From NCBI GenBank assembly GCA_022826665.1, contig JAJDUK010000063.1, positions 62,001 to 126,000 of the forward strand: a stretch of 64,000 bases of DNA, written 5' to 3'. The position numbers and the translations under genes are program-made. This document shows, one piece after another, positions 1 to 64,000 of this stretch (position 1 is the first letter of the stretch; every line of letters begins with the position of its first letter). Below the pieces are notes generated by a model. That model did not search any database and was not told the DNA's origin. It was given only the letters and a program-made list of their open reading frames with translations. Origin of the DNA: Alphaproteobacteria bacterium. Lineage in GTDB: Bacteria; Pseudomonadota; Alphaproteobacteria; UBA828.

Positions 1-99
1 TGAACTAAGGGAGGGCGGCTCCTTCTCCCATCCTCTGGTCTCCTCCACCGCGCCGGGCGCTGAGCCTTGCGCCTTCGAGAGGTTCAGCGCCTGTTGCAT
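1..99 (-). CDS. Partial ORF at left edge, unknown
   Basis: An ATG at 99 on the minus strand opens a frame that runs off the left edge of the window (33 codons visible, beginning MQQALNLSKAQG). It lies ten bases downstream of the stop at 109. A weak purine-rich stretch precedes it. No family is recognised, and it may belong to the same degraded region as 109-469. Confidence 0.25.
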   Translation of the reverse strand, partial: MQQALNLSKAQGSAPGAVEETRGWEKEPPSLSS

Positions 100-108
100 G
101 GCGTCGCC

Positions 109-469
109 TCAGCTCTGCTCTTCGTCGGTGACGTCGGCGGGCGCGTCACCGGCACCGGTCGCGTCGTCGCTGATGCCCGGTGAGTCCATCACCTCCCCGG
201 TGCGCGATGGGTCGCAGCTCGGCGCACTGCCAAAGTTGTCGTGGGCGTGCGGACGATCTTGGGCTTCGGGCTTGCCGTCATCGGCAGGATCGGCGAACGC
301 GTTGTCGTCATCGCCGCCACGTCATCGCCCGCGTCGGGCTGCGGAGCGCCGGAGTCACCGTCGCCGCCTGGTACCTCTCGACCACGTAGCGCTGATCGTC
401 GTGCCCTTGCCCGAACAGGTGGGTGAGGTAAGTTTGGGCGTTGGCATGGGGTGTGCCGTTGATCTGCAT
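109..469 (-). pseudogene. Possible frameshifted remnant, unknown protein
   Basis: On the minus strand an ATG at 469 opens a natural-looking 53-residue frame (MQINGTPHANAQTYLTHLFG, later GHDDQRYVVERYQ) that stops at 308. From about 320 down to 109 another frame stays open. It is rich in Asp, Ala and Pro (DDDNAFADPADDGKPEAQD) and ends DVTDEEQS before a TGA at 109-111. One or two frameshifts would join them into a protein of about 118 residues with a folded start and an acidic, disordered tail. I do not recognise the family. It could equally be non-coding DNA with chance frames. Confidence 0.25.
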
Positions 470-898
470 AAGCCGACCCCCCGCTGACCGGTGAGTGGAA
501 ACGGCGGAACGCGCCTCTCGCCGGACGCGCTCCGCTTCAGGTCAGGCTCTTTCTTGTCGGCAGGCGGGCGCCAACGCGGAGCCACGACCGGGACGCGGGC
601 TGAAGGCGGGAGCTGCGCACCGTCAGGTCGGGCGGCTTTGCGGCGGCGACGAGGCATGGATAGGCAACGCTGCGGCCGGGCCGAGCGCAGCGGCGGAGAA
701 GGGGCCGCGGTCCTGACTTGGGGTTTCCGCGGGCTCCGGGGGTCTGGAGTGGTCTGGAGTTTTGTTCGCGGTGGTTACTGGGTGATTATTTTGCGCGACC
801 GGACGTCGGACACTCCCTCGCGCCTTCTCCCAAGGTATTGAGATAAAACGGTTACCCGAGATGACACTCCCAATCATGTCTGTGGTGAGAAATGCGGG
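470..898. other. Gene-poor stretch without convincing gene
   Basis: About 430 bases with no frame that looks like a real protein on either strand; the open frames are rich in Arg, Pro and Ala, as expected for GC-rich non-coding DNA. It contains a perfect 10-base tandem duplication at 741-760. The last 60 bases, next to the PCu(A)C gene stop, are noticeably richer in A and T. Confidence 0.4.
741..760. repeat. 10-bp tandem repeat, two units
   Basis: GGTCTGGAGT occurs twice in direct succession (741-750 and 751-760) without a mismatch. It lies in the non-coding stretch between the left-edge remnant and the PCu(A)C gene. Function unknown; probably slippage. Confidence 0.6.
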
Positions 899-1366
899 TT
901 AATGGTCGTGGTCGCCGCCCCGGACCTCGACCGCGACGCCGGTCGTGATGGCGCCTGAGCGCTCGAAGGTGAAGGTGACGGGGATGGTCTCCTCCGCCAT
1001 CAGCATGAACTTGAGGTCGACCAGCATCACGTGAAGGCTGCCGGGCGCGAGCGCCACCGAGCCGCCCGCCGGCACGACGACGCTCTCCACCGCCTCCATG
1101 CGGTGGATGCCTTCCTCCATCGTGCTTTGGTGTAGCTCGACCTTCGTGGCGAGGGGCGTGCTGACGGCGACGAGGCGGTCGTCGGCTGTGCCGTTGTTCA
1201 TAATATCGAGATAGATCACGCCGTTTTGCCCCTGCGCGGCCGGCCGCGACCAGGGGTGCACGATCGTGATGTCGCCGGTCTTCTCCTCGTGCGCCTGCGC
1301 CGGCACCGCTGTGCCGAGAACGGCCAGCACGCCGAGCAAAGCAGCAAGAGCCCTGAGCCGGACCAT
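899..1366 (-). CDS. PCu(A)C-type periplasmic copper chaperone
   Basis: A 155-residue exported protein of the PCu(A)C (DUF461) family, which binds Cu(I) in the periplasm and delivers it to the CuA centre of cytochrome c oxidase. The N-terminus is a signal peptide (MVRLRALAALLGVLAVLG, cleavage near AQA-HEE). The body carries the family methionine and histidine ligands: HQSTMEEGIHRM near the middle and PGSLHVMLVDL about 20 residues later. The ATG at 1366 is preferred over a longer frame (GTG at 1432) because it has a GAGGAG ribosome site and leaves a clean signal peptide. The C-terminus ends GGDHDH, a small extra metal-binding tail. It is last in a minus-strand group after the S41 and YVTN genes. 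Confidence 0.9.
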   Translation of the reverse strand: MVRLRALAALLGVLAVLGTAVPAQAHEEKTGDITIVHPWSRPAAQGQNGVIYLDIMNNGTADDRLVAVSTPLATKVELHQSTMEEGIHRMEAVESVVVPAGGSVALAPGSLHVMLVDLKFMLMAEETIPVTFTFERSGAITTGVAVEVRGGDHDH

Positions 1367-1418
1367 CCCGTTTCTCCTCATTCGCCGTGACGCATTAGAC
1401 ACCTGAAGGCAGCGCCGG

Positions 1419-2009
1419 TCACGGCTCGACAACCGGCGGGTCTTCGATGTCGGGCACGAGGCCCTGCGCCAGCGTCTCGCCGGGCACCTCGATCCGTTCG
1501 GCGGGGATCGCGAGGCGCCAGTCGTGATCGACGGGGACTATGCGGGTGAGCCAGTCCTTGCCCAGCGTGGGATTCCCGATGAGCCGGGCACCGGCGTAGC
1601 GGCGCAGGAGCGCCGCCAGCACCTCGGCGCTGCTCGCCGTGCCGGGGCCGATCAGCACGTCGATCTCGAATTCGCCGATGATGCGGAGCGGCGGGGGCAG
1701 CGCCACATCGCTCGCGCCCTCGCGGCCGAGCAGGCGGATAGCGCCCTCCATCGGTCCCGTGAAGAGGCTCGCGACCCGCCGCATCCGATCGAAGTCGCCG
1801 CCGGCATTGGCGCGCAAATCGAGCACCAGTCGCGCCAGTGACGCCGGCCCGACGGCATCGATGGTGTCGGCGATCTCGCGGTCGGCGGTGCGGCCAAAGC
1901 GGTCGAGCACAACAACCAGCGCCCCGTCGCCGCGCCGCTCGACCGCGCTGACCGAGGGGACCGTGTGGGCGCGCCGGATCGTGTCGGTATCCGGGTGGTT
2001 CACCCGCAC
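1419..2009 (-). CDS. S41-family C-terminal processing peptidase-like protein
   Basis: The protein contains the core of the tail-specific protease (S41) fold. LVLDLRANAGGDFDRM matches the family L-D-L-R-x-N-x-G-G segment, GPGTASSAE holds the nucleophile serine, and GNPTLGKDW holds the catalytic lysine. GTG at 2009 is the first canonical start, but the same frame stays open upstream past 2249 and encodes a signal-peptide-like stretch (AAGTLALAALSASVAAEASS) with a conserved-looking linker. No ATG, GTG or TTG precedes that stretch, so either a rare start is used or a base is missing. No PDZ domain is visible. It lies between the YVTN and PCu(A)C genes and is probably co-transcribed with them; the true product is likely periplasmic. 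Confidence 0.7.
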   Translation of the reverse strand: MRVNHPDTDTIRRAHTVPSVSAVERRGDGALVVVLDRFGRTADREIADTIDAVGPASLARLVLDLRANAGGDFDRMRRVASLFTGPMEGAIRLLGREGASDVALPPPLRIIGEFEIDVLIGPGTASSAEVLAALLRRYAGARLIGNPTLGKDWLTRIVPVDHDWRLAIPAERIEVPGETLAQGLVPDIEDPPVVEP

Positions 2010-2248
2010 CAGTCGGGCCGCCGGCAGGCTCTCCGCGATGAGCTGCGCGGCGCAGCGGGTTCCCGCTGCGGGGCAGCGCCGCTCGATTTCCGTGCCGAGC
2101 GCCGCGGGGAGCGCCGCGTGATGCTGGACGGCGCCGAGCAGACGGTCGCGGGGCGCGACAGATGACGCCTCGGCAGCGACCGAGGCGCTCAGCGCCGCCA
2201 GCGCCAGAGTCCCGGCGGCGATGCGGAAGGAAGCGGTTGTCTCGGCCC

Positions 2249-3406
2249 CTAGTGGCAGTAGTTGACTGCGCCGGCTATGTGCGCGCCCCAGGGCTCTTCG
2301 CCCACGCCCTCGATCGTCGCGGTGACGGCCTTCGCCTTCACGTCGATCACGGCGACCGTGTCGGCATCGCTCAGCGCGACGTAGAGCTTGGTGCCGTCCG
2401 GCGTCACCACGCCGGTCTCGGGCGTGCCCGGCAGCGCGATCTCGCCGGCCGACTGCATGGTCTCCAGGTCGATCACCAGCGCCTTGTCGTCGCCCCGGCT
2501 GATCACGTAGGCGAGGCTATCGAACCAGCCGGTGTTGACGCCGGTCATGTCGGCCGCGCCGGGGAGCCGCGCGACCTCTTCGAGCGTTTCGGTCGAGACC
2601 ACCGAGACCGTCTCGTCGCCGTTGTTGGGGACGATCATGTAGCGGCCGTCGCTGGTGGTGAACGCGCGCCAGGGCGTGTCGCCCAGCGCCAGGTCCTTGA
2701 GCGTCCGGCCCGATTCCAGCTCGATCACAGCCATGCGGTCGCCCTCTCCATAGGCCGCGAAGCCGAGGCGGCCGTCGGGCGTGGCGGTGACGTTGATGAT
2801 GCCCTGATAGGCGGTGTCGTCGTCCTCGTGGTGCGCCAGCGCGCGGTCCGGCCCGATCACGATCTCGCCCGCGACCGTGGCCTGCGGCACGTCGATCACG
2901 CTGACGAAGCTCGCCCCCAGGTTGCCGACGTAGAGGCGCTCGCCCGAGGGGTCGAAGGTCATGTTGTGGGGCTCGTGCAACCCGTCCACGCGCGCGACCT
3001 CGTGCTCGGACCCGAGCGAGACCAGCGAGACCGTGCCGTCGCCGATATTGCCGATGGCGGCCACCGCGCCGGAGGGGTCGAGCTCGATGTGCTCGGGCTC
3101 ATGGCCGAGCTGGATGGTGGCCGACGTCCTGAGCGTCGCGAGATCGATCACCGTGACGGTGTCGTCAGCGGTGTTGCTCACGACCATCTTGCCCAGGCTC
3201 TGGGAGACCGCGACCTGGTGCGGCACCTCGCCCACCGGGACATGCGCCACCACCGCGTCGGTGCGCGTGTCGATCACCGCCACGTCCGCCGAGGCACGGT
3301 TGGGCACGAACACGTAGTTCGAGAGGTCGTCCAGCGCGTGCACGCTCGGCGCCGTCACGGCCAGCGCGGCGAGTGCACCGAGGCCCGCTGTCAACAGCTT
3401 GTTCAT
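2249..3406 (-). CDS. YVTN-family beta-propeller protein, periplasmic
   Basis: A 385-residue secreted protein made of repeated beta-propeller blades of the YVTN type. Blade signatures recur: NYVFVPNRASADVAVIDTRT, NTADDTVTVIDLAT, GERLYVGNLGASFVSVIDV, MIVPNNGDETVSVVSTET, GTKLYVALSDADTVAVIDV. The signal peptide is MNKLLTAGLGALAALAV, cut near VHA-LDD. ATG 3406 has a near-perfect AAGGAGG site; a longer frame to 3475 lacks one. The protein ends NYCH and shows no haem-binding CxxCH. Such proteins often accompany periplasmic redox or surface proteins; with a copper chaperone downstream, a role in periplasmic metal or electron-transfer biology is possible but unproven. Confidence 0.85.
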   Translation of the reverse strand: MNKLLTAGLGALAALAVTAPSVHALDDLSNYVFVPNRASADVAVIDTRTDAVVAHVPVGEVPHQVAVSQSLGKMVVSNTADDTVTVIDLATLRTSATIQLGHEPEHIELDPSGAVAAIGNIGDGTVSLVSLGSEHEVARVDGLHEPHNMTFDPSGERLYVGNLGASFVSVIDVPQATVAGEIVIGPDRALAHHEDDDTAYQGIINVTATPDGRLGFAAYGEGDRMAVIELESGRTLKDLALGDTPWRAFTTSDGRYMIVPNNGDETVSVVSTETLEEVARLPGAADMTGVNTGWFDSLAYVISRGDDKALVIDLETMQSAGEIALPGTPETGVVTPDGTKLYVALSDADTVAVIDVKAKAVTATIEGVGEEPWGAHIAGAVNYCH

Positions 3407-3845
3407 TCCTTCCCCTCCTTGGGTTCGCGCGGGCGGTCGCCCGCCCCGCCACCGGCGGCATGGACAGGCCGCCACAATAGAAATCGCCGCAGGCAGGGGT
3501 CAAGCGCGCGTGCTGGTTCACTCTAAGATTCTCGCCAGGGTCGTGCTCCGCGCGGTCTCGCGCGCGCTCCGTGGGACGGGAAACTTAAATTTCATGCGGG
3601 GCGCGCCGGGATTATGCGGGATAAGTGCGATGTCGCGCACGCGCGTCCCGCGAGCCAGAGTCGCGCAAGCCCGCAGGTTCTTGCGCGCAGCAATTGGGGT
3701 CTCGCGCGCGAAAGAAGAGGTCCGCGCGGCATCGAAGCCCGCTCGTTCAAGTGCCCCGACTGTCGCGACCTGCTTGCTTTCGCACGTCATGACACAACGA
3801 TGGCCCGCCCGCCTCGCCCTGTGCACCGCACCATCGTCCGGTGCG
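3407..3845. other. Non-coding, CGCG-rich intergenic region
   Basis: About 440 bases between the start of the YVTN gene and the stop of pyruvate kinase. Many CGCG runs are present, and open frames on both strands look like shadows. The promoter of the YVTN-S41-PCu(A)C group should lie here, and the terminator of pyruvate kinase near its right end, but no clear -35/-10 pair or hairpin with a T-run was found. Confidence 0.4.
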
Positions 3846-5270
3846 CTACTCCGCAGGGCGCACGCGGGCGATCCTGAGCGCGTTGGTGGTGCCGGGGGTG
3901 CCGAAGGGCACGCCGGCGGTGATGACGATGCGCTCGCCGGGCGCCGCGTGGCCGGCGGCAAGCGCCTGGGCACACGCCTTCTCCACCATGTCGGTGAAGC
4001 CCGTGGCGTCGTCGGTGTGGACGCAGTGGACGCCCCAGAGGAGCGCGAGGCGGCGCGCGGTGCCGCGATCCGGCGTCAGCACGAGAATCGGCACCGGCGG
4101 GCGCTCGCGCGCGGCCCGGAGCGCGGTCGAGCCCGAGGTGGTATAGGTCGCGATGGCGACGGCATCGAGGGTCTCCGCCACCTGGCGCGCCGCCGCCGTG
4201 ATCGCATCGGCCGTGGTCGCCTCCGGATCCTGCCGCTGCCAGTGGACGTGGCGCCGGTAGGACGGATCGCTTTCCACGCGCTCGACGATGCGGTTCATCA
4301 TCGCCACGGCCTCGATCGGATAGCGCCCGGCGGCGGACTCGCCGGAGAGCATGAGCGCATCGGCCCCGTCGTAGACCGCCGTCGCCACGTCCGAGGCTTC
4401 GGCGCGGGTCGGCGACGGCGCGTTCATCATGGAATCCAGCATCTGGGTCGCGATCACCACCGGCTTGCCCGCCTCCCGGGCCGCACGAACGATGCGCTTC
4501 TGCGCGGCCGGCACCTCCTCTGGCGCGAGCTCCACGCCGAGGTCGCCGCGTGCCACCATGATCGCGTCGGAGAGCGCGACAACCTCCTCCAGGCAGTCGA
4601 GCGCTGCGGGCTTCTCCAGCTTGGCGACGATGGAGACACGATCCGGCACCAGGCGGCGGGCGGTCCTGACGTCCTCCGGCCCCTGGACGAAGGAGAGCGC
4701 CACCCAGTCGACCCCGAGCTCGAGGGCGAAGGCGAGGTCCTCGCGATCCTTGGGCGTGACCGCGTCGACGGGGAGCGTCACGCCCGGCAGGTTGAGGCCC
4801 TTGCGGTCGGAGAGGATGCCCGGCGTCACCACCACCGTCTCGGCATGGTCCGGCCCGCAGGCGGCGACGCGGAGCCGCACCCTGCCGTCGTCGAGCAGGA
4901 CCTCCGCGCCGGGCGCGAGCGCCGCAAAGATCTCCGGGTGCGGCACGGGCGCGCGGGTCTCGTCCCCCGGCTCTTGGCCGAGGGTGAGGGTGAAGCGCTG
5001 GCCCTGCACGAGCGCAGCCTCGCCGTCCCTGAACGTACCGATCCTGAGCTTCGGCCCCTGTAGGTCCGCCAGGATACCGACGGGCCGGCCGACCGCATCC
5101 TCGACCGCACGGACCAGGGCGTGGCGGGCGCGGTGCTCGGCGTGGCTGGCGTGGCTGAAGTTCAGGCGGAACACGTCCACGCCGGTCTCGAACAGCGCGC
5201 GGACGGTCGCCTCATCGGCGCTCGATGGCCCGAGGGTCGCGACGATCTTGGCGCTGCGGTGGCGTCGCAC
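3846..5270 (-). CDS. pyk: Pyruvate kinase
   Basis: A 474-residue cytoplasmic pyruvate kinase, converting phosphoenolpyruvate and ADP to pyruvate and ATP. The N-terminus has KIVATLGPSS and the substrate-binding RLNFSHAS. LADLQGPKLRIG leads into the B domain, the metal site MVARGDLGVEL follows, then TQMLDSM and the ALMLSGESAAGRYP helix. The C-terminal domain is complete, so the length is normal. GTG 5270 is used, with AGGGGC upstream. It lies just downstream of the glycerate 2-kinase gene on the same strand. The same pair is known in Agrobacterium as ttuE-ttuD in tartrate use, so this copy may serve glycerate and hydroxypyruvate catabolism rather than general glycolysis. Confidence 0.95.
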   Translation of the reverse strand: MRRHRSAKIVATLGPSSADEATVRALFETGVDVFRLNFSHASHAEHRARHALVRAVEDAVGRPVGILADLQGPKLRIGTFRDGEAALVQGQRFTLTLGQEPGDETRAPVPHPEIFAALAPGAEVLLDDGRVRLRVAACGPDHAETVVVTPGILSDRKGLNLPGVTLPVDAVTPKDREDLAFALELGVDWVALSFVQGPEDVRTARRLVPDRVSIVAKLEKPAALDCLEEVVALSDAIMVARGDLGVELAPEEVPAAQKRIVRAAREAGKPVVIATQMLDSMMNAPSPTRAEASDVATAVYDGADALMLSGESAAGRYPIEAVAMMNRIVERVESDPSYRRHVHWQRQDPEATTADAITAAARQVAETLDAVAIATYTTSGSTALRAARERPPVPILVLTPDRGTARRLALLWGVHCVHTDDATGFTDMVEKACAQALAAGHAAPGERIVITAGVPFGTPGTTNALRIARVRPAE

Positions 5271-5325
5271 GACTCGTGCCCCTGCGGTCTGCCCGCCACC
5301 TATATCGGCATGGCACCGCTGCCGG

Positions 5326-6570
5326 TCAACGGAGAACCAGGATGGCGCGAAAGTCGTTCACGTTGGTGAGCGTCGGCCCGGTCATCACCAGGTCGCCGAT
5401 CCCGGCGAAGAAGCCGTAGGCATCGTTGGCGGCGAGCCGCGCGGCGGCGTCCTCTCCTGCGGCGCGGGCGCGGGCGAGCGTGTCGGGCGTGACCAGGGCG
5501 CCGGCGTTGTCCTCGGTGCCGTCGATCCCGTCGGTATCGCAGGCGATGGCGAAGATGCCGGGTGCACCGTCGAGGGCCGATGCCAGCGCCAGCGCGTACT
5601 CGGCATTGGGGCCGCCGCGGCCCGCGCCGGTCACGGTCACCGTGGCCTCGCCGCCGGAGAGCAGCACCGTGCCGGGCGCAGTATCTCGGGCAAGCCGGGC
5701 GTGCTCGCGGGCAAGAGCGCGTGCCTCGCCCTCCAGCGCATCGCCCAGGATCACGGGCTCGTAGCCCGCCTCGCGCGCCGCCTGGGCGGCGGCGGCAAGC
5801 GCCATCGCCGGCGTCGCCACGATCCGGGTCTCGGCGCGTGCGAGCCGGGGGTCGCCTTGCTTCGGCGTCTCCTCCGCCCCGCGTTCGAGATGCCGAATGA
5901 GGGCGGCGGGCTCGTCGATCCCGTACTTCTGCAGCACGGCGAGCGCGTCGGCGAAAGTGGTGGGATCGGGCACGGTCGGGCCCGAGCCGATCACGGCGGG
6001 ATCGTCGCCCGGCACGTCGGAGATCAGGAGGCTCACGACCCGCGCCGGATGGCAGGCCGCGCCCAGGCGCCCGCCCTTGATGGCGGAGAGGTGCTTGCGC
6101 ACGCAGTTGATCTCGTCGATGGCGGCGCCCGAGCGCAGCAGCGCGCCGGTCATCGCCTGCTTGTCGGCGAGCGCGACCCCCGGCGCCGGCAGGGTGAGCA
6201 GCGCCGAGCCGCCGCCGGAGATCAGGCAGAGAGCGAGATCGTCCGCACCCAGGCCCTCCGCCAGGGCGAGGGTGCGGGCCGCGGCCTCGCGCCCGCCGGC
6301 ATCCGGCACCGGGTGCGCCGCCTCGACCACCTCGATCTTTGCCGTCGGCACCCGATGGCCGTAGCGGGTCACGACGAGGCCCTCCAGGGGGCCATCCCAA
6401 TGGTCTTCCACCGCCCGCGCCATGGCCGCCGCCGCCTTGCCGGCGCCGACGACCACGGTGCGGCCCGCAGGCGGCCCAGGCAGGTGCGGGCCCAGGCACT
6501 GGGCCGGCTGGGCGCTGGCGAGCGCCGCATCCAGCAGGCGGCGCAGGAGAATTCTGGGATCGTCGCTCAT
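5326..6570 (-). CDS. ttuD: Glycerate 2-kinase (TtuD/GckA, MOFRL family)
   Basis: A 414-residue enzyme of the glycerate 2-kinase / MOFRL family, long annotated as hydroxypyruvate reductase TtuD. It phosphorylates D-glycerate to 2-phosphoglycerate. The N-terminal nucleotide-binding part shows VVVGAGKAAAAMARA; the middle has LCLISGGGSALL and INCVRKHLSAIKGGRL; the C-terminal MOFRL domain has LLSGGEATVTV, RGGPNAEYALALA and ACDTDGIDGTEDNAGA. The length is typical. The start is ATG 6570. Pyruvate kinase follows downstream on the same strand after about 55 bases, and together they take glycerate to pyruvate via enolase encoded elsewhere. A hydroxypyruvate isomerase lies at 24967-25767. Confidence 0.93.
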   Translation of the reverse strand: MSDDPRILLRRLLDAALASAQPAQCLGPHLPGPPAGRTVVVGAGKAAAAMARAVEDHWDGPLEGLVVTRYGHRVPTAKIEVVEAAHPVPDAGGREAAARTLALAEGLGADDLALCLISGGGSALLTLPAPGVALADKQAMTGALLRSGAAIDEINCVRKHLSAIKGGRLGAACHPARVVSLLISDVPGDDPAVIGSGPTVPDPTTFADALAVLQKYGIDEPAALIRHLERGAEETPKQGDPRLARAETRIVATPAMALAAAAQAAREAGYEPVILGDALEGEARALAREHARLARDTAPGTVLLSGGEATVTVTGAGRGGPNAEYALALASALDGAPGIFAIACDTDGIDGTEDNAGALVTPDTLARARAAGEDAAARLAANDAYGFFAGIGDLVMTGPTLTNVNDFRAILVLR

Positions 6571-6717
6571 GCCTCACCATGCCAGAGCCGCCGGCAGGCG
6601 TCATCCGCTGGCCAGAGTACGGCAGCCGTGCTGCAAGCGCGGCCAAGCCTGACGCGCTACGATGCCGGCGCACGTCGCCCGGCAACGGCATGGTTCGGGT
6701 GATACGGGAGCCCGCCC

Positions 6718-7605
6718 ATGACCCCTGCCCGCCGCGGCCTGCTCCTCGGCGCTGTCCTCGCGACCATCTCCGGCCTCTGCTTCAGCAGCGGCGGATTCTT
6801 CGTCCGCTCGGTGTCGGTGGACCCGTGGGAGATCATCTCGGTCCGCTGCTTCTTCGCCGGGCTCGGCGTGCTCCTGATCCTCTTCGTGACCGAGCGGGGC
6901 CGGGTGTGGCCGGTGCTGCGCGCCTCGGGCTGGCCGGTGGTCGCGGTGGGCGTCGCCACCGCCTGGGGCATCATCGCCTACGTGCTCTCGATGCAGTACA
7001 CGCTCGTCGCCAACGTGATCGCGATCATGACGACGTCCACGGTCATGGTCGCCCTGCTGGCGAAGCCGGTCCTGGGCGAGCCGGTCGCGCTCAGGACCTG
7101 GCTCGCGCTGCTGGGCAGCCTCTGCGGCGTCGGCGTCATGTTCTGGAGCGACGTGGGCAGCGGCGGCATCATCGGCAACCTGCTCGCGCTCTCCATCGCC
7201 GCCGCCATCGCGCTCCAGACCCTGATTGCGCGGCGCTTCCGCACCGGGCGAATGGAGCCGGCGGTGCTGATGGCGGCGGTGATCGCGGGCCTCGCCTCGC
7301 TGCCGCTGGCGCTGCCGTTCGACGCCACGGCGCGGGAAGTGGGGTTCATGGCCGCGCTCGGCCTGGTGCAGCTCGCCTCGGCGCTCACCCTCTACTTCTA
7401 CGCCGCGCGCTACCTGCCCGCGCCGATCCTCATCTTCGTCGTGCTGATCGACGCGGTCTTCGCGCCGATCTGGGTCTGGCTCGGCTTCGGCGAGGTGCCC
7501 GGCACGCTGGTCTTCATCGGCGCGGTGGTGATCTTGGCCTCGGTAGCCGGCAATGCGCTCTTCGGGGTGTTCGCCGCACGCCGGGACCCGCCGGCCGAAA
7601 CCTAA
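6718..7605 (+). CDS. EamA/DMT-family transporter
   Basis: A 295-residue integral membrane protein with about ten hydrophobic helices in two EamA repeats, as in the drug/metabolite transporter superfamily. The first repeat starts LLLGAVLATISGLCFSSGGF with the charged loop SVDPWEIISVRCFFAGLG; the second begins near IIGNLLALSIAAAIALQTL. The family exports amino acids or other small metabolites; the substrate cannot be told from sequence. The start is ATG 6718 with ACGGGAG upstream. The gene converges with the ABC permease and their stop codons overlap (7602-7605). Confidence 0.88.
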   Translation: MTPARRGLLLGAVLATISGLCFSSGGFFVRSVSVDPWEIISVRCFFAGLGVLLILFVTERGRVWPVLRASGWPVVAVGVATAWGIIAYVLSMQYTLVANVIAIMTTSTVMVALLAKPVLGEPVALRTWLALLGSLCGVGVMFWSDVGSGGIIGNLLALSIAAAIALQTLIARRFRTGRMEPAVLMAAVIAGLASLPLALPFDATAREVGFMAALGLVQLASALTLYFYAARYLPAPILIFVVLIDAVFAPIWVWLGFGEVPGTLVFIGAVVILASVAGNALFGVFAARRDPPAET

Positions 7606-8474
7606 CCCGCTCGGCGCCCGTGGGTGATGGTGCCGAAGGTCACGCCCCTGAGCAGCTGGTTCTGCAGCACGAACGTCACGACCACCACCGGGATCAGGAA
7701 CAGCGTCTCGATCGCGGCCAGCCGGCCCCAGTCCACGCCGATGCCGCTGCCGAGGCTCCCCCCTATGCCGACCGGCACGGTCCGCGTCTCCGGTCCGGTC
7801 AGAAGCAGCGCCATCAGGAACTCGTTCCAGGTGAGGATCAGGCCGAGGGTCGCGGTCGCCGCGATGCCGGCCTTTACCTGCGGCAGGCAGACGCGGAAGA
7901 AGACCCGCCACTCCGAGCTGCCTTCGGTCCGCGCGGCGTCTTCCACCGCGCGCGGCAGGTCGTCGAAGAAGCTCTTCATCATCCAGATGGCGAACGGCAG
8001 GTTGAACGCGGTGTAGAGCAGGATGATGCCGAGGTAGCTGCCGGCCAGCCCGGTCATGCGGAAGATCACGAAGAGCGGGATGATGAGCACGATGGGCGGC
8101 AGCATCCGTGTGGTCAGGATGACGAGCAGATAGGTGTCGTTGCCCTTGAGCGGCCAGCGCGAGAATCCGTAGGCCGCGCCGGTGCCGAGGATCAGCGCAA
8201 GCCCCACGCTCGCGCCCGAGATCACGATGCTGTTGACGAAGTAGAGCTCGAACCCGGTCTCGACCAGCGCGCCGCCCTCGTAGTGCACGCGCGCGAAGAT
8301 GTTGGCGAAGTTGTCGAGGGTCGGCGTGAAGGCCAGCGTCGAGGTGAGGATATCGCGCGGGCTCTTGAACGCCGTCAGCACGATCCAGAGCACCGGCAGG
8401 AAGTAGACGAAACCGACGACGGTGCAGAGCGCGGTGCGCCCCCAGCCGGCCCTATCGATCGTGCGCCGCCTCAT
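7602..8474 (-). CDS. Carbohydrate ABC transporter permease (MalG type), orphan
   Basis: A 290-residue inner-membrane permease of the MalG/UgpE family with six hydrophobic helices. The EAA loop that contacts the ATPase is clear: EDAARTEGSSEWRVFFRV followed by CLPQVKAG. The start ATG 8474 overlaps the TGA of the upstream mug-like gene (ATGA), implying translational coupling. A longer frame to 8543 lies inside mug and is rejected. No partner permease, ATPase or binding protein lies nearby, which is unusual because MalG-type permeases work as heterodimers with a MalF-type subunit. It may be a remnant of a broken operon or pair with subunits encoded elsewhere. Confidence 0.9.
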   Translation of the reverse strand: MRRRTIDRAGWGRTALCTVVGFVYFLPVLWIVLTAFKSPRDILTSTLAFTPTLDNFANIFARVHYEGGALVETGFELYFVNSIVISGASVGLALILGTGAAYGFSRWPLKGNDTYLLVILTTRMLPPIVLIIPLFVIFRMTGLAGSYLGIILLYTAFNLPFAIWMMKSFFDDLPRAVEDAARTEGSSEWRVFFRVCLPQVKAGIAATATLGLILTWNEFLMALLLTGPETRTVPVGIGGSLGSGIGVDWGRLAAIETLFLIPVVVVTFVLQNQLLRGVTFGTITHGRRAG

Positions 8475-9013
8475 CCTCTTGCCGCCCCGCGTGCTCCGCG
8501 CGTGGCGTCCGCCACTCTGCGCCAGAACGTCTCGTCCCACCAAGGCCGCGCGGCGCCCGAGGTGGACGGCAGCACGTGGATTGCGGTCTCGCCGATGCGC
8601 CGCGCATGCTCGCCATAGTCGAGGGTCTCGGCATCGAGAAAGACGCGTGCCGCCCGCTTGCCGTTGAAGGCCAGGATGGCGGGCCGGTGTTGTGTGATCT
8701 TGGCGGCGAGTGCGGCGGCATCGTCGGCCTGCCGGGGGAGATCGGCGTCAGCACCGGATTCCGTCTTGCAGAGGTCGGTCAAGCCAATGCCGTAGCGCAG
8801 CACGGTGCGGAAGTCGGCGGGCGCCAGCAGTTGCGGCGTCAGCCCCACGCGGTGGAGCGTTGGCCAGAAGCGGTTGCCGGGGCCGGCATAGTAGGCGCCG
8901 ACGCGGGCCGAGACCGCACCCGCCGCCGAGCCGCAGAAGACGACGCGCAGCCCGAGACCCAACACGTCGGGCAGAACATCCGGCGGGGTCAGGGCAGCCA
9001 TGGGCCTGGCCAT
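8471..9013 (-). CDS. Mug/TDG-type mismatch-specific DNA glycosylase
   Basis: A 180-residue protein of the uracil-DNA glycosylase superfamily, Mug/TDG branch, which removes uracil or thymine opposite guanine. Motif 1 is LRVVFCGSAAG, followed by YYAGPGNRFWPTLHRVG and YGIGLTDLCK; the DNA-intercalation motif appears as LPSTSGAARPWW near the C-terminus. Classical Mug has GINPG, with the water-activating Asn; here the motif is GSAAG, as in a divergent sub-branch, so the substrate range may differ. The ATG at 9013 sits right behind AGGAGG; an in-frame ATG at 9001 is an alternative. The next gene downstream (sugar permease) overlaps by ATGA. Confidence 0.85.
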   Translation of the reverse strand: MARPMAALTPPDVLPDVLGLGLRVVFCGSAAGAVSARVGAYYAGPGNRFWPTLHRVGLTPQLLAPADFRTVLRYGIGLTDLCKTESGADADLPRQADDAAALAAKITQHRPAILAFNGKRAARVFLDAETLDYGEHARRIGETAIHVLPSTSGAARPWWDETFWRRVADATRGARGAARG

Positions 9014-9085
9014 ACCTCCTCTTGCGCTCGCCAGCGCCCTCTATCATAGACAGCTTGCGTTAGACGACAGCGACGGAGCGGTACG

Positions 9086-10345
9086 GTGCGGAACTTCAAG
9101 GTGGATGGCGATCGCCTGTGGGCGAGCCTCATGGAGATGGCGAAGATCGGCGCGACGGAGAAGGGCGGCGTCTGCCGGCTCGCGCTCACCGATGTGGACA
9201 AGGCGGCGCGCGATCTCTTCGTCCAATGGTGCGAGGAAGCCGGCTGCACCGTCAGCGTCGACAAGATGGGCAACATCTTCGCCCGCCGGGCGGGCAAGGA
9301 CGACACGCTCCCGCCAGTGATGACCGGCAGCCATATCGACAGCCAGCCGACGGGAGGCAAGTTCGACGGCATCTACGGCGTGCTGGCAGGGCTGGAAGTG
9401 ATCCGCACCCTCAACGACCTCGGCTACGAGACCGACGCACCCATCGAGGTTTCGGCCTGGACCAACGAGGAAGGCTCGCGCTTTGCGCCCGCGATGGTCG
9501 CCTCCGGTGTCTTCGGCGGCGTCTTTACGCTGGAAGAAGGGCTGGCCTGCGCGGACGTCGACGGCAAGACCATCGGCGAGGAGCTGGAGCGCATCGGCTA
9601 TGCAGGGGAGATGGAGTGCGGCGGGCGCGAGGTCGGCGCCTTCTTCGAAGCCCACATCGAGCAGGGGCCAATCCTCGAAGCCGAGGAGAAGACAATCGGC
9701 ATCGTGCAGGGGGTGCAGGGCATCAGCTGGTTCGACGTGACAGTGACCGGCATGGAATCCCACGCCGGCACCACGCCGATGGAGCGCCGCAAGGACGCGA
9801 TGGTGGGCGCCGCAATTCTTGTCGCGGCGATCGACCGGCTCGCGTTGGACAACGCACCGGACGCCCGCTCAACCATCGGCGTCATGCGGGTGAGCCCCAA
9901 TTCCCGCAACGTCATCCCCGGCTCGGTCTACTTCTCGGTCGACCTGCGCCACCCGGACTCCGACACGCTGGCGGCCATGACCGCAGAGGCGCAGCGCCAG
10001 GCAGCGGCGCTTGCCGCCGAGCGCGGTCTGGAGATCACCTTCGAGGAGATCTGGCACTCGCCGCCCATCAAGTTCGCCGCCGATTGCGTCGGCGCCGTGC
10101 AGAACGCGGCGGAAGCCCTCGGCTACGCCAGCCAGCCGATCACCTCGGGCGCCGGCCACGACGCGGTCTATGTCTCGCGCGTGGCCCCGACCGGCATGAT
10201 CTTCATCCCCTGCGAGGACGGCATCAGCCACAACGAGATCGAGGCGGCGACCCAGTCCGACATCGCTGCTGGCTGCGACGTGCTGCTCAATGCGATGGTC
10301 GCGCTCGCCACCCGCGACGAGGGCGAGGCGCGCGAGGGCGGCTAA
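9086..10345 (+). CDS. M20-family N-carbamoyl-L-amino acid hydrolase / allantoate amidohydrolase
   Basis: A 419-residue zinc amidohydrolase of the M20 family (AtzC/HyuC/AllC group), hydrolysing N-carbamoyl amino acids or allantoate. Metal-site motifs are visible in order: VMTGSHIDSQPTGGKFDG (His and Asp ligands), WTNEEGSRFAPAM (Glu-Glu), FEAHIEQGP (His) and a C-terminal SGAGHDAVY. The dimerisation domain lies between, with SHAGTTPMERRKDA. Length matches the family. The start is GTG 9086. It faces the MetE-like gene; their 3' ends overlap by four bases. It is one of several ureide and amide hydrolases in the window. Confidence 0.92.
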   Translation: MRNFKVDGDRLWASLMEMAKIGATEKGGVCRLALTDVDKAARDLFVQWCEEAGCTVSVDKMGNIFARRAGKDDTLPPVMTGSHIDSQPTGGKFDGIYGVLAGLEVIRTLNDLGYETDAPIEVSAWTNEEGSRFAPAMVASGVFGGVFTLEEGLACADVDGKTIGEELERIGYAGEMECGGREVGAFFEAHIEQGPILEAEEKTIGIVQGVQGISWFDVTVTGMESHAGTTPMERRKDAMVGAAILVAAIDRLALDNAPDARSTIGVMRVSPNSRNVIPGSVYFSVDLRHPDSDTLAAMTAEAQRQAAALAAERGLEITFEEIWHSPPIKFAADCVGAVQNAAEALGYASQPITSGAGHDAVYVSRVAPTGMIFIPCEDGISHNEIEAATQSDIAAGCDVLLNAMVALATRDEGEAREGG

Positions 10346-11379
10346 CCCGCGACTTCGCGGCGGACGATGGCGGCGCCCTCCACCATCGCCCTGAGCTTGC
10401 CGAACGCGGTGTCGCGCGTGAGGTACTTCATGCCGCAGTCGGGCGCGGCGACGAGGCGATCCGCCGGCACCACCGCGAGCGCCTCGCGCAGCCGGGCCGC
10501 CACGGTCTCCGGCCGCTCGATGGCGGGATCGTTCATGTCGATCACGCCGTAGAGGATCTCCTTGGACGGCAGGTGAGTGAGGATCGCCGGATCGAGGCCC
10601 GGTTGGGCCGCCTCTATCGAAATCTGATCGACCTCTGCCGCCTCCAGCTCCGGCAGGAAGGAATAGCCAGAGGGCTTCTCCGTCTTGATCACGGCCGCGT
10701 AGCCGAAGCAGAGGTGCAGCGCGGTCTTGCCGTCCACGCCTTCCAGCGCCCGGTTGATCGCCTTCACCGCGTAGCCGCGCGCGGCCTCAGGCCGGGCCTG
10801 CACGTAGGGCTCGTCGAGCTGCACGATGTCGGCGCCGGCGGCGAAGAGATCCCTGATCTCCTCGTTCACCGCGTCGGCGTAGTCCATGGCGAGGCTTTCG
10901 TCGTCGGGGTAGTAGGCGTTCTCCGCCTGCTGGGTCATGGTGAAGGGGCCGGGCAGCGTGATCTTGATCGCGCGCTCTGTGTTGGCGCGCAGGAACTTGA
11001 CGTCCTCCACTTCGATCGGCCGCTCGCGCCGTATCGGTCCTGAGACAAGAGGCACGGGCGCGGGATTGCCCGTGCGGTCCATGTGCGTGCCGCTCCGCTC
11101 CCTGTCGATACCGCCGAGCGCGGTGGCGACCCGGTTGGAATAACTCTCGCGCCTGATCTCGCCGTCGCTGATGACGTCAACGCCCGCGCGCTCCTGGTCC
11201 CGGATCGCGGCCAGCGTCGCCGCCTCTTGCGCCTCTTCAAGATGCTCGGGCGGGATGCGCCAGATCTCGTGCGCGCGCACCCTGGGTGGCAGCCGGTTCA
11301 CCAGATTGTCGCGGTCGATGAGCCACTCCGGCTGCGGATAGCTGCCGACAACGGCGGTGGTCAGCACGGTCTCGCTCAT
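10342..11379 (-). CDS. MetE C-terminal-domain-like cobalamin-independent methyltransferase
   Basis: A 345-residue protein equivalent to the C-terminal catalytic barrel of cobalamin-independent methionine synthase, without the N-terminal half. It begins TTAVVGSYPQPEW. Zinc-ligand segments are recognisable: LHLCFGYAAV (His and Cys) and the terminal PDCGMKYLTRDTAFGKL (Cys). VDVISDGEIRRESY and ADIVQLDEPYVQ line the substrate site. Stand-alone versions often act on methyl donors other than methyl-tetrahydrofolate, so the substrate is uncertain. It is divergent from the amidase at 11547, with a strong dyad between them. Confidence 0.88.
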   Translation of the reverse strand: MSETVLTTAVVGSYPQPEWLIDRDNLVNRLPPRVRAHEIWRIPPEHLEEAQEAATLAAIRDQERAGVDVISDGEIRRESYSNRVATALGGIDRERSGTHMDRTGNPAPVPLVSGPIRRERPIEVEDVKFLRANTERAIKITLPGPFTMTQQAENAYYPDDESLAMDYADAVNEEIRDLFAAGADIVQLDEPYVQARPEAARGYAVKAINRALEGVDGKTALHLCFGYAAVIKTEKPSGYSFLPELEAAEVDQISIEAAQPGLDPAILTHLPSKEILYGVIDMNDPAIERPETVAARLREALAVVPADRLVAAPDCGMKYLTRDTAFGKLRAMVEGAAIVRREVAG

Positions 11380-11405
11380 GGCATCCGTCCCGGTCGTTGC
11401 TCAAG

Positions 11406-11429
11406 CTGAGGCCGCCCCGGCGGCCTCAG
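11406..11429. promoter_or_regulatory. Perfect 11-bp dyad between divergent genes
   Basis: CTGAGGCCGCC and its exact complement are separated by two bases. The element lies between the starts of two divergent genes (MetE-like at 11379, amidase at 11547), so it is not an ordinary terminator for either. It could be an operator or an extruding hairpin in the leader of the minus-strand gene. Confidence 0.45.
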
Positions 11430-11546
11430 CCACCACAGCCTACCGCTTGGGCACAGTATTGCCACATTGATCCTCTACCCCGAGGCTTGGGAATCCCGTT
11501 AGTCTGGGGTGGCGCCTGCGCGCGGCACAGCACGGAGTGAGGGGCG

Positions 11547-12377
11547 ATGAAACTCTGCCTGATCCAGATGAACAGCACGCCGGACCACGGCGAAAACGTG
11601 GCCCGCGCGGCCGGCTACATCGACCGGGCGGTCGCGGCCCAAAAACCCGATCTCGTGGTCGTGCCCGAGTTCTTCAACCACCCCTACGTCTTCCAGTACC
11701 GAGACTACGCGCACATCGACGAGGCGGAGGGCGAGGACGGCATCGCCATCTCGACCATGCGTGAGAAGGCTCGCGAGCACGGCATCCACGTCATCGCCAC
11801 CATCTTCGAGTCCGTGTCCGCCGGCGTCTGCTACGACAGCGCCATCGTGATCGATCCGACAGGCGACATTCTCGGGCGTTACCGCAAGGCGCATCCGGCG
11901 GCGGTGCGCAGCCTGGAGAAGATTTACTTCCGCTACGGCTCGCACTTCCCCGTATTCCGCATCGGCGAATGGCGTGTCGGCATAAACATTTGCTACGACA
12001 CGTTCTTTCCCGAATCCGCGCGCTGCGCTGCGGTCAACGGAGCGGAGCTGATCGTGGTTCCCTTTGCCGCGCCTGCGGTCGCCTGCTGGCGCGAGACCAT
12101 GCAGACCCGCGCCTTCGAGAACGGCGTCTACTTCGCGCCCTGCAACAAGGTGGGGCTTGAGGGGGAGTGGACCTTCGGCGGGCGCAGCATGATCGTCGCC
12201 CCGGATTCCGAGGTGCTGGCGGAGGCGGGCGACGAGGGGGACGAGACCATCACGGCCGAACTCGACCGCGCCCGCGTCTTCGACGCCCGCCGCGCCTGGC
12301 CCATGTTCCGGGACCGCCGTCCCGATCTCTACACCTCGATCACGACACCGACGGAAGATATTCCGCGTATCGACTGA
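11547..12377 (+). CDS. Nitrilase-superfamily amidase, N-carbamoylputrescine amidase type
   Basis: A 276-residue carbon-nitrogen hydrolase. The catalytic triad is visible: Glu in VVVPEFFNHP, Lys in RYRKAHPA, Cys in GINICYDTFFPE. The closest remembered families are N-carbamoylputrescine amidase and beta-ureidopropionase, which release ammonia and CO2 from N-carbamoyl compounds; exact substrate unproven. ATG 11547 has GGAGTGAGGGG upstream. The envelope-protein gene follows on the same strand after 17 bases. With the M20 hydrolase two genes away it supports a carbamoyl-compound salvage role. Confidence 0.9.
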   Translation: MKLCLIQMNSTPDHGENVARAAGYIDRAVAAQKPDLVVVPEFFNHPYVFQYRDYAHIDEAEGEDGIAISTMREKAREHGIHVIATIFESVSAGVCYDSAIVIDPTGDILGRYRKAHPAAVRSLEKIYFRYGSHFPVFRIGEWRVGINICYDTFFPESARCAAVNGAELIVVPFAAPAVACWRETMQTRAFENGVYFAPCNKVGLEGEWTFGGRSMIVAPDSEVLAEAGDEGDETITAELDRARVFDARRAWPMFRDRRPDLYTSITTPTEDIPRID

Positions 12378-12394
12378 TCGTCCTGGCCTTGAGA

Positions 12395-13924
12395 ATGAGA
12401 ACCGGCAAGCGAATTCTGGCGAGTGCCGTCCTCGCGTGTGTTCTAGTCCTTGCCGGCGCGGTGCAGCCGGTCGCTGCCTCCCTCGACCCGGTGGAGGATG
12501 GCGCACCCGCGCCCGCCGCGCGCGCCATCCCCGTCGCGCCGGTCGATCCCGGCAGCACCGCCGGGCGCATCGTCCTCGGCGTCGCCGACTGGCTGGAGCA
12601 ACGTTTCGGTTCCGGGTCCCAGACGGTACGGCTCGTGCTCGACGCCCCGATATGGGCAGAGGAGTGGGGCGACGCCGTCACCCTCCACCTCCCCGGCGCA
12701 CGTCTCGTGGAGCCCTCCGTGCCCCTGGCGCAGTGGGAACTCGGCGACCTCGCTATCGCGGTGATGCCGCAGGGTGAGACCGCCTACGACTTCGAGACCG
12801 CCTTGCCGCCTGCGATCGACAAGGGTCCGGACCGGCTCGCCATCGGCCAAGGCACGGTCTCCGGCACCTGGCGATCGGACCTGGAGATCACGACGAGGCT
12901 GGATGCCAATGCCGCCGACATCCGATTCCTGGAAGGCAAGGGCTCTCAAGCGGTGGAGACGGTGTCGCTCGGAGCGCTTTCCGTCGCGGACGAGCTGGTC
13001 GAGGGCGATGACGGGCTGTGGGACGGCCGCTCCACCCTCACTCTTTCTGAGCTCGAGGTCGAGGGGTTCAGCCTGGGCCGGCTCGACGTCGCCGGCAGCT
13101 TCGAGGATTTCGACAGCGATCTGATCCTGCAGATGCGCGGAGACTTCGGCGCGTTCGCAGGCGGCGCGAGCAGCCCGACGGCGCTCGGCGACCTTCTGAT
13201 GCCTCTCGTGGAGGGCCGCTGGGGGAAATCGGAGATGACCATCACCCTGCACGACTTGACGGCGACCGGCGACGACGCGGACCTGGGCGGCGGCGAACTC
13301 TCGCTCAGGCGGCTGGAATGGCGCGTCGGAGCCGACGGTCGAGGGGACTTCGCGGACCTCTCCACGCGGATTTCGGCCACCGACGTGGTGCTCGGCGGGG
13401 CCACCGCCTCCGAGATCCCGCCTGCGCTCTTGCCCCACGCCGCGACCGTCGATGTCGTCCTTAGCCGACTGCCATTACGGAGAATTGCCGACTCCCTCTC
13501 CGGTCTCGCGAAACGGGGAGAGATGGGCGGTCCCGGCGAAGAGTCGATGATGGAGGTCATTCTGGACCACCTGGATGCGGCGGATTCGTCGTTGGAGATT
13601 CGGGAGATCCATGTCGTCACGCCCTCGTGCGAGCTCCGCGCCGAGGGCCGGCTCCAGGTTGAGCCGGCCAGCGTCTTCGGCATCATCGGGCGCATGGATG
13701 CCCGCGTTCGGGGCCTGAATGCCCTGATGGCGCTGGCTGCGGAAGAGGGGGACGAAGAGGCGGTGGCCATGCTGATCGTGCTCCAGGGTCTCGGCAGGCC
13801 GGTCTTCGACGAGGGCGCCGATGAGCCCTTCTACGCCTACGAGATTGACCTGCGCCGCGACGGGGCCGTCACCGTCAACGGCATTCCCTTCGACATGCTC
13901 CTCGGCGACCTTCCGCTCCAATGA
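12395..13924 (+). CDS. Exported AsmA/DUF2125-like hypothetical protein
   Basis: A 509-residue protein with a signal peptide (RILASAVLACVLVLAGAV, cut near VAA-SLD). The rest is a series of short beta-rich segments of alternating form, such as GTVSGTWRSDLEITTRL, RSTLTLSELEVEGFSLG and SEMTITLHDLTATG, resembling alphaproteobacterial DUF2125 or AsmA-like periplasmic proteins tied to envelope maintenance. No catalytic motif is seen. ATG 12395 is chosen because the open frame upstream runs inside the amidase gene, although its ribosome site is weak. Family assignment is tentative. Confidence 0.7.
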   Translation: MRTGKRILASAVLACVLVLAGAVQPVAASLDPVEDGAPAPAARAIPVAPVDPGSTAGRIVLGVADWLEQRFGSGSQTVRLVLDAPIWAEEWGDAVTLHLPGARLVEPSVPLAQWELGDLAIAVMPQGETAYDFETALPPAIDKGPDRLAIGQGTVSGTWRSDLEITTRLDANAADIRFLEGKGSQAVETVSLGALSVADELVEGDDGLWDGRSTLTLSELEVEGFSLGRLDVAGSFEDFDSDLILQMRGDFGAFAGGASSPTALGDLLMPLVEGRWGKSEMTITLHDLTATGDDADLGGGELSLRRLEWRVGADGRGDFADLSTRISATDVVLGGATASEIPPALLPHAATVDVVLSRLPLRRIADSLSGLAKRGEMGGPGEESMMEVILDHLDAADSSLEIREIHVVTPSCELRAEGRLQVEPASVFGIIGRMDARVRGLNALMALAAEEGDEEAVAMLIVLQGLGRPVFDEGADEPFYAYEIDLRRDGAVTVNGIPFDMLLGDLPLQ

Positions 13925-13955
13925 ACGGCCGCCCGGCTCAAGTCAACCGGCAAGG

Positions 13956-14642
13956 ATGATGGAACGCGGGGCACGGCGCCCGCTGACGCTGAGCCGCGAG
14001 GCGCTCGTCTCGGGCGCGATCCGACGCTTCGTCGAGGCGCATTCGCACATCGAGACACGCAGCCCGGCGGAGCTCGCGGCCTCCCTTCGTTCGGCGCTCG
14101 CCGGCCGTGATCTCTCCGGCGGCGTCTGGCTCTTCGCCTACGGCTCGCTGATCTGGAACCCGCTCATCGAAGTCGCCGAGAGGCGACTCGGCACGGCCTA
14201 CGGCTATCACCGGCGCTTCTGCATCTGGTCGGAGCTCGGCCGTGGCAGCCCGGAACGGCCCGGCCTGGTGCTCGCCCTCGACCACGGCGGCGCTTGCCGT
14301 GGCGTGCTGTTACGTGTCGCGCCGGAGCGGGTCGAAAGCGAACTGGACGTAATCTGGCAGCGGGAGATGCTCACCTCGGTCTATCGCGCGCGCTGGCTTC
14401 GGGTGCGGAGCGCAGCGGGCCCCGTCGAGGCGCTCGCCTTCACCGTCAACCGCGCCCATTCGCGCTATGCGGGGCGACTCCCGGACGAGCGTATTCTGGA
14501 CGCGATCGCCGCCGCCGAAGGGCCGATCGGGCGCTGCGCCGATTACCTTATCGAGACCGTTGCCTCCCTGCGCGCCCTTGGCATCTGCGAGGCGGGCCTG
14601 GCGGCGCTCAACGATCGGCTGGCAGCGCGCGGGGGCGCATAG
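13956..14642 (+). CDS. ChaC-type gamma-glutamylcyclotransferase
   Basis: A 228-residue cytosolic enzyme of the ChaC family, which cleaves glutathione to 5-oxoproline and Cys-Gly. The signature FAYGSLIWNP lies near residue 55, the catalytic Glu is expected in WQREM, and VNRAHSRYAGRLP is the conserved C-terminal segment. Two adjacent ATG codons (13956, 13959) follow AAGG; longer frames run back inside the preceding gene. It sits between the envelope protein and the DegP-like gene on the same strand. Confidence 0.9.
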   Translation: MMERGARRPLTLSREALVSGAIRRFVEAHSHIETRSPAELAASLRSALAGRDLSGGVWLFAYGSLIWNPLIEVAERRLGTAYGYHRRFCIWSELGRGSPERPGLVLALDHGGACRGVLLRVAPERVESELDVIWQREMLTSVYRARWLRVRSAAGPVEALAFTVNRAHSRYAGRLPDERILDAIAAAEGPIGRCADYLIETVASLRALGICEAGLAALNDRLAARGGA

Positions 14643-14724
14643 CCGCCGGAAGCAGTCCACGCCGCCCCTTGCCAGGGTGCGACGGGAGCGGGATAGTCTT
14701 GCGGAAAAGGCCGGAGGCAACGGC

Positions 14725-15705
14725 ATGAGTGAAGAGTTCGACTGGGAGATACCTCTCTCGGCGCAGCCGAAACCGGAGCAGGTGTCCTTCGACCTTGACC
14801 GCGCGCTTGGCGCCGTCGTGGGCTTGCGCGCAACCATTCCGGAAGACGCGTTCACGGCCGGGATCCTGGGAACCGAGAGAACCGGCAACGGGGTCCTGAT
14901 CGGCGCAAGCGGCCTCGTGCTCACCATCGGCTACCTGGTCGCCGAGGCGGAATCGGTCTGGCTGACGGCGAGCGACGGCAGCGTGCTGGCGGGTCACGCG
15001 CTGGGCTACGACTTCGAATCGGGGTTCGGTCTGGTGCAGGCGCTCGGCCGCTTCAACGTGCCGGCGCTCGATGTCGGCTCCTCCGCAGCCCTCGAGGTCG
15101 GTGATTTCGTCATCGTGGCCGGCGAAGGCGGCAGGCGGCGCTCGCTGAACGCCCGCGTCACCGCCAAGCGCGAGTTCGCGGGCTACTGGGAATACGTGCT
15201 GGACGAGGCCGTCTTCACCGCGCCGCCGCATCCCAACTGGGGCGGGTGCGGCCTGATCGACCGTCACGGCCAGCTCGTCGGTATCGGCTCGCTGCTGGTG
15301 CGCCAGGCCGGCGCCGGCGGGGACGATACGCTCGACGGCAACATGATCGTCCCGATCGACCTGCTGAAGCCGATTCTTGACGACATGCAGACGCTGGGCC
15401 GCACCCAGCGCCCGCCCAGGCCCTGGCTCGGCGCCTACGTCACCGAGGTCGACGAGGCGCTCGTCGTCGCAGGGCTTGCGCCGGAGGGGCCGGCCGAGCA
15501 GGCGGAACTGCAGGTCGGCGATCAGGTGCTCGCGGTCAACCGACAGCCGGTCGGCAGTCTCGTCGAGCTCTTCCGCAGCGTCTGGGCGGTGGGCGAGGCG
15601 GGCGTCGCCGTGCCGCTCACCGTGATGCGAAACGGCGAACCCCACGAAGTCCGGGTGCTGAGCGCCACCCGCGACGAGTTCATGAAGGCCCCGCAACTGC
15701 ACTGA
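14725..15705 (+). CDS. DegP-like trypsin fold plus PDZ domain, catalytic triad lost
   Basis: A 326-residue protein with a trypsin-like (S1C) fold at about residues 25-205 and a PDZ domain at about 225-315 (WLGAYVTEVDEALVV, QVGDQVLAVNRQPV). Aligned by eye to DegP, the catalytic His falls in VLTIGYLVAEAE (His to Tyr), the Asp in LGYDFESGFGLV (Asp to Gly) and the Ser in HPNWGGCGLID (Ser to Trp). It is therefore predicted inactive as a protease. There is no signal peptide, so it should be cytoplasmic. ATG 14725 follows CGGAGG. A chaperone, scaffold or ligand-binding role is possible. Its 3' end overlaps the convergent kinase gene by 26 bases. Confidence 0.85.
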   Translation: MSEEFDWEIPLSAQPKPEQVSFDLDRALGAVVGLRATIPEDAFTAGILGTERTGNGVLIGASGLVLTIGYLVAEAESVWLTASDGSVLAGHALGYDFESGFGLVQALGRFNVPALDVGSSAALEVGDFVIVAGEGGRRRSLNARVTAKREFAGYWEYVLDEAVFTAPPHPNWGGCGLIDRHGQLVGIGSLLVRQAGAGGDDTLDGNMIVPIDLLKPILDDMQTLGRTQRPPRPWLGAYVTEVDEALVVAGLAPEGPAEQAELQVGDQVLAVNRQPVGSLVELFRSVWAVGEAGVAVPLTVMRNGEPHEVRVLSATRDEFMKAPQLH

Positions 15706-16597
15706 CGATGCTTGGCGTGAGCCAGGCCGCGCCGCGCAGGCCGCTCTCCGGCCCGTAGCGTGCACGAACCAGCCGGGTGGCGGGCTGGGCCACGTTCGCG
15801 TGAGCGCCCCAGGCGGCGGGCACCAGGCGGTAAAGCGCGTCGATCTCCGAGAGGCCGCCGCCCAGCACGATCACGTCGGGGTCGAGCAGGTTGATGACGC
15901 TGGCGAGCGCCTGGGCCAGACGCTCGGCATAGCGGGCCACAGTATCCGCCGCGAGCGCCTCCCCCGCCGCCGCCCGCGCGCCGATCTCTGCGGCCGTGGC
16001 CTGGGCGCCCCCGAGTGCGGCGTAGTCGCGGGTGAGCGCCGCCCCGTTGAGCCAAGTCTCGACGCAGCCCTGGGCGAAGCGCCCGCAGGCGCAGGGCACG
16101 CCGGCGCCCCCCGGCGTGGGCCAGGGGTTGTGGCCCCACTCGCCGGCGCTGGCGTTGGCGCCCACCAGGGGCTCGCCCCGCACCACCAGCCCGCCGCCCA
16201 CGCCGGTGCCGAGGATGACTCCGAACACCACCTCGGCCCCCGCACCGGCGCCGTCGGTGGCTTCGGAGAGGGCGAAGCAGTTGGCGTCGTTGGCGAGCGC
16301 CACCGGGCAGCCGAGCCGCGCCTCCAGAGCCTGGCGCAAGGGCCGCCCTTCGAGCCAGGGCAGGTTGACGATCATGCTGATCTCGCCGTCCCGCGTGATC
16401 ACGCCGGGGAGGCTCACGCCCACGCCGGGTGCGTGCACGCCCGCGCTCGCGAGTTCCGCCACCATTTCGACCACCGCATCGACCACGCCGTCGAAGCTCT
16501 CCGGCACCGGCCGGCGCAGGCGCGCGCGCTCCACTCCGTCTTCGTCGAGCCCGATGGCGGCGAGCTTGGTGCCGCCGATGTCGAAGCCGATGCGCAT
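15680..16597 (-). CDS. nagK: ROK-family sugar kinase, N-acetylglucosamine kinase type
   Basis: A 305-residue ROK kinase. It has the phosphate-binding GFDIGGTKLAAIGLDEDG at the N-terminus, the catalytic-region LANDANCFALSEA, GVILGTGVGGGL, and the ROK zinc motif GEWGHNPWP...CACGRFAQGCVE. The specificity is inferred from the adjacent nagA: it probably phosphorylates N-acetylglucosamine to the 6-phosphate used by NagA. The two genes are separated by six bases. Its 3' end overlaps the convergent protease-like gene. Confidence 0.87.
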   Translation of the reverse strand: MRIGFDIGGTKLAAIGLDEDGVERARLRRPVPESFDGVVDAVVEMVAELASAGVHAPGVGVSLPGVITRDGEISMIVNLPWLEGRPLRQALEARLGCPVALANDANCFALSEATDGAGAGAEVVFGVILGTGVGGGLVVRGEPLVGANASAGEWGHNPWPTPGGAGVPCACGRFAQGCVETWLNGAALTRDYAALGGAQATAAEIGARAAAGEALAADTVARYAERLAQALASVINLLDPDVIVLGGGLSEIDALYRLVPAAWGAHANVAQPATRLVRARYGPESGLRGAAWLTPSIVSAVAGPS

Positions 16598-16603
16598 CGC
16601 GCC

Positions 16604-17755
16604 CTACTGCACCTCCGAAGCGTCGCTGCGCTCCCCCTCGATCCAGGTGGCGCGGACGCCCAGCTCGTCGTCGAGCCAGACCAGATCGGCGCGGAGCCCC
16701 GGTGCGAGCCGCCCCCGGCTCTCTGCGAGCCCGAGGAAATCCGCAGGATAGGCGGCAGCCATGGCGAGCACCTCCTCGAGCGGAATTCCGGCGTGGGCGA
16801 CGCAGTTCCTCACTGCCTGCCCCATGTCGAGCAGCGAGCCAGCGAGCCTGCCGTCGGCCGTGCGCAGGCAGCTGTCCACCACGCGCACGCGCTCGTCGCC
16901 CAGGCTGAACTCATCGAGGGCGGGCGCGCCCACCGGGGCCATCGCATCGGTGACCAGAAACAGCTTGCCGCGGGGTTTGGCGCGCCAGGCGAGGCGAACC
17001 ACGTCCCAGTGCACGTGGATACCGTCGGCGATGATGCTGCAGGCGAGGCTGTCGCGGGTCAGCGCCGCACCGGCGGCGCCCAACTCCCGATGGCCGAGCG
17101 GGCCCATGGCGTTGAACAGGTGGGTCACGCCGGTCAGTTCCGACGCCGCCATATCGAAGGTACCAGCGTCGGCCTCGGTGTGGCCGGCGGCGACGATGAC
17201 CCCGCGCCCCGCGAGCGCGCCGATGTGGGCGGGTTCCACACTCTCCGGCGCCAGCGTCACGAGGGTGCGGCCAGTGCCCAGCGAGGCGAGCAGGTCGATG
17301 TCATCGTCGCCCAACGGCCCGATGTCGCGCGCATCATGGGCCCCGCGCCGCGCCAGATTGATGTGGGGACCTTCGAAGTGGATGCCGAGGACCCCCGGCA
17401 TCCCCTGATCGAGCGCCTCCCGCACCGCCTCGATCGCCCGCCCCATGTCGGCGCGCGGGCCGGAGATGAAGGTCGGCAGAAAACCCGTGGTGCCGAAGGC
17501 GCGGTGGGCATGGCCGATCGCCGCGATGGTCGCCGACGTCGGCGCGTCGTTGAACATCACGCCGCCGCCGCCGTTGACCTGGACGTCGATGAAGCCGGCA
17601 GCGAGCGTGCCTCCCGCGAGCCGCGTGACTTGCGCTCTGGCGGGTATCGCGTCCTCCGCCACGATGTCGCGGATAACGCCTCCTGCGAACAGCAGGGCGC
17701 GGCCGGAGAGAATCCCCTCCGGCGTGTGCAGCCGGGCGCCGGCCAGGACTTCCAT
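16604..17755 (-). CDS. nagA: N-acetylglucosamine-6-phosphate deacetylase
   Basis: A 383-residue amidohydrolase-superfamily enzyme that removes acetate from GlcNAc-6-phosphate. LAAGFIDVQVNGGGGVMFND marks the first metal region, GIHFEGPHINLARRGAHDAR the Glu-ligand region (both family hallmarks), then AAGHTEADA, THLFNAMGPL and LVTDAMAPVG with the catalytic Asp. The protein is full length. It is the first gene of the nagA-nagK pair; there is no nagB here. ATG 17755 is the only sensible start. Confidence 0.94.
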   Translation of the reverse strand: MEVLAGARLHTPEGILSGRALLFAGGVIRDIVAEDAIPARAQVTRLAGGTLAAGFIDVQVNGGGGVMFNDAPTSATIAAIGHAHRAFGTTGFLPTFISGPRADMGRAIEAVREALDQGMPGVLGIHFEGPHINLARRGAHDARDIGPLGDDDIDLLASLGTGRTLVTLAPESVEPAHIGALAGRGVIVAAGHTEADAGTFDMAASELTGVTHLFNAMGPLGHRELGAAGAALTRDSLACSIIADGIHVHWDVVRLAWRAKPRGKLFLVTDAMAPVGAPALDEFSLGDERVRVVDSCLRTADGRLAGSLLDMGQAVRNCVAHAGIPLEEVLAMAAAYPADFLGLAESRGRLAPGLRADLVWLDDELGVRATWIEGERSDASEVQ

Positions 17756-17848
17756 CGTCGCCCTAGCGGCCCGCGCCGGGAAACGGGTTCGCCGGCGCGA
17801 GGCGGAATGTTAGTGTCGGTGCAAAGGTCACGAAACCGGGTGTAAGCC

Positions 17849-18841
17849 ATGCTGCGCGCTGCCTCAATCGGGATGGGCTGGTGGTCCGACGAGCTAGCGG
17901 ACGCCGCACAGGGTAAGTCGGACGTGATCCGCATCGTGACCTGCTTCACCCGGTCAAAAGAAAAGCGCGCGGCCTTCGCCGAAAAATACGGCACGGCACA
18001 GCACGACTCCTACGAAGCGGTGCTTGCCGACGACGGCGTCGACGCGGTCATCCTGACCACGCCGCACTCAACCCACGCCGAGCAGGTGATCGCGGCGGCG
18101 GCGGCCGGCAAGCATGTCTTCTGCGAGAAGCCCTTCACGCTGGCCCGTGCGAGCGCGCAGGCCGCGGTGGATGCGTGTGCCGAGGCAGGCGTGGTGCTCG
18201 CGATCGGGCAGAACCGGCGCTGGCACAGCGCGACCCGCGCGCTCAAACGCATGGTGGAGGGCGGTGGCTTCGGCACGATCCTCCACGCGGAGGCGAATTT
18301 CTCTGTGCCGAGCGCCCTCAGCTACCCGCCCGAGCTCTGGCGCTCCAACCGTGTCGAAAGCCCGGCCGGTTCGATCACGGGGCTCGGCATCCACATGATC
18401 GATGCACTCGTCTATCTGCTGGGGCCCATCACGCGGGTGGCGGCGCAGGCCCATCGGCGCGCGGTGCCGGTCGATATCGACGACACGACCTCGGTGCTGT
18501 TCCTGTTCGAGTCGGGGGCCTCGGGCTACCTCGGCACGATGTTCGCCTGCCCCCACACCTCTTACATCAACGTCTACGGCACCGGTGGCAACGCCTTCGC
18601 CCAGATCGACAACAGCCAGCTCATCCTCCAGTCGGCGGACGGGGTCAGGCGGGAGGAGCCCATCCAGCCGAACGACACGCTCAGGCTGGAGCTCGACGAG
18701 TTCGCCGCGACGTGCGCCGGCGAGGCGCAGTACACGGTGACGACCGAAGAAGCCGTGCACGGCATCGCCGTGATGGAGGCGCTGGTCGAGGCCACGGCCA
18801 CCGGCCAGTGGGTGGAGGTCGCCGGCGGGGGCGGGGCATGA
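17849..18841 (+). CDS. Gfo/Idh/MocA-family oxidoreductase
   Basis: A 330-residue NAD(P)-dependent dehydrogenase of the Gfo/Idh/MocA family. The Rossmann half includes VDAVILTTPHSTHAEQVIAA and the family EKP motif in GKHVFCEKPFTLA; the C-terminal half contains GLGIHMIDALVYLLGP with the conserved histidine. The N-terminus is slightly unusual, starting MLRAASIGMGWWSDELADAA in place of a clean GxGxxG. Substrates in this family are sugars or cyclitols. The next gene starts within its stop (ATGA overlap). Confidence 0.88.
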   Translation: MLRAASIGMGWWSDELADAAQGKSDVIRIVTCFTRSKEKRAAFAEKYGTAQHDSYEAVLADDGVDAVILTTPHSTHAEQVIAAAAAGKHVFCEKPFTLARASAQAAVDACAEAGVVLAIGQNRRWHSATRALKRMVEGGGFGTILHAEANFSVPSALSYPPELWRSNRVESPAGSITGLGIHMIDALVYLLGPITRVAAQAHRRAVPVDIDDTTSVLFLFESGASGYLGTMFACPHTSYINVYGTGGNAFAQIDNSQLILQSADGVRREEPIQPNDTLRLELDEFAATCAGEAQYTVTTEEAVHGIAVMEALVEATATGQWVEVAGGGGA

Positions 18842-19842
18842 GCGCGCGCCACACCTTCTTCTGCATCGACGGCCACACCTGCGGCAATCCCGTGCGCGTC
18901 GTGGCAAGCGGCGGGCCGCAGCTCGCAGGCGCCACCATGAGCGAGCGGCGCCAACACTTCCTCCGCGACTACGACTGGATCCGCCGGGCGCTCATGTTCG
19001 AGCCCCGCGGCCACGACCTGATGTCGGGCTCCGTGCTCTACCCGCCGCTCTCGCCAGACGCCGACATTGCGTTGCTCTTCGTCGAGACCAGCGGCTGCCT
19101 GCCGATGTGCGGCCACGGCACCATCGGGACTGTGACCATCGCCTTGGAGCACGGCCTCGTTACTCCGCGAAACGAGGGCACGCTGGTGCTGGACACGCCG
19201 GCGGGCCGGGTCGAAGCGCGTTATCGGCAGAACGGCACGCGCGTCGAGGCCGTGCGCATCACCAACGTGCCAAGCTTCCTGGCGGAAACGGGCGTCGCGG
19301 TGGAGTGCCCCGGTCTCGGTCCGCTCACAGTGGACATCGCCTACGGCGGCAACTTCTACGCGATCGTCGATCCACAGCCGGGCTATGCGGGGATGGAAGA
19401 ATTCTCGGCAGCCGAGCTACTCGCGATGAGCCCCGGCCTGCGCGAGGCCTGCAACCGGGTGGTTGAATGCGTCCACCCCGATGACTCTTCCATCGCCGGC
19501 GTCAGCCACGTGATGTGGACCGGCGCGCCGCAGGACCCCGGCGCTCACGGGCGGAACGCCGTCTTCTACGGCTCCGGCGCGCTTGACCGCTCCCCCTGCG
19601 GCACCGGCAGCTCGGCGCGCATGGCGCAGTGGGCGGCCACGGGCAAGCTCGCGGCCGGCGATGAGTTCGTGCACGAGAGCATCATCGGCAGCCTGTTCCG
19701 CTGCCGTGTCGAGAGCGCGACGAAGGTGGGCAATCACGACGCGATCGTGCCGAGCATTGAGGGCTGGGCGCGAGTCACCGGGCTCAACACAATTTTCGTC
19801 GACGAAGCCGATCCCTTCGCCCACGGTTTCCAGGTGACCTAG
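18838..19842 (+). CDS. Proline racemase family, 4-hydroxyproline 2-epimerase type
   Basis: A 334-residue member of the proline racemase superfamily. Both catalytic cysteines are present, in CLPMCGHGTIGT near residue 89 and DRSPCGTGSSARM near residue 255. Trans-3-hydroxyproline dehydratases of this family have a threonine in place of the second, so an epimerase or racemase is favoured. CIDGHTCGNPVRVV at the N-terminus is typical of 4-hydroxyproline epimerases. It would convert trans-4-hydroxy-L-proline to the cis-D form. ATG 18838 overlaps the previous stop by ATGA. A longer in-frame extension inside the oxidoreductase gene is rejected. Confidence 0.9.
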   Translation: MSARHTFFCIDGHTCGNPVRVVASGGPQLAGATMSERRQHFLRDYDWIRRALMFEPRGHDLMSGSVLYPPLSPDADIALLFVETSGCLPMCGHGTIGTVTIALEHGLVTPRNEGTLVLDTPAGRVEARYRQNGTRVEAVRITNVPSFLAETGVAVECPGLGPLTVDIAYGGNFYAIVDPQPGYAGMEEFSAAELLAMSPGLREACNRVVECVHPDDSSIAGVSHVMWTGAPQDPGAHGRNAVFYGSGALDRSPCGTGSSARMAQWAATGKLAAGDEFVHESIIGSLFRCRVESATKVGNHDAIVPSIEGWARVTGLNTIFVDEADPFAHGFQVT

Positions 19843-19876
19843 ACCGGTTCGGCCAAAACATAAGGAAAAATTATAT

Positions 19877-19942
19877 CCAATATAAGCAATCAATATTGGG
19901 CGGTATACGCCCAGCCGGGCAGTGTCGGACCGTTTGGCTGGG
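19877..19942. promoter_or_regulatory. AT-rich leader with three successive inverted repeats
   Basis: In an AT-rich patch upstream of the Spondin_N gene, CCAATAT (19877-19883) pairs with ATATTGG (19893-19899). GGGCG-gtata-CGCCC (19898-19912) follows, then CCCAGCC (19910-19916) with GGCTGGG (19936-19942). The first arms are typical of a regulator site; the GC-rich ones may end transcription of the epimerase gene. The role is inferred. Confidence 0.45.
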
Positions 19943-20027
19943 TGCCGCGATGGAATGCAGCCCGGCCTTGGCAGATGGGGCATGTCAGTAGAGCGTGGAC
20001 GACGCGCGTTCAGGGAGGTTAGAGAAC

Positions 20028-20786
20028 ATGACAAGTTCCACCATTCACAAGCCTGATCGCGTTCTTCGCGCGCTCGTTCGTTCTCTCGCCCCGGCCTATG
20101 CCGTCCTGCTGGTCGCCACGCTCGGCCTGGGCTGCAGCGCGTACGGCGATGCGTCGGACGACGTGTCGCTCAACCCGCAGGCGAGCGATCCCGCCGCCGG
20201 CGCCTCGGCGATCTATACCGTCACGTACACGGGCACGTGGACTGCGGCTGCCACGCCCGGGGGCGTTCCTGACGGTGCGCACTTCTCGCCGCTGATCGGC
20301 GGCGTTCACAATGCCGCCGTGGCGTTCCTGGAGGCTGGCGGTACGGCCACGGCAGGCATTGAATCCATGGCGGAGCGCGGGCGCACCGCCACCTTGACGA
20401 AGGAAATCGAAGCAGCCGGGGCCAATGCGCTCAGCGTGCTGCGCAAGGAGTCAGGCTCCGGCGCGACGGAGTCCTCGACATTCGAGTCCGTCGTGCTCAC
20501 CGCCGACCATCCCCGCATCACTCTGCTCTCGATGATCGCGCCGAGCCCGGATTGGTTCGTCGGCGTCTTCAGTCTCTCGCTGCTCGATGCCGAGGGCGGT
20601 TGGGTCGAGGCGCTGATGGTGGACCTCCACCCCTGGGATGCCGGGACCGAGGAAGGAGAGGAGTTTTCGTTCGACAACGCGGCGACCGTGCCGCAGGGCA
20701 CCATCACCAGCCTCCAGGGCACAGGCAAGTTCTCGTCGGACGCGCCGATGGCGACGCTGACCTTCACCCTCCAGTCGGCCGAATAG
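20028..20786 (+). CDS. Spondin_N-domain lipoprotein
   Basis: A 252-residue predicted lipoprotein. A hydrophobic leader ends in the lipobox LGLGCSAYGD near residue 31, followed by a domain resembling the N-terminal domain of F-spondin. Landmarks are YTVTYTGTWT, GAHFSPLIGGVHN, ITLLSMIAPSPDWFVGV and VDLHPWDAGTEEGEEF. In animals this domain belongs to extracellular matrix proteins; bacterial copies are surface proteins of unknown role, mostly in marine and alphaproteobacterial genomes. ATG 20028 follows GGGAGG. A DUF4168 gene begins one base after its stop, so both are probably co-transcribed. Confidence 0.85.
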   Translation: MTSSTIHKPDRVLRALVRSLAPAYAVLLVATLGLGCSAYGDASDDVSLNPQASDPAAGASAIYTVTYTGTWTAAATPGGVPDGAHFSPLIGGVHNAAVAFLEAGGTATAGIESMAERGRTATLTKEIEAAGANALSVLRKESGSGATESSTFESVVLTADHPRITLLSMIAPSPDWFVGVFSLSLLDAEGGWVEALMVDLHPWDAGTEEGEEFSFDNAATVPQGTITSLQGTGKFSSDAPMATLTFTLQSAE

Positions 20787-20787
20787 G

Positions 20788-21246
20788 GTGAGCGGAACCC
20801 CCGCAGCGGCAGTCCAGCATAGCGGCGCGACCGCCGCCGAGAATGCGCACAAGCACACCCTAAAGCGCCGCACGCCGCCGCTCGCCGCCCTGTTGTTCGC
20901 GATGGTCCTCGTCGCGGCGACGCTCTTGCAGGGTCCGCGCGCGGCTGCGGACGAATACAGCGATGCCATGCTCGAAGCCTTCGCTTCCGCCGCCATCGAG
21001 GTCAGCAGAAGGATCGAGGCCTGGCGGCCACTCATCGAAAGCACGGCCGACGAAGACGAGCGCGCAGCCCTGATCGAAGACGCACAGGCGGACCTCGCGC
21101 GCGCCATTGAAGAGACGGACGGCATCGACGAGGACGAGTACTACGCCATCTACGAAGCCGCGCGGGAGGACCAGGCGCTGCGCAATCGAATAAACGAGAT
21201 CTTCTCCGCCCTCCTGCAGCGCCCGCAAGTCCCTCGCGCCGAGTGA
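20788..21246 (+). CDS. DUF4168-like exported small protein
   Basis: A 152-residue protein with an N-terminal basic region, a hydrophobic segment (LAALLFAMVLVAATLL) and an acidic helical domain: FASAAIEVSRRIEAWRPLI, ARAIEETDGIDEDEYYAI, ALRNRINEIFSALL. This pattern resembles DUF4168, a family of periplasmic helical proteins of unknown function. GTG 20788 lies one base after the Spondin_N stop; the first 30 residues before the hydrophobic segment are unusually long for a signal peptide, so a later start cannot be excluded. Confidence 0.7.
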   Translation: MSGTPAAAVQHSGATAAENAHKHTLKRRTPPLAALLFAMVLVAATLLQGPRAAADEYSDAMLEAFASAAIEVSRRIEAWRPLIESTADEDERAALIEDAQADLARAIEETDGIDEDEYYAIYEAAREDQALRNRINEIFSALLQRPQVPRAE

Positions 21247-21271
21247 CCGCCTGTCGAGGAACAGAAGGCCG

Positions 21272-22438
21272 ATGAAGATCAGGAGCATCACGGCACGCTG
21301 GGTGCATGTGCCGATTCCCAAGGCGCAGCAGCACAAGAGCGACCTCGGCGTCGCCGATTTCTTCGACGCCACCATCGTGCGGGTCGAGACCGAATGCGGC
21401 CTCGTGGGCTGGGGCGAGGCGAAGGCGTCGGTCGGCAGCATGGGCAACAACGCGGCGATGGTTGCGCTCATCAACCGCGACCTGGGCCCGGCCCTGATCG
21501 GCGAGGACCCGCGCAACCCGCGTCGGCTGTGGGAGATCGGCTACAACGGCAGCCGCGCCCACTTTGCGCTGACACGCGGCCAGGCCTTCCCTGCGCTGGA
21601 CCGCCGCGGCAGCCGGATCAGCGCCATCGGCGCCATCGACATGGCCTGCTGGGATATCCTGGGCCGCTCCCTGGATGTGCCGGTTTGGCAGCTGCTCGGC
21701 GGCAAGTGCCGCGATGCCATGCCGGCCTACGCCTCCGGTGGCTGGGCGCCCGCCGAGGCCATCGGCGCACAACTGGAAGGCTACATCGCGCGCGGTGGCT
21801 TCGGCGCGGTGAAGATGCGGGTCGGCGCGGGCGACGGCGACGTCATCACCTCGGTGCGCCGGGTGCGGGCCGCGCGTGCTCATCTGGGCTGCGATATCCA
21901 GATCATGGTGGACTCCCACGGCACGTTTTCGGTCAAGGAGGCGCTTCGCTTCGTGCGGCTCGTCGAGGGCTGCGGCCTCGCCTGGTTCGAGGAGCCGGTG
22001 AATGTCGATGACAGAGCCGGCATGGCGACCGTGCGGGCCGCTAGCGACATCCCCATCGCCGCCGGCGAGAGCGAGTTCACCCGCTTCGATTTCCGCGACC
22101 TGCTGGAGCATGGCGCCGTGGACTACTTCCAGCCCGATCTCGCCATCGCGGGCGGCATTACCGAGGCCATGCGGATCGCGGCGCTGGCCGAGAGCCACGG
22201 CATCAAGCTCGCGCCCCACCTCTGGGGCGGCGCGCTCAACTTCGCCGCCGGGCTCCAGGTGATGGCCGCCTCGCCGGCAGCCGTCATCGCCGAATACTCC
22301 CTCGGCGCCAACCCGCTGCTCCACGATCTCGCCGAGGAGAGTTTCGAGGTTGTGGACGGCATGATCGCCATTCCCGACCGCCCCGGCCTCGGCGTCACCA
22401 TCGACGAAGAGTTTCTCGTCGCCCACACGGTCGATTAA
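21272..22438 (+). CDS. Mandelate racemase/muconate lactonizing family enzyme
   Basis: A 388-residue enolase-superfamily protein. The capping domain is N-terminal. The barrel shows VKMRVGAGDGD (Lys-x-Arg at the catalytic strand), IMVDSHGTFSVKEA (first metal Asp), WFEEPVNVDD (second metal Glu), AAGESEFTRFDF (third Glu), VDYFQPDLAIAGGITEAM and KLAPHLWGG with a His in the position used as base in the mandelate racemase subgroup. These enzymes racemise or dehydrate hydroxy- and sugar acids; substrate not predictable here. ATG 21272 follows AGAAGG. A CMD protein and a dehydrogenase follow on the same strand. Confidence 0.9.
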   Translation: MKIRSITARWVHVPIPKAQQHKSDLGVADFFDATIVRVETECGLVGWGEAKASVGSMGNNAAMVALINRDLGPALIGEDPRNPRRLWEIGYNGSRAHFALTRGQAFPALDRRGSRISAIGAIDMACWDILGRSLDVPVWQLLGGKCRDAMPAYASGGWAPAEAIGAQLEGYIARGGFGAVKMRVGAGDGDVITSVRRVRAARAHLGCDIQIMVDSHGTFSVKEALRFVRLVEGCGLAWFEEPVNVDDRAGMATVRAASDIPIAAGESEFTRFDFRDLLEHGAVDYFQPDLAIAGGITEAMRIAALAESHGIKLAPHLWGGALNFAAGLQVMAASPAAVIAEYSLGANPLLHDLAEESFEVVDGMIAIPDRPGLGVTIDEEFLVAHTVD

Positions 22439-22540
22439 CCACTCCATCGCCGTCTTCTGGGAATTGCCGGCCGGGCGGCTATGATGCGCGGCCGGCCGCG
22501 CTGGGCGCGGTCCCACCCGTCATTCAGGAGAGACGCCGCC

Positions 22541-22930
22541 ATGCCCAACGAGATGTACGAGAAAGGCCTGCAAATCCGGCGCGAGGTGCTGGGCTCAGAG
22601 TACGTGGACCGCGCCATCGGCAGCGCCGACGACTTCAACAAGGAATTCCAGGAGATCCTGACCGAGTACTGCTGGGGCGCGGTGTGGGGCCGGCCGGGGC
22701 TGAGCCGCAAGCAGCGCAGCCTCAACAACATCTGCATGCTCTCTGCGCTGGGCCGCAGTCACGAGCTGGAGCTGCATCTTAAGGGCGCGCTCACCAACGG
22801 CGTCACCGTCGATGAGATCAAGGAGACGCTGATCCAGGTCGCCGTCTATTGCGGCGCGCCGGCGGCGGTCGAAGGCTTCCGCATCGCGCGCCGCGTCGTC
22901 GACGAGCACCGCAAAGCGGAGGCCGACTGA
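22541..22930 (+). CDS. Carboxymuconolactone decarboxylase family protein
   Basis: A 129-residue all-helical protein of the CMD/AhpD family, of the length of 4-carboxymuconolactone decarboxylase PcaC. EILTEYCWGAVWGRPGLSRK and the region around ALGRSHELELHLKGAL, then IQVAVYCGAPAAVEGF, match the PcaC pattern. No other protocatechuate gene is near, so a decarboxylase for another lactone or acid is possible. ATG 22541 follows CAGGAGAG. The next gene starts on the last base of its stop. Confidence 0.88.
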   Translation: MPNEMYEKGLQIRREVLGSEYVDRAIGSADDFNKEFQEILTEYCWGAVWGRPGLSRKQRSLNNICMLSALGRSHELELHLKGALTNGVTVDEIKETLIQVAVYCGAPAAVEGFRIARRVVDEHRKAEAD

Positions 22931-23790
22931 TGCCGACCTTGGGTTTCATCGGCCTCGGCAACATGGGCGGCCCCATGGCGCACAATCTCGCCGCTGCCGG
23001 CCACGAGGTGGTGTGCTTCGATGCTGCGGGCACGGAAGCGCTGGCGCCACCGGGCGCGCCCACGGCAGGGTCCGCGACGGAGGTAGCGCAGAAGGCCCGC
23101 ATTGTCTTCCTCTGCCTGCCCGACGGGCCCGTGGTCCTGCAAGTGGTACGCGAGATGGCCGACTGCCCTGACCGTGCGGTCGAGATCGTGGTGGACAGCA
23201 CCACCGCCGGTATGCCGGACGCCCGGGCGGCCTACGACGTGCTGGCCGAGGCCGGCATCCGCTACGCCGATGCACCGGTGAGCGGCGGCACGAAGGGCTC
23301 GAAGGCCGGCACGCTCGCCATGATGGTGGCGGCGCCGGACGATCTCTACGCCGAGATCGAGCCCTACATCCGCCCGATGGCGGCGAACGCCCGCCATGTC
23401 GGCACCGAGCCCGGCCAGGGCATGGCGATGAAGCTGCTCAACAACTTCCTGTCGGCGACCGCGATGGCCGCGACCAGCGAGGCGGTGGCCTTCGGCGTCT
23501 CCCAGGGCCTCGACATGATGACGATCCTGGAGACGGTCAACGTCTCCACCGGGCGCAACACCGCGACCGAGGACAAGTTCCCTAACCGCATCGCCACGGG
23601 CGCGTTCGACGCCGGCTTCGCTACCAAGCTCATGGCCAAGGACCTCCGGCTCTACGAGGCGAGCGTCACGGCCACCGGCTCGCCGCGCCGCCTTGCCGGG
23701 CAGCTCCGCGAAATCTGGGACGGTCTGGAGGCCGCCCGCCCGGATTCCGACTTCACCGAGATCTACCAGCACGTGCGGGACGGCCAGTAA
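22930..23790 (+). CDS. 3-hydroxyisobutyrate dehydrogenase-family oxidoreductase
   Basis: A 286-residue beta-hydroxyacid dehydrogenase. The NAD-binding motif GFIGLGNMGGPMAHNL is at the N-terminus, the substrate motif DAPVSGGTKGSKAGTL near residue 115, and the catalytic lysine in GMAMKLLNNFLSA. The family includes 3-hydroxyisobutyrate, tartronate-semialdehyde and 6-phosphogluconate-like dehydrogenases. A tartronate-semialdehyde reductase role would fit the hydroxypyruvate isomerase nearby but is only inferred. Its ATG shares one base with the stop of the CMD gene. Confidence 0.9.
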   Translation: MPTLGFIGLGNMGGPMAHNLAAAGHEVVCFDAAGTEALAPPGAPTAGSATEVAQKARIVFLCLPDGPVVLQVVREMADCPDRAVEIVVDSTTAGMPDARAAYDVLAEAGIRYADAPVSGGTKGSKAGTLAMMVAAPDDLYAEIEPYIRPMAANARHVGTEPGQGMAMKLLNNFLSATAMAATSEAVAFGVSQGLDMMTILETVNVSTGRNTATEDKFPNRIATGAFDAGFATKLMAKDLRLYEASVTATGSPRRLAGQLREIWDGLEAARPDSDFTEIYQHVRDGQ

Positions 23791-23811
23791 CGGTACCGGC
23801 CGACCAAACAA

Positions 23812-23926
23812 CCCCCACCTCACCCTGACCCTCTCCGCCCCCAGGGGCGGAGAGGGAACGCAGGCGGCGCCGCCTTCTCTCCCTCTCCTCCCCGCCGGGG
23901 AGGAGAGGGCTGGGGAGAGGAGGGGG
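23812..23926 (+). repeat. Dispersed GC-rich palindromic repeat, copy A
   Basis: Two strong hairpins lie in tandem: a perfect 13-bp stem with a 2-base loop at 23829-23856 and a perfect 13-bp stem with a 3-base loop at 23881-23909. The palindrome AGGCGGCGCCGCCT lies between them. The element begins CCCCCACCTCACCC, and the same edge is found inverted in copy B at 26698-26808. Such elements are common between alphaproteobacterial genes; as a side effect this one may terminate the dehydrogenase transcript. Confidence 0.85.
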
Positions 23927-23997
23927 ACTGCTTCCGTCCTTCATGTTGGTGGACGGACGACTTGCCGCACTCCGCCGGGGTGATTAGCCTCAAGCCC

Positions 23998-24291
23998 ATG
24001 GAAGACGGGGCGCCCACCCATTACGTGGTCGTCGAGGGGCTGGCGGGCGAGGATTCGACCTGGCGCGTCGTCCGGGCCGAGGAGCACGCGCGAGGACGCA
24101 GGCTCTATGCCTTCGTCGGCACCTGTCAGACCCGCCGTGCGGCGCTTTCCCTCGCCCGCGCGCTCAACGAGAAGCGCGCCGTCGACGAGGAAACGCTACG
24201 GGCCGCGGCCCTGCGAGGGCAGGCCCTTGCCCCAGGCCGCGCCGACATCGCGCCCGCGCCAGACCCCTACCGGCTCAGACCATCCTGTTAA
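23998..24291 (+). CDS. Small hypothetical protein
   Basis: A 97-residue frame beginning MEDGAPTHYVVVEGLAGED. The first 65 residues look like a compact folded domain (WRVVRAEEHARGRRLYAFVG, then ALSLARALNEKRAVDEET), and the tail is Ala/Pro-rich. No family is recognised. Longer starts at 23980 (GTG) and 23962 (TTG) are possible. It lies between a dispersed repeat and the 3' end of the amidase gene. Confidence 0.45.
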   Translation: MEDGAPTHYVVVEGLAGEDSTWRVVRAEEHARGRRLYAFVGTCQTRRAALSLARALNEKRAVDEETLRAAALRGQALAPGRADIAPAPDPYRLRPSC

Positions 24292-24303
24292 GGCGGGCCG
24301 CGT

Positions 24304-24939
24304 TCAGGCGTTACGCTTCCTGATCTCGTCGAGATAGTCGAGCACCTGCTCGGACGAGACGATGTCGGCGTAGCGGCGGCCGACATCGCGCAGATTGTCC
24401 CGGTGCGGCCGCTCGTCAGCATCGCCGACGCAGTCCTCCGGCACCATGGTGCGGTAGCCGTAGGAGAAGGAATCGATCACCGACGCACGGATGCAGCCGC
24501 TGGTCATGCAGCCCATGACGATGGTCGTATCCACGCCGTGCTTGGTGAGGAAGGCGGTCACCGGGGTCTGGAAGAAGATCGAGGGGCCGGACTTGCGCAG
24601 GATGTAGTCGTAGTCGGGGTCGGAGGTGCGGGGTTCCATCTCGGCGCAGGGGTCGCCCTCGAAGAAGCTCTCGCGCACGGGCGCGATCTTCCAATAGGGC
24701 ATGTCGCCCTCGGAGTGATAGGCGGTGTAGCAGTTGGCGACCGGCACCCGCGCCGCGCGCGCGGCCTCCAGCACCCGCGCGGTGTTCTCCACGGCGCGAT
24801 GCACCAGCGGGCAGTTGCCGAGAGGAAATTCCGGCTGGGTGAAGCCGGTCTGGAAATCGACCACGAGGATGCCGGGCCGCTCGCCGAAGCCGATCTCCAT
24901 CGCGCCGTAGCCGATGTCCTGGTAGGTGTCGTCGCTCAT
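24304..24939 (-). CDS. Isochorismatase-family amidase, N-carbamoylsarcosine amidohydrolase type
   Basis: A 211-residue cysteine hydrolase. The catalytic triad is visible: Asp in ILVVDFQTGFTQP, Lys in YILRKSGPSIF and Cys in GCMTSGCIRAS. The aspartate and the aromatic N-terminal part resemble N-carbamoylsarcosine amidase and maleamate amidohydrolase. It would release ammonia and CO2 from an N-carbamoyl compound. It lies downstream of hydroxypyruvate isomerase with a 27-base gap, and ATG 24939 has GAGGGGG upstream. Substrate not provable from sequence. Confidence 0.88.
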   Translation of the reverse strand: MSDDTYQDIGYGAMEIGFGERPGILVVDFQTGFTQPEFPLGNCPLVHRAVENTARVLEAARAARVPVANCYTAYHSEGDMPYWKIAPVRESFFEGDPCAEMEPRTSDPDYDYILRKSGPSIFFQTPVTAFLTKHGVDTTIVMGCMTSGCIRASVIDSFSYGYRTMVPEDCVGDADERPHRDNLRDVGRRYADIVSSEQVLDYLDEIRKRNA

Positions 24940-24966
24940 CGCCTTCCCCCTCGCTCCTGCGGCCGC

Positions 24967-25767
24967 TCAGGCGATCAAACCGGCGCCGATGCCGTAGGGC
25001 GCGGCCCAGCCTAGGCCCTCCAGCGTGCCGTCCTTGGGCCGGTATTCGCAGCCGATCCAGCCGTCATATCCCGCCGCATCGAGCATCTCGAAGAGGTAGG
25101 GATAGTTGATCTCGCCGACGTCGGGCTCGTGGCGGCCGGGGACGCCGGAAACCTGAATGTGAGAGATGATCGCGCGATGCTGCGAGAAGCCCGCCGCGAG
25201 GCTGCCCTCCATGATCTGCCGGTGATAGAAGTCGTACTGGAGGAAGAGGTTCTTGCTCCCCACCGTCTCGATCACCCGCTGGGCGTGGCCGGTAGTCGAC
25301 AGCAGATAGCCCGGATTGTCGACCGTGTTCAGCGGCTCGATCAGGGTGCGGATGCCCTCGCCGCCGAACGCGTCCGCCGCATAGGCGAGGTTCCCAGTAT
25401 AGGTGTCTTCGTAAGCGCGCGTGTCGGCACCCTCCGGCACGATAGCGGCCAGCACATGAACCTGGCGGCAGCCCAGCGCATCGGCGTAGCGGAGCGCGTT
25501 GTCGACCGAGCGGCGGAAGTCGTCCTGCCTGCCCGGCAACCCGGTAATGCCCCGCTCTCCCGCCTCCCAATTCCCCGGCGAGAGATTGAAGAGCGCTTGG
25601 CTCAGCCCGTTGTCGTTAAGTCGGGCCGCGATCTCCGCCGGCGGCGCGAGATCGTAAGGAAACAGAAATTCGACCGCCTTGAAGCCCGCGCGCTGCGCCG
25701 CCTCGAAGCGGTCGAGAAAGTCGTGTTCCTGGAAGAGGAAGCTGAGATTGGCGGCGAACTTCGGCAT
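24967..25767 (-). CDS. hyi: Hydroxypyruvate isomerase family protein
   Basis: A 266-residue TIM barrel of the xylose-isomerase-like family, hydroxypyruvate isomerase / 2-oxo-tetronate isomerase branch. It begins MPKFAANLSFLFQEHDFLDR; the metal and substrate segments include TLIEPLNTVDNPGYLL, FLQYDFYHRQIMEG, HIQVSGVPGRHEPDVGE and WIGCEYRPKDGT, all family hallmarks. It interconverts hydroxypyruvate and tartronate semialdehyde (or acts on 2-oxo-tetronate). ATG 25767 is the start. The isochorismatase-type gene follows on the same strand. Confidence 0.92.
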   Translation of the reverse strand: MPKFAANLSFLFQEHDFLDRFEAAQRAGFKAVEFLFPYDLAPPAEIAARLNDNGLSQALFNLSPGNWEAGERGITGLPGRQDDFRRSVDNALRYADALGCRQVHVLAAIVPEGADTRAYEDTYTGNLAYAADAFGGEGIRTLIEPLNTVDNPGYLLSTTGHAQRVIETVGSKNLFLQYDFYHRQIMEGSLAAGFSQHRAIISHIQVSGVPGRHEPDVGEINYPYLFEMLDAAGYDGWIGCEYRPKDGTLEGLGWAAPYGIGAGLIA

Positions 25768-25806
25768 GGTCCCTCCGGCGCCCGGCGGCCCCGGCGAGGC
25801 TGAGCG

Positions 25807-26016
25807 TTAGAAGCAACCGAGCGCGGCGCCCGCCCGCTCGATCCACATGACGAGATATGAGTCGGTGACGCTTTGGTAGGCATCGGAGGCGAGCGCGTAG
25901 CAGGTGTCCGCGTGCGCTGCGACGAGGCCTGCGCCGAGCGCTGCCGCGGCCCCGATCAGGAGCCTGCGGCGTGCGCCACCCCGAAGTCTGCGTCGTTCGA
26001 TCGTCGCTGCCGACAT
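25807..26016 (-). CDS. Small exported hypothetical protein
   Basis: A 69-residue frame with a basic start (MSAATIERRRLRGGARRR), a hydrophobic segment (LLIGAAAALGAGLVAA) and a short mature part containing two cysteines (DTCYALASDAYQ and AALGCF). It resembles a tiny secreted or membrane-anchored protein. No family is recognised and the ribosome site is weak. It sits 39 bases upstream of hyi on the same strand, so a shared transcript is possible. Confidence 0.4.
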   Translation of the reverse strand: MSAATIERRRLRGGARRRLLIGAAAALGAGLVAAHADTCYALASDAYQSVTDSYLVMWIERAGAALGCF

Positions 26017-26156
26017 CACGGCCGCATTATGCGTCCCCGCGGCGGCGAATCCTATCCCTCACGCGTCGGGCAGGCAGTGGCCGTGGTGGGAACTCCGGGT
26101 TGATGGGATGATGCGGCGGATGAGTGTCGAACCAGCGCCATGGAAGGGAGCAGCGC

Positions 26157-26657
26157 ATGGGCACACGCGAGTGGTTGATGAGCGAGCGCAACCTGGCCGA
26201 CGAGCCGGTGGACAGCCTCGGCGACATGAGCGAGAGCGAGCGGGCCAATCTCGCGCTTCTCGTCCGACAATGCCGGGGCTGGTCGAGCCAGAACATCGAC
26301 GAGGTGGTGGCGGTCATGGCCGAAGACGGGGTCTACCACGACATCACCCTGCCGCCTGCGGTGGGCCATGACGCGATCCGCAAATTCGGCGCCGGCTGGC
26401 TCGACGCGGTGCCCGACCTCTCGCTCTACATCGAAGCGTTCTGCGTCCAGGGCAACGTCGTCTGCGACATGGGCTGGATGAGCGGCACCATCACGAAGGA
26501 CTACTTCGGCCTTGCCGGCACGGGCCAGCGCTTCGACTGCCAGTTCTCCCAGATCTGCTTCGTCGAGAACGGCAGGATCAAATACCTGCGCGGCCTCTGG
26601 AACTCGCCCGACATGTACAACCAGGTGGGCTGGGACCTGGCGGGGTTGAAGCGTTAG
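26157..26657 (+). CDS. SnoaL-like / NTF2-fold protein
   Basis: A 166-residue protein with the SnoaL-like NTF2 fold. The core begins LALLVRQCRGWSSQNIDEVV, followed by MAEDGVYHDITLPPAVGHDA and the typical strand pattern DCQFSQICFVENGRIKYL. Members are polyketide cyclases, dehydratases or binding proteins; the function is not predictable. ATG 26157 has GAAGGGAG upstream; ATG 26178 is an alternative. It stands alone on the plus strand between minus-strand genes and a dispersed repeat. Confidence 0.75.
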   Translation: MGTREWLMSERNLADEPVDSLGDMSESERANLALLVRQCRGWSSQNIDEVVAVMAEDGVYHDITLPPAVGHDAIRKFGAGWLDAVPDLSLYIEAFCVQGNVVCDMGWMSGTITKDYFGLAGTGQRFDCQFSQICFVENGRIKYLRGLWNSPDMYNQVGWDLAGLKR

Positions 26658-26697
26658 AGCACGATCAGGCCGTACTGGATCACGGCAACCCGAGCGG

Positions 26698-26808
26698 CTC
26701 CCACCTCCCCCTGTCCCCCTCCCCCAAAGGCGGAGGGGGAACGTAGGTGGCGCTGCCTACTCTCCCTCTCCGCCCCAGGGGGCGGAGAGAGCCGGGGTGA
26801 GGTGGGGG
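26698..26808 (-). repeat. Dispersed GC-rich palindromic repeat, copy B (inverted)
   Basis: Read on the minus strand this element starts CCCCCACCTCACCCCGG and then forms the same kind of Y-rich hairpin (CTCTCCGCCCC with GGGGCGGAGAG, 26767-26790 region) seen in copy A. A second hairpin lies at its other end (CCCCCTCC with GGAGGGGG). It is thus in the opposite orientation to copy A, 2.9 kb away. It lies between the stops of two convergent genes and may act as a bidirectional terminator. Confidence 0.85.
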
Positions 26809-26878
26809 TACTCGGGCCGTATGCGAAGTGCGGGGCCGAACGGCAAGTGGGGACGAACGCGTAAGGTCGAAACGTGCT

Positions 26879-27859
26879 TTAGCGGGCCTCTTCCGCCGAA
26901 GCCGCGTCTTCCGAGCGGAAGGCGGGGTCCCAGCGGGAGAAATACCAGGAGCCGTCGATCGCGGGATCGAGCGGGTCGCCATCGCCGCGATTGACCCAGG
27001 CGTCGTACTTCTCCCGCTCCTCCTGTGCCCACGCCATCATGTCGGGGCGGAAGGCGGGGTCGTCGCCCTTGCGCATCCGGGGGCCGCGAATCAGCACGCC
27101 CTCCAGCCCCGTGGGGTCGCTCGGGCGCTGCCAGCGCACGTCGATCGCCCAGCGCACGTGGTCCGAGCGGTTCCAGAGCCCGCGGTGCGGCATGTTCTCG
27201 TGGATGAACAGCACCGAGCCCTTGCGCATGGCGCAGGTCACCAGATCGCCGGGCGGCAGATCGTCTTCGTCGATATAGAGATACCAAGAGCGCGGATCGC
27301 CGATCACCTTCTCGACCTTGTGGCGGGCGTTGCCGCCGGGCCTGTGGCCGCCGCGCACCACCTGCAGGCAGCCGTTCTCCTCGCCCACGTCGAGCAGCGG
27401 GATCCAGCAGGCGGGCTGCACCGTGCCCTGCCCGTTCGCCGCGAGATAGCCGGAATCCTGGTGCCACGGCACCGTCATCAGCACGTTTTCCGGCACCTTG
27501 GGGCGCACGTTCCAGATCGCTCCACCCTCGATGTCGGGGCCGATGATCGCGGCCACGATGTCGAGCAGGCGATCCGACGACCAGAGCGCCGCAAGCGCCG
27601 GCCCCATGGGCGTCGAGATCTGCATGAGACCGGGCGCCTCGTCGTACTCGGCCGCGACCTTGGCCATGCGGGTGAAGAAGCTCTCGTCCGCGTAGGCGCT
27701 CGTGATCCGGCCCGCCTCGAACAGGCGCCCGGCGAGCGAGTCGACGGCCCCGGCGATCTCGTCGATCACCGGCTGCAGGTCGTCGTCCGACAACAATCCC
27801 TCGACCATGAGGAATCCGTCGCGCTGGTATTGCGCCAACTGCTCAGCACTGATCGTCAC
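26879..27859 (-). CDS. Phytanoyl-CoA dioxygenase family protein (in sugar ABC operon)
   Basis: A 326-residue Fe(II)/2-oxoglutarate oxygenase of the PhyH family. The iron ligands are the HxD in VPWHQDSGYLAANG and His in IHENMPHRGLWNR; Arg of VRWAIDVRWQRP is the likely 2-oxoglutarate anchor. It starts MTISAEQLAQYQRDGFLMVE, a typical opening. GTG 27859 has GGGAGGGAG upstream. It is the last gene after the ribose-type binding protein, permease and ATPase on the same strand, suggesting that it hydroxylates the imported molecule or a derivative; this is inference. Confidence 0.92.
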   Translation of the reverse strand: MTISAEQLAQYQRDGFLMVEGLLSDDDLQPVIDEIAGAVDSLAGRLFEAGRITSAYADESFFTRMAKVAAEYDEAPGLMQISTPMGPALAALWSSDRLLDIVAAIIGPDIEGGAIWNVRPKVPENVLMTVPWHQDSGYLAANGQGTVQPACWIPLLDVGEENGCLQVVRGGHRPGGNARHKVEKVIGDPRSWYLYIDEDDLPPGDLVTCAMRKGSVLFIHENMPHRGLWNRSDHVRWAIDVRWQRPSDPTGLEGVLIRGPRMRKGDDPAFRPDMMAWAQEEREKYDAWVNRGDGDPLDPAIDGSWYFSRWDPAFRSEDAASAEEAR

Positions 27860-27893
27860 TGCGCTCCCTCCCGCTCGGCAACAGGCGCCGGCT

Positions 27894-28661
27894 TCAGCGG
27901 ACGCCCATCATGAGCTTGATGATCTCGTCCTGATCGGTCTCTCCGGTCTGCCGGATGCCCGCGAGCTGCCCCCGGTGCAGCACCATGATGCGGTCTGCCG
28001 TCGAGAATATCTCCTGCAGATTATGACTCACGAATACCACGGCAACGCCGGTCTCGCGCAGGCGGCCGATCAGCTCCAGCACCTTGCCGATCTCGACCAC
28101 CGCGAGCGCTGCGGTCGGCTCGTCCATGAAGATGAGCCGTGCGTCCCAATAGAGTGCGCGGCTGATGGCGACCGCCTTCTTCTGCCCGCCCGAGAGATAG
28201 CCCACCTGCGCGGTCGGCGACAGCGAGCCGAGGCCGAGGCTCTCCAGCAGCTCCGCCGCCTCGGCGATCATGCGCCGCCGGTCGATGGTCTTGACCCGTG
28301 TACGCAGCAGCCGGCCGAGGAAGACGTTCTCCCAGACCTCCAGCTCGTCCACCAGCGCCATGTCCTGGTAGATGACCTCGATGCCGCGCTCGCGCGAGTC
28401 CCGCGGCGTGGCGAAGGCCACTTCCCGGTCGGCGAAGACGATTTCGCCCGCGTTGGGGCGGTGGACTCCCGAGACCAGCTTGATCAGCGTCGACTTGCCC
28501 GCGCCGTTGTCGCCGACGAGGCCCAGCACTTCGTTGCCGTGCGCCTCGAAGCTCACGCCGTCGAGCGCCACGACATGGTCGAAGCGCTTGGAGAGCCCAC
28601 GCACCCTCAGGAGGGCTCCGTCAGCGTCGGCGGCTGGCGTCATGGTGTGCCGGTCCGCCAT
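27894..28661 (-). CDS. Sugar ABC transporter ATP-binding protein, single domain
   Basis: A 255-residue ATPase with Walker A GDNGAGKSTL, signature YLSGGQKKAVAISRAL, Walker B LIFMDEPTAAL and switch His in VVFVSHNLQEIF. It matches one half of RbsA-type ATPases, as in two-component Frc/Rbs-like importers with one ABC domain per chain. ATG 28661 has GAGGAA upstream and overlaps the permease gene; ATG 28643, which overlaps the permease stop (ATGA), is an alternative. A longer frame to 29294 lies inside the permease and is rejected. Confidence 0.92.
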   Translation of the reverse strand: MADRHTMTPAADADGALLRVRGLSKRFDHVVALDGVSFEAHGNEVLGLVGDNGAGKSTLIKLVSGVHRPNAGEIVFADREVAFATPRDSRERGIEVIYQDMALVDELEVWENVFLGRLLRTRVKTIDRRRMIAEAAELLESLGLGSLSPTAQVGYLSGGQKKAVAISRALYWDARLIFMDEPTAALAVVEIGKVLELIGRLRETGVAVVFVSHNLQEIFSTADRIMVLHRGQLAGIRQTGETDQDEIIKLMMGVR

Positions 28662-29617
28662 CGTTCCTCGAAGATCTCGGTGACGCGCCACAACACGACG
28701 GCGGCGAGGATCAGCACCCCGCGCACGGCGTCGACCCAGAAGCTGGAGATCGGCATGACACTGAGCCCCGTCGTGATCACGCCCAAGAGCAGCACCCCGC
28801 CGAGCGGCCCCATCATGGTGCCCTTGCCGCCGGCGAGGCTCACCCCGCCGATCACCGCGGCGGCGAAGACCTCGAACACCATGCCTTGCCCGAGGTTGAT
28901 GGTCACCGCCTGCAGCCGCCCGGCCAGCACCCAGGCCGCCAGCGCGCCCAGCATACCGGAAAGGACGAAGGCGGTGAGCGTGCGCCGGTCGACTCGGATG
29001 CCGGCCGCGAATGCCGCCTCGCGGTTGCCGCCGATCGCGTAGAGGTCGCGGCCGAAGGTGGTGTAGCTGAGCACGAACTGGCTGACGACGAACAGGCTGA
29101 GGAACAGGATCACCGATATCGGCAGGAGGCCGCCGATGCTGTAGCCGCCGAGCGCGGCAAACGAGGGCGGCAGGTCGTACATCGTGTTGGCGTTGGTGAA
29201 GACGTAGGTGAAGCCCCGGAGCGCCAGCAGCATGGCAAGCGTCACGATGAAGGCGTTCACGCGGAGCTTGATGATGAAGAAGCTGTTGAGGCACCCGACC
29301 CCCGCCCCCATCCCCAGCATGAGGACGATGACGAGCGCCGGCGGCAGCTGCCAGCCCGAGCCGAAGAACGGGTTGGTCGATACCATCCAGGCGCCGACGA
29401 GCGCGGTGAACCCCAGCGTCGATTCCGAGGACAGATCGAAGCGGCCGGCGAGCAGGCAGAAGATCATGCCGATCACCAGAATGCCGAGGATCGACGAGTG
29501 CTCCAGCACGTTGATGAAGATCCGCACCGAAAGCAGGCGCGGCTCGACGGCGACGAACGCGATGGTCGTGAACAGGAGCACGATCCAGACCGCGTTCCTG
29601 AGGAGGAACCTGGTCAA
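28640..29617 (-). CDS. Ribose/sugar-type ABC transporter permease (RbsC family)
   Basis: A 325-residue inner-membrane permease of the RbsC/XylH family with eight to ten hydrophobic helices. Landmarks are ILGILVIGMIFCLLAGRFDL near residue 45, and a C-terminal VFEVFAAAVIGGVSLAGGKG, both family hallmarks. The start appears to be TTG 29617 preceded by GAGGCGACCGGGA; no ATG lies before the first helix. It is encoded between the binding protein and the ATPase. Two hairpins separate it from the binding-protein gene. Confidence 0.92.
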   Translation of the reverse strand: MTRFLLRNAVWIVLLFTTIAFVAVEPRLLSVRIFINVLEHSSILGILVIGMIFCLLAGRFDLSSESTLGFTALVGAWMVSTNPFFGSGWQLPPALVIVLMLGMGAGVGCLNSFFIIKLRVNAFIVTLAMLLALRGFTYVFTNANTMYDLPPSFAALGGYSIGGLLPISVILFLSLFVVSQFVLSYTTFGRDLYAIGGNREAAFAAGIRVDRRTLTAFVLSGMLGALAAWVLAGRLQAVTINLGQGMVFEVFAAAVIGGVSLAGGKGTMMGPLGGVLLLGVITTGLSVMPISSFWVDAVRGVLILAAVVLWRVTEIFEERWRTGTP

Positions 29618-29660
29618 TCCCGGTCGCCTCGCCGTGTGAAGCCGATAAGGGTCACAAGAG

Positions 29661-29692
29661 GCCGCGGCGTCTCGCCGTCAAGCCGCCGCGGC
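29661..29692 (-). terminator. 9-bp hairpin between binding protein and permease
   Basis: GCCGCGGCG (29661-29669) pairs exactly with CGCCGCGGC (29684-29692). It lies just upstream of the permease start in the intercistronic gap. No T-run follows, so it is probably a processing or attenuation element rather than a full stop. Confidence 0.5.
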
Positions 29693-29705
29693 TCATCGCC
29701 CGGCC

Positions 29706-29737
29706 GCAGGAACCGGGTGCGGGCACCCGATTCCTGC
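29706..29737 (-). terminator. Strong hairpin after the binding-protein gene
   Basis: GCAGGAA-C-CGGGT and ACCCG-A-TTCCTGC enclose a 6-base loop (7 plus 5 paired bases with one mismatch). It lies 18 bases beyond the stop of the binding-protein gene. Such hairpins in ABC operons usually protect the upstream message from 3' decay and give more binding protein than permease. Confidence 0.55.
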
Positions 29738-29754
29738 ATGCCCGTCGCGCGGGT

Positions 29755-30816
29755 CTACTGGTACTTCTTGATCGCGTTACCCCAGAGGGTGGGGTCGGTG
29801 TAGTTCGACTTGTCCACCGGGCGGCTCGGGGTCTCGATTTGCCAACCCTCGGTGGCCTCGGACCAGCGCGCCTCGATTCCGTGATACGGCGCGCCCGGAT
29901 TGTCGATGGGCCCGGCAGCGGTGATTTTGAAGCTGCCGTCGAGGTAGTGCTTGATGTAGTGAGCGAGGATCGTGCCGTAGCCCACCATGTCCTGAAGCGC
30001 GGACGCATCCCACAGGTCGTTGCCGATCAGGTCGAGGATGCGCGGGTCGGCATCGATTCCGGTCACCACGATGTGGCCGGGCTCGCCGATCTTCTTGAGC
30101 TGGCCGAGCGAGTCGAGCGCGGCATCGACGCCAGGAATCACGTCGCTGCCCATGGTGATGCCGACCAGCTCGTTGGCGCTGGCGACCGACTTGGTGATGT
30201 CGAAGAACTCCTCCGGCGTCCAGTGCTGCAGCTTGCGGATCAGCTCGATCTTCGGGTGCTTCGCCAGCACCGCCTGGATCGCCTCCGACCGCTGGCGCGC
30301 GTTGACCTGGTCCATCGGGCCGTGCAGCTCGAGCACCTTGCCGGCGATCTCGCCGCGCTGCTCCTCGATGCGCCTGACCAGCTCCTCGGCAGCGATCGTG
30401 CCGAGCGAGATGTTGTCGGCCCGGGCGATCAGCTCGACCTTGCCGCCCGCCGAGGTGCGGCCCAGCATGAAGACCGGAATGCCGGCCTCGTTGGCCTTCT
30501 TGACCGATATGGTGGCGGCCAGGCTGTCCACGGGTCCGCCGACGATGGCGTCGTAGCCGAGCGCGATGGCCGTTGCCCATTCGTCGGCCTCGCGCTTGGC
30601 GGAGATCTCCGCGTTCTTGATGACCGCATCCATGCCGAGGCTCTCGGAGACGTCCTGCCAGTTCCTGGCGATGACGATGTCGGCGGCGTTGTTGAGCTGT
30701 GGCGCGATGTAGATGACCTTGTAGCCGTCCGCATTCGCGCTCTGGCCGCCGACCGCGATGCCGAGCGCAAGCACTGCGGCGATCGCCGCGTGTTTCAGGA
30801 TTTTCCCCGCCTGCAT
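29755..30816 (-). CDS. Periplasmic sugar-binding protein (RbsB/type 1 family)
   Basis: A 353-residue solute-binding protein. The signal peptide is HAAIAAVLALGIAVGGQ with cleavage near ANA-DGY. The mature part begins YKVIYIAPQLNNAADIVIARNW, and includes ALGYDAIVGGPVDSLAATI and IVVTGIDADPRILDLI, as in ribose- and galactose-type binding proteins. ATG 30816 has GGGAGAGGA upstream. It is first in the operon binding protein-permease-ATPase-PhyH. The ligand is unknown; the pattern is diverged from classical RbsB, so a cyclitol, autoinducer-like molecule or nucleoside is possible. Confidence 0.92.
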   Translation of the reverse strand: MQAGKILKHAAIAAVLALGIAVGGQSANADGYKVIYIAPQLNNAADIVIARNWQDVSESLGMDAVIKNAEISAKREADEWATAIALGYDAIVGGPVDSLAATISVKKANEAGIPVFMLGRTSAGGKVELIARADNISLGTIAAEELVRRIEEQRGEIAGKVLELHGPMDQVNARQRSEAIQAVLAKHPKIELIRKLQHWTPEEFFDITKSVASANELVGITMGSDVIPGVDAALDSLGQLKKIGEPGHIVVTGIDADPRILDLIGNDLWDASALQDMVGYGTILAHYIKHYLDGSFKITAAGPIDNPGAPYHGIEARWSEATEGWQIETPSRPVDKSNYTDPTLWGNAIKKYQ

Positions 30817-31015
30817 GACTTCCTCTCCCTTGTATTTCCCGGCGGCCGCCCCGGTTGCACTGGTTTGATGTGGTTGGGGGACCGCGGGGACAGGATAGCC
30901 CGGCGCGGCCTGCCTCTGTCAAACGACGCAGGCCGGATGCCGTCTCCTGCGCCGTAGTGGGGCGATCCGGGGTAGGATGGGGCGGTCGGCGGAAGGCACG
31001 AGAGAGTGGTGGGAC

Positions 31016-32248
31016 ATGGCGGCGGCTGAAGCGGGGGAGCGGATCGACGCGGACGTCGTCATCGCCGGCGGCGGCCTCGTCGGGCTGACCCTCGGCGTGG
31101 CGCTCGCCGGTGCCGGCATCGAGACGGCGGTCGTCGACGGCACGCCGCCGGCTGCCATGAAGGATGCCGCGTTCGACGGCCGGGTCTCGTCCATCGCGCT
31201 CGGCTCCAGGCGAGTGCTCGACGGCATCGGTCTCTGGCCCGCGCTTGCGGACGATGCCCAGCCGATCCTGGAGATTCGCGTCTCCGACGGCGAGGTGCCG
31301 CTCTTCCTGCACTACGACCACAAGGACGTGGGCGACGACCCGCTCGGCTACATCGTCGAGAACCGAAACATCCGTGCTGCCTTGCTGGAGCGGGCGGCGA
31401 CGCTGGCTGCGCTCCGTCACCTCGCCCCGGCCTCGGTCGAGGCGCTGGAGCCCGCCGCCGGTGGCATCGAGGCCCGGCTTGCGGACGGCCGGTGCGTGCG
31501 GGCCCGCCTCGCGGTCGCCGCCGACGGGGCCACTTCGGGCCTTCGGGCCGCCGCCGGGATCGAGACCGTGCGCTGGTCCTACGAGCAGACCGGCATCGTA
31601 TGCACGGTGCTGCATGAGAAGCCGCATCGGGGTATCGCCCACGAGCGCTTCCTGCCGGCCGGGCCCTTCGCCATCCTGCCCATGACCGGCGACCGCTCCT
31701 CCCTGGTCTGGACCGAGCGGGCGGCGCTGGCACCGGCCCTGATGGACGCGTCACCCGAGGTCTTCGCCAGGGAGCTCGGCGCGCGCTTCGGCGATTTCCT
31801 GGGCGCGCTGGAGCCGACCGGCCCGCGCTGGAGCTATCCGCTCCGGCTCACCCATGCGAAGCGCTACGTCGCACCGCGCCTTGCGCTCGCGGGCGATGCG
31901 GCCCATGCGATCCACCCGCTGGCGGGCCAAGGCTTCAACCTCGGCATCCGCGATGCTGCGGTGCTGGCCGAGCTCGTGGTGGACCGCGCGCGCCTCGGCC
32001 TCGACATCGGGGGCGACGACGTGCTCACCCACTACCAGCGCCGGCGGCGCTTCGATTCCGTGGTGCTGATCGGCGTGACCGACGGGCTCAACCGCCTCTT
32101 CTCGAACGACAATCAGGGCCTGCGCCTGGTCCGCGACGTCGGCCTTGCGGCGGTCAACGAAATGCCGCCCGTCAAGCGCTTCTTCATGCGCCACGCGATG
32201 GGGCTCGCCGGCGACCTGCCCCGCCTCGCCCGCGGCGAGCCACTCTAG
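31016..32248 (+). CDS. ubiH: UbiH/UbiF/COQ6-family FAD-dependent hydroxylase
   Basis: A 410-residue flavin monooxygenase of ubiquinone biosynthesis, hydroxylating the ring of the quinone precursor. The FAD motif is VVIAGGGLVGLTLGVAL near residue 17, the family DG motif lies in ARLAVAADGATSGLRAAAG, and the second FAD motif is GDAAHAIHPLAGQGFNLG. The C-terminus ends in the usual RHAMGLAGDLPRLARGEPL. ATG 31016 follows GAGAGTGG; ATG 30977 is possible. It is a single gene, divergent from the sugar ABC operon across a 200-base gap. Which ring position it hydroxylates cannot be told. Confidence 0.9.
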   Translation: MAAAEAGERIDADVVIAGGGLVGLTLGVALAGAGIETAVVDGTPPAAMKDAAFDGRVSSIALGSRRVLDGIGLWPALADDAQPILEIRVSDGEVPLFLHYDHKDVGDDPLGYIVENRNIRAALLERAATLAALRHLAPASVEALEPAAGGIEARLADGRCVRARLAVAADGATSGLRAAAGIETVRWSYEQTGIVCTVLHEKPHRGIAHERFLPAGPFAILPMTGDRSSLVWTERAALAPALMDASPEVFARELGARFGDFLGALEPTGPRWSYPLRLTHAKRYVAPRLALAGDAAHAIHPLAGQGFNLGIRDAAVLAELVVDRARLGLDIGGDDVLTHYQRRRRFDSVVLIGVTDGLNRLFSNDNQGLRLVRDVGLAAVNEMPPVKRFFMRHAMGLAGDLPRLARGEPL

Positions 32249-32378
32249 CGCCTCCGGGCTCCCGGTGGATTGCGAAGACGGTGAACTGCCGCGCTTGGGG
32301 CGGCAAGCGCATCCGCGTCTCCCCGCCTAACCCCAGCCGTAGCGCAAGGCTCTTGTGCCGGGGAGTTGCAATTTGGGA

Positions 32379-32409
32379 TTGACATACTAACAAAAATCGT
32401 TACCTAATA
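32379..32409 (+). promoter_or_regulatory. Candidate promoter of the higBA-like module
   Basis: TTGACA at 32379-32384 is followed after 18 bases by CCTAAT (32403-32408), four of six matching the -10 consensus. It lies in an AT-rich patch unlike the surrounding GC-rich DNA, and 25-50 bases before the higB start codon. It overlaps the palindrome at 32390-32424. Confidence 0.6.
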
Positions 32410-32424
32410 AGTAACTGTTTTTGT
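32390..32424 (+). promoter_or_regulatory. 35-bp imperfect palindromic operator, probable HigA site
   Basis: ACAAAAATCGTTAC (32390-32403) and GTAACTGTTTTTGT (32411-32424) are inverted repeats with 12 of 14 positions paired around a 7-base centre. The element covers the -10 region and the likely transcription start. Toxin-antitoxin operons are usually repressed by the antitoxin at such palindromes, so it is the expected HigA autoregulatory site. Confidence 0.65.
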
Positions 32425-32432
32425 CTCTCTCA

Positions 32433-32769
32433 ATGATTATCGCCTTCCGGACCCGCAAGCTCCAGAAGACCTTCAACGCAGCGGCCGCTCTTCAGAGGGC
32501 GTATGGGGCGAGGATGGCGAGGACCATCATGTCGCGGATGGCGGTGCTCAGAGCGGCACGTAACCTTGGGCTTGGTGCAGACCACGCCACCGGAAAGGCG
32601 TCATCAGCTCGTTGGGGATCGGGACGAACAGTTCGCCGTCGATCTCGTTCACCCGTACCGGCTCGTCTTCGAAGCCAATCACGAGCCGGTCCCGCGCAAG
32701 GACGATGGAGGGATCGACACGGAGCAGGTAACGGCGATCACGATCCTCGACGTGGTCGACTATCACTGA
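32433..32769 (+). pseudogene. higB-like RelE/ParE-fold toxin gene with a frameshift
   Basis: A toxin gene read in two frames. From ATG 32433 the first frame gives MIIAFRTRKLQKTFN, then AYGARMARTIMSRMAVLRAA. Skipping one C at 32565 (AACC-TT) continues in the next frame as LGLVQTTPPERRHQLVGDR, DEQFAVDLVHPYRLVFEANH and ITILDVVDYH, to a TGA at 32767-32769. The joined product of about 112 residues matches the HigB killer-protein family end to end. Without the shift the first frame runs on into the antitoxin gene and would give a fusion. This is either a genuine inactivating insertion, a sequencing error, or (less likely) programmed frameshifting. The antitoxin follows 14 bases downstream. Confidence 0.85.
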
Positions 32770-32783
32770 CGGAGGAGGGAGAG

Positions 32784-33875
32784 ATGGCGACAGCGACCAA
32801 TCAATTCAGCCCGGACTATGCGGTCCCGCCCGGATGGATCCTCCAGGAACGTCTCGAGGTGGAGGGGATTTCGCATGCCGAATTCGCGCGCAGGTGCGGT
32901 CGCTCTCCCAAGCTGATCAGCGAGATCATCTCGGGCAAGGCACCGCTTGAGCCGGGAACCGCACTCCAATTCGAAAAGGTGCTTGGCGTCGATGCCAGCA
33001 TCTGGCTTGGGATCGAATCCGACTATCGGCTTCACCGGGCAAGGGAGGCCGAAGCCGAAACCGCCGCTGCTTCGGCAGAATGGGTCAAGGCCTTCCCCGT
33101 CCGGGACCTAGTGAAGCGAGGCTGCTTCCAGCGCCCGGAATCGGACACCGATGCTGTGTCGAAGTTGCTTGCGTTCTTTCGTGTGGGTTCAGTCGAAGCC
33201 TGGACCGCTCGCTACGGCCGCGCCAATGTGGCCTACCGCCACTCCCGCAGCTTCAAGAGTGATGAGGCTTCATTGGCCACCTGGCTCCGGCTCGGTCAAA
33301 TCGAAGCCGAACAGCAGGATTGTGCGGAATACAGCGGGAGCCGGTTCAAGCAGGCTGTGCGCAACATCCGAAGCCTGACGCGTGATCCGGTCGCTGAGGC
33401 TTTGCAGCAGACTACCAGGCTATGCAACGAGGCAGGCGTTGCGCTGGCGTTGGTTCAGCCTTTGCCGAAGACGGCGCTCAGCGGTGCGGCCTGGTGGCTC
33501 TCGCCCAGGAAGGCTGTCATCCAACTGACTGCCCGACACAAGACCGCTGACCATCTCTGGTTCAGCTTCTTCCATGAGGCAGCGCATATTCTGCTTCACA
33601 GCAAGAAAGGGGTCTTCGTCGACGAGGCCAACGGAGACGATACCGAGCAGGAGATAGAGGCCAATGAGTGGGCTTCCAACATCCTGATCCCCAAAGGGGC
33701 GTGGCAAACATTGGTCGCCTCATCGCCGCGTAGCGCGCGCGCTGTCAAAGCGTTTGCCAACGAGCAGGGAATCGCTCCCGGAATCGTCGTCGGCAGGCTC
33801 CAGCACGAGGAACGCTTGCCTTGGTCGCAACTGAACAGTCTGAAAGTTCGGTTAGCCCGGAAATCTCAGGAATAG
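32784..33875 (+). CDS. HigA-type XRE antitoxin fused to ImmA/IrrE peptidase-like domain
   Basis: A 363-residue two-domain protein. Residues about 12-80 form a HigA/XRE helix-turn-helix (GWILQERLEVEGISHAEFAR, SPKLISEIISGKAP, LEPGTALQFEKVLGVDASIW). The C-terminal region holds an ImmA/IrrE (COG2856) metalloprotease-like motif, WFSFFHEAAHILLH, with the HExxH zinc site and a downstream EIEANEWASNILIP. Antitoxin and repressor role is inferred from the HTH, the upstream higB-like sequence and the palindrome. ATG 32784 has GGAGGAGGGAG. The partner toxin is frameshifted, so this antitoxin may persist as a stray regulator. Confidence 0.88.
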   Translation: MATATNQFSPDYAVPPGWILQERLEVEGISHAEFARRCGRSPKLISEIISGKAPLEPGTALQFEKVLGVDASIWLGIESDYRLHRAREAEAETAAASAEWVKAFPVRDLVKRGCFQRPESDTDAVSKLLAFFRVGSVEAWTARYGRANVAYRHSRSFKSDEASLATWLRLGQIEAEQQDCAEYSGSRFKQAVRNIRSLTRDPVAEALQQTTRLCNEAGVALALVQPLPKTALSGAAWWLSPRKAVIQLTARHKTADHLWFSFFHEAAHILLHSKKGVFVDEANGDDTEQEIEANEWASNILIPKGAWQTLVASSPRSARAVKAFANEQGIAPGIVVGRLQHEERLPWSQLNSLKVRLARKSQE

Positions 33876-34013
33876 TGTCGGGCCCATATAGGCGCGTCCC
33901 GCTATCGATATGACACAACGGGGCCCGACCGACTACGATATCGGGTGCGCGGTCGCCCTGAGTCAGGCGAAGGACTCTGCGCTCGCATGCACTGCCGGCT
34001 CGGCAGGTGACGC

Positions 34014-35360
34014 CTACAGCCACTCCACGTAGCGCGCGCGCTCGGTCTCGGGCACCTGGCGACGGAAGTCGTCGTACTCGTAGCGCTTGATCAGGACGTA
34101 GTTGCGGCAGAACTCCTCGCCGAACCAGTCCTTGGCCCAGTCGGATGCCTCGAACCTCGCAAGCGCTTCGCCCCAGTCGTCGGGCAGCCGGGTCACGTCC
34201 TGCTCGTCGAGGTCGCCCTCCGCCGGCGGGCCCGGATCGGTCTTGTTGGCGACACCGTCGAGGCCTGCTGCGAGATAGGCGGCAAGCGCGAGGTAGACGT
34301 TGACGTCGCCGCCGCAGACCCGGAGCTCCGGTCGTGTCGCGGCCGGGCCCTCGTTAATCAGGCGGATCGCGGCGGTGCGGTTGTCTACGCCCCAGGCGAG
34401 CGAAATCGGCGCGAAGGCGCCGGGCACGAGCCTGCGGTAGGAGTTCGAGTTGGGGAAGAAGACGGCGGTGAGCTCCGTGAGCCGGGCGAGCACGCCGCCC
34501 ATGAAGTGCCGGCAGGTGTCGTTGATGTGCTGCGGCTCGTCCGGCGCCGCGAAGGCGTTGTTGCCGTCGCCATCCACCAGCGACATGTGGATGTGGCAGG
34601 AGTTGCCGGTCATCTTGTCAAACGGCTTGGCCATGAAGGTGACGCGGCGGCCCATCTGCATCGCCGCCTCCTTCATGGTGGCGCGGAAGAGATGCCCGTC
34701 GTCGCCCATCTCGCGCACCGGGCGGTGACGGATACTCACCTCGTACTGGCCGGGGCCCCACTCGTAGTGGCTGCATTCGAGCTCGCCGTGGGCGGCGACC
34801 GCGTCGAGCAGCGAGTATTCCTCGGCGAGGAACTGGGTGCGCTTCTGCATCGAATAGCACTGCAGCCCGGAATCGAGCCTCTCGTGCTCGTCGTCGAGGA
34901 GGAAGAACTCGAACTCGGGCGCGCAGCGGGCGCCGTAACCCATTGCCTCCATGCGATTGGCGACCCGGTGCAGCACGTTGCGGGGCTCGCCTTCCACCAG
35001 CCGCCCGTCAGGCCATTTCATCGTGCCCATCACCAGCGCCGTGTCGGGCTCGTGGCGCAGAATGCGCATGCTGGAGAGGTCGGGCACGGCGATGAAATCG
35101 GCGTAGCCGATGTTCTCGCCGTAGTCGGTGCCCAATACCACGTTGGCAGAGATATCGAAGGCCATGACCGTGGCGCAGAAGGCGATGCCGTGGTGCATCG
35201 AGCGCTCGAAATGCGCGAGGTCCATCGCCTTGCCCCGGGCGACGCCACCGTAGTCGCAATACTCGATGCGGACGCGCTGGACACCGTTGGCGCGCAGCCA
35301 ATCCATGACCTGATCGCTCGTGCCCGTGAAGCGCACAGGGCCCGTTGCCGCCTCGCTCAT
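34014..35360 (-). CDS. Glutamine synthetase-like enzyme, gamma-glutamylpolyamine synthetase type
   Basis: A 448-residue member of the GlnA family, PuuA-like branch. The N-terminal beta-grasp domain includes RIEYCDYGGVARGKAMDLA; the catalytic domain has APEFEFFLLDDEHE, CSHYEWGPGQYEVSIRH (metal Glu ligands), GNSCHIHMSLVDGDGNN, NSYRRLVPGAFAPISLAWG and RVCGGDVNVYLALAAYLAAG. These resemble gamma-glutamyl-putrescine synthetase and related amine-glutamate ligases rather than true glutamine synthetase (no adenylylation Tyr loop seen). It probably ligates glutamate to an amine. ATG 35360; single gene. Confidence 0.9.
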   Translation of the reverse strand: MSEAATGPVRFTGTSDQVMDWLRANGVQRVRIEYCDYGGVARGKAMDLAHFERSMHHGIAFCATVMAFDISANVVLGTDYGENIGYADFIAVPDLSSMRILRHEPDTALVMGTMKWPDGRLVEGEPRNVLHRVANRMEAMGYGARCAPEFEFFLLDDEHERLDSGLQCYSMQKRTQFLAEEYSLLDAVAAHGELECSHYEWGPGQYEVSIRHRPVREMGDDGHLFRATMKEAAMQMGRRVTFMAKPFDKMTGNSCHIHMSLVDGDGNNAFAAPDEPQHINDTCRHFMGGVLARLTELTAVFFPNSNSYRRLVPGAFAPISLAWGVDNRTAAIRLINEGPAATRPELRVCGGDVNVYLALAAYLAAGLDGVANKTDPGPPAEGDLDEQDVTRLPDDWGEALARFEASDWAKDWFGEEFCRNYVLIKRYEYDDFRRQVPETERARYVEWL

Positions 35361-35526
35361 TGCTCGATGCTCCCGTTGGTCGGCTCGCGGGGCCGTAACA
35401 TACCGGCAGAGTTGCGCGCCTCAAAGCAGGGGCGGTGAAACCGGGTTGTCATGGAGCTGGCGGCGGACTACGATGCGCATGAAAATCGTTCGCGTTTGCA
35501 GGCGAATCCGGCAGGGAGGCACGTCA

Positions 35527-36639
35527 ATGCGTGGGATTGCGGTCGCTGCTCCTGGCGAGCGCACGGCCCGCGCGGGGCGTGGGATGCTGGCGCGCGTCGG
35601 GGCCGCAATGCGGTTACCGGCGCGCGCTTGTGCGCTGGGCGCGCTCGCAGGCCTTGCCGGTCTCGCCTGGCCGGCGGGGGACGCGCAGGCGGCGGACGAG
35701 CTGAACCTCTATTCCCACCGGCAGCCCTTCCTGATCGAGCCTTTCCTGCAGGCCTTCACAGCCGAGACCGGGATCGAGGTCAACGTGGTCTATGCCTCCA
35801 AGGGTCTCGCCCAGCGGCTCCAGGCCGAAGGCAAGAACAGCCCGGCCGACGTGGTGCTGACCGTGGATATCGGCAGGCTCGCCATCTATGCGGACAAGGA
35901 TCTGCTGGCGCCGGTCGAGTCCGCGGTGCTGACGGAGGCAGTGCCGGCGCATCTGCGCGACCCCGATGGGCGCTGGTTCGCGCTCTCCAAGCGGGCGCGG
36001 GTGATCGCGGTCTCCAAGGACCGCGTGCCCGCCGGTGCGATCACGACCTACGAGGACCTGGCGGACCCCGAATGGGCCGGGCTCGTCTGTTCGCGGCCCG
36101 GCAGCCACGTCTACAACAGGGCCATGATGGCCTCGATGATCGCCGCTCATGGGGAAGAAGGCGCGGAGGAGTGGGCCACTGGCCTCGTGGCCAACCTCGC
36201 TCGCAGGCCGCAAGGCAACGACCGGGCGCAGGTCAAGGCAATCTACGAGGGCCTCTGCGACGTCGCCCTGATTAACAGCTATTATTACGGCAAGCTCTCG
36301 TCCTCGGACATCGAGGCGCAGCGGGAGTGGGCCGCGTCCATGACCATGATCTTTCCCAATCAGGATGACCGTGGCACGCACATCAACATCTCCGGCGGCG
36401 GCGTTGCCAAGCACTCGAAGAACAAGGAGACGGCGGTGGCGTTCCTCGAATTCCTGACCAAGAGGGACGCACAAGAGCTCTACGGCGCCGTCAACTTCGA
36501 GTTTCCCGTGAATCTCGCCGTCGAGGCCGCCCCGGCGGTTCGTGCCTGGGGCACGTTCAAGGAAGACGCGCTGCCGATCGTGCGCATTGCCGAACTCGCA
36601 CCCGCTGCTCAACGCGTGATCGATCGCACCGGGTGGTAA
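35527..36639 (+). CDS. Iron(III)-type ABC transporter binding protein
   Basis: A 370-residue periplasmic binding protein of the FbpA/FutA (AfuA) family. The signal region is ARACALGALAGLAGLAWPAG with cleavage near AQA-ADE. The mature part begins DELNLYSHRQPFLIEPFLQ. The double-tyrosine motif NSYYYGKLSS near residue 260 is the ferric-ion ligand set of this family, and FPNQDDRGTHINISGGGVA is conserved. ATG 35527 has AGGGAGG upstream. The permease gene starts within its stop codon. Confidence 0.92.
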   Translation: MRGIAVAAPGERTARAGRGMLARVGAAMRLPARACALGALAGLAGLAWPAGDAQAADELNLYSHRQPFLIEPFLQAFTAETGIEVNVVYASKGLAQRLQAEGKNSPADVVLTVDIGRLAIYADKDLLAPVESAVLTEAVPAHLRDPDGRWFALSKRARVIAVSKDRVPAGAITTYEDLADPEWAGLVCSRPGSHVYNRAMMASMIAAHGEEGAEEWATGLVANLARRPQGNDRAQVKAIYEGLCDVALINSYYYGKLSSSDIEAQREWAASMTMIFPNQDDRGTHINISGGGVAKHSKNKETAVAFLEFLTKRDAQELYGAVNFEFPVNLAVEAAPAVRAWGTFKEDALPIVRIAELAPAAQRVIDRTGW

Positions 36640-38309
36640 GCCCTACGGCTACGCTGGCGCGCCGGGCTTACCTCGCCCGGCCGAATCGTTGGTTCGTCGC
36701 TGCGCTCGTGGTCGCGCTGATCATGGCGGCGCCGATCCTCTCGGTGCTCGCTGCCGCGACCGAGGATAGCGGCGGGCTCTGGGCGCACCTCTTCGAGACG
36801 GTACTGCCCCGCTACGTCGCGAACACGCTGGCACTCATGGCGGGAGTCGGCGGGCTCAGTCTGGTGCTGGGCGTGAGCACGGCCTGGGTGGTGACGCGCT
36901 ACGAGTTTCCCGGCCGCCGGGTGTTTGAATGGATGCTGGTGCTGCCCTTCGCCGTGCCGGCGTACCTCATCGCCTACGTCTACACCGACTTCCTCGATTA
37001 CGCCGGGCCGGTGCAGGGCGCGTTGCGCGATGCCTTCGGCTGGCAGACGCGGCGGGACTACTGGTTCCCCGAGATCCGCTCCATGGGCGGCGCCATCGTG
37101 GTGATGGGGGCGGTGCTCTACCCCTACGTCTACATGATGGCGCGGACGGCCTTCAAACTGACGCCGCACACGCTCTTCGAGATCGCGCGGGTGCATGACA
37201 GGGGCCTCTTCCGCACTGTCGGCCTGCCGCTGGCCAGGCCCGCCATCGCGGCTGGCCTCGCGCTCGTGCTGATGGAGACGGTCTCGGACTTCGGCACCGT
37301 GGACTACTTCGCGCTGGAGACGCTGACGCTCGGCATCTTCAACGTCTGGCTCGGTATGAACAGCCTGCCGGCGGCCGCGCAGATCGCCTCGCTGGGCTTC
37401 CTCTTCGTCATCGCGATGCTGGTGCTGGAGCTGATGTCACGTCGCCGCCGGCGCTACGTGGACACCGGCCGACGCATGCGGAGCCTCGCGCGGCTGCGCG
37501 CTGGGCCGGCGCAGACGGCGGCCTGCCTCGCCGTGTGCCTGCTGCCGGTGACGGTAGGATTTCTCATTCCCGTGGGCGTGCTGCTCAGCTTCGTGGTCAA
37601 GGGTTACGCGCTGCCCGATTACGGCGGCGTGCTGACGGTCACGCTCAACTCGGTGGTCGTGGCGCTCGCCGTGGCTGCGCTGGTGATGGCGGCTGCGGCG
37701 CTGATGGTGGTCACCGTCGCCTACCGGCCGAGCCGCCCGCTTACGGTGCTGGCTGGTGTCGCGTCCTCTGGCTATGCCTTCCCCGGCACGATCCTCGCCA
37801 TCGGCGTCGTCACCTTCGCCGGTGCGGTGGATCGCGGGCTCGACGGCCTGATTTCGGGCGTGATGGGGCTTTCGTTCGATGGTTTCCTTACCGGCGGGAT
37901 CGGGCTCGTGCTGTTTGCCTGCATGGTGCGCTTCCAGGCGATCGGCTACGGCGCGCTGACGTCGGGCATGAACCGCCTGCCGCCCAATACGGTGTCGGCC
38001 GGCCGGGTTCTGGGCCTGAGCCTGCCGGCCAATCTCTTCCGCGTGATCCTGCCATTGCTCGGCACCTCGTTCCTCGCCGGCGGACTCTTGGTGTTCGTCG
38101 ACGTGATGAAGGAGCTGCCGATGACGCTCCTGCTCCGCCCCTTCGGCTTCGATACGCTGGCAACCCACCTCTACCAGTTCGCCAAGGACGAGCTCTTGGA
38201 GCAGGCGGCGGTGCCGGCGCTCCTCATCGTGCTGGCCGGCACCGGGCCCGTGATCCTGATGAACGAAGCCCTAAGACGCTTAGGCGAGGGGCGCGCTGGG
38301 ACGAGGTGA
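36633..38309 (+). CDS. Iron(III)-type ABC transporter permease, fused two-half protein
   Basis: A 558-residue permease of the FbpB/SfuB family, which carries two copies of the six-helix permease domain in one chain. The first half ends near LGMNSLPAAAQIASLGFLFV; the second starts near LAVCLLPVTVGFLIPVGVLL. EAA-type loops occur in both halves (IARVHDRGLFRTVGLPLARP and AGRVLGLSLPANLFRVILPL). GTG 36633 overlaps the binding-protein stop. No ATPase gene follows; the next genes are on the opposite strand. The importer must use an ATPase encoded elsewhere. Confidence 0.9.
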   Translation: MVSPTATLARRAYLARPNRWFVAALVVALIMAAPILSVLAAATEDSGGLWAHLFETVLPRYVANTLALMAGVGGLSLVLGVSTAWVVTRYEFPGRRVFEWMLVLPFAVPAYLIAYVYTDFLDYAGPVQGALRDAFGWQTRRDYWFPEIRSMGGAIVVMGAVLYPYVYMMARTAFKLTPHTLFEIARVHDRGLFRTVGLPLARPAIAAGLALVLMETVSDFGTVDYFALETLTLGIFNVWLGMNSLPAAAQIASLGFLFVIAMLVLELMSRRRRRYVDTGRRMRSLARLRAGPAQTAACLAVCLLPVTVGFLIPVGVLLSFVVKGYALPDYGGVLTVTLNSVVVALAVAALVMAAAALMVVTVAYRPSRPLTVLAGVASSGYAFPGTILAIGVVTFAGAVDRGLDGLISGVMGLSFDGFLTGGIGLVLFACMVRFQAIGYGALTSGMNRLPPNTVSAGRVLGLSLPANLFRVILPLLGTSFLAGGLLVFVDVMKELPMTLLLRPFGFDTLATHLYQFAKDELLEQAAVPALLIVLAGTGPVILMNEALRRLGEGRAGTR

Positions 38310-38361
38310 GGGAATACGCCTAAAGCACTTCGAAGGGTACGGCAGATGCGTTTTGAGACGT

Positions 38362-38745
38362 TCAGCGGTTAGTCTTGATGCCAGATTTCTGAATTTCAAT
38401 GTGTATGCGTTTATCGGCCCTTTCTTGCGCTAAATTCCACTCGAATTCTATTAGGCCAATCGCTGCCGCGACACGTTTTTCTGCGCCTGCATAGTCACAA
38501 CGCAAGTGAATTCGACTGAGTTTTCTGAATCTCGCTCTTCTACCACGGGGAATTCTGGGTGCGATTCTCTTGAAGTCGCCATCGTGACTAATCAATACTG
38601 CCTCTATATGCTCTGCAAACTTCGCAACAACAGGGTCGGGAGAGTCTGGAGGAAGTTCATCCCTCAGACGTACTACTTCGTGCCCTCTCCGTTCTAAGAC
38701 TTGGCACACCGACTCCGTTACATTGTGATCAGCGAAAAACCTCAT
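38362..38745 (-). CDS. DUF5615 PIN-like protein, probable toxin
   Basis: A 127-residue protein opening MRFFADHNVTESVCQVLE, with the HEVVRLRDELP and AVLISHDGDFKRIAPRIP segments of the DUF5615 PIN-like family. PIN-type acidic residues are visible (Asp6, Asp-x-Asp in HDGDF). Such proteins are paired with DUF433 proteins and are predicted VapC-like nucleases. The coding region has clearly lower GC and more AT-ending codons than its surroundings, a sign of transfer. The DUF433 gene lies 14 bases upstream. Toxin activity is inferred from the pairing. Confidence 0.8.
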   Translation of the reverse strand: MRFFADHNVTESVCQVLERRGHEVVRLRDELPPDSPDPVVAKFAEHIEAVLISHDGDFKRIAPRIPRGRRARFRKLSRIHLRCDYAGAEKRVAAAIGLIEFEWNLAQERADKRIHIEIQKSGIKTNR

Positions 38746-38759
38746 TTGGATGGATGGTG

Positions 38760-39404
38760 TTAGGCAGCTGACTTAGTTTTTTGTCGCACGGCTTCGACGT
38801 CTTGCAGCTCCAAAGATGGATATTCGTTGAGAATAGCTTGATTGCTGTAGTCCGCTTGAATAAAGCTGGCAATGGCAGATACGGGGATTCTGGTCCCAGA
38901 GATTACTTCCGTGTTGTGTTGAACAAACTTGCGCTTCTCAGTTCGTCCAACTTTGGAGCCATCGCGATAACGGAGCTTATTCGCTCTCTCTCTCACCTCT
39001 TGCGCGATTGGTTGGAGCGGAATATGCTTCAGCGCATATTGCCCATCAGTTACATTCCGGGGATTCGAATCAAGATCGAACACTACTTTGTGCTTTAGAA
39101 CCGCAAGCGGAATTGCTGACCAGGGACGATCCGAGCGATTCTTCAGTTCCTCTGCAGCTTTGCGAAGTTCTCTGAGCGGGACTCTATGCACATCAGAAAG
39201 TATTTTCAGTGTCCGAAGTCCTACAAGATCCACGAAAGAGTAGACGCGAGCATAGGGATTGTGGCGGTTGTCATCCCCAATATATTCTGGGGGAAAGAAC
39301 CCGAGACGATCCCACCTTGCCAGTCGAGCCTTTGACAAGCCTGTAATCTGCGCAACGTGATCGACACAGAATGCCGACAGCACACTTTCGTCTGACCGGG
39401 TCAC
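38760..39404 (-). CDS. DUF433 protein with MerR-like N-terminus, probable antitoxin
   Basis: A 214-residue protein. The N-terminal part (VDHVAQITGLSKARLARWDR, GFFPPEYIGDD) resembles a MerR-type winged helix, and the C-terminal third is a DUF433 domain (ISGTRIPVSAIASFIQADYS, ILNEYPSLELQDVEAV). The pairing with DUF5615 downstream is a recurrent predicted toxin-antitoxin arrangement. GTG 39404 follows GGGAGG. GC is low relative to the neighbourhood. It probably represses its own operon through the N-terminal domain; no operator was identified. Confidence 0.82.
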   Translation of the reverse strand: MTRSDESVLSAFCVDHVAQITGLSKARLARWDRLGFFPPEYIGDDNRHNPYARVYSFVDLVGLRTLKILSDVHRVPLRELRKAAEELKNRSDRPWSAIPLAVLKHKVVFDLDSNPRNVTDGQYALKHIPLQPIAQEVRERANKLRYRDGSKVGRTEKRKFVQHNTEVISGTRIPVSAIASFIQADYSNQAILNEYPSLELQDVEAVRQKTKSAA

Positions 39405-39442
39405 CCCGCTTGCCTCCCAACGGCGGTCATCCTTAGTTCATG

Positions 39443-39664
39443 TTACATGGTTTTGTTCTGTGAGCCACACTCGCTTTGGCTAGCTGGCCCTGTGGCCCTC
39501 AATTGACTTGCTTCGTCCAGAGTGCCGTTTGGGCGCGCTTGAGGCTCGTCGGCCTTTGGGCCGCGTGGCCTCGTAGGGGCGTGCTCGGTGCCAGGGCCTT
39601 CGCCCTTGGCGTGAGCAACGGCCTCCTTCAGAGACTGGATCAGATCGTCGCCGAGCTTGCTCAT
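39443..39664 (-). pseudogene. Truncated XRE-type antitoxin remnant
   Basis: The first 25-30 residues (MSKLGDDLIQSLKEAVAHAK, then GEGP) match the N-terminus of small XRE/NadS-type antitoxins partnered with RelE-like toxins. After about residue 33 the sequence becomes Pro, Ala and Ser rich and loses the helix-turn-helix expected there. ATG 39664 keeps a strong GGAGGAGG site. No partner toxin is present. The gene is probably the broken end of an antitoxin left by a deletion, next to the low-GC island. Confidence 0.6.
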
Positions 39665-39695
39665 TTTCCTCCTCCCACACAGCGTTGCCGTCAGC

Positions 39696-41975
39696 CTAGC
39701 CGTCGCCCCCCGGCAGCGGGCCGGCCTTCACGAACGCGTTCAGCACGTTGGCGGTGACCCTCGATGCGCTGTTGTCGCAGGCGTTGATGGGGAGCGCTTG
39801 GCCCCAGGCGATGGAGCTTGCGGACCACACCGCGCCGTCGTTCGGCGTCGTGAAGTAGGTCATGTCCGCGCGGATGCGGTGGTCCTGGGTGCCGCCCATG
39901 CCGGGGTAGTTGCAGAGGATGTCCTCGACCACCAGGGGGAAGTTGTCCGAATGGCCCTCGGATGAGGCGAGGATCAGCGTGTGCGGGGGCGTGCCGAGCG
40001 TCAGGTCGTAGCGGTCGAACTCGATGCCCGCAGCACCGCCCACGGCCAGCCCCTCATCGCCGATGATGTCGCCGTCGATGCCCTCGAAGATCCAGGCGGC
40101 GGCGGGATTTTCGGCATCGGGCATCTTGCGGTAGGGCTTGGACTCGTCCATGCCCTCGGAGGTGAAGCCGGTGCCCACGAGTTTTTGGGGCGCCCGCCCG
40201 CGCCCGCGCCAGAGGCCGCCGCGCTCCCCGTTGCTCACCATGTAGTGCTCGCCGGGCTCGGCGTTCCAGGACCGCGTGCCTAGGTCGAGGCGGCGGACCT
40301 CCATCACGTTCATGTCGTCCGCGCGGAAGGAGACCACCCAGTAGTAGCCGTTGCCGGAGAGGTACATGAGCCTGCCGCCGGACGCGAGATAGTCCTCGGT
40401 CGCGTCCATCATGGCCTCGGAGTAGTACTCGGCGTGGGTGGCGTTGATGACGACGTTGTAGGGCTCGAGGCAGGCCAGCCCCTCCTGGTGCAGGTCCTCG
40501 TCGGTGATGACGTCGTAGTCGTAGCCCATGGTCTCGAGCCAATAGATGACCGAGAGGTCGGCCGGGAACTGCCACGGCACGACCGTGGGCGCCATGCGGT
40601 GCCTGGGCCGCATGTTGAAGATCGGCCGGAGCCGGGTGGTGTAGCAGACGCCGGCGCCGTCCCGGTGGCTGTCGTAGCAGGAGAGGCCGTATTCCCGCCG
40701 CTGCCTGAGCGCCAGATCCCACTCGTGGATGACCGTCACCTGGCTGCTCAGCACCTGAGCCATGCCGGTGTCGAGGCCGATGCGCTCGTTGGCATAGGCG
40801 AGGTAGCTGCAGGTGGGCATCAGCATTGCGATGGGAGCCGAGGGCTCCTTCGGCCGGAGGAAGAAGACCACGTGCTCCTCCGCATCGCCCGCCCGGAGCC
40901 GGGCCGCGTAGACGCCGCTCTTCGCGTCCGGCACCTCCATGGAGATGGTCGGCTGCCAGCCGCAATCGGCCAGCGCATCCTCGTGGAACTCGATGCCGCC
41001 GAACTGATCAGGCGCGTAACGGAAGCAGTCCTCGTGGCCGCTCCAGTTGAAGCCGGTCATGCCCCGCACCGGCCGGTTGACGCCCTGGCCGTGGAGGCCG
41101 TGGGGGCCGGCGTCGACGACCGTGTCGCCGATGCCGGTTTCGCTATAGCCGGCAGTGGTGTCCCAGGCGGTGATGACGGCGTCGGTCGCGGGCGCGCCGC
41201 CCGCCTCCCGTGCGCGGTCGAGCGCGTCGCGGTTTAGCACGGAGCCTGCGACGCCCGCGCGGTCGATCTTGCCGTTGTAGAGCTGGCTCGCGAAGGCGCC
41301 CCGCTCCCCGAAACGGTCTTGGGTCGCAGCCCAGAAAAAGTCAGCGTCTGCCGCAGCGGGGTTCACTTCGAGCCGCGCGCTCAGGTGGCAGGAGCGCGGC
41401 AGCGGCACGATCTTGGAGAGGAGGTTGTTGTAGCGGTTCTCGATGGGCTCCTGATAGAGCGTGGCCTCGCCGCTCGCCGGGTCGTAGGAGGCCGCGACCA
41501 GGTACCACTGGCGCGCGATCAGCGGAATGTCGGCCTCGAGCACTCCCGTGATGTCGCCGTTGCCCAACTGGAACTCGAGCGCACCGCTCTCTGCGATGCT
41601 GAGCGCGTAGCCACGACCGTCGGCGATGGACCAGCGGGTGAGGATGCCCTGGCGGCTATCGTCAGGCGTCCGGGGCCAGATGTAGGCCCAGAGGGTGAAG
41701 GGACCACTCGTGGCAAGCCGGCCATCCGGGTCCGCGACGCGGACGAAGCTCCCGAGCTGCGTGTGTTGCCGGGCCACGGCGTGCGTTCCGTTCACCGGCG
41801 CATCCACCTCGCGCTCGACGAAGCCGGGTCCCTCCGGGTTCTCGTCGCCGTGGATCAGGCGCACGAGCTGGAGCTCGACCCGGTCCGTGCCCTCGGCGTT
41901 CACCATGATGTCGAGCCGCTCGCCCGGCCGCGCACTGAAGCGGTCGCAGTAGCCCGCCAGGTGAATCTCTGCCAT
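39696..41975 (-). CDS. N,N-dimethylformamidase-type large subunit
   Basis: A 759-residue protein matching the large (beta) subunit of N,N-dimethylformamidase, which hydrolyses dimethylformamide to dimethylamine and formate. Residues about 75-250 form a lectin-like (LamG) sandwich; the C-terminal two thirds are the catalytic part. From memory of the Paracoccus enzyme, iron is held by two tyrosines and one glutamate with a nearby histidine. Here the matching positions are Tyr394 in CSYLAYANE, Tyr434 in LSCYDSH, and His514/Glu516 in NATHAEYYS, at nearly the same spacing. ATG 41975 has GGGGGAAGAG. The small subunit gene lies 18 bases upstream. The natural substrate may be another formamide. Confidence 0.88.
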   Translation of the reverse strand: MAEIHLAGYCDRFSARPGERLDIMVNAEGTDRVELQLVRLIHGDENPEGPGFVEREVDAPVNGTHAVARQHTQLGSFVRVADPDGRLATSGPFTLWAYIWPRTPDDSRQGILTRWSIADGRGYALSIAESGALEFQLGNGDITGVLEADIPLIARQWYLVAASYDPASGEATLYQEPIENRYNNLLSKIVPLPRSCHLSARLEVNPAAADADFFWAATQDRFGERGAFASQLYNGKIDRAGVAGSVLNRDALDRAREAGGAPATDAVITAWDTTAGYSETGIGDTVVDAGPHGLHGQGVNRPVRGMTGFNWSGHEDCFRYAPDQFGGIEFHEDALADCGWQPTISMEVPDAKSGVYAARLRAGDAEEHVVFFLRPKEPSAPIAMLMPTCSYLAYANERIGLDTGMAQVLSSQVTVIHEWDLALRQRREYGLSCYDSHRDGAGVCYTTRLRPIFNMRPRHRMAPTVVPWQFPADLSVIYWLETMGYDYDVITDEDLHQEGLACLEPYNVVINATHAEYYSEAMMDATEDYLASGGRLMYLSGNGYYWVVSFRADDMNVMEVRRLDLGTRSWNAEPGEHYMVSNGERGGLWRGRGRAPQKLVGTGFTSEGMDESKPYRKMPDAENPAAAWIFEGIDGDIIGDEGLAVGGAAGIEFDRYDLTLGTPPHTLILASSEGHSDNFPLVVEDILCNYPGMGGTQDHRIRADMTYFTTPNDGAVWSASSIAWGQALPINACDNSASRVTANVLNAFVKAGPLPGGDG

Positions 41976-41993
41976 CGCTCTTCCCCCCGGCCC

Positions 41994-42362
41994 TCAGGCG
42001 TCGCTCGCCATCAGCGCGTCCACCCGCATGAGGAAGACCGCGTGGAGCGCCTCGTTCTTGTCGGTGTAGACGGTGCCGTCCACGTCCCGGGGCAGGCCGC
42101 CCTGCTGCGCCGTGGTGGTCACGATCTTGTACTTGCGGTTGGCCTCAAGCTCGAACAGCACGTACTTGCCCTCGAAGGGCCCGCGCCGGAAGTAGTTGAG
42201 CACGCGCTCCAGATCGCCCGAATGCTGGCCGAGCGGGCTTGCGCGGTACTCCTCGATGAGCGCCGGCGTGATGAGCGTTCTGAGATGCGCGCGCAGCTGC
42301 CTGTCGAAGCGCCGCTGGTAGACCTTGTCCCTGTCGTGATGGGCGGCTGTCTCGCCTGCCAT
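41994..42362 (-). CDS. N,N-dimethylformamidase-type small subunit
   Basis: A 122-residue helical protein with many charged residues (RRFDRQLRAHLRTLITPAL, LGQHSGDLERVLNYFRRGP, GKYVLFELEANRKYKIV). Its size (about 14 kDa) and its position just upstream of the large-subunit gene match the alpha subunit of dimethylformamidase, which completes the alpha-beta assembly. ATG 42362 is preceded by AGGAGG. No catalytic residue is expected in this chain. The identification leans on gene order as well as sequence. Confidence 0.85.
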   Translation of the reverse strand: MAGETAAHHDRDKVYQRRFDRQLRAHLRTLITPALIEEYRASPLGQHSGDLERVLNYFRRGPFEGKYVLFELEANRKYKIVTTTAQQGGLPRDVDGTVYTDKNEALHAVFLMRVDALMASDA

Positions 42363-42487
42363 ACCTCCTGCTCCCGGTCGTGAACGGGCGGGCAGGATAA
42401 CCCCCGTCTCGCATCCGGGTCATCTGGCTCCGATCCGTGCTACGTTCCCGCGCTCACATCGGGCGAAAGGGCGGGGAGCAACGAGGC

Positions 42488-43357
42488 ATGAAAGAGTTGG
42501 GCAAGCGCGGGGTGTGGATATTCCCGGATGCGCCATCGGCGCGCGAGGTCGCGAGCTTTGCGCAGGCGGCGGAAGGCCTGGGCTACGACGCGCTCTGGTA
42601 TCCCGAGGGCACGGGCTTCGAGAGCCTGAGCTTCGCCGCCTTCGTACTGTCGGAGACGGAGCGGCTCTGCGCCGCGAGCGGCATCGCCAACATCTATGCG
42701 CGGGACGCGGTGGCTGCCATTTCCGGCCACGACACCCTCAACCATTTCTATGGCGACCGCTTCGTGCTTGGGCTCGGCGTCTCGCACGTGCCGCTGGTGG
42801 AGGGTTTCCGCGGGCATAGCTACGCCAAGCCCGTGGCGACCATGCGCGCCTACCTCGACGCCATGGATGCCGCCGAAGTGGCCATCCCTGCGCAGGAGCG
42901 GAACGTCGTGCTCGCCGCGCTTGGGCCCCGGATGCTGGCGCTGGCTGCCGAGCGCACGCGGGGCGCGCATCCCTACAACGTGACGCCGGAGCACACCGCG
43001 CGTGCCCGCGAGATCGTGGGGCCGGACGCCTGGCTCTGCGTCGAACAGAAGGTCTGCGTCACCAACGAGGCATCGACGGCCCGCGACGTGGCGGCGCAGA
43101 CCCTCGGCATCTACATGCCGCTCACGAACTACCGCAACAACTGGCTCAGCCTCGGCTTCGGCGAGGACGAGCTGGGCGAGCGGGGCAGCGACCGTTTCCT
43201 CGATGCCATGGTCGTCTGGGGCAAGCCCGAGACCGTGCGTGCGCGGATCAGGGAGCACTTCGATGCCGGCGCGAGCCACGTCTGCATCCAGCCTCTCGAT
43301 CCCGACGGCAGCACGGCGCCCGACTTGAACGCAGTCGAGGCCCTCGCCGCACTCTGA
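42488..43357 (+). CDS. LLM-class flavin-dependent oxidoreductase (TIGR03620-like)
   Basis: A 289-residue luciferase-like protein. It opens GKRGVWIFPDAPSAREVASF and contains the family barrel landmarks AAEGLGYDALWYPEG, ASGIANIYARDAVAAI and FVLGLGVSHVPLVEGFRG, as in the TIGR03620 group of flavin- or F420-dependent enzymes. The cofactor cannot be told. ATG 42488 is chosen with GGGGAGCAACGAGG upstream. It is divergent from the dimethylformamidase genes and precedes a TPP enzyme on the same strand; together they may oxidise a small acid or amine. Confidence 0.87.
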   Translation: MKELGKRGVWIFPDAPSAREVASFAQAAEGLGYDALWYPEGTGFESLSFAAFVLSETERLCAASGIANIYARDAVAAISGHDTLNHFYGDRFVLGLGVSHVPLVEGFRGHSYAKPVATMRAYLDAMDAAEVAIPAQERNVVLAALGPRMLALAAERTRGAHPYNVTPEHTARAREIVGPDAWLCVEQKVCVTNEASTARDVAAQTLGIYMPLTNYRNNWLSLGFGEDELGERGSDRFLDAMVVWGKPETVRARIREHFDAGASHVCIQPLDPDGSTAPDLNAVEALAAL

Positions 43358-43441
43358 ACGCTCGACGGACGCGCCTCTGCGCCCCATTCCGGGGCAATGA
43401 ACGCGCTCGACCAACAGAATAGTGGACTTGGGGAGGCCAGC

Positions 43442-45094
43442 ATGACCGGCGCCGATCTCTTGGTGAAAATCCTGAAGGCGGAAGGGGTCCGCCAGTGCCT
43501 CTGCTTCCCCATGACCCCGATCATCGAGGCCATGGCGCGCGCCGGCTTGCGCGTCATCACCACGCGGCAGGAGCGCGTTGCCGGCAACATGGCGGACGGC
43601 GTCTCGCGCTCCACCGACGGCCGCGAGATCGGCGTTTTCACGGTCCAGGCGCTGGCGGGGTCGGAGAACGCGTTTGCCGGCGTCGCCCAGGCGCACACGG
43701 ATTCGTCGCCGGTGCTCTTCCTCCCCGGCCACCCCGGCACGTCCTATGTGGATCAGCCGCCCACCTTCGACAGCAAGGCCAATTACGCCGCCACCACGAA
43801 GATGGCGCAGAAGGTGCTGGCTGCCGACCACATGCCGATCAAGCTGCGCCAGGCCTTCACGGCGCTCCGCTCCGGCCGGCCGCAGCCGGTGATGCTGGAG
43901 CTGCTGGGCGATGCGTGCGCGGGCGAGGTAAATGGTGCGCCCGAGTACGCGCCAGTCAGGCGCATGCGCTCCGCGGCCGACGAGGGGGCGGTGCGGGAGG
44001 CGGCCCAGCGCCTGCTCGCGGCCGAGACGCCCATGATCTGGGCCGGCCAGGGCGTACTCTGGGCCGAGGCGAGTGACGAGCTACGCGAGGTCGCGGAGCT
44101 GCTCGGCGCGCCTGCGATGACGACGCTGCAGGGCAAGAGCGCGATCCCCGAGGCGCACCCGCTGGCTGCGGGCGTGGGCGCGCTATCAACCACCGCCATG
44201 GCCGCCCACTATTTGCAGACGAGCGACTGCGTGCTCGCCGTGGGCTCCAGCCTGACTCGCGCGCCCTTCACGCCGGCGATTCCTGACGGCAAGACCATCA
44301 TCCACGCGACCGTGGACCCCATCGACATCAACAAGGAATATGCCGCCGCCGTCGGCATCGTGGCCGACGCCAAGCTGTTCCTCGCGCAGCTCGCCGCCGA
44401 GCTCAGGCGCCACGTGGGCGATGGCCGCGCGGAACAGCGCGCCGAGACTGCGGAGGCCATCGCCCGCATCAAGGGCGAGTGGCACGCCGAGTACGAGCCG
44501 CTCTTCGCCGACGATTCGGCGCCGATCAACGGCTACCGCATGATGCGCGAGCTCTGGTCCGTGCTGGACCCGGAGACCACCATGCTCACCCACGAATCCG
44601 GTGCGTCGCGGGACATCCAGAGCGTCTTCTACGAGTCCGGCCCGCCGCGCAGCTACCTGGGCTGGGGCCAGTCCTCGCAGCTCGGCTTCTCCCTCGGCCT
44701 CGCCATGGGCGCGAAGCTCGCGAATCCCGGCAAGCTGGTGGTGAACGTCATGGGCGACGCCTCGGTGGGCATGACCGGGATGGACTGGGAGACCGCGTCC
44801 CGCAACGACATCCCGATCCTCACCGTGATCAAGCACGATTCGATCTTCTCGGGCTACGACCGCAACATCCCCGAGGCCTCGGCGCGCTTCGAGGCGAACC
44901 GGCAGCAGGGCGACTACGCGACCATCGCGGCGAGCCTAGGCTGCCACGCCGAGACGGTGACCGAGCCGGCGGCGCTCAGGCCCGCACTGGAGAACGCGAT
45001 CCGCGCGACCCGCGAAGGCCAGCCGGCGGTGGTGGACGTCATCACCGCCGAGACCCGCAAGCTCTCCCGCCTCGCGCCGACCTCGATCGGCTGA
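43442..45094 (+). CDS. Thiamine pyrophosphate-dependent enzyme, acetolactate synthase-like
   Basis: A 550-residue TPP enzyme of the acetolactate synthase / benzoylformate decarboxylase fold. The catalytic Glu is in TTRQERVAGNMADG near residue 50; the middle domain includes PMIWAGQGVLWAEASDEL; the TPP-binding motif is VNVMGDASVGMTGMDWETAS. The usual GDG is GDA here, an accepted variant. A short insertion-free length is normal. The reaction is a decarboxylation or carboligation of a 2-oxoacid; the substrate is unknown. ATG 43442 has GGGGAGG upstream. The SDR genes follow on the same strand. Confidence 0.88.
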   Translation: MTGADLLVKILKAEGVRQCLCFPMTPIIEAMARAGLRVITTRQERVAGNMADGVSRSTDGREIGVFTVQALAGSENAFAGVAQAHTDSSPVLFLPGHPGTSYVDQPPTFDSKANYAATTKMAQKVLAADHMPIKLRQAFTALRSGRPQPVMLELLGDACAGEVNGAPEYAPVRRMRSAADEGAVREAAQRLLAAETPMIWAGQGVLWAEASDELREVAELLGAPAMTTLQGKSAIPEAHPLAAGVGALSTTAMAAHYLQTSDCVLAVGSSLTRAPFTPAIPDGKTIIHATVDPIDINKEYAAAVGIVADAKLFLAQLAAELRRHVGDGRAEQRAETAEAIARIKGEWHAEYEPLFADDSAPINGYRMMRELWSVLDPETTMLTHESGASRDIQSVFYESGPPRSYLGWGQSSQLGFSLGLAMGAKLANPGKLVVNVMGDASVGMTGMDWETASRNDIPILTVIKHDSIFSGYDRNIPEASARFEANRQQGDYATIAASLGCHAETVTEPAALRPALENAIRATREGQPAVVDVITAETRKLSRLAPTSIG

Positions 45095-45162
45095 GCCTCG
45101 CGACTCTTCTCCGTGCGCGACCCTGCGTGCGGGCGCCGCAGCAACGAAGGAACGAGACCACG

Positions 45163-45924
45163 ATGGGAAGGCTGAACGACAAGGTCGCAGTGGTGACCGG
45201 CGGCTCGCGCGGCATCGGCGCCGCCATCGCGCGGCGCTTCGGTGCGGAGGGTGCGCGCGTGACGGTGGTCTACCGGGCGGCGGCCGAGGCTGCGGACGAG
45301 GTCGTGGCGGGAATCAAGGCTGCCGGAGGCGAGGCCACCGCCATCCGCTGCGACGTGACGCAGACCAAGGCGTGCGCGGACATGGCGGAGGACGTGGCCG
45401 CGGCATTCGGCGGCGCCGACATCCTCGTCAACAATGCGGGCATTCACCTGCTGACGGACCTCGGCCAGACCACCGAGGACCAGTGGGACCGGCAGATGGA
45501 CACCAACGTCAAGGGTGCCTACTTCGCAGCTCAGGCGCTGCTGCCGCAGATGAGGGCCCGCGGCGGCGGCAAGATCATCAACATCGGCTCGATCGCAGGC
45601 GAGACCGGAATCCCCGCCTCGGCCGTCTACTGCGCCACCAAGGGCGCGATCAAGCTGATGACCAAGTCGCTCGCGCTCGACCTGCGTCCGCACAACATTC
45701 AGGTGAACAGCCTCTCGCCCGGCTGCGTCGCGACGGATATGAACGCCCGCTACCGGGTCGAAATCGAGGGCTATGCCGAATCCCTGCAGGGCCGCTTCGG
45801 GCCGGGCGATCCGTGGATGACGCCCGACGACATGGCGGGCACCGCCCTCTATCTGGCGTCCTCGGATTCCGATACGGTCACCGGCGCCAACATCATGGTG
45901 GACAAAGGCTATTCCGCCTACTGA
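45163..45924 (+). CDS. SDR-family oxidoreductase, first tandem copy
   Basis: A 253-residue classical short-chain dehydrogenase. The NAD(P) motif is VVTGGSRGIGAAIARRF, the NNAG motif lies in DILVNNAGIHLL, and the catalytic Ser-Tyr-Lys are in IINIGSIAGETGIPASAVYCATKGAIKL (read as Ser, then Tyr-x-x-x-Lys). MGRLNDKVAV is the start (ATG 45163). It is closely related to the next gene, and part of the two genes is identical in DNA. It probably reduces or oxidises the product of the adjacent TPP enzyme. Confidence 0.92.
   Translation: MGRLNDKVAVVTGGSRGIGAAIARRFGAEGARVTVVYRAAAEAADEVVAGIKAAGGEATAIRCDVTQTKACADMAEDVAAAFGGADILVNNAGIHLLTDLGQTTEDQWDRQMDTNVKGAYFAAQALLPQMRARGGGKIINIGSIAGETGIPASAVYCATKGAIKLMTKSLALDLRPHNIQVNSLSPGCVATDMNARYRVEIEGYAESLQGRFGPGDPWMTPDDMAGTALYLASSDSDTVTGANIMVDKGYSAY
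45555..45686 (+). repeat. 132-bp perfect duplicate inside SDR copy 1
   Basis: This segment of the first SDR gene is identical base for base to 46377-46508 of the second. It covers the catalytic serine, tyrosine and lysine. The flanking parts of the two genes differ at many positions. Confidence 0.8.
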
Positions 45925-45984
45925 CCCGCTCGGCAAGAATGCGAATTGGCCGGGACGCCGGCGCAACCAGGGGACGAGACAACG

Positions 45985-46746
45985 ATGGGTAGGCTGAACG
46001 ACAAGGTGGCAGTGGTGACAGGCGGCTCACGCGGTATCGGCGCCGCCATCGCGCGCCGTTTCGGTGCGGAGGGCGCGCGCGTCGCCGTGGTCTACAAGGC
46101 GGCGGCCGAGGCCGCAGACGAGGTCGTGGCCGACGTCAAGGCCGCCGGCAGCGAGGCCACCGCCATCCGCTGCGACGTGGCGCAGACGCAGGACTGCAAC
46201 GCCATGGCGGACGCCGTGGCGGCGGCCTTCGGCGGTGCCGACATCCTCGTGAACAACGCGGGCATCTACCTGCTGACGATGCCGGGCGAGACCAGCGAGG
46301 ACGAGTGGGACAACCAGATGAACACCAACGTCAAGGGCGCCTACTTCGCCGCCCAGGCGTTGCTGCCGCAGATGATGGCCCGCGGCGGCGGCAAGATCAT
46401 CAACATCGGCTCGATCGCAGGCGAGACCGGAATCCCCGCCTCGGCCGTCTACTGCGCCACCAAGGGCGCGATCAAGCTGATGACCAAGTCGCTCGCGCTC
46501 GACCTGCGCCCCCACAACATCCAGGTGAACAGCCTCTCGCCGGGCTGCGTCGAATCCGACATGAACGCCGGCTACCGGGCCGAGCTGCAGGAATTCATGG
46601 ATGCGCTGCAGGGCCGCTTCGGCGTCGGCAATCCGTGGATGGTGCCGGACGACATGGCAGGTACCGCCGTTTATCTGGCGTCCTCCGATTCGGACACCGT
46701 CACGGGCGCCAACGTCATGGTGGACAACGGCTATTCGGCGTTTTGA
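45985..46746 (+). CDS. SDR-family oxidoreductase, second tandem copy
   Basis: A 253-residue paralogue of the preceding gene, starting with the same ten residues (ATG 45985). The NAD(P), NNAG and catalytic motifs are all kept; differences cluster in the substrate-facing parts (GIYLLTMPGETSEDEWDN, YRAELQEFMDALQGRFG versus the first copy). A stretch of 132 bases (46377-46508) is identical to 45555-45686 of the first copy, suggesting recent gene conversion. The two enzymes may have slightly different substrates. Confidence 0.92.
   Translation: MGRLNDKVAVVTGGSRGIGAAIARRFGAEGARVAVVYKAAAEAADEVVADVKAAGSEATAIRCDVAQTQDCNAMADAVAAAFGGADILVNNAGIYLLTMPGETSEDEWDNQMNTNVKGAYFAAQALLPQMMARGGGKIINIGSIAGETGIPASAVYCATKGAIKLMTKSLALDLRPHNIQVNSLSPGCVESDMNAGYRAELQEFMDALQGRFGVGNPWMVPDDMAGTAVYLASSDSDTVTGANVMVDNGYSAF
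46377..46508 (+). repeat. 132-bp perfect duplicate inside SDR copy 2
   Basis: Partner of the segment at 45555-45686, at a fixed offset of 822 bases, equal to the spacing of the two genes. It marks gene conversion or strong conservation of the catalytic core. Confidence 0.8.
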
Positions 46747-46747
46747 G

Positions 46748-49126
46748 CTACCCACTATGTGCGGCGGAAGGCTCCAGCCGGCAGCGATAGGCATTGTTCG
46801 GCGTTGAGCCGCCGATGGGGTCGATGGTCTCGTTGCCGATCGCCGCGTTGAAATTGGTGTTGTCCGCGGCCGGGTAGCCGGGGAGGGAGAGCCCCTCGCA
46901 ACCCTGCCACCACCCATGCGTGGCGCTCACCACCTTGGGGTGGAGCTTCGCAGCAAAGCGCGCCCGCGCGCGCAGGGTGTTGTGCGGCGTGGTCAGCGTG
47001 ACCCAGTCGCCCTCGCCGATGGCGTGCGCAGCCGCCGTCTCCGGATTGATTTCCACCAGCGGGTCCGGTTCGTGGCGCCGGAGCGAGGGGAGGTTGCGGT
47101 TCTGGCTGTGCAGGTAGTGCGTCGACTTGGCGCAGGTGAGCACGAGCGGATAGGCGTCCGCCACGTCGGTGTCGCCGTTCTTGCCGATCGCGGGCTCCAC
47201 GTAGTCGGGCAACGGCGCATAGCCGTGTTCCAGAAAGCGCTCGGCGTAGATTTCGACCTTTCTGCTCGGCGTGTCGAAGCCGGCGGGATGGCCGTCGACG
47301 GGCTCGGCATACTTGCGGTACTGCACGGGCTGCGGCGCCCGCACGCCTTGCGGGTTGGCCCGCAGCGCCTCCAGCGTGATGCCGCTCGGCGCGAGCTGGT
47401 GCCTGTGGGCCGCATCCAGATCGCCGTTCCAGAACAGGTTGCCGAGACCCAGGCGCTCGGCCAGCGCGAAGGCGATTTGCATGTCGGAGCGGGTCTCGCC
47501 CCGCGCCTCTACGACCGCCGACCTGAGCTGGGCGTAGGCGCTCGCCTCCTGATCCACCAGGAAGTCGGTGCAGAGCCCTTCACGCTCCCACGCGGACGCC
47601 ACGGGCAGCACGATGTCCGCAAACGCCGCCGTCGGGTTCATGAAGAGATCGGCGTGGACCATGAATTCGAGCTCGCTGAGGGCCTTCGCGCCGCGTGCGC
47701 CGTCGGCATGGGTGTAGAGGATGTTCTTGCCGAAGTTCACCAGCGCCCGCACCGGGTAGGGGCGGCGCTCAAGCACCGCCTCGTAGAGCGCGTCCGTGGT
47801 GATCCAGCCCTGCGTTTCCGGGCCGAGCGGCCGTTCGTCGAGGCCGAGCGACTTGCCCCAGAGGTCGTCCGGCATCAGGTCGGCGGCCATCACGTCGTTG
47901 GTCGGGATGGTCGCCGGCACCACGTTGCCGCCCTCGGCGTCGAAGCTTCCCGTGAGCGCATAGAGCAGGGCGATGGCACGATTGGTCTGGCTCGCGTTCG
48001 CCAGCATCTCGAGCCCAGCCCAGGCGTAGAACGAGACCCGCTCCGATGAGCCGATGAGCCGCGCGGTCTCGCGAATCTGCGCCGCCGGGATCCAGGTGAT
48101 CTCTTCGACACGCTCGGGCGGGTACTGCCGGCAGAGCTCGGCATAGAGGTCGAAGGCGGGCCGGCAGGCGATGGCACCGTGCGACCCGACGATCTCGAAG
48201 CGGCCGGCGAGAGCGAGGTCGGCATCCTCCCGCTCGTAGGCGCCGCTCAGCGTGTCGTAGCGGAGCGGCGCGCCCGTGCTGACATCCCAGGCGATGCGCT
48301 GGGCAAGATCGCCGTCCCTGTCCAGGTCGGCGCCGGTGAGGAGTTGACCGGTGTCGTCGCGCACCAGGAAGGGGCCGTTGGTCCAGCGCGTGACGAACTC
48401 GCGGTCGAACAACCCCTCCTCGATCATGACGCCGGCGAGGCCGAGCGCCAGCGCGCCGTCGCTGCCGGGGCGAACGCGGAGCCACTGATCGGCCTTGTTC
48501 GCGAGGCCGGCGCTGCGCGGGTCGACCACCACGAGCTTCGCGCCGCGCGCCTTGGCGTCTGCGATCCGCGTCGCGTGAGCGAGCCAGGTCGTGCTCGGGT
48601 TGTGGCCCCAGAGAATGAAGCAATCGGTCTGCGCAAGATCGGCCACCGGCATCGGCACGCCGAAGGTGTGGGGAAACACCATCTCCTTGGCAAAGCCGCA
48701 GAGCTCCATCGCGATGGCTGCGTTGGGGCTGCCGAAGGCGCGGCGCAGGCGTTCGACCCAGACGAAGCCATCCTGCATCGCGGTGCCGGCGGTCGTCGTG
48801 ATGCCGAACGCGACCGTCTCGGAGCCCGATTCCTTCGCGAGCCTGTTGAGCGTGTCGGCGATCGTGTCGAGCGCTTCGTCCCACCCGATCCGCTCCCATC
48901 CCGGATCGGCATCGCCCTTGGGGCGCGTGCGCTTCAGCGGGTGGAGCAGCCGGTCGGGGTGATGCACCAGCTCGGGCGCGGCCCGGCCCTTGCCGCAGAG
49001 CGCCTTGCCGGTGGGGTGCTCCGGGTCCGGCTCGACCGCGACGAGGCGGCCGTCTTCCACCGTGGAGATGCAGCCGCAGCGCGACCAGCAGAGCGCGCAG
49101 AAACCGTGGACTCGTTCAGTGGCCAT
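46748..49126 (-). CDS. Molybdopterin oxidoreductase, Fe4S4-containing
   Basis: A 792-residue enzyme of the DMSO reductase / formate dehydrogenase family. The N-terminal Fe4S4 ligands are Cys10, Cys13, Cys17 and Cys44 (FCALCWSRCGC, LCGKG). The likely molybdenum ligand is Cys143 in AMELCGFAKEMV. The family segments ILWGHNPSTTW, KLVVVDPRSAGLANKADQWL and VRPGSDGALALGL are present, and the C-terminal molydopterin domain begins near LVLTCAKSTHYLHSQNRNLP. There is no Tat signal, so it is cytoplasmic. It is last in the minus-strand group after hyuA-hyuB; partner electron-transfer subunits are absent. Confidence 0.88.
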   Translation of the reverse strand: MATERVHGFCALCWSRCGCISTVEDGRLVAVEPDPEHPTGKALCGKGRAAPELVHHPDRLLHPLKRTRPKGDADPGWERIGWDEALDTIADTLNRLAKESGSETVAFGITTTAGTAMQDGFVWVERLRRAFGSPNAAIAMELCGFAKEMVFPHTFGVPMPVADLAQTDCFILWGHNPSTTWLAHATRIADAKARGAKLVVVDPRSAGLANKADQWLRVRPGSDGALALGLAGVMIEEGLFDREFVTRWTNGPFLVRDDTGQLLTGADLDRDGDLAQRIAWDVSTGAPLRYDTLSGAYEREDADLALAGRFEIVGSHGAIACRPAFDLYAELCRQYPPERVEEITWIPAAQIRETARLIGSSERVSFYAWAGLEMLANASQTNRAIALLYALTGSFDAEGGNVVPATIPTNDVMAADLMPDDLWGKSLGLDERPLGPETQGWITTDALYEAVLERRPYPVRALVNFGKNILYTHADGARGAKALSELEFMVHADLFMNPTAAFADIVLPVASAWEREGLCTDFLVDQEASAYAQLRSAVVEARGETRSDMQIAFALAERLGLGNLFWNGDLDAAHRHQLAPSGITLEALRANPQGVRAPQPVQYRKYAEPVDGHPAGFDTPSRKVEIYAERFLEHGYAPLPDYVEPAIGKNGDTDVADAYPLVLTCAKSTHYLHSQNRNLPSLRRHEPDPLVEINPETAAAHAIGEGDWVTLTTPHNTLRARARFAAKLHPKVVSATHGWWQGCEGLSLPGYPAADNTNFNAAIGNETIDPIGGSTPNNAYRCRLEPSAAHSG

Positions 49127-49153
49127 GATCTGCGTCCCCCTTGATGGGCGCGG

Positions 49154-50947
49154 CTACGCCGCCCGGCGCTCGCCCCTGAGCGTCTCGGTCGCCGCGAGGT
49201 CCACGGCGCGCTCTTCTGGGTCGATTACGACGCCGTAAGATGTCCGCGCCTCCTCGACAGAGATGTAGTCGTCGAGAACGTCGTCCAGCACCTGCTCCAC
49301 CGGGCGGGCCATAGGGTCGCCCCAACCGCCGCCGCCGCCGGTCTCGATGCGGAAGGCCTCGCCCGGCGCGAAACGATAGGCGGCGAGCAGCGGGTTGTGC
49401 CACGCGCCGTCGTCCGCCAGACCGCCGATCACCTCCGCGGAACCGTCGGGCAGGAGCTTGCAAAGCCGCTGCGCCCTGCTTTCCTGCCCGCCCTCGACGC
49501 CGGGGCTGCCCGCGAGGGTCCGTGAGGTCTCGATGCTGAGCTCGGCGTTGCCGTTGAAGCGGAACTGCAGCCTGGCGCCGAGCCCGCCCCGATGCGTGCC
49601 GGGCCCTGCCGAATCCTGCCGCAGGTCGAACGCCTCGTAGACGATGGGGTAGCAGAGCTCGGCCACCTCCGCCGAGAGGTTCATGCAGTTGCCGGTGGGG
49701 TCGAAGCGGACGCTGGCGCCGTCCATGTCGTTCATGCCGCCCCAGCCGCCGGCGGGCAGGTCGGAGAACACGGTCTGGCGCCGGGTCTCGGGGTCGGTCA
49801 CCGCGCAGACCAGCCAGTTCACGTCCGACATGGTGCCGCCGGTCGCGTCCTGCGGCATGGCCTGGCTCATCGCCAGCCAGATCGAGCTGTTGATCTTGGC
49901 GGCCGTCACGGTGGTGCAGCCGATGGTGGGCGCAGGCCACTTGGCGTTGAGCCAGCAATCGTCCGGCAGGACGATGTCGACGGCATCGAACAGGCCGGCG
50001 TTGGCCGGCGCCTCCGGGCAGAGGTAGAAGCGCAGCGCCAGATAGGTGGCGGAGAACGTGTTGGCGAGCGGCGAGTTGATCGCGCCGACGCATTGCGGGT
50101 CCGACCCGGTGAAGTCGACGGTCATCTTCTCGCCTTCGACGACGATCTTCACGGCGAGCTTGATGGGCTCCTCGCTGAAACCGTCGGTGTCGACGAAGTC
50201 GGTCACCGCGTATTCGCCGTCGGGGATCGCCTCGATGCGGCTGCGGCTGATGCGATTGGTGTAGGCGATCAACTCGCGCATGGCGATTTCGACCGTCTCC
50301 AGGCCGTAGCGGGCAACCCCGCGGCTGAACTCCTGCTCGGCCACCTTCAGCGCCCCCATGTGGGCCTGAATATCGCCCTCGATGTATTCCGGGCAGCGCG
50401 TGTTGTTCTTGATCAGCGCCAGCAGGTCCTGGTTCATCTCGTATTCGTTGAAGAGCTTGAGCGGCGGGATGCGCAGCCCTTCGCCCGCGATATGCGTGCC
50501 GAAGGACTGCCCGCCAGCCGCCCCGCCGCCGAGGTCCTGCCAGTGCCCCCGGCTCACGGCAAAGCCAAGCAGCTTCTCGTCGCTGAAGATCGGCATCGTG
50601 AAGGTGGTGTCGGGAATGTGCGTCCCGCCCTGGAAGGGATCGTTCAGGACCACCACGTCGCCGGGGCGGAGCGACTCCTTGCCGTATTTGTTGACCGATT
50701 CCTGGGCGGCGAAGTGCATCGCTGCCATGTGGATCGGGCAGCCCGGCGATTGCGAGACGAGGCGGATGTCCGCGTCGTAGACGGCGTTGGAGTAGTCGAG
50801 AATGTCGCTCAGGATCGGCGAGAACGCGGTCTTCTGCAGCACCTTGCTCATGCGCTCGCAGCAGAAATCGAAGTGGCTGCGCAGGACCTCGAAGGTCACC
50901 GGATCGAGATCCCTGATCTCCGAGGCGTTGCGTCTGACTGCATCCAT
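49154..50947 (-). CDS. hyuB: Hydantoinase/oxoprolinase B-type subunit, left pair
   Basis: A 597-residue HyuB-family protein. Landmarks are LDPVTFEVLRSHFDFCCERM at the N-terminus, VVLNDPFQGGTHIPDTTFTM with metal-binding His and Asp, and the Gly-rich ETGGGGGWGDPMARPVEQVL at the C-terminus. Together with HyuA it forms an ATP-dependent enzyme that opens hydantoins, 5-oxoproline or carboxylates ketones. ATG 50947. It lies 20 bases downstream of the hyuA gene and 27 bases upstream of the molybdoenzyme gene. Confidence 0.9.
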   Translation of the reverse strand: MDAVRRNASEIRDLDPVTFEVLRSHFDFCCERMSKVLQKTAFSPILSDILDYSNAVYDADIRLVSQSPGCPIHMAAMHFAAQESVNKYGKESLRPGDVVVLNDPFQGGTHIPDTTFTMPIFSDEKLLGFAVSRGHWQDLGGGAAGGQSFGTHIAGEGLRIPPLKLFNEYEMNQDLLALIKNNTRCPEYIEGDIQAHMGALKVAEQEFSRGVARYGLETVEIAMRELIAYTNRISRSRIEAIPDGEYAVTDFVDTDGFSEEPIKLAVKIVVEGEKMTVDFTGSDPQCVGAINSPLANTFSATYLALRFYLCPEAPANAGLFDAVDIVLPDDCWLNAKWPAPTIGCTTVTAAKINSSIWLAMSQAMPQDATGGTMSDVNWLVCAVTDPETRRQTVFSDLPAGGWGGMNDMDGASVRFDPTGNCMNLSAEVAELCYPIVYEAFDLRQDSAGPGTHRGGLGARLQFRFNGNAELSIETSRTLAGSPGVEGGQESRAQRLCKLLPDGSAEVIGGLADDGAWHNPLLAAYRFAPGEAFRIETGGGGGWGDPMARPVEQVLDDVLDDYISVEEARTSYGVVIDPEERAVDLAATETLRGERRAA

Positions 50948-50967
50948 GGCCTTGATCCCTTGAGCGC

Positions 50968-52998
50968 TCAGGCGGCGCCATCCAGTGCGATCAACAAGTT
51001 GCCGCCGCGGTCCACCGATGCCTGCGTGCCCGGCGGCAGGACGGTCTCCGAATGATCGTACTCTACAATGGCGGGGCCGGTGATGGCGACGCCGGGGTAG
51101 AGCCGCTCGCCGGCGTAGATTGCGACATCGTGCCAGGACCCGCCGAAGTAGACCGGCCGCGTGCCGCGCTCGACCTCGGCAGCAGCGTCTGCCTCGGCTC
51201 CATGGATGGTCGGGCGCGCGAACGCGCCCGCGGCGGTGACGCCGATGCTGACGAACTCCGACGGGAAGGTCGGCGACTTGACCCCGTGCTCGGCTTCGTG
51301 GGCGTTGTGGAAGGCTTCCGCGAGTTCCTGCGCCCGGTCGGCCGAGAGCTGGCCGTCACCGAGCGGCGTCAGTACCTCCCAGAACTGGCCGACATAGCGC
51401 ATCTGGGCGTGGCGCGAGAGCATCATCCCGGCGTCCGCGATGCCGTCTCGCGCGAGCAGCGCCCGGCCCTGACGTTCGAGCCCGGCGTACATCTGGTTGA
51501 GCCGGTCGAAATCCGCCTCGTTCACGGGGGCGTAGTAGAACTCCTCCAGGTCGTGGCGAATGTCCATGGCGGTCGCGCCGAAGGCCGAGGCGACGCCGGC
51601 ATGGGCCGGAACCACGATGCGGGGGATGTTCATCGCACGCGCGATCTGGCAGGCGTGCATCGGGCCCGCGCCGCCGAAGCTCGCGAGCACGAAGTCGCGC
51701 GGGTCGCGCCCGCGATCGGTCAGCACGAGCTTGATCGCTTGCGCCATGTTCTCGCAGGTGATCGAGATGATCGCTTCGGCCGCCTCCAATCGGTCGATGC
51801 CCAGCCGGTCGGCGATCCGGCTCACGGCGCGCTCTGCAGCGTCGACGTCGAGGGTTAGCTTGCCGCCGAGGGTGGCGTCCAGCCGGCCGAGAACGAAGTT
51901 CGCGTCCGTGACCGTCGCCTCGGCGCCGCCCCGGTCGTAACACGCAGGTCCGGGATCGGAGCCCGCGCTCTGCGGCCCGACACGCAGCGAGCCACCCTTG
52001 TCGACCCAGGCGATCGAGCCGCCTCCGGCTCCGACGCTCCGGATATCCAGCATCGGGATGGTGATCGGCACTTCCCATTCGAGCTGGTAGTCGTGGGTGA
52101 GCAGCCCCTCGCCGTGATCGACGATGGACGCGTCGAAGGTCGTGCCTCCCATGTCGGTGTGGATGATATTGGAGAACTCGGTGGTCTGGCTCAGGTAGCG
52201 GGCGTAGGCGACGCCGCCGGCTGGCCCCGATTCCACCAGCTCCTCGGGCCGCTCGATCGCGAGATCGACGCCCATCATGCCGCCGTTGCTCTTCAGCGCG
52301 AGCAACGAGCCGGAGAAGCCGTTGTCGCCGAGCCCGGCCGCGAGCCGGTTGAAATAGCTGGTCATTACCGGGAGCAGCGCGGCGCGTACCACCGTGGTGG
52401 AGAAGCGCCCGTGCTCCCGGAACTTCCTCACCGTCTCGGATGAGAGTGCGACGTGGCAGTCGGGATATTCCTCCAGCAGGATGTCGCGCATCCGGGCTTC
52501 GTGCCGCCCGTCCACGTAGGCATTGATGAAGCAGATCGCGATCGACTGCGCGCCCCGCTCCCTGATCTGGCGCGCGACTTGGCGGGCCTCCTCGTCGTCG
52601 AAGGGGCTCAGGTCCTCGCCCGCAGCGGAGAGCCGGCATCCCAGCGTGAAGCGCAGGCGCCGGGGCACGATGGGCGTGGGCCGCTTCTGGCGCAGCGCGA
52701 ACAGGTGCTGTCGGCGCTGACGCCCGATCTCGATGACGTCGCGGAAGCCCTCCGTCGTGACCATGGCAACCGGCGGGTAGCTGCGCTCGACCAGGGCGTT
52801 GGTCGCGGTCGTCGTGCCGTGCACAAGCACGCTGATCTCAGCCGGGGCGATCGCGGCCGCCTCCAGCGCGTTCAGCACGCCCACGGAGCGGTCGCCGGCG
52901 GTGGTCAGCACCTTCGCCGAGATCGTCTCGCCGCTCTCTCCGTTCGCCGCGAAGAGGTCGGTGAAGGTTCCTCCAACGTCAATTCCGACGTGCCACAT
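50968..52998 (-). CDS. hyuA: Hydantoinase/oxoprolinase A-type subunit, left pair
   Basis: A 676-residue HyuA-family protein with an ASKHA-type ATPase fold. It starts MWHVGIDVGGTFTDLFA, has LVHGTTTATNALVERS, HTDMGGTTFDASIVDHGEG, SVGAGGGSIAWVDKGG and ASFGGAGPMHACQIAR, all family hallmarks. It supplies ATP-dependent substrate activation to HyuB. ATG 52998 is used, a GTG one codon earlier is an alternative. Its promoter would lie in the 200 bases shared with the divergent right-hand hyuA gene. Confidence 0.9.
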   Translation of the reverse strand: MWHVGIDVGGTFTDLFAANGESGETISAKVLTTAGDRSVGVLNALEAAAIAPAEISVLVHGTTTATNALVERSYPPVAMVTTEGFRDVIEIGRQRRQHLFALRQKRPTPIVPRRLRFTLGCRLSAAGEDLSPFDDEEARQVARQIRERGAQSIAICFINAYVDGRHEARMRDILLEEYPDCHVALSSETVRKFREHGRFSTTVVRAALLPVMTSYFNRLAAGLGDNGFSGSLLALKSNGGMMGVDLAIERPEELVESGPAGGVAYARYLSQTTEFSNIIHTDMGGTTFDASIVDHGEGLLTHDYQLEWEVPITIPMLDIRSVGAGGGSIAWVDKGGSLRVGPQSAGSDPGPACYDRGGAEATVTDANFVLGRLDATLGGKLTLDVDAAERAVSRIADRLGIDRLEAAEAIISITCENMAQAIKLVLTDRGRDPRDFVLASFGGAGPMHACQIARAMNIPRIVVPAHAGVASAFGATAMDIRHDLEEFYYAPVNEADFDRLNQMYAGLERQGRALLARDGIADAGMMLSRHAQMRYVGQFWEVLTPLGDGQLSADRAQELAEAFHNAHEAEHGVKSPTFPSEFVSIGVTAAGAFARPTIHGAEADAAAEVERGTRPVYFGGSWHDVAIYAGERLYPGVAITGPAIVEYDHSETVLPPGTQASVDRGGNLLIALDGAA

Positions 52999-53202
52999 CA
53001 CGCTAGTCCCGGTGGGTCGATGGATCGTGAGAACCGGTCGAAGACAGCCTGGTCGAGAACGGAGCCCGGCAGCGCTTGCCGAAGAGGCCGTATTTCTAGC
53101 GGATCGCCGGCTTCACGGAAATATCGGCTGGCCCACAGATGACCTCGGCAAGGGTCATGTGATAGAGACATGGCGGCAGTTGAACGCGTTGGGAGAGACT
53201 TC

Positions 53203-55269
53203 ATGCGCCACATCATGGGCGTCGATATCGGCGGCACCTTTACCGATTTCTCACTGATCGACGATCAAGGCGGCATCACGCTTTGGAAGGAAGCGACGAC
53301 GCCCGCCGATCCGGGGGTCGCCGTCCAGCGCGGCCTGGAGGCGCTCGCCGATGCGCAGGGCTTGGAGGTCGATTCCTTCGTTGGCAGCCTCGATCTCTTC
53401 GTGCATGGCCAGACCATCGCCACGAACACGGTGATCCAGCGCAACGGCCCCAAGACGGCGCTGCTCTGCACCGAGGGCTTCCGCGACGTCCTCTACTTCC
53501 GCGACGGCTTCAAGCCCGACCGCTACAACGTCAGCCTTCCCCGGTCGAAGGATTTTATTCGCCGCGACCTGCGCCTGCCGCTTACGGAGCGGATGGACTA
53601 CCGCGGCGAGCCGCTGATCGAGCTCAACGAGGACTCGGTGCGAACGGCGGCCCGGACACTCAAGGAGCAGGGCGTCGAATCCGTCGCCGTCGCGCTGCTC
53701 TGGTCCATCATGAACTCGAGCCACGAGGTCCGTGCCAAGGAGATCCTCGCGGAGGAGCTTCCCGGCGTCCCCGTGGTGCTGAGCTCGGACGTGCTGCCCA
53801 TGATCCGCGAGTGGGAGCGCACGTCCAGCACCGTGCTCAGCGCCTACATCCTGCCGCGCATCTCCAGCTACATGATCGCGCTCGAAAAATTTCTCTCCGA
53901 GAACGGCTTCGGTCAGAACCTGCTGGTCATGCAGCTCAACGGCGGCACGGCAACGGTCAAGCAGATCATCGAGCGGCCGATCTACGCGCTGGCCTCGGGC
54001 CCGGCGGCGGGGCCGGCGGCCGGCCTCTATTGCGCCGAGCGGGTGGGTGTCAACAACGTCATCACCATCGACATGGGTGGCACCAGCTTCGACGTGTGCA
54101 TGGTGACCGACGGCGAGCCCGCGCTCACCAAGGACATGCGCGTGCACGACAACCCGGTGGGCGTTGCCGCGGTCGACGTGCATTCGATCGGCGCGGGCGG
54201 CGGCAGCATCGCCTGGATCGACAAGGGCGGCGCACTGCAGGTCGGTCCGATGAGCGCAGGCGCCGAGCCGGGGCCCGCCTGCTACGAGCTGGGCGGCGAC
54301 CGGCCCACCGTGACCGACGCCAACGTGGTCCTCGGCTACATCAATCCCGAGTTCTTCCTGGGCGGCCGGCGGGACATCAATCCCGATGCGTCCAACCGGG
54401 TCATCGAGGAGTCCATCGCGAAGCCGCTGGGCTTGAGCGTCGAGCAGGCGGCCGACGGCATCTTCCAGATCGTCAACACCAACATGGTCGACGCGATCCG
54501 CGTCGTCTCGGTCGAGAAGGGCATCGACCCGCGCGGCTACAGCTTGGTGGTGGGCGGCGGTGCAGGCGCCATCCATGCCGGGGCGCTCGGCGTGGAGCTC
54601 GGCATGAAGCAGGCGATCATTCCGCGCTACGGCGGCGTCTTCTGCTCCTACGGCATGATCGCGAGCGACGTCCGGCACGACCTGATCAAGGCCTTCGCCA
54701 CCAACACCAGCGACTTCGACCTCGCGCGCGCCAACGAGATTTTCGCCGAGCTCGAAGCCGAGGCAATCGCGGAGCTCAGGGCCCAGGGCTTCGCCCGCTC
54801 GCGTATCAAGATCGCCCGCTTCGCCGACGCCAAGTACTCCAACCAGATTCACGAGCTCACGATCCCGCTGCCGTCCAAGGGCAAGATCAAGAAGTCCGAC
54901 ATCGACAACATCGCCGAGGCCTTCCACGGCCTGCACGAGCGCATGTTCTCCTACTGCGTGCGGGAGAGCGCGGTCGACCTGTTCCACTGGCGGATCACGG
55001 CGGAGGGCCGGCTGCCCGAGCGCGAGACACCGATTCAGAAGCGCACGCGCAAGCCCGCGAGCGAGGCGCAGAAGGGCACGCGCATGGTCTATTTCAGGGC
55101 CTTCAAGAAGTACCGCCGGACCAAGATTTACGACGGTGCCAAGGTGCGCCACGGCATGACCATCGAAGGGCCGGCCGTGGTCGAGCAGGAGAACTCGACG
55201 ATCGTGGTCCAACCCAAGCACACCCTGAAGGTCAACCGCTACGACGATTTCGTCCTCGCGATCAACTGA
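53203..55269 (+). CDS. Hydantoinase/acetone-carboxylase A-type subunit, right pair
   Basis: A 688-residue paralogue of the left HyuA but clearly distinct. It starts HIMGVDIGGTFTDFSLIDD, with LFVHGQTIATNTVIQRNG, VITIDMGGTSFDVCMVTDGE, SIGAGGGSIAWIDKGG and VVGGGAGAIHAGALGVELG. The charged C-terminal (RTRKPASEAQKGTRMVYFR) and the overall pattern are closer to acetone or acetophenone carboxylase subunits than to hydantoinases. ATG 53203 has GGGAGAG. The B-type gene follows after 11 bases. Reaction not provable. Confidence 0.88.
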   Translation: MRHIMGVDIGGTFTDFSLIDDQGGITLWKEATTPADPGVAVQRGLEALADAQGLEVDSFVGSLDLFVHGQTIATNTVIQRNGPKTALLCTEGFRDVLYFRDGFKPDRYNVSLPRSKDFIRRDLRLPLTERMDYRGEPLIELNEDSVRTAARTLKEQGVESVAVALLWSIMNSSHEVRAKEILAEELPGVPVVLSSDVLPMIREWERTSSTVLSAYILPRISSYMIALEKFLSENGFGQNLLVMQLNGGTATVKQIIERPIYALASGPAAGPAAGLYCAERVGVNNVITIDMGGTSFDVCMVTDGEPALTKDMRVHDNPVGVAAVDVHSIGAGGGSIAWIDKGGALQVGPMSAGAEPGPACYELGGDRPTVTDANVVLGYINPEFFLGGRRDINPDASNRVIEESIAKPLGLSVEQAADGIFQIVNTNMVDAIRVVSVEKGIDPRGYSLVVGGGAGAIHAGALGVELGMKQAIIPRYGGVFCSYGMIASDVRHDLIKAFATNTSDFDLARANEIFAELEAEAIAELRAQGFARSRIKIARFADAKYSNQIHELTIPLPSKGKIKKSDIDNIAEAFHGLHERMFSYCVRESAVDLFHWRITAEGRLPERETPIQKRTRKPASEAQKGTRMVYFRAFKKYRRTKIYDGAKVRHGMTIEGPAVVEQENSTIVVQPKHTLKVNRYDDFVLAIN

Positions 55270-55280
55270 GGGAGCGAGAC

Positions 55281-57221
55281 ATGGCCAACATATCCACGGT
55301 GCACCGCACCGGGCCGAAGACCAAGAGCATCGCCAAGAGGCAGGTCAGGACGCGGCCCCAGAAGAGCGCCAAGGCGGCCGTCGATCCGATCACCTTCTCG
55401 GTCGTTCTCAATCGCTTCAACACGATTGCGAACGAGATGACGCTGACCATGGAGAAGACTTCCTGGACCTCGATCATCGCGCTCGCGCGCGACTTCTCCT
55501 GCGCAATCTACGACGCGAAGGCGCGCCAGATCTGCATGATGGACGCGCTGCCGGTCCACACAAACTCGATGCACGTGGTCCTGAAGGAGATCGCCCGGGT
55601 CTTCGAGGGCGACATCCACGACGGCGATGTCATCGTCTGCAACGACGCCTACAGCGGCAATACTCACGTCGGCGATTTCGTCACCGCCTGCCCGGTGTTC
55701 CACAAGGGCAAGCACATGTTCTGGAGCATGACCAAGGGTCATCAGCTCGATTGCGGGGCCTTCATCCCTACCAGCACGCCCGCCGCCGCCAAGGACGTGT
55801 GGCAGGAGGGGCTACAGCTGCCGCCGATCAAGTTCTACGAGAAGGGCAAGCGGCGCGAGGACGTGGTGCGCATGTACCTCGCCAACGTGCGCTGGCAGGA
55901 GTGGCTCTACGGCGACCTGATGGCGCAGCTGGGCTCGATCTGGACCGGCAAGCGGCGCCTCATCGAGCTTGCGGCGCACTACGGCAACGACGAGGTGGAG
56001 CGCTATATCGAGGCGATCTTCGACTACGCCGACCAGCGCATGGCACAGGAAATCCGCCAGATGCCGGATGGCGACTACGAGGGCACTTCCTGGCTCGACA
56101 CCGACGGCCAGGGCGGCACCGACATTCCCGTGAACGCGCGCGTTTCGATCAGGGACGACCGGGTCCACATCGATTTCGGCGGCTCCGCACCGCAGACACC
56201 GGGCGCCAACAACTCCTCCTTCGGCGTCATGCAGGCGGCGGCGGGCATCCCGATCCTCTGCACGATCGACCCCTCGATCCCCCACAACGACGGATGCCTG
56301 CGCCACATCACGGCCGAGGCCCCGCTCGGCTCGGTATGCAACGCGCAGTATCCGGCGTCCACCGCGCTCGCCACCATCGGCCCCGACGACACCATGCAGG
56401 ACGCCGTCTACAAGGCGCTTGCCCACGCGGTGCCTGAGCGCGTTACCGGCGGGAACGGCCGGGTCAGCTGCGTGCCCTTCTTCTCGGGCACCGATACCCG
56501 CGACGGCCAGGACCGCTCCTGGGGCTGCATGTTCTTCAACGGCGGGCCGGCGGGCGGCGCATCGTCCAAGGAGGACGGCTGGCCGCTCCTCATCACGTCG
56601 GCCGGCATGGGCGGGCTCAAGATCCTCAGCGTCGAGATGAGCGAGATGCTCTACCCCATGCGCGTCGATAGGCAGGAGATCGGCGCCGATTCCATGGGGC
56701 ACGGCGAGCATCACGGCGGCCCCGGCGTCGAAATTCAGATCACGCCCATCGGCGGCCCGATCGAGTGCCACCTGTTCGGCGACGGCACCGCCAATCCGCC
56801 TCACGGCGTGATGGGTGGCACGACCGGGATCGGCGGCGGCAGCTACAAGGAGAACCTGGAAACGGGCAAGCGCACCTATTGCTCCTCGAAGGGGCTCCTC
56901 ATGATCGAGGAGAACGAGATCTGGGTGGCGCACTCCAGTGGCGGCGGCGGTTACGGCGATCCGCTGAAGCGCGATCCCGAGGCGGTGCTGGAAAGCATCT
57001 TCGAGGGGCTGCTCACGGTCGAATGCGCGGCCGAGGTCTATGGCGTCGTCATCAACAAGGCAACCATGACCATCGACTGGAACAAGACCGAGGCGCGGCG
57101 AGAGCAGATAGCGGCCGAGCGCGGTCCATTGGAGGTGGTGGTACCGACCACGCCAGGCGCCTCCGACTGGATTCCGAAGCGGCTCCGGGACGGCGACGAA
57201 TATCTGATCGATCCGCAATGA
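55281..57221 (+). CDS. Hydantoinase/acetone-carboxylase B-type subunit, right pair
   Basis: A 646-residue HyuB-family protein with a basic, lysine-rich N-terminal extension of about 32 residues (TKSIAKRQVRTRPQKSAKAA) before the family start VDPITFSVVLNRFN. The metal region is VIVCNDAYSGNTHVGDFVTA; the C-terminus has VAHSSGGGGYGDPLKRDPEA. The extension is unusual compared with the left pair. It is followed within its stop region by the PhyH gene. It probably forms the same heteromer with the upstream A subunit. Confidence 0.9.
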   Translation: MANISTVHRTGPKTKSIAKRQVRTRPQKSAKAAVDPITFSVVLNRFNTIANEMTLTMEKTSWTSIIALARDFSCAIYDAKARQICMMDALPVHTNSMHVVLKEIARVFEGDIHDGDVIVCNDAYSGNTHVGDFVTACPVFHKGKHMFWSMTKGHQLDCGAFIPTSTPAAAKDVWQEGLQLPPIKFYEKGKRREDVVRMYLANVRWQEWLYGDLMAQLGSIWTGKRRLIELAAHYGNDEVERYIEAIFDYADQRMAQEIRQMPDGDYEGTSWLDTDGQGGTDIPVNARVSIRDDRVHIDFGGSAPQTPGANNSSFGVMQAAAGIPILCTIDPSIPHNDGCLRHITAEAPLGSVCNAQYPASTALATIGPDDTMQDAVYKALAHAVPERVTGGNGRVSCVPFFSGTDTRDGQDRSWGCMFFNGGPAGGASSKEDGWPLLITSAGMGGLKILSVEMSEMLYPMRVDRQEIGADSMGHGEHHGGPGVEIQITPIGGPIECHLFGDGTANPPHGVMGGTTGIGGGSYKENLETGKRTYCSSKGLLMIEENEIWVAHSSGGGGYGDPLKRDPEAVLESIFEGLLTVECAAEVYGVVINKATMTIDWNKTEARREQIAAERGPLEVVVPTTPGASDWIPKRLRDGDEYLIDPQ

Positions 57222-57235
57222 GCGGGAGCAACGCC

Positions 57236-58150
57236 ATGGCGAAGCTCAATACATTCGATGCCGACGTCGGCGTGGACTCGTTGGCGGCGGCGATCAAGCG
57301 GGACGGCTATGCGATCGTGCGGGAGCTTCTCGATCCTGAGACCCTTGCGCGGCTCTCGGGCGAGCTGACGCCGCATCTGGAGGCGACGGAGCTTGGCGAC
57401 CCCGACGCCTTCATGGGGCACAAGACGAAGCGCTTCGGCGCGTTGCTCTCACGCTGCCCGACGAGCCGCGACATGGTGGTCCATCCGCTGGTGCTGGAGA
57501 CCGCCGACCGCGTCCTCGGGCCGTATTGCGCGCGCTACCAGGTCCATTACACCGGAGTGATGCACGTCGAGCCCGGCGAGACCGTGCAAACGATGCACCG
57601 GGATACGGGTCTCTTTCCCATCCAGAACCCCGCGCCGCCGCTGACGCTCGCGACCATGTGGGCAGTCAGCGACTTCTCGGTGGAGAACGGGGCGACCCGC
57701 ATCGTGCCGGGGAGCCACCGATGGCCCGACGAGCGCATACCGGAGCCGGACGAGATAAAGCAGGCGGAAATGCCGGCCGGCTCGCTGCTGATGTACGTGG
57801 GCAGCGTGATCCATGGCGCCGGCGCCAATCGCTCGAACGCCGCCCGCTGCGGCGTCGCGCTTCACTACGCGCTCGGCTGGCTGCGCCAAGAGGAAAACCA
57901 GTACCTCGCCGTGCCGATGGAGGAGGCGCGGACCTTCCCCCATCAGTTGCAGTGCCTGATGGGCTACGACCTGGGCACGGTTAACCTGGGGTTCGTCGAC
58001 CACAAGCATCCGAACGACATCTTGAACGGCACCGCCGGCGATCAGGCCGGCGTGCTCGGACCTCAGGAGCTGATGGATGCGGACAACGCGATCCAGCGCT
58101 TCAAGGTCGAAGGCACAAAGGCCGTCGGCCGCGCGCGCATGAGTGTGTAA
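57236..58150 (+). CDS. Phytanoyl-CoA dioxygenase family protein
   Basis: A 304-residue Fe(II)/2-oxoglutarate oxygenase. It opens LAAAIKRDGYAIVRELLDPE; the iron ligands are the HxD in TVQTMHRDTGLFP and His in VGSVIHGAGANRSN, with GATRIVPGSHRWPDERI between. ATG 57236 follows GGGAGC; ATG 57218, overlapping the previous stop (ATGA), is an alternative. It is third in the right-hand carboxylase-like operon. It likely hydroxylates a small molecule of the same pathway. Confidence 0.9.
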   Translation: MAKLNTFDADVGVDSLAAAIKRDGYAIVRELLDPETLARLSGELTPHLEATELGDPDAFMGHKTKRFGALLSRCPTSRDMVVHPLVLETADRVLGPYCARYQVHYTGVMHVEPGETVQTMHRDTGLFPIQNPAPPLTLATMWAVSDFSVENGATRIVPGSHRWPDERIPEPDEIKQAEMPAGSLLMYVGSVIHGAGANRSNAARCGVALHYALGWLRQEENQYLAVPMEEARTFPHQLQCLMGYDLGTVNLGFVDHKHPNDILNGTAGDQAGVLGPQELMDADNAIQRFKVEGTKAVGRARMSV

Positions 58151-58192
58151 GCAACGGTCAAGCGAGTGCCCCGCACCTCGCGGGCCCTCACC

Positions 58193-59098
58193 TCATAGCG
58201 GATCCCAGCTGAACACGTCGCCGGAGCGGTCGAGCGCGGCGAAGTGGCCCTGCAGCGCCGGCACGGCATGGTCGGCAATCGCTTGCACGTCCCATCCCTC
58301 GCTCCGGTGGACGCTGCGGGCGGGCCGGAAAGGATCGAAGAGGAAGATCTCGTTGTGGCGCGTCCCGAAGACCTGGCCTGAGATGTCGCGCGCCGCATCC
58401 GATGCGAGAAACACGGCGAGCGGCGCGTTCTTCTCGGGCGTCATTTTCTTGAGGCGCTCGATCCGCTCCCGCTGCTCGTCGGTGTCGGCCGGGATTTCGC
58501 TTGTCATCCGGCTCCAGGCGAAGGGCGCGATGCAGTTGGAGCGCACGTTGAAGCGCTTCATGTCGAGGGCGATCGACTTCGAGAGCGCACAGATGCCGAG
58601 CTTGGCCGCCGCGTAATTTGCCTGCCCGAAATTGCCGATCAGCCCCGACGTGCTGGTCATGTGAACGAAGGCGCCTGACTCCTGACGCCGGAAGTGCTCG
58701 GCCGCCGCGCGGCTCAGGAAGAAGCTGCCGTTGAGGTGCACGCCGACGACGGAGAGCCATTGCTCGGCCGTCATCTTGTGGAAGATCGTGTCGCGCAGGA
58801 TACCGGCGTTGTTCACCACAATATCGATCCGCCCGAAGGCCTCCAGCGCCGTTGCCACAATGGCGCGCGCGCTGTCCCAACTGTCGACGCTGTGCGTGTC
58901 GATGGCGGCGGTGCCGCCGTCTTTCTCGATCAGCCGCTTGGTCTCCTCCGCCGGGCTCGCCGAGCCGCCCTCGCCCGTGACCGAGACGCCGATATCGTTG
59001 ACGACGACGGAAGCCCCGGTCCGCGCGAGCGCCAGTGCGATCTCACGGCCGATGCCGCCGCCAGCGCCGGAGACGATTGCAACCTTTCCCTCGTTCAC
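58193..59098 (-). CDS. SDR-family (3R)-hydroxyacyl-CoA dehydrogenase-like protein
   Basis: A 301-residue short-chain dehydrogenase of the multifunctional-enzyme type 2 (FabG-like) branch. The NAD motif is IVSGAGGGIGREIALAL, followed by SVVVNDIGVSVTGEGGS, the NNAG motif in IDIVVNNAGILRD, and the catalytic Tyr-x-x-x-Lys in NYAAAKLGICALS. A longer C-terminus than plain SDRs is typical of this branch. GTG 59098 has GGGAGAGG. It follows the MaoC gene on the same strand and would act with it in acyl-CoA oxidation. Confidence 0.88.
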   Translation of the reverse strand: MNEGKVAIVSGAGGGIGREIALALARTGASVVVNDIGVSVTGEGGSASPAEETKRLIEKDGGTAAIDTHSVDSWDSARAIVATALEAFGRIDIVVNNAGILRDTIFHKMTAEQWLSVVGVHLNGSFFLSRAAAEHFRRQESGAFVHMTSTSGLIGNFGQANYAAAKLGICALSKSIALDMKRFNVRSNCIAPFAWSRMTSEIPADTDEQRERIERLKKMTPEKNAPLAVFLASDAARDISGQVFGTRHNEIFLFDPFRPARSVHRSEGWDVQAIADHAVPALQGHFAALDRSGDVFSWDPL

Positions 59099-59119
59099 CG
59101 TTCCTCTCCCGTCATTGCG

Positions 59120-59965
59120 TCACCCGAAGGTCGCGAGGCCGTTTCTCAAGACGAAAACGTCGCGCTCGACGGCCCGCGCGCGAAACGCGCCGTTTCGCCA
59201 CATCTGCACCTCGACGGTCTCCCCCGGAAAGACCGGCGCCGAGAACCGCGCGGACATGCTGCGGAGCGATCCGGGATCGTCGGCAGCAAACGCGCGCAGA
59301 ATGACGTGGCAGGCGATGCCGAAGGTGCAGAGCCCGTGGAGGATCGGCCGCTCGAAGCCCGCCTTCTGCGCGACTGCAGGGTCGAGATGGAGCGGGTTGG
59401 GGTCGCCATTCAGGCGATAGAAGAGGGCTTGTTCCGGACGCGTGGCGATGGCAACGGTGCGGTCGGGATCTTCGTCGGGTTCCTCCGGCGCGGGACGCGG
59501 CGTGCCGGAGGGGCCATCGTAGCCGCCGTCGCCCCGGAGCATGATCGTGCGCGTCTCGGTCGCGATGATCGTGCCTGTGTCTGTGTCGCCGAGCGTCTTT
59601 TCGAGATAGAGCAGCGCGCCCTTCTGCGCTCCCTTGTCGACGATATCGACGATGCGGGTCTTGCCCACGACCGTGCCGGCACTGGGGACGGGCGATTTCA
59701 GAGAGAACCCCTGCTCGGCATGGACGACCCGGCCCGCATCGACCGTCGTGCGCGGATCGGCCAGCCAGAAGCCGGGGTGGCCGAGCACAGAGCAGAACGA
59801 CGGCACGATGTGTGGGCCCTTGTGGTCATCCACGAATTGCAGCTGCCACGGGTCGAGAGGATCGTGGCCGAGCCCGATTGACAGCGCGTAACGGACCGTG
59901 TCGAGGGGACCGAAGGTCTGCCGGGCCTCGGGGATCTCGAAGCCCATGAGCGCATCGTATTTCAC
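59120..59965 (-). CDS. MaoC-family enoyl-CoA hydratase (double hot-dog)
   Basis: A 281-residue protein with two hot-dog domains, as in eukaryotic hydratase 2. The second domain has the hydratase-2 motif FYRLNGDPNPLHLDPAVAQK with the catalytic Asp and His, then GFERPILHGLCTFG. It would hydrate a 2-enoyl-CoA to the (R)-3-hydroxyacyl-CoA used by the neighbouring SDR. GTG 59965 is used; ATG six codons on is an alternative. The SDR gene begins 21 bases downstream; the thiolase gene lies upstream on the same strand. Confidence 0.9.
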   Translation of the reverse strand: MKYDALMGFEIPEARQTFGPLDTVRYALSIGLGHDPLDPWQLQFVDDHKGPHIVPSFCSVLGHPGFWLADPRTTVDAGRVVHAEQGFSLKSPVPSAGTVVGKTRIVDIVDKGAQKGALLYLEKTLGDTDTGTIIATETRTIMLRGDGGYDGPSGTPRPAPEEPDEDPDRTVAIATRPEQALFYRLNGDPNPLHLDPAVAQKAGFERPILHGLCTFGIACHVILRAFAADDPGSLRSMSARFSAPVFPGETVEVQMWRNGAFRARAVERDVFVLRNGLATFG

Positions 59966-60056
59966 GGCCCGGAAGGCTCGGGGCGCGGTGGGCGGATCAC
60001 GGCCGTCGCAATGAGGTGAGGGTTCTGCTGCAGATTGGGCCGGCGCGGCGGGCCAA

Positions 60057-61259
60057 TCAGCCGTCGTAGTGTCCGACGATCGCGACGCTGCAGACGTTCT
60101 GCACGGGATGGCCGCCCAGGTTGTGGGTCAGGCCGTAGCGCATGGAATCGATCTGTCGCTCCTCCGCGCGGCCGTGGAACTGCAGGTAGATTTCGTAGAG
60201 CATCCGCAGGCCCGAGGCCCCGATGGGGTGGCCGAAGCACTTCAGGCCACCGTCGATCTGGCACGGCATGTCGCCATCGGCGTCGTAACGGCCGTCGAGC
60301 ACCGCCTTCCAGGCTTGGCCCTCGTCGGCGAGGCCGAGGTCCTCCATGGTCACCAGCTCGGTGATGGAGAAGCAGTCGTGGACCTCGGTGGCACTGATCT
60401 CCTTGCGCGGATCGTCGATGCCGGCTTCCTCGTAGGCACGCTGGGCGGCGATTCGCGTGGTCTTGAAATGGGCGCCGTTCCAGCTGTTGAAGCCGATCTC
60501 CTCGCCGTTCGAGACGCTGAGCTGCAAACCCTTGACCGTCACGACGTTCGTCTCGCCCAGGGTCATGGCGATCTCGGGCGTGGTGACGATGGCGCAGGCC
60601 GCGCCGTCGCTAACGCCGCAGCAATCGAAGAGGCCGATCGGCTCCGCGACCATCGGTGCCCCGATCGCCTGCTCGTGGGTGATCTCGCGGCGCAAGTGCG
60701 CCTTGGGATTGCGCGCGCCGTTGGCATGGCTCTTGACCGAGACGTGGGCCATCGCGCGCTTGAGATCGTCCTTGTCGATGCCGTGGGCGCCGCGATAGCC
60801 GGCCGCGAGCTGCGCGAAGGCGCCCGGCGCGGAGACGTTGGGGGAGAACAGGTCGTTGGTCACCCCGCGGGTCCGGGCCGGCAGGCCGCCATAACCAGTG
60901 TCCTTCAGCTTCTCGACGCCAAGCGCGAGCGCAAAGTCCGCAGCGCCCGAGGCGACCGCGTAGCAGGCGCCGCGGAAGGCTTCGGTGCCGCTGGCGCACA
61001 TGTTCTCGACGTGGGTGACGGGGATGTAGCCGAGCCTGAGCGAGGTCGCGAGCGGCAGCGCGCTCGGCCCCACATTGACGGAATCGAACGCCGTGCTCAG
61101 CCACGCCGCATCGATCTGCGAGCGTTCGATGCCGGCGTCGGCGATGCACTCCTCGAACGCCTCAGCCATCAGGTCCGAGGGCTCGGCATCCCACCGCTCG
61201 CCAAACTTCGAGCAGCCCATGCCGAGGATTGCCACCTTGTCTCGAATTCCGCTGGCCAT
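60057..61259 (-). CDS. Thiolase-family protein (SCP-x/Ltp-like)
   Basis: A 400-residue thiolase-fold protein. The nucleophile Cys lies in HVENMCASGTEAFRGA near residue 88. The His of the C-terminal half is in TEVHDCFSITELV, and the GGLKCFGHPIGASGLR motif carries the second catalytic Cys and His. HNLGGHPVQNV replaces the usual NxNGG end. This pattern suits lipid-transfer-like thiolases (SCP-x/Ltp), often paired with DUF35 proteins as aldolases or thiolases in sterol and alkyl-CoA degradation. Upstream is the DUF35 fusion gene. Confidence 0.9.
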   Translation of the reverse strand: MASGIRDKVAILGMGCSKFGERWDAEPSDLMAEAFEECIADAGIERSQIDAAWLSTAFDSVNVGPSALPLATSLRLGYIPVTHVENMCASGTEAFRGACYAVASGAADFALALGVEKLKDTGYGGLPARTRGVTNDLFSPNVSAPGAFAQLAAGYRGAHGIDKDDLKRAMAHVSVKSHANGARNPKAHLRREITHEQAIGAPMVAEPIGLFDCCGVSDGAACAIVTTPEIAMTLGETNVVTVKGLQLSVSNGEEIGFNSWNGAHFKTTRIAAQRAYEEAGIDDPRKEISATEVHDCFSITELVTMEDLGLADEGQAWKAVLDGRYDADGDMPCQIDGGLKCFGHPIGASGLRMLYEIYLQFHGRAEERQIDSMRYGLTHNLGGHPVQNVCSVAIVGHYDG

Positions 61260-61285
61260 GTCCGTTCCCCTCGCCTCGCGGAGCC

Positions 61286-62716
61286 CTAGTCGGGCGCCGC
61301 CTTCCAGAAATACTGACGCATCCCGCGCCGCTCATCCACATGCTTGATCCTGAAGCGCATGCTCGTCGGCGTGCCGACGTCGAAGCTCTCGGGATCCACC
61401 TCCGTGAACTCCACCATGGTGCGCCCGCCGCCCTCGAACTCGACGAGGCCCAGGTAGGCGGGCGGATCCATGGAGAACACGAGATGGTCGGCGGTAAAGG
61501 TCTTCACCGTGGCCGGCACGTCCGCCATGGGGTGGGGCTCCTGCGTGTCCTTGGCGCCGCAGTTCGGGTTCACGCAGTAGATCGCCTTCGGGTACTGCAC
61601 CGTGCCGCAGCGCTTGCAGCGGCCGCCGACGAACCCGGTCACGCCCTCGCGATTGCGGTACTGCGCCGTAAGCGCCGGCGACCGGTCGAGCTCGGCGCGC
61701 TTGCCGTACTCGCGCTCCACCACCCCGCAATAGGTCAGGAACTTGCTGTAGTTGGTTTCCTCGACCCTGCGCTCCAGCCACCCGGCGACGCCGCGATTGG
61801 GCCCGGCCGCGCTGATCCCGTCCGTCACGCGGAACACCAGCGCGTCGCAGCCCTGCCCGAAACCGGTGACGACGATGATCTGCCCTGGCTCAGCACTCGC
61901 CAGCTCGGCCGCCAGCATGAGCAGCGGCTGCGCCGTGCCGCATTGGCCCACCGTGCTCATCATCGGGTCGGCGACGGCCTCGGCGGAGATGCCGCACGCC
62001 TTGCCGACACCCTCCGGCACTCGCCTCAGGTGGCAGGGAACGATCAGGCGATCGACCTCCGGGGGCTCGACGCCGGCCTTCGCGAGAGCCCGCGCGACCG
62101 CCTGAGGCACCAGCTTCAACCAGCCTTCGTCGCGAATCCAGCGGTCTTCCCAGGCGTAGTCGTAGGCATCGCCGCTCGCGCGGAAATGGTCGATGAAGTC
62201 TGCGGCGACGGTCGCGGAGCCGAGCAAGGTCGCGATCTCTCCCTCCGTGCCTACCTGGAGCGCCGCTGCCCCGTCGCCAGAGAGCATCTCCATCGGGCTG
62301 CCCGCACGGGCCTTGCGTCTGTCGGCCGCCACCACGATCGCCTGCGTCCCCGCCGCCGCGGCGTCGAGCGCGCTCATAAGCGCGGTCGTCGAAGCCCGAA
62401 GCGAGCCCGCCACGTCCATGGTGCGGAGGTCCCTCCCGAGATTCAGCGCCTCCGTGACGATGCCGGCGTTCTGGCGGACGGCGAATGGGTGCGTCGTCGA
62501 TGCCAGAAACAGCGCCTGGACCGACGTAGCCGGGCCCATGTCGCGCGCCGCCTCGACGGCCATGGTCACCGTGTCCTCGTCCCAGCTACACATGGTGCGC
62601 TCGCCGCGAGCCAGGCCGCGGAGCGAGGCGTCGAACCAGGTATTGGCGGCAGCAATCGCCGAGCGCTGGAGGCGTCGGCGCGGCAGATAGGCGCCGTAGG
62701 CGGTGATGCCGGGCAC
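61286..62716 (-). CDS. HMG-CoA-synthase-like/DUF35 fusion protein
   Basis: A 476-residue protein of two parts. Residues 1-330 form a ketosynthase-III/HMG-CoA-synthase-like thiolase fold (start GITAYGAYLPRRRL). The nucleophile region reads DVAGSLRASTTAL, where Leu occupies the position of the usual Cys. His in VPCHLRRVPEG and GQCGTAQPLLML are still seen. Residues about 370-475 form a DUF35 zinc ribbon (GRCKRCGTVQYP, YCVNPNCG) plus OB fold (AYLGLVEFEGGGRTMVEF). It lies directly upstream of the thiolase. GTG 62716 is used. A non-catalytic scaffold for the thiolase is the likely role. Confidence 0.85.
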   Translation of the reverse strand: MPGITAYGAYLPRRRLQRSAIAAANTWFDASLRGLARGERTMCSWDEDTVTMAVEAARDMGPATSVQALFLASTTHPFAVRQNAGIVTEALNLGRDLRTMDVAGSLRASTTALMSALDAAAAGTQAIVVAADRRKARAGSPMEMLSGDGAAALQVGTEGEIATLLGSATVAADFIDHFRASGDAYDYAWEDRWIRDEGWLKLVPQAVARALAKAGVEPPEVDRLIVPCHLRRVPEGVGKACGISAEAVADPMMSTVGQCGTAQPLLMLAAELASAEPGQIIVVTGFGQGCDALVFRVTDGISAAGPNRGVAGWLERRVEETNYSKFLTYCGVVEREYGKRAELDRSPALTAQYRNREGVTGFVGGRCKRCGTVQYPKAIYCVNPNCGAKDTQEPHPMADVPATVKTFTADHLVFSMDPPAYLGLVEFEGGGRTMVEFTEVDPESFDVGTPTSMRFRIKHVDERRGMRQYFWKAAPD

Positions 62717-62806
62717 GCAGGAACTCCGGAGTTGGGCGGATACGCGACCTAGGGGCGGGGCATACTACACGGTCGCACCGGCAAGGCTAATCGGCCGGCG
62801 GCCCAT

Positions 62807-63517
62807 TCAGAGGCCGAGGTAGGCCGCTCTGACGTTGTCGTCCTTGATCAGTTCGTTGGCCGGGCCCTGGAGCACGAGCGAGCCTTGCTCCAGCACGTAG
62901 CCGTGGGAGGCGACGCTCAGCGCCAGCGCGGCATTCTGCTCCACCAGAACCACGCCGACGTTCTCGTCGACCGTGAGTACGCGGAGCGTCTCCATGATCC
63001 TCTGCTCGATCACCGGCGCAAGGCCGATGGAGGGCTCGTCCAGGAGCAGCAGCTTGGGGTCCGACATGAGGGCGCGGCCAAAGGCCAGCATCTGCTGCTC
63101 GCCGCCGCTCAGATCGCGCGCCAACTGGCGCCGGCGGTCCTTGAGAATGGGAAAGTGCTGGTAAATGCGGTCCAAGTCGCGGCGGATGGCCTTCCTGTCC
63201 TTACGCAGATAGGCGCCCACCATGAGGTTGTCGTAGACGCTGATACGCGGGAAGAGCTCGCGCCCCTCCGGTACGTGCGAGATTCCCATGCGCACGATGG
63301 CGGTGGGCGAGGCCGCGTCGATCCGCTCGCCGAGGAAGCGAATCTCGCCGGATTCCGGGCGGATCAGGCCCGAGATCGTCTTGAGCAGGGTCGTCTTGCC
63401 GGCGCCGTTGCTGCCGACGATGGTCGTGATCGTCCTCTCTTCCGCCGAGATCGACACCTCGGAGAGCGCCGAGATCAGGTCGTACTTGACCGTCAGTTCC
63501 TGGGTCTCAAGCATCAT
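62807..63517 (-). CDS. livF: Branched-chain amino acid ABC transporter ATP-binding protein LivF
   Basis: A 236-residue ATPase. Walker A is GSNGAGKTTL, signature DLSGGEQQMLAFGRAL, Walker B LLLLDEPSIGLAP, and the switch region VVLVEQNAALALSV. Its length and the final ending AYLGL are typical of LivF. ATG 63517 (or 63514) overlaps the end of livG. The solute may be a branched-chain amino acid, amide or other small polar compound, as this family is broad. No binding protein or permease is inside the window. Confidence 0.92.
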   Translation of the reverse strand: MMLETQELTVKYDLISALSEVSISAEERTITTIVGSNGAGKTTLLKTISGLIRPESGEIRFLGERIDAASPTAIVRMGISHVPEGRELFPRISVYDNLMVGAYLRKDRKAIRRDLDRIYQHFPILKDRRRQLARDLSGGEQQMLAFGRALMSDPKLLLLDEPSIGLAPVIEQRIMETLRVLTVDENVGVVLVEQNAALALSVASHGYVLEQGSLVLQGPANELIKDDNVRAAYLGL

Positions 63518-64000
63518 GGCGCGACTGCTTCCCGAGATAGGCCTCGATGACGGCCGGGTTGCTGGTCACTTCGTCCGCCGTGCCCTCGGCGATCTTCTCG
63601 CCGAAGTCGATCACGGTGATGAGCTCGCAGACGCTGAGCACGGAGCGCACGTCGTGCTCGACCAGGAGTATCGTGATGCCGTGGTCGCGCAGGCTCGCGA
63701 TCTTCTGGGCGACACTGATCTTCTCGGTCGGGTTGAGGCCGGCAAGCGGCTCGTCCAGCATCAAGAGCGTCGGCCGCACCGCGAGCGCGGTGGCGATCGA
63801 GAGCACCCGCTGCATACCGGCGGGCAGCAGGCGCGCGGTCGTCTCCGCATCGTCCGAGAGCGCCATGAAGTCCAGGATCCACTCGGTGCTCTCATCCACG
63901 CTTTCGAAATGAGGCAGATTCTCGAGGGAAGGCCGCGGCCTCGCCCCCCGGCGCCCGGAATGGACGTGATGGCCCATCGCCACGTTCTCGCGCACCGTCA
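63507..64000 (-). CDS. livG: Branched-chain amino acid ABC transporter ATP-binding protein LivG, partial
   Basis: The C-terminal part of a LivG-type ATPase running off the right edge; the Walker A and N-terminus lie outside. Visible parts include VRENVAMGHHVHSGRRG, the signature LLPAGMQRVLSIATAL (LPAGMQR in place of LSGGQ, an accepted LivG-like variant), Walker B LLMLDEPLAGLNP and HGITILLVEHDVRSVL. The end overlaps the start of livF by 11 bases. Upstream, off the edge, the permeases and binding protein should follow. Confidence 0.88.
   Translation of the reverse strand, partial: TVRENVAMGHHVHSGRRGARPRPSLENLPHFESVDESTEWILDFMALSDDAETTARLLPAGMQRVLSIATALAVRPTLLMLDEPLAGLNPTEKISVAQKIASLRDHGITILLVEHDVRSVLSVCELITVIDFGEKIAEGTADEVTSNPAVIEAYLGKQSRHDA

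Follow-up and report, generated by a model that had tools for sequence, protein, structure and literature searches.

A dimethylformamidase-type gene pair

The window, the 64,000-nucleotide stretch of alphaproteobacterial DNA analysed here, contains on its minus strand two adjacent genes related to the subunits of dimethylformamidase (DMFase), with the gene of the small subunit (P0002) located upstream of that of the large subunit (P0001). Genes of a flavin-type oxidoreductase and of a TPP enzyme are found next to the pair on the opposite strand. The four genes are:

41994..42362, minus strand: DMFase-family small (beta) subunit of 122 amino acids, identified by a phmmer match to 6lvb_B and by its alignment with the small subunits, fused or free, that relatives encode
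39696..41975, minus strand: DMFase-family large (alpha) subunit of 759 amino acids with the Pfam domain DMFA2_C, identified by phmmer, PF20254 and the comparison of an AlphaFold2 model with 6lvb
42488..43357, plus strand: LLM-class F420/flavin oxidoreductase (TIGR03620), divergently transcribed, assigned by family match and synteny
43397..45094, plus strand: TPP enzyme (PRK06154), assigned by family match and by synteny beside the LLM gene in the genus

In phmmer searches, the large subunit matches 6lvb_A of the Paracoccus DMFase over residues 1-755, nearly its full length, with an E-value of 1.4e-190, and the small subunit matches 6lvb_B over residues 7-119 with an E-value of 5e-11. The large subunit is 42% identical to its Paracoccus counterpart and scores 314.1 bits against DMFA2_C (PF20254), for which the curated cut-off is 27; the small subunit finds no family match in Pfam or NCBIfam. 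Comparison of the large-subunit gene with orthologues of the genus yields dN/dS values of 0.17-0.28, indicative of purifying selection. The full-length match to 6lvb is far above chance, and, as judged from their sequences, the two genes are an intact two-gene representative of the DMFase family, and thus a new addition to a family already known. A complete DMFase-type enzyme with adjacent subunits had been proposed in the initial sequence-only reading, which is borne out by the matches to both chains of 6lvb and by the distance of 18 bases between the open reading frames; the strand had been left unstated.

The fold of the large subunit was predicted with AlphaFold2 from an alignment of 25 sequences, resulting in a model with a mean pLDDT of 76 and a pTM of 0.80. 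Its closest relative of known structure is 6lvb (TM 0.91; Z 36.2, 699 residues aligned, rmsd 2.8), followed by 8huy, an acylase of N-acetyl-(R)-beta-phenylalanine (Z 32.4, 33% identity). The structure-based comparison with the Paracoccus enzyme, which had been suggested as a check, thus agrees at the level of the fold, and the combination of Ig-like, pentraxin-like and ThuA-like domains that characterizes the family is recovered, with pentraxin structures matching residues 73-313. Since fold comparisons define ranges only, the residue correspondence described below is based on sequence alignments. The loops surrounding the active site (residues 563-611, 645-662 and 673-703) have pLDDT values below 50, so that the shape of the pocket is unreadable from the model.

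Predicted iron site and pocket gate

In the Paracoccus DMFase, Fe(III) is coordinated by Tyr399, Tyr440 and Glu521, whereas His519, at a distance of about 3.5 Å from the iron, is essential but non-coordinating (PMC7686228). Asn547 and Glu657 are equally essential, and the pocket is constricted by Phe693, a residue contributed by the adjacent large subunit (PMC7686228). Our alignment places the respective codons of the window enzyme, all on the minus strand, as follows:

40794..40796: Tyr394, predicted Fe(III) ligand (Paracoccus Tyr399)
40674..40676: Tyr434, predicted Fe(III) ligand (Paracoccus Tyr440)
40434..40436: His514, essential non-ligand in Paracoccus (His519), from alignment and PMC7686228
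40428..40430: Glu516, predicted Fe(III) ligand (Paracoccus Glu521)
40350..40352: Asn542, predicted oxyanion stabiliser (Paracoccus Asn547)
40020..40022: Glu652, predicted catalytic base (Paracoccus Glu657)
39912..39914: Cys688, at the site of the pocket-gating Phe693 of Paracoccus, from alignment and PMC7686228

All six residues that define the site by mutation or coordination are thus retained. The four iron-site residues named previously were located at the correct positions, and the assignment of Tyr394, Tyr434 and Glu516 as ligands agrees with the alignment. Conversely, His514 had been counted among the ligands, at odds with the non-coordinating role of His519 (PMC7686228), and the catalytic residues Asn542 and Glu652, although present, had been omitted.

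The Phe at the gate of the pocket is absent from the window enzyme, where its place is taken by Cys688. This Cys is constant in the orthologues of the genus, and a Phe is found in the nearest relative outside of it (L010, Gemmatimonadales, 65% identity). The replacement suggests that the window enzyme probably has a wider pocket than the Paracoccus DMFase and that its substrate is probably not DMF, with the reservation that Phe693 is a trait of the sole solved DMFase whose requirement is unproved. As evidence on substrate size, this single substitution is weak.

We infer metal content, assembly, catalysis and substrate class of the window pair. The protein would probably form an alpha2-beta2 assembly containing a mononuclear Fe(III), which, held by Tyr394, Tyr434 and Glu516, would act as Lewis acid. 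A metal-bound water is expected to attack the carbonyl carbon, with Glu652 serving as base and with assistance of His514 and of Asn542, which would stabilize the oxyanion; the substrate would thereby be split into an amine and a carboxylic acid, perhaps formate. A stabilizing role and a share in the pocket entrance are expected of the small subunit; in Paracoccus, the large subunit shows no activity unless its small partner is present (PMC7686228). Cys688 would reach into the pocket from the neighbouring large subunit.

Gene neighbourhood, paralogues and relatives

The LLM and TPP genes adjoin the pair in all six loci of the genus that were examined, whereas two SDRs, a molybdoenzyme and orthologous hydantoinase-type genes are found in only two of them (L008 and L011). 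The flavin enzyme, TPP enzyme and molybdoenzyme had all been listed as neighbours in the initial reading, and the first two are the ones that are maintained. The closest relatives of known structure of the TPP enzyme are glyoxylate carboligase and 2-hydroxyacyl-CoA lyase. A pathway composed of the LLM and TPP enzymes, the SDRs, the molybdoenzyme and the hydantoinase pair was considered and rejected, since within the genus none but the LLM and TPP genes are always present, and since the homologues of these two elsewhere are untied to DMFase genes in the stretches examined. No substrate-specific neighbour gene was found near the pair.

Other features of the window were noted on either side of these genes. 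At 35584-38309, on the other side of the pair, the genes of an Fe(III)-binding protein of the FbpA/FutA type, for which FbpA 1q35 is the best match (E 2.7e-89), and of the permease beside it represent an importer that is shared with some members of the genus (L008, L009, L011); we remark on the coincidence of an Fe(III) importer close to an iron enzyme and offer no interpretation. Between importer and pair (38362-39404) are DUF5615 (PIN-like) and DUF433/MerR-like genes resembling a toxin-antitoxin pair. Two very similar SDR genes are arranged in tandem at 45163-46746, and two gene pairs of the hydantoinase/oxoprolinase A/B type are located on opposite strands at 49154-57221.

The genome contains six DMFA2_C genes including the copy in the window, and in a sample of 387 genomes from its class, 86 have at least one such gene. 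The five paralogues are 39-43% identical to the window protein in blastp comparisons. In quick trees, for which branch support was obtained from SH-aLRT only, the window protein groups with the Paracoccus DMFase and with mostly proteobacterial relatives that are 50-65% identical to it, and its five paralogues fall elsewhere; this placement is stable after removal of long-branch rows. The grouping speaks for an Fe(III) amide hydrolase of the DMFase type, and the position beside the true DMFase counts against a non-DMF substrate.

A small-subunit-like gene adjoins the paralogues L002, L004, L005 and L006 but not L003. In L004 (L078:9518-14108, C103 of the same genome), the small and large subunits are followed by the alpha subunit of a nitrile hydratase with the metal motif CTLCSC and by N- and C-terminal parts of its beta subunit, suggesting a route from nitrile via amide to acid that employs a DMFase-type amidase. 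L005 is preceded by its small subunit and an MttB-type methyltransferase, and L002 has, besides its small subunit, a dihydropyrimidinase-like amidohydrolase further along. In the case of L006 (L080:3800-14000, C100 of the same genome), a Liv-type ABC transporter, the small and large subunits, a Rieske-like protein (assigned by eye, with no Pfam match), a 101-residue protein and a Sel1-like protein form a block that is common to Methylobacterium, Pseudomonas, Salinisphaera and others. These varied contexts suggest that the six diverged copies are specialised for different amides.

In a sister clade, the open reading frame of a LivM permease continues in frame, with no intervening stop codon, into that of the DMFase small subunit in eleven named loci, and further cases were found in L137, L149 and L150 and in matches from genomes G022, G723 and G783. 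Several relatives additionally encode a second large subunit:

LivM-small subunit fusions: L015, L016, L018, L019, L021, L022, L024-L028 (e.g. L026:6078-7637)
Second large subunits, encoded with an intact copy: L021:12776-15097, L022:12724-15045, L023:3488-5809, L028:12824-15145, L027:9956-12322

The fusion junction follows the consensus KGGEVMPEEATEI, with an invariant Gly-Gly, Pro, Glu-Ala and Glu. As the junction is conserved and in L022 contains no Met, the sequences make a true fusion appear much more likely than two separate genes. The small subunit of the window aligns from the junction onward and is encoded by a free gene, and no fused version was seen in the family of the window organism. 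A search of the transporter-enzyme literature outside most subscription journals found no report of this permease fusion.

In L021, L022, L023 and L028, the second large subunit carries a Cys at the position of Tyr440 and Ala or Gly at that of Glu657, and in one copy of L027 Tyr399 is replaced by Phe, His519 by Arg and Glu657 by Ala. Several of these loci contain two small subunits, one of them fused to LivM. Since the Paracoccus enzyme loses its activity through either of the mutations Y440A and E657A (PMC7686228), the second large subunits are predicted to be inactive partners of the intact copy. These unusual features belong to the relatives and not to the window enzyme.

Substrate preference and relation to known systems

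Membership in the DMFase family does not imply activity towards DMF, as illustrated by AceAB, which hydrolyses acetamiprid but not DMF (PMC11573777), by the DmfA2 homologue of P. aminophilus pAMI5 (40% identity), which has no link to the use of DMF (PMC4543880), and by the acylase 8huy. With 42% identity and an altered gate, the window enzyme is therefore not callable a DMF hydrolase. The name dimethylformamidase, as used in the sequence-only reading, is thus appropriate for the family but, in light of AceAB, the P. aminophilus homologue and Cys688, not for the likely activity; its choice to keep the substrate open was right. We consider it probable, at about 0.8, that the pair constitutes a heteromeric Fe(III) amide hydrolase of the DMFase family, whose physiological substrate is probably not DMF but some other N-substituted formamide or an amide.

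Three more specific proposals were weighed. The complete site, the clustering with the Paracoccus DMFase among the sequences compared and an FmdA-type formamidase/acetamidase gene in the genome would all fit a functional dimethylformamidase or N-methylformamidase, with a small N-methylated formamide as best natural substrate that is converted to formate and a methylamine. Such a role is nevertheless unlikely in view of Cys688 in place of Phe693, the P. aminophilus homologue without link to DMF use and the neighbour genes examined, among which no gene for the oxidation of dimethylamine or methylamine was recognised. A role as methylamine ligase was not supported for the glutamine synthetase-like gene at 34014-35360, since ordinary glutamine synthetases score better, and its better match to the latter also argues against this proposal. 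Instead of removing formyl groups, the enzyme might cleave N-acyl (for example N-acetyl) amino acids or amines in the manner of 8huy, a relative of the same fold which demonstrates that the scaffold accepts C-substituted amides and whose gate is also occupied by a residue other than Phe (His in one alignment, Ser in the pairwise alignment). However, 8huy resides on a long and distant branch and the window protein has its closer relative in the Paracoccus enzyme, with its specificity for formamides, so that this activity is improbable; a literature search on the acylase and on homarine catabolism returned nothing useful.

The constant neighbours suggest a further proposal, in which the pair would act on an N-formyl or ring-cleavage product of the LLM oxidoreductase, with the TPP enzyme operating later in the same pathway. 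Besides the adjacency in all six genus loci, it is favoured by three relatives from the Gammaproteobacteria (L014, L017 and L043; LLM read from the L017 sequence) in which a different LLM gene comes after that of the DMFase-type enzyme. Yet in the stretches examined from other genera of the family, orthologues of the LLM enzyme (60-71% identity) are located away from DMFase-type genes, a TPP homologue with 66% identity (G145) adjoins an amidase-signature-like gene with neither an LLM nor a DMFase gene nearby, and the adjacency may equally reflect inherited synteny. We thus regard a shared pathway as having little likelihood, and maintain the assignment as Fe(III) amide hydrolase with a probable substrate other than DMF.

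With DMF introduced no earlier than 1893 (PMC7686228), the question arises which natural role is served by this unusual family of Fe(III) amidases with a Tyr2-Glu site. Tentatively, and with more doubt than confidence, the family may be viewed as a broad natural amide-salvage family that is often tied to import. The sister clade would then hydrolyse its substrate at the membrane upon entry, with the beta subunit covalently built into the permease of an ABC importer, some genomes would pair a dead with an active alpha subunit, and the window enzyme would represent the soluble, unfused form with its own non-DMF substrate. The six diverged copies in one genome and the importer-built small subunits of the relatives offer concrete systems for the search for natural substrates.

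Among known systems, DmfA1A2 of Paracoccus sp. DMF (6lvb) shares with the window pair its two subunits, homology over the full length, the Fe(III) ligands and catalytic residues and the three-domain fold of the large subunit, but differs in its limited sequence identity, in Phe693 at the gate and in its dmfR-type LuxR regulator gene, no equivalent of which was recognised beside the window pair. The acetamiprid amidase AceAB of Pigmentiphaga sp. D-2, likened here by description, is likewise a two-subunit enzyme reported as DMFase-like and is distinguished by its substrate. The acylase 8huy has the same large-subunit fold and the same Tyr/Tyr/Glu/His/Asn/Glu positions but is only 33-35% identical, belongs to a distant branch and acts on an N-acetyl amino acid. 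Finally, the five DMFA2_C paralogues of the same genome are members of the same family that differ in their contexts, which include a nitrile hydratase, an MttB-type methyltransferase, a Liv-type ABC transporter and a dihydropyrimidinase-like amidohydrolase.
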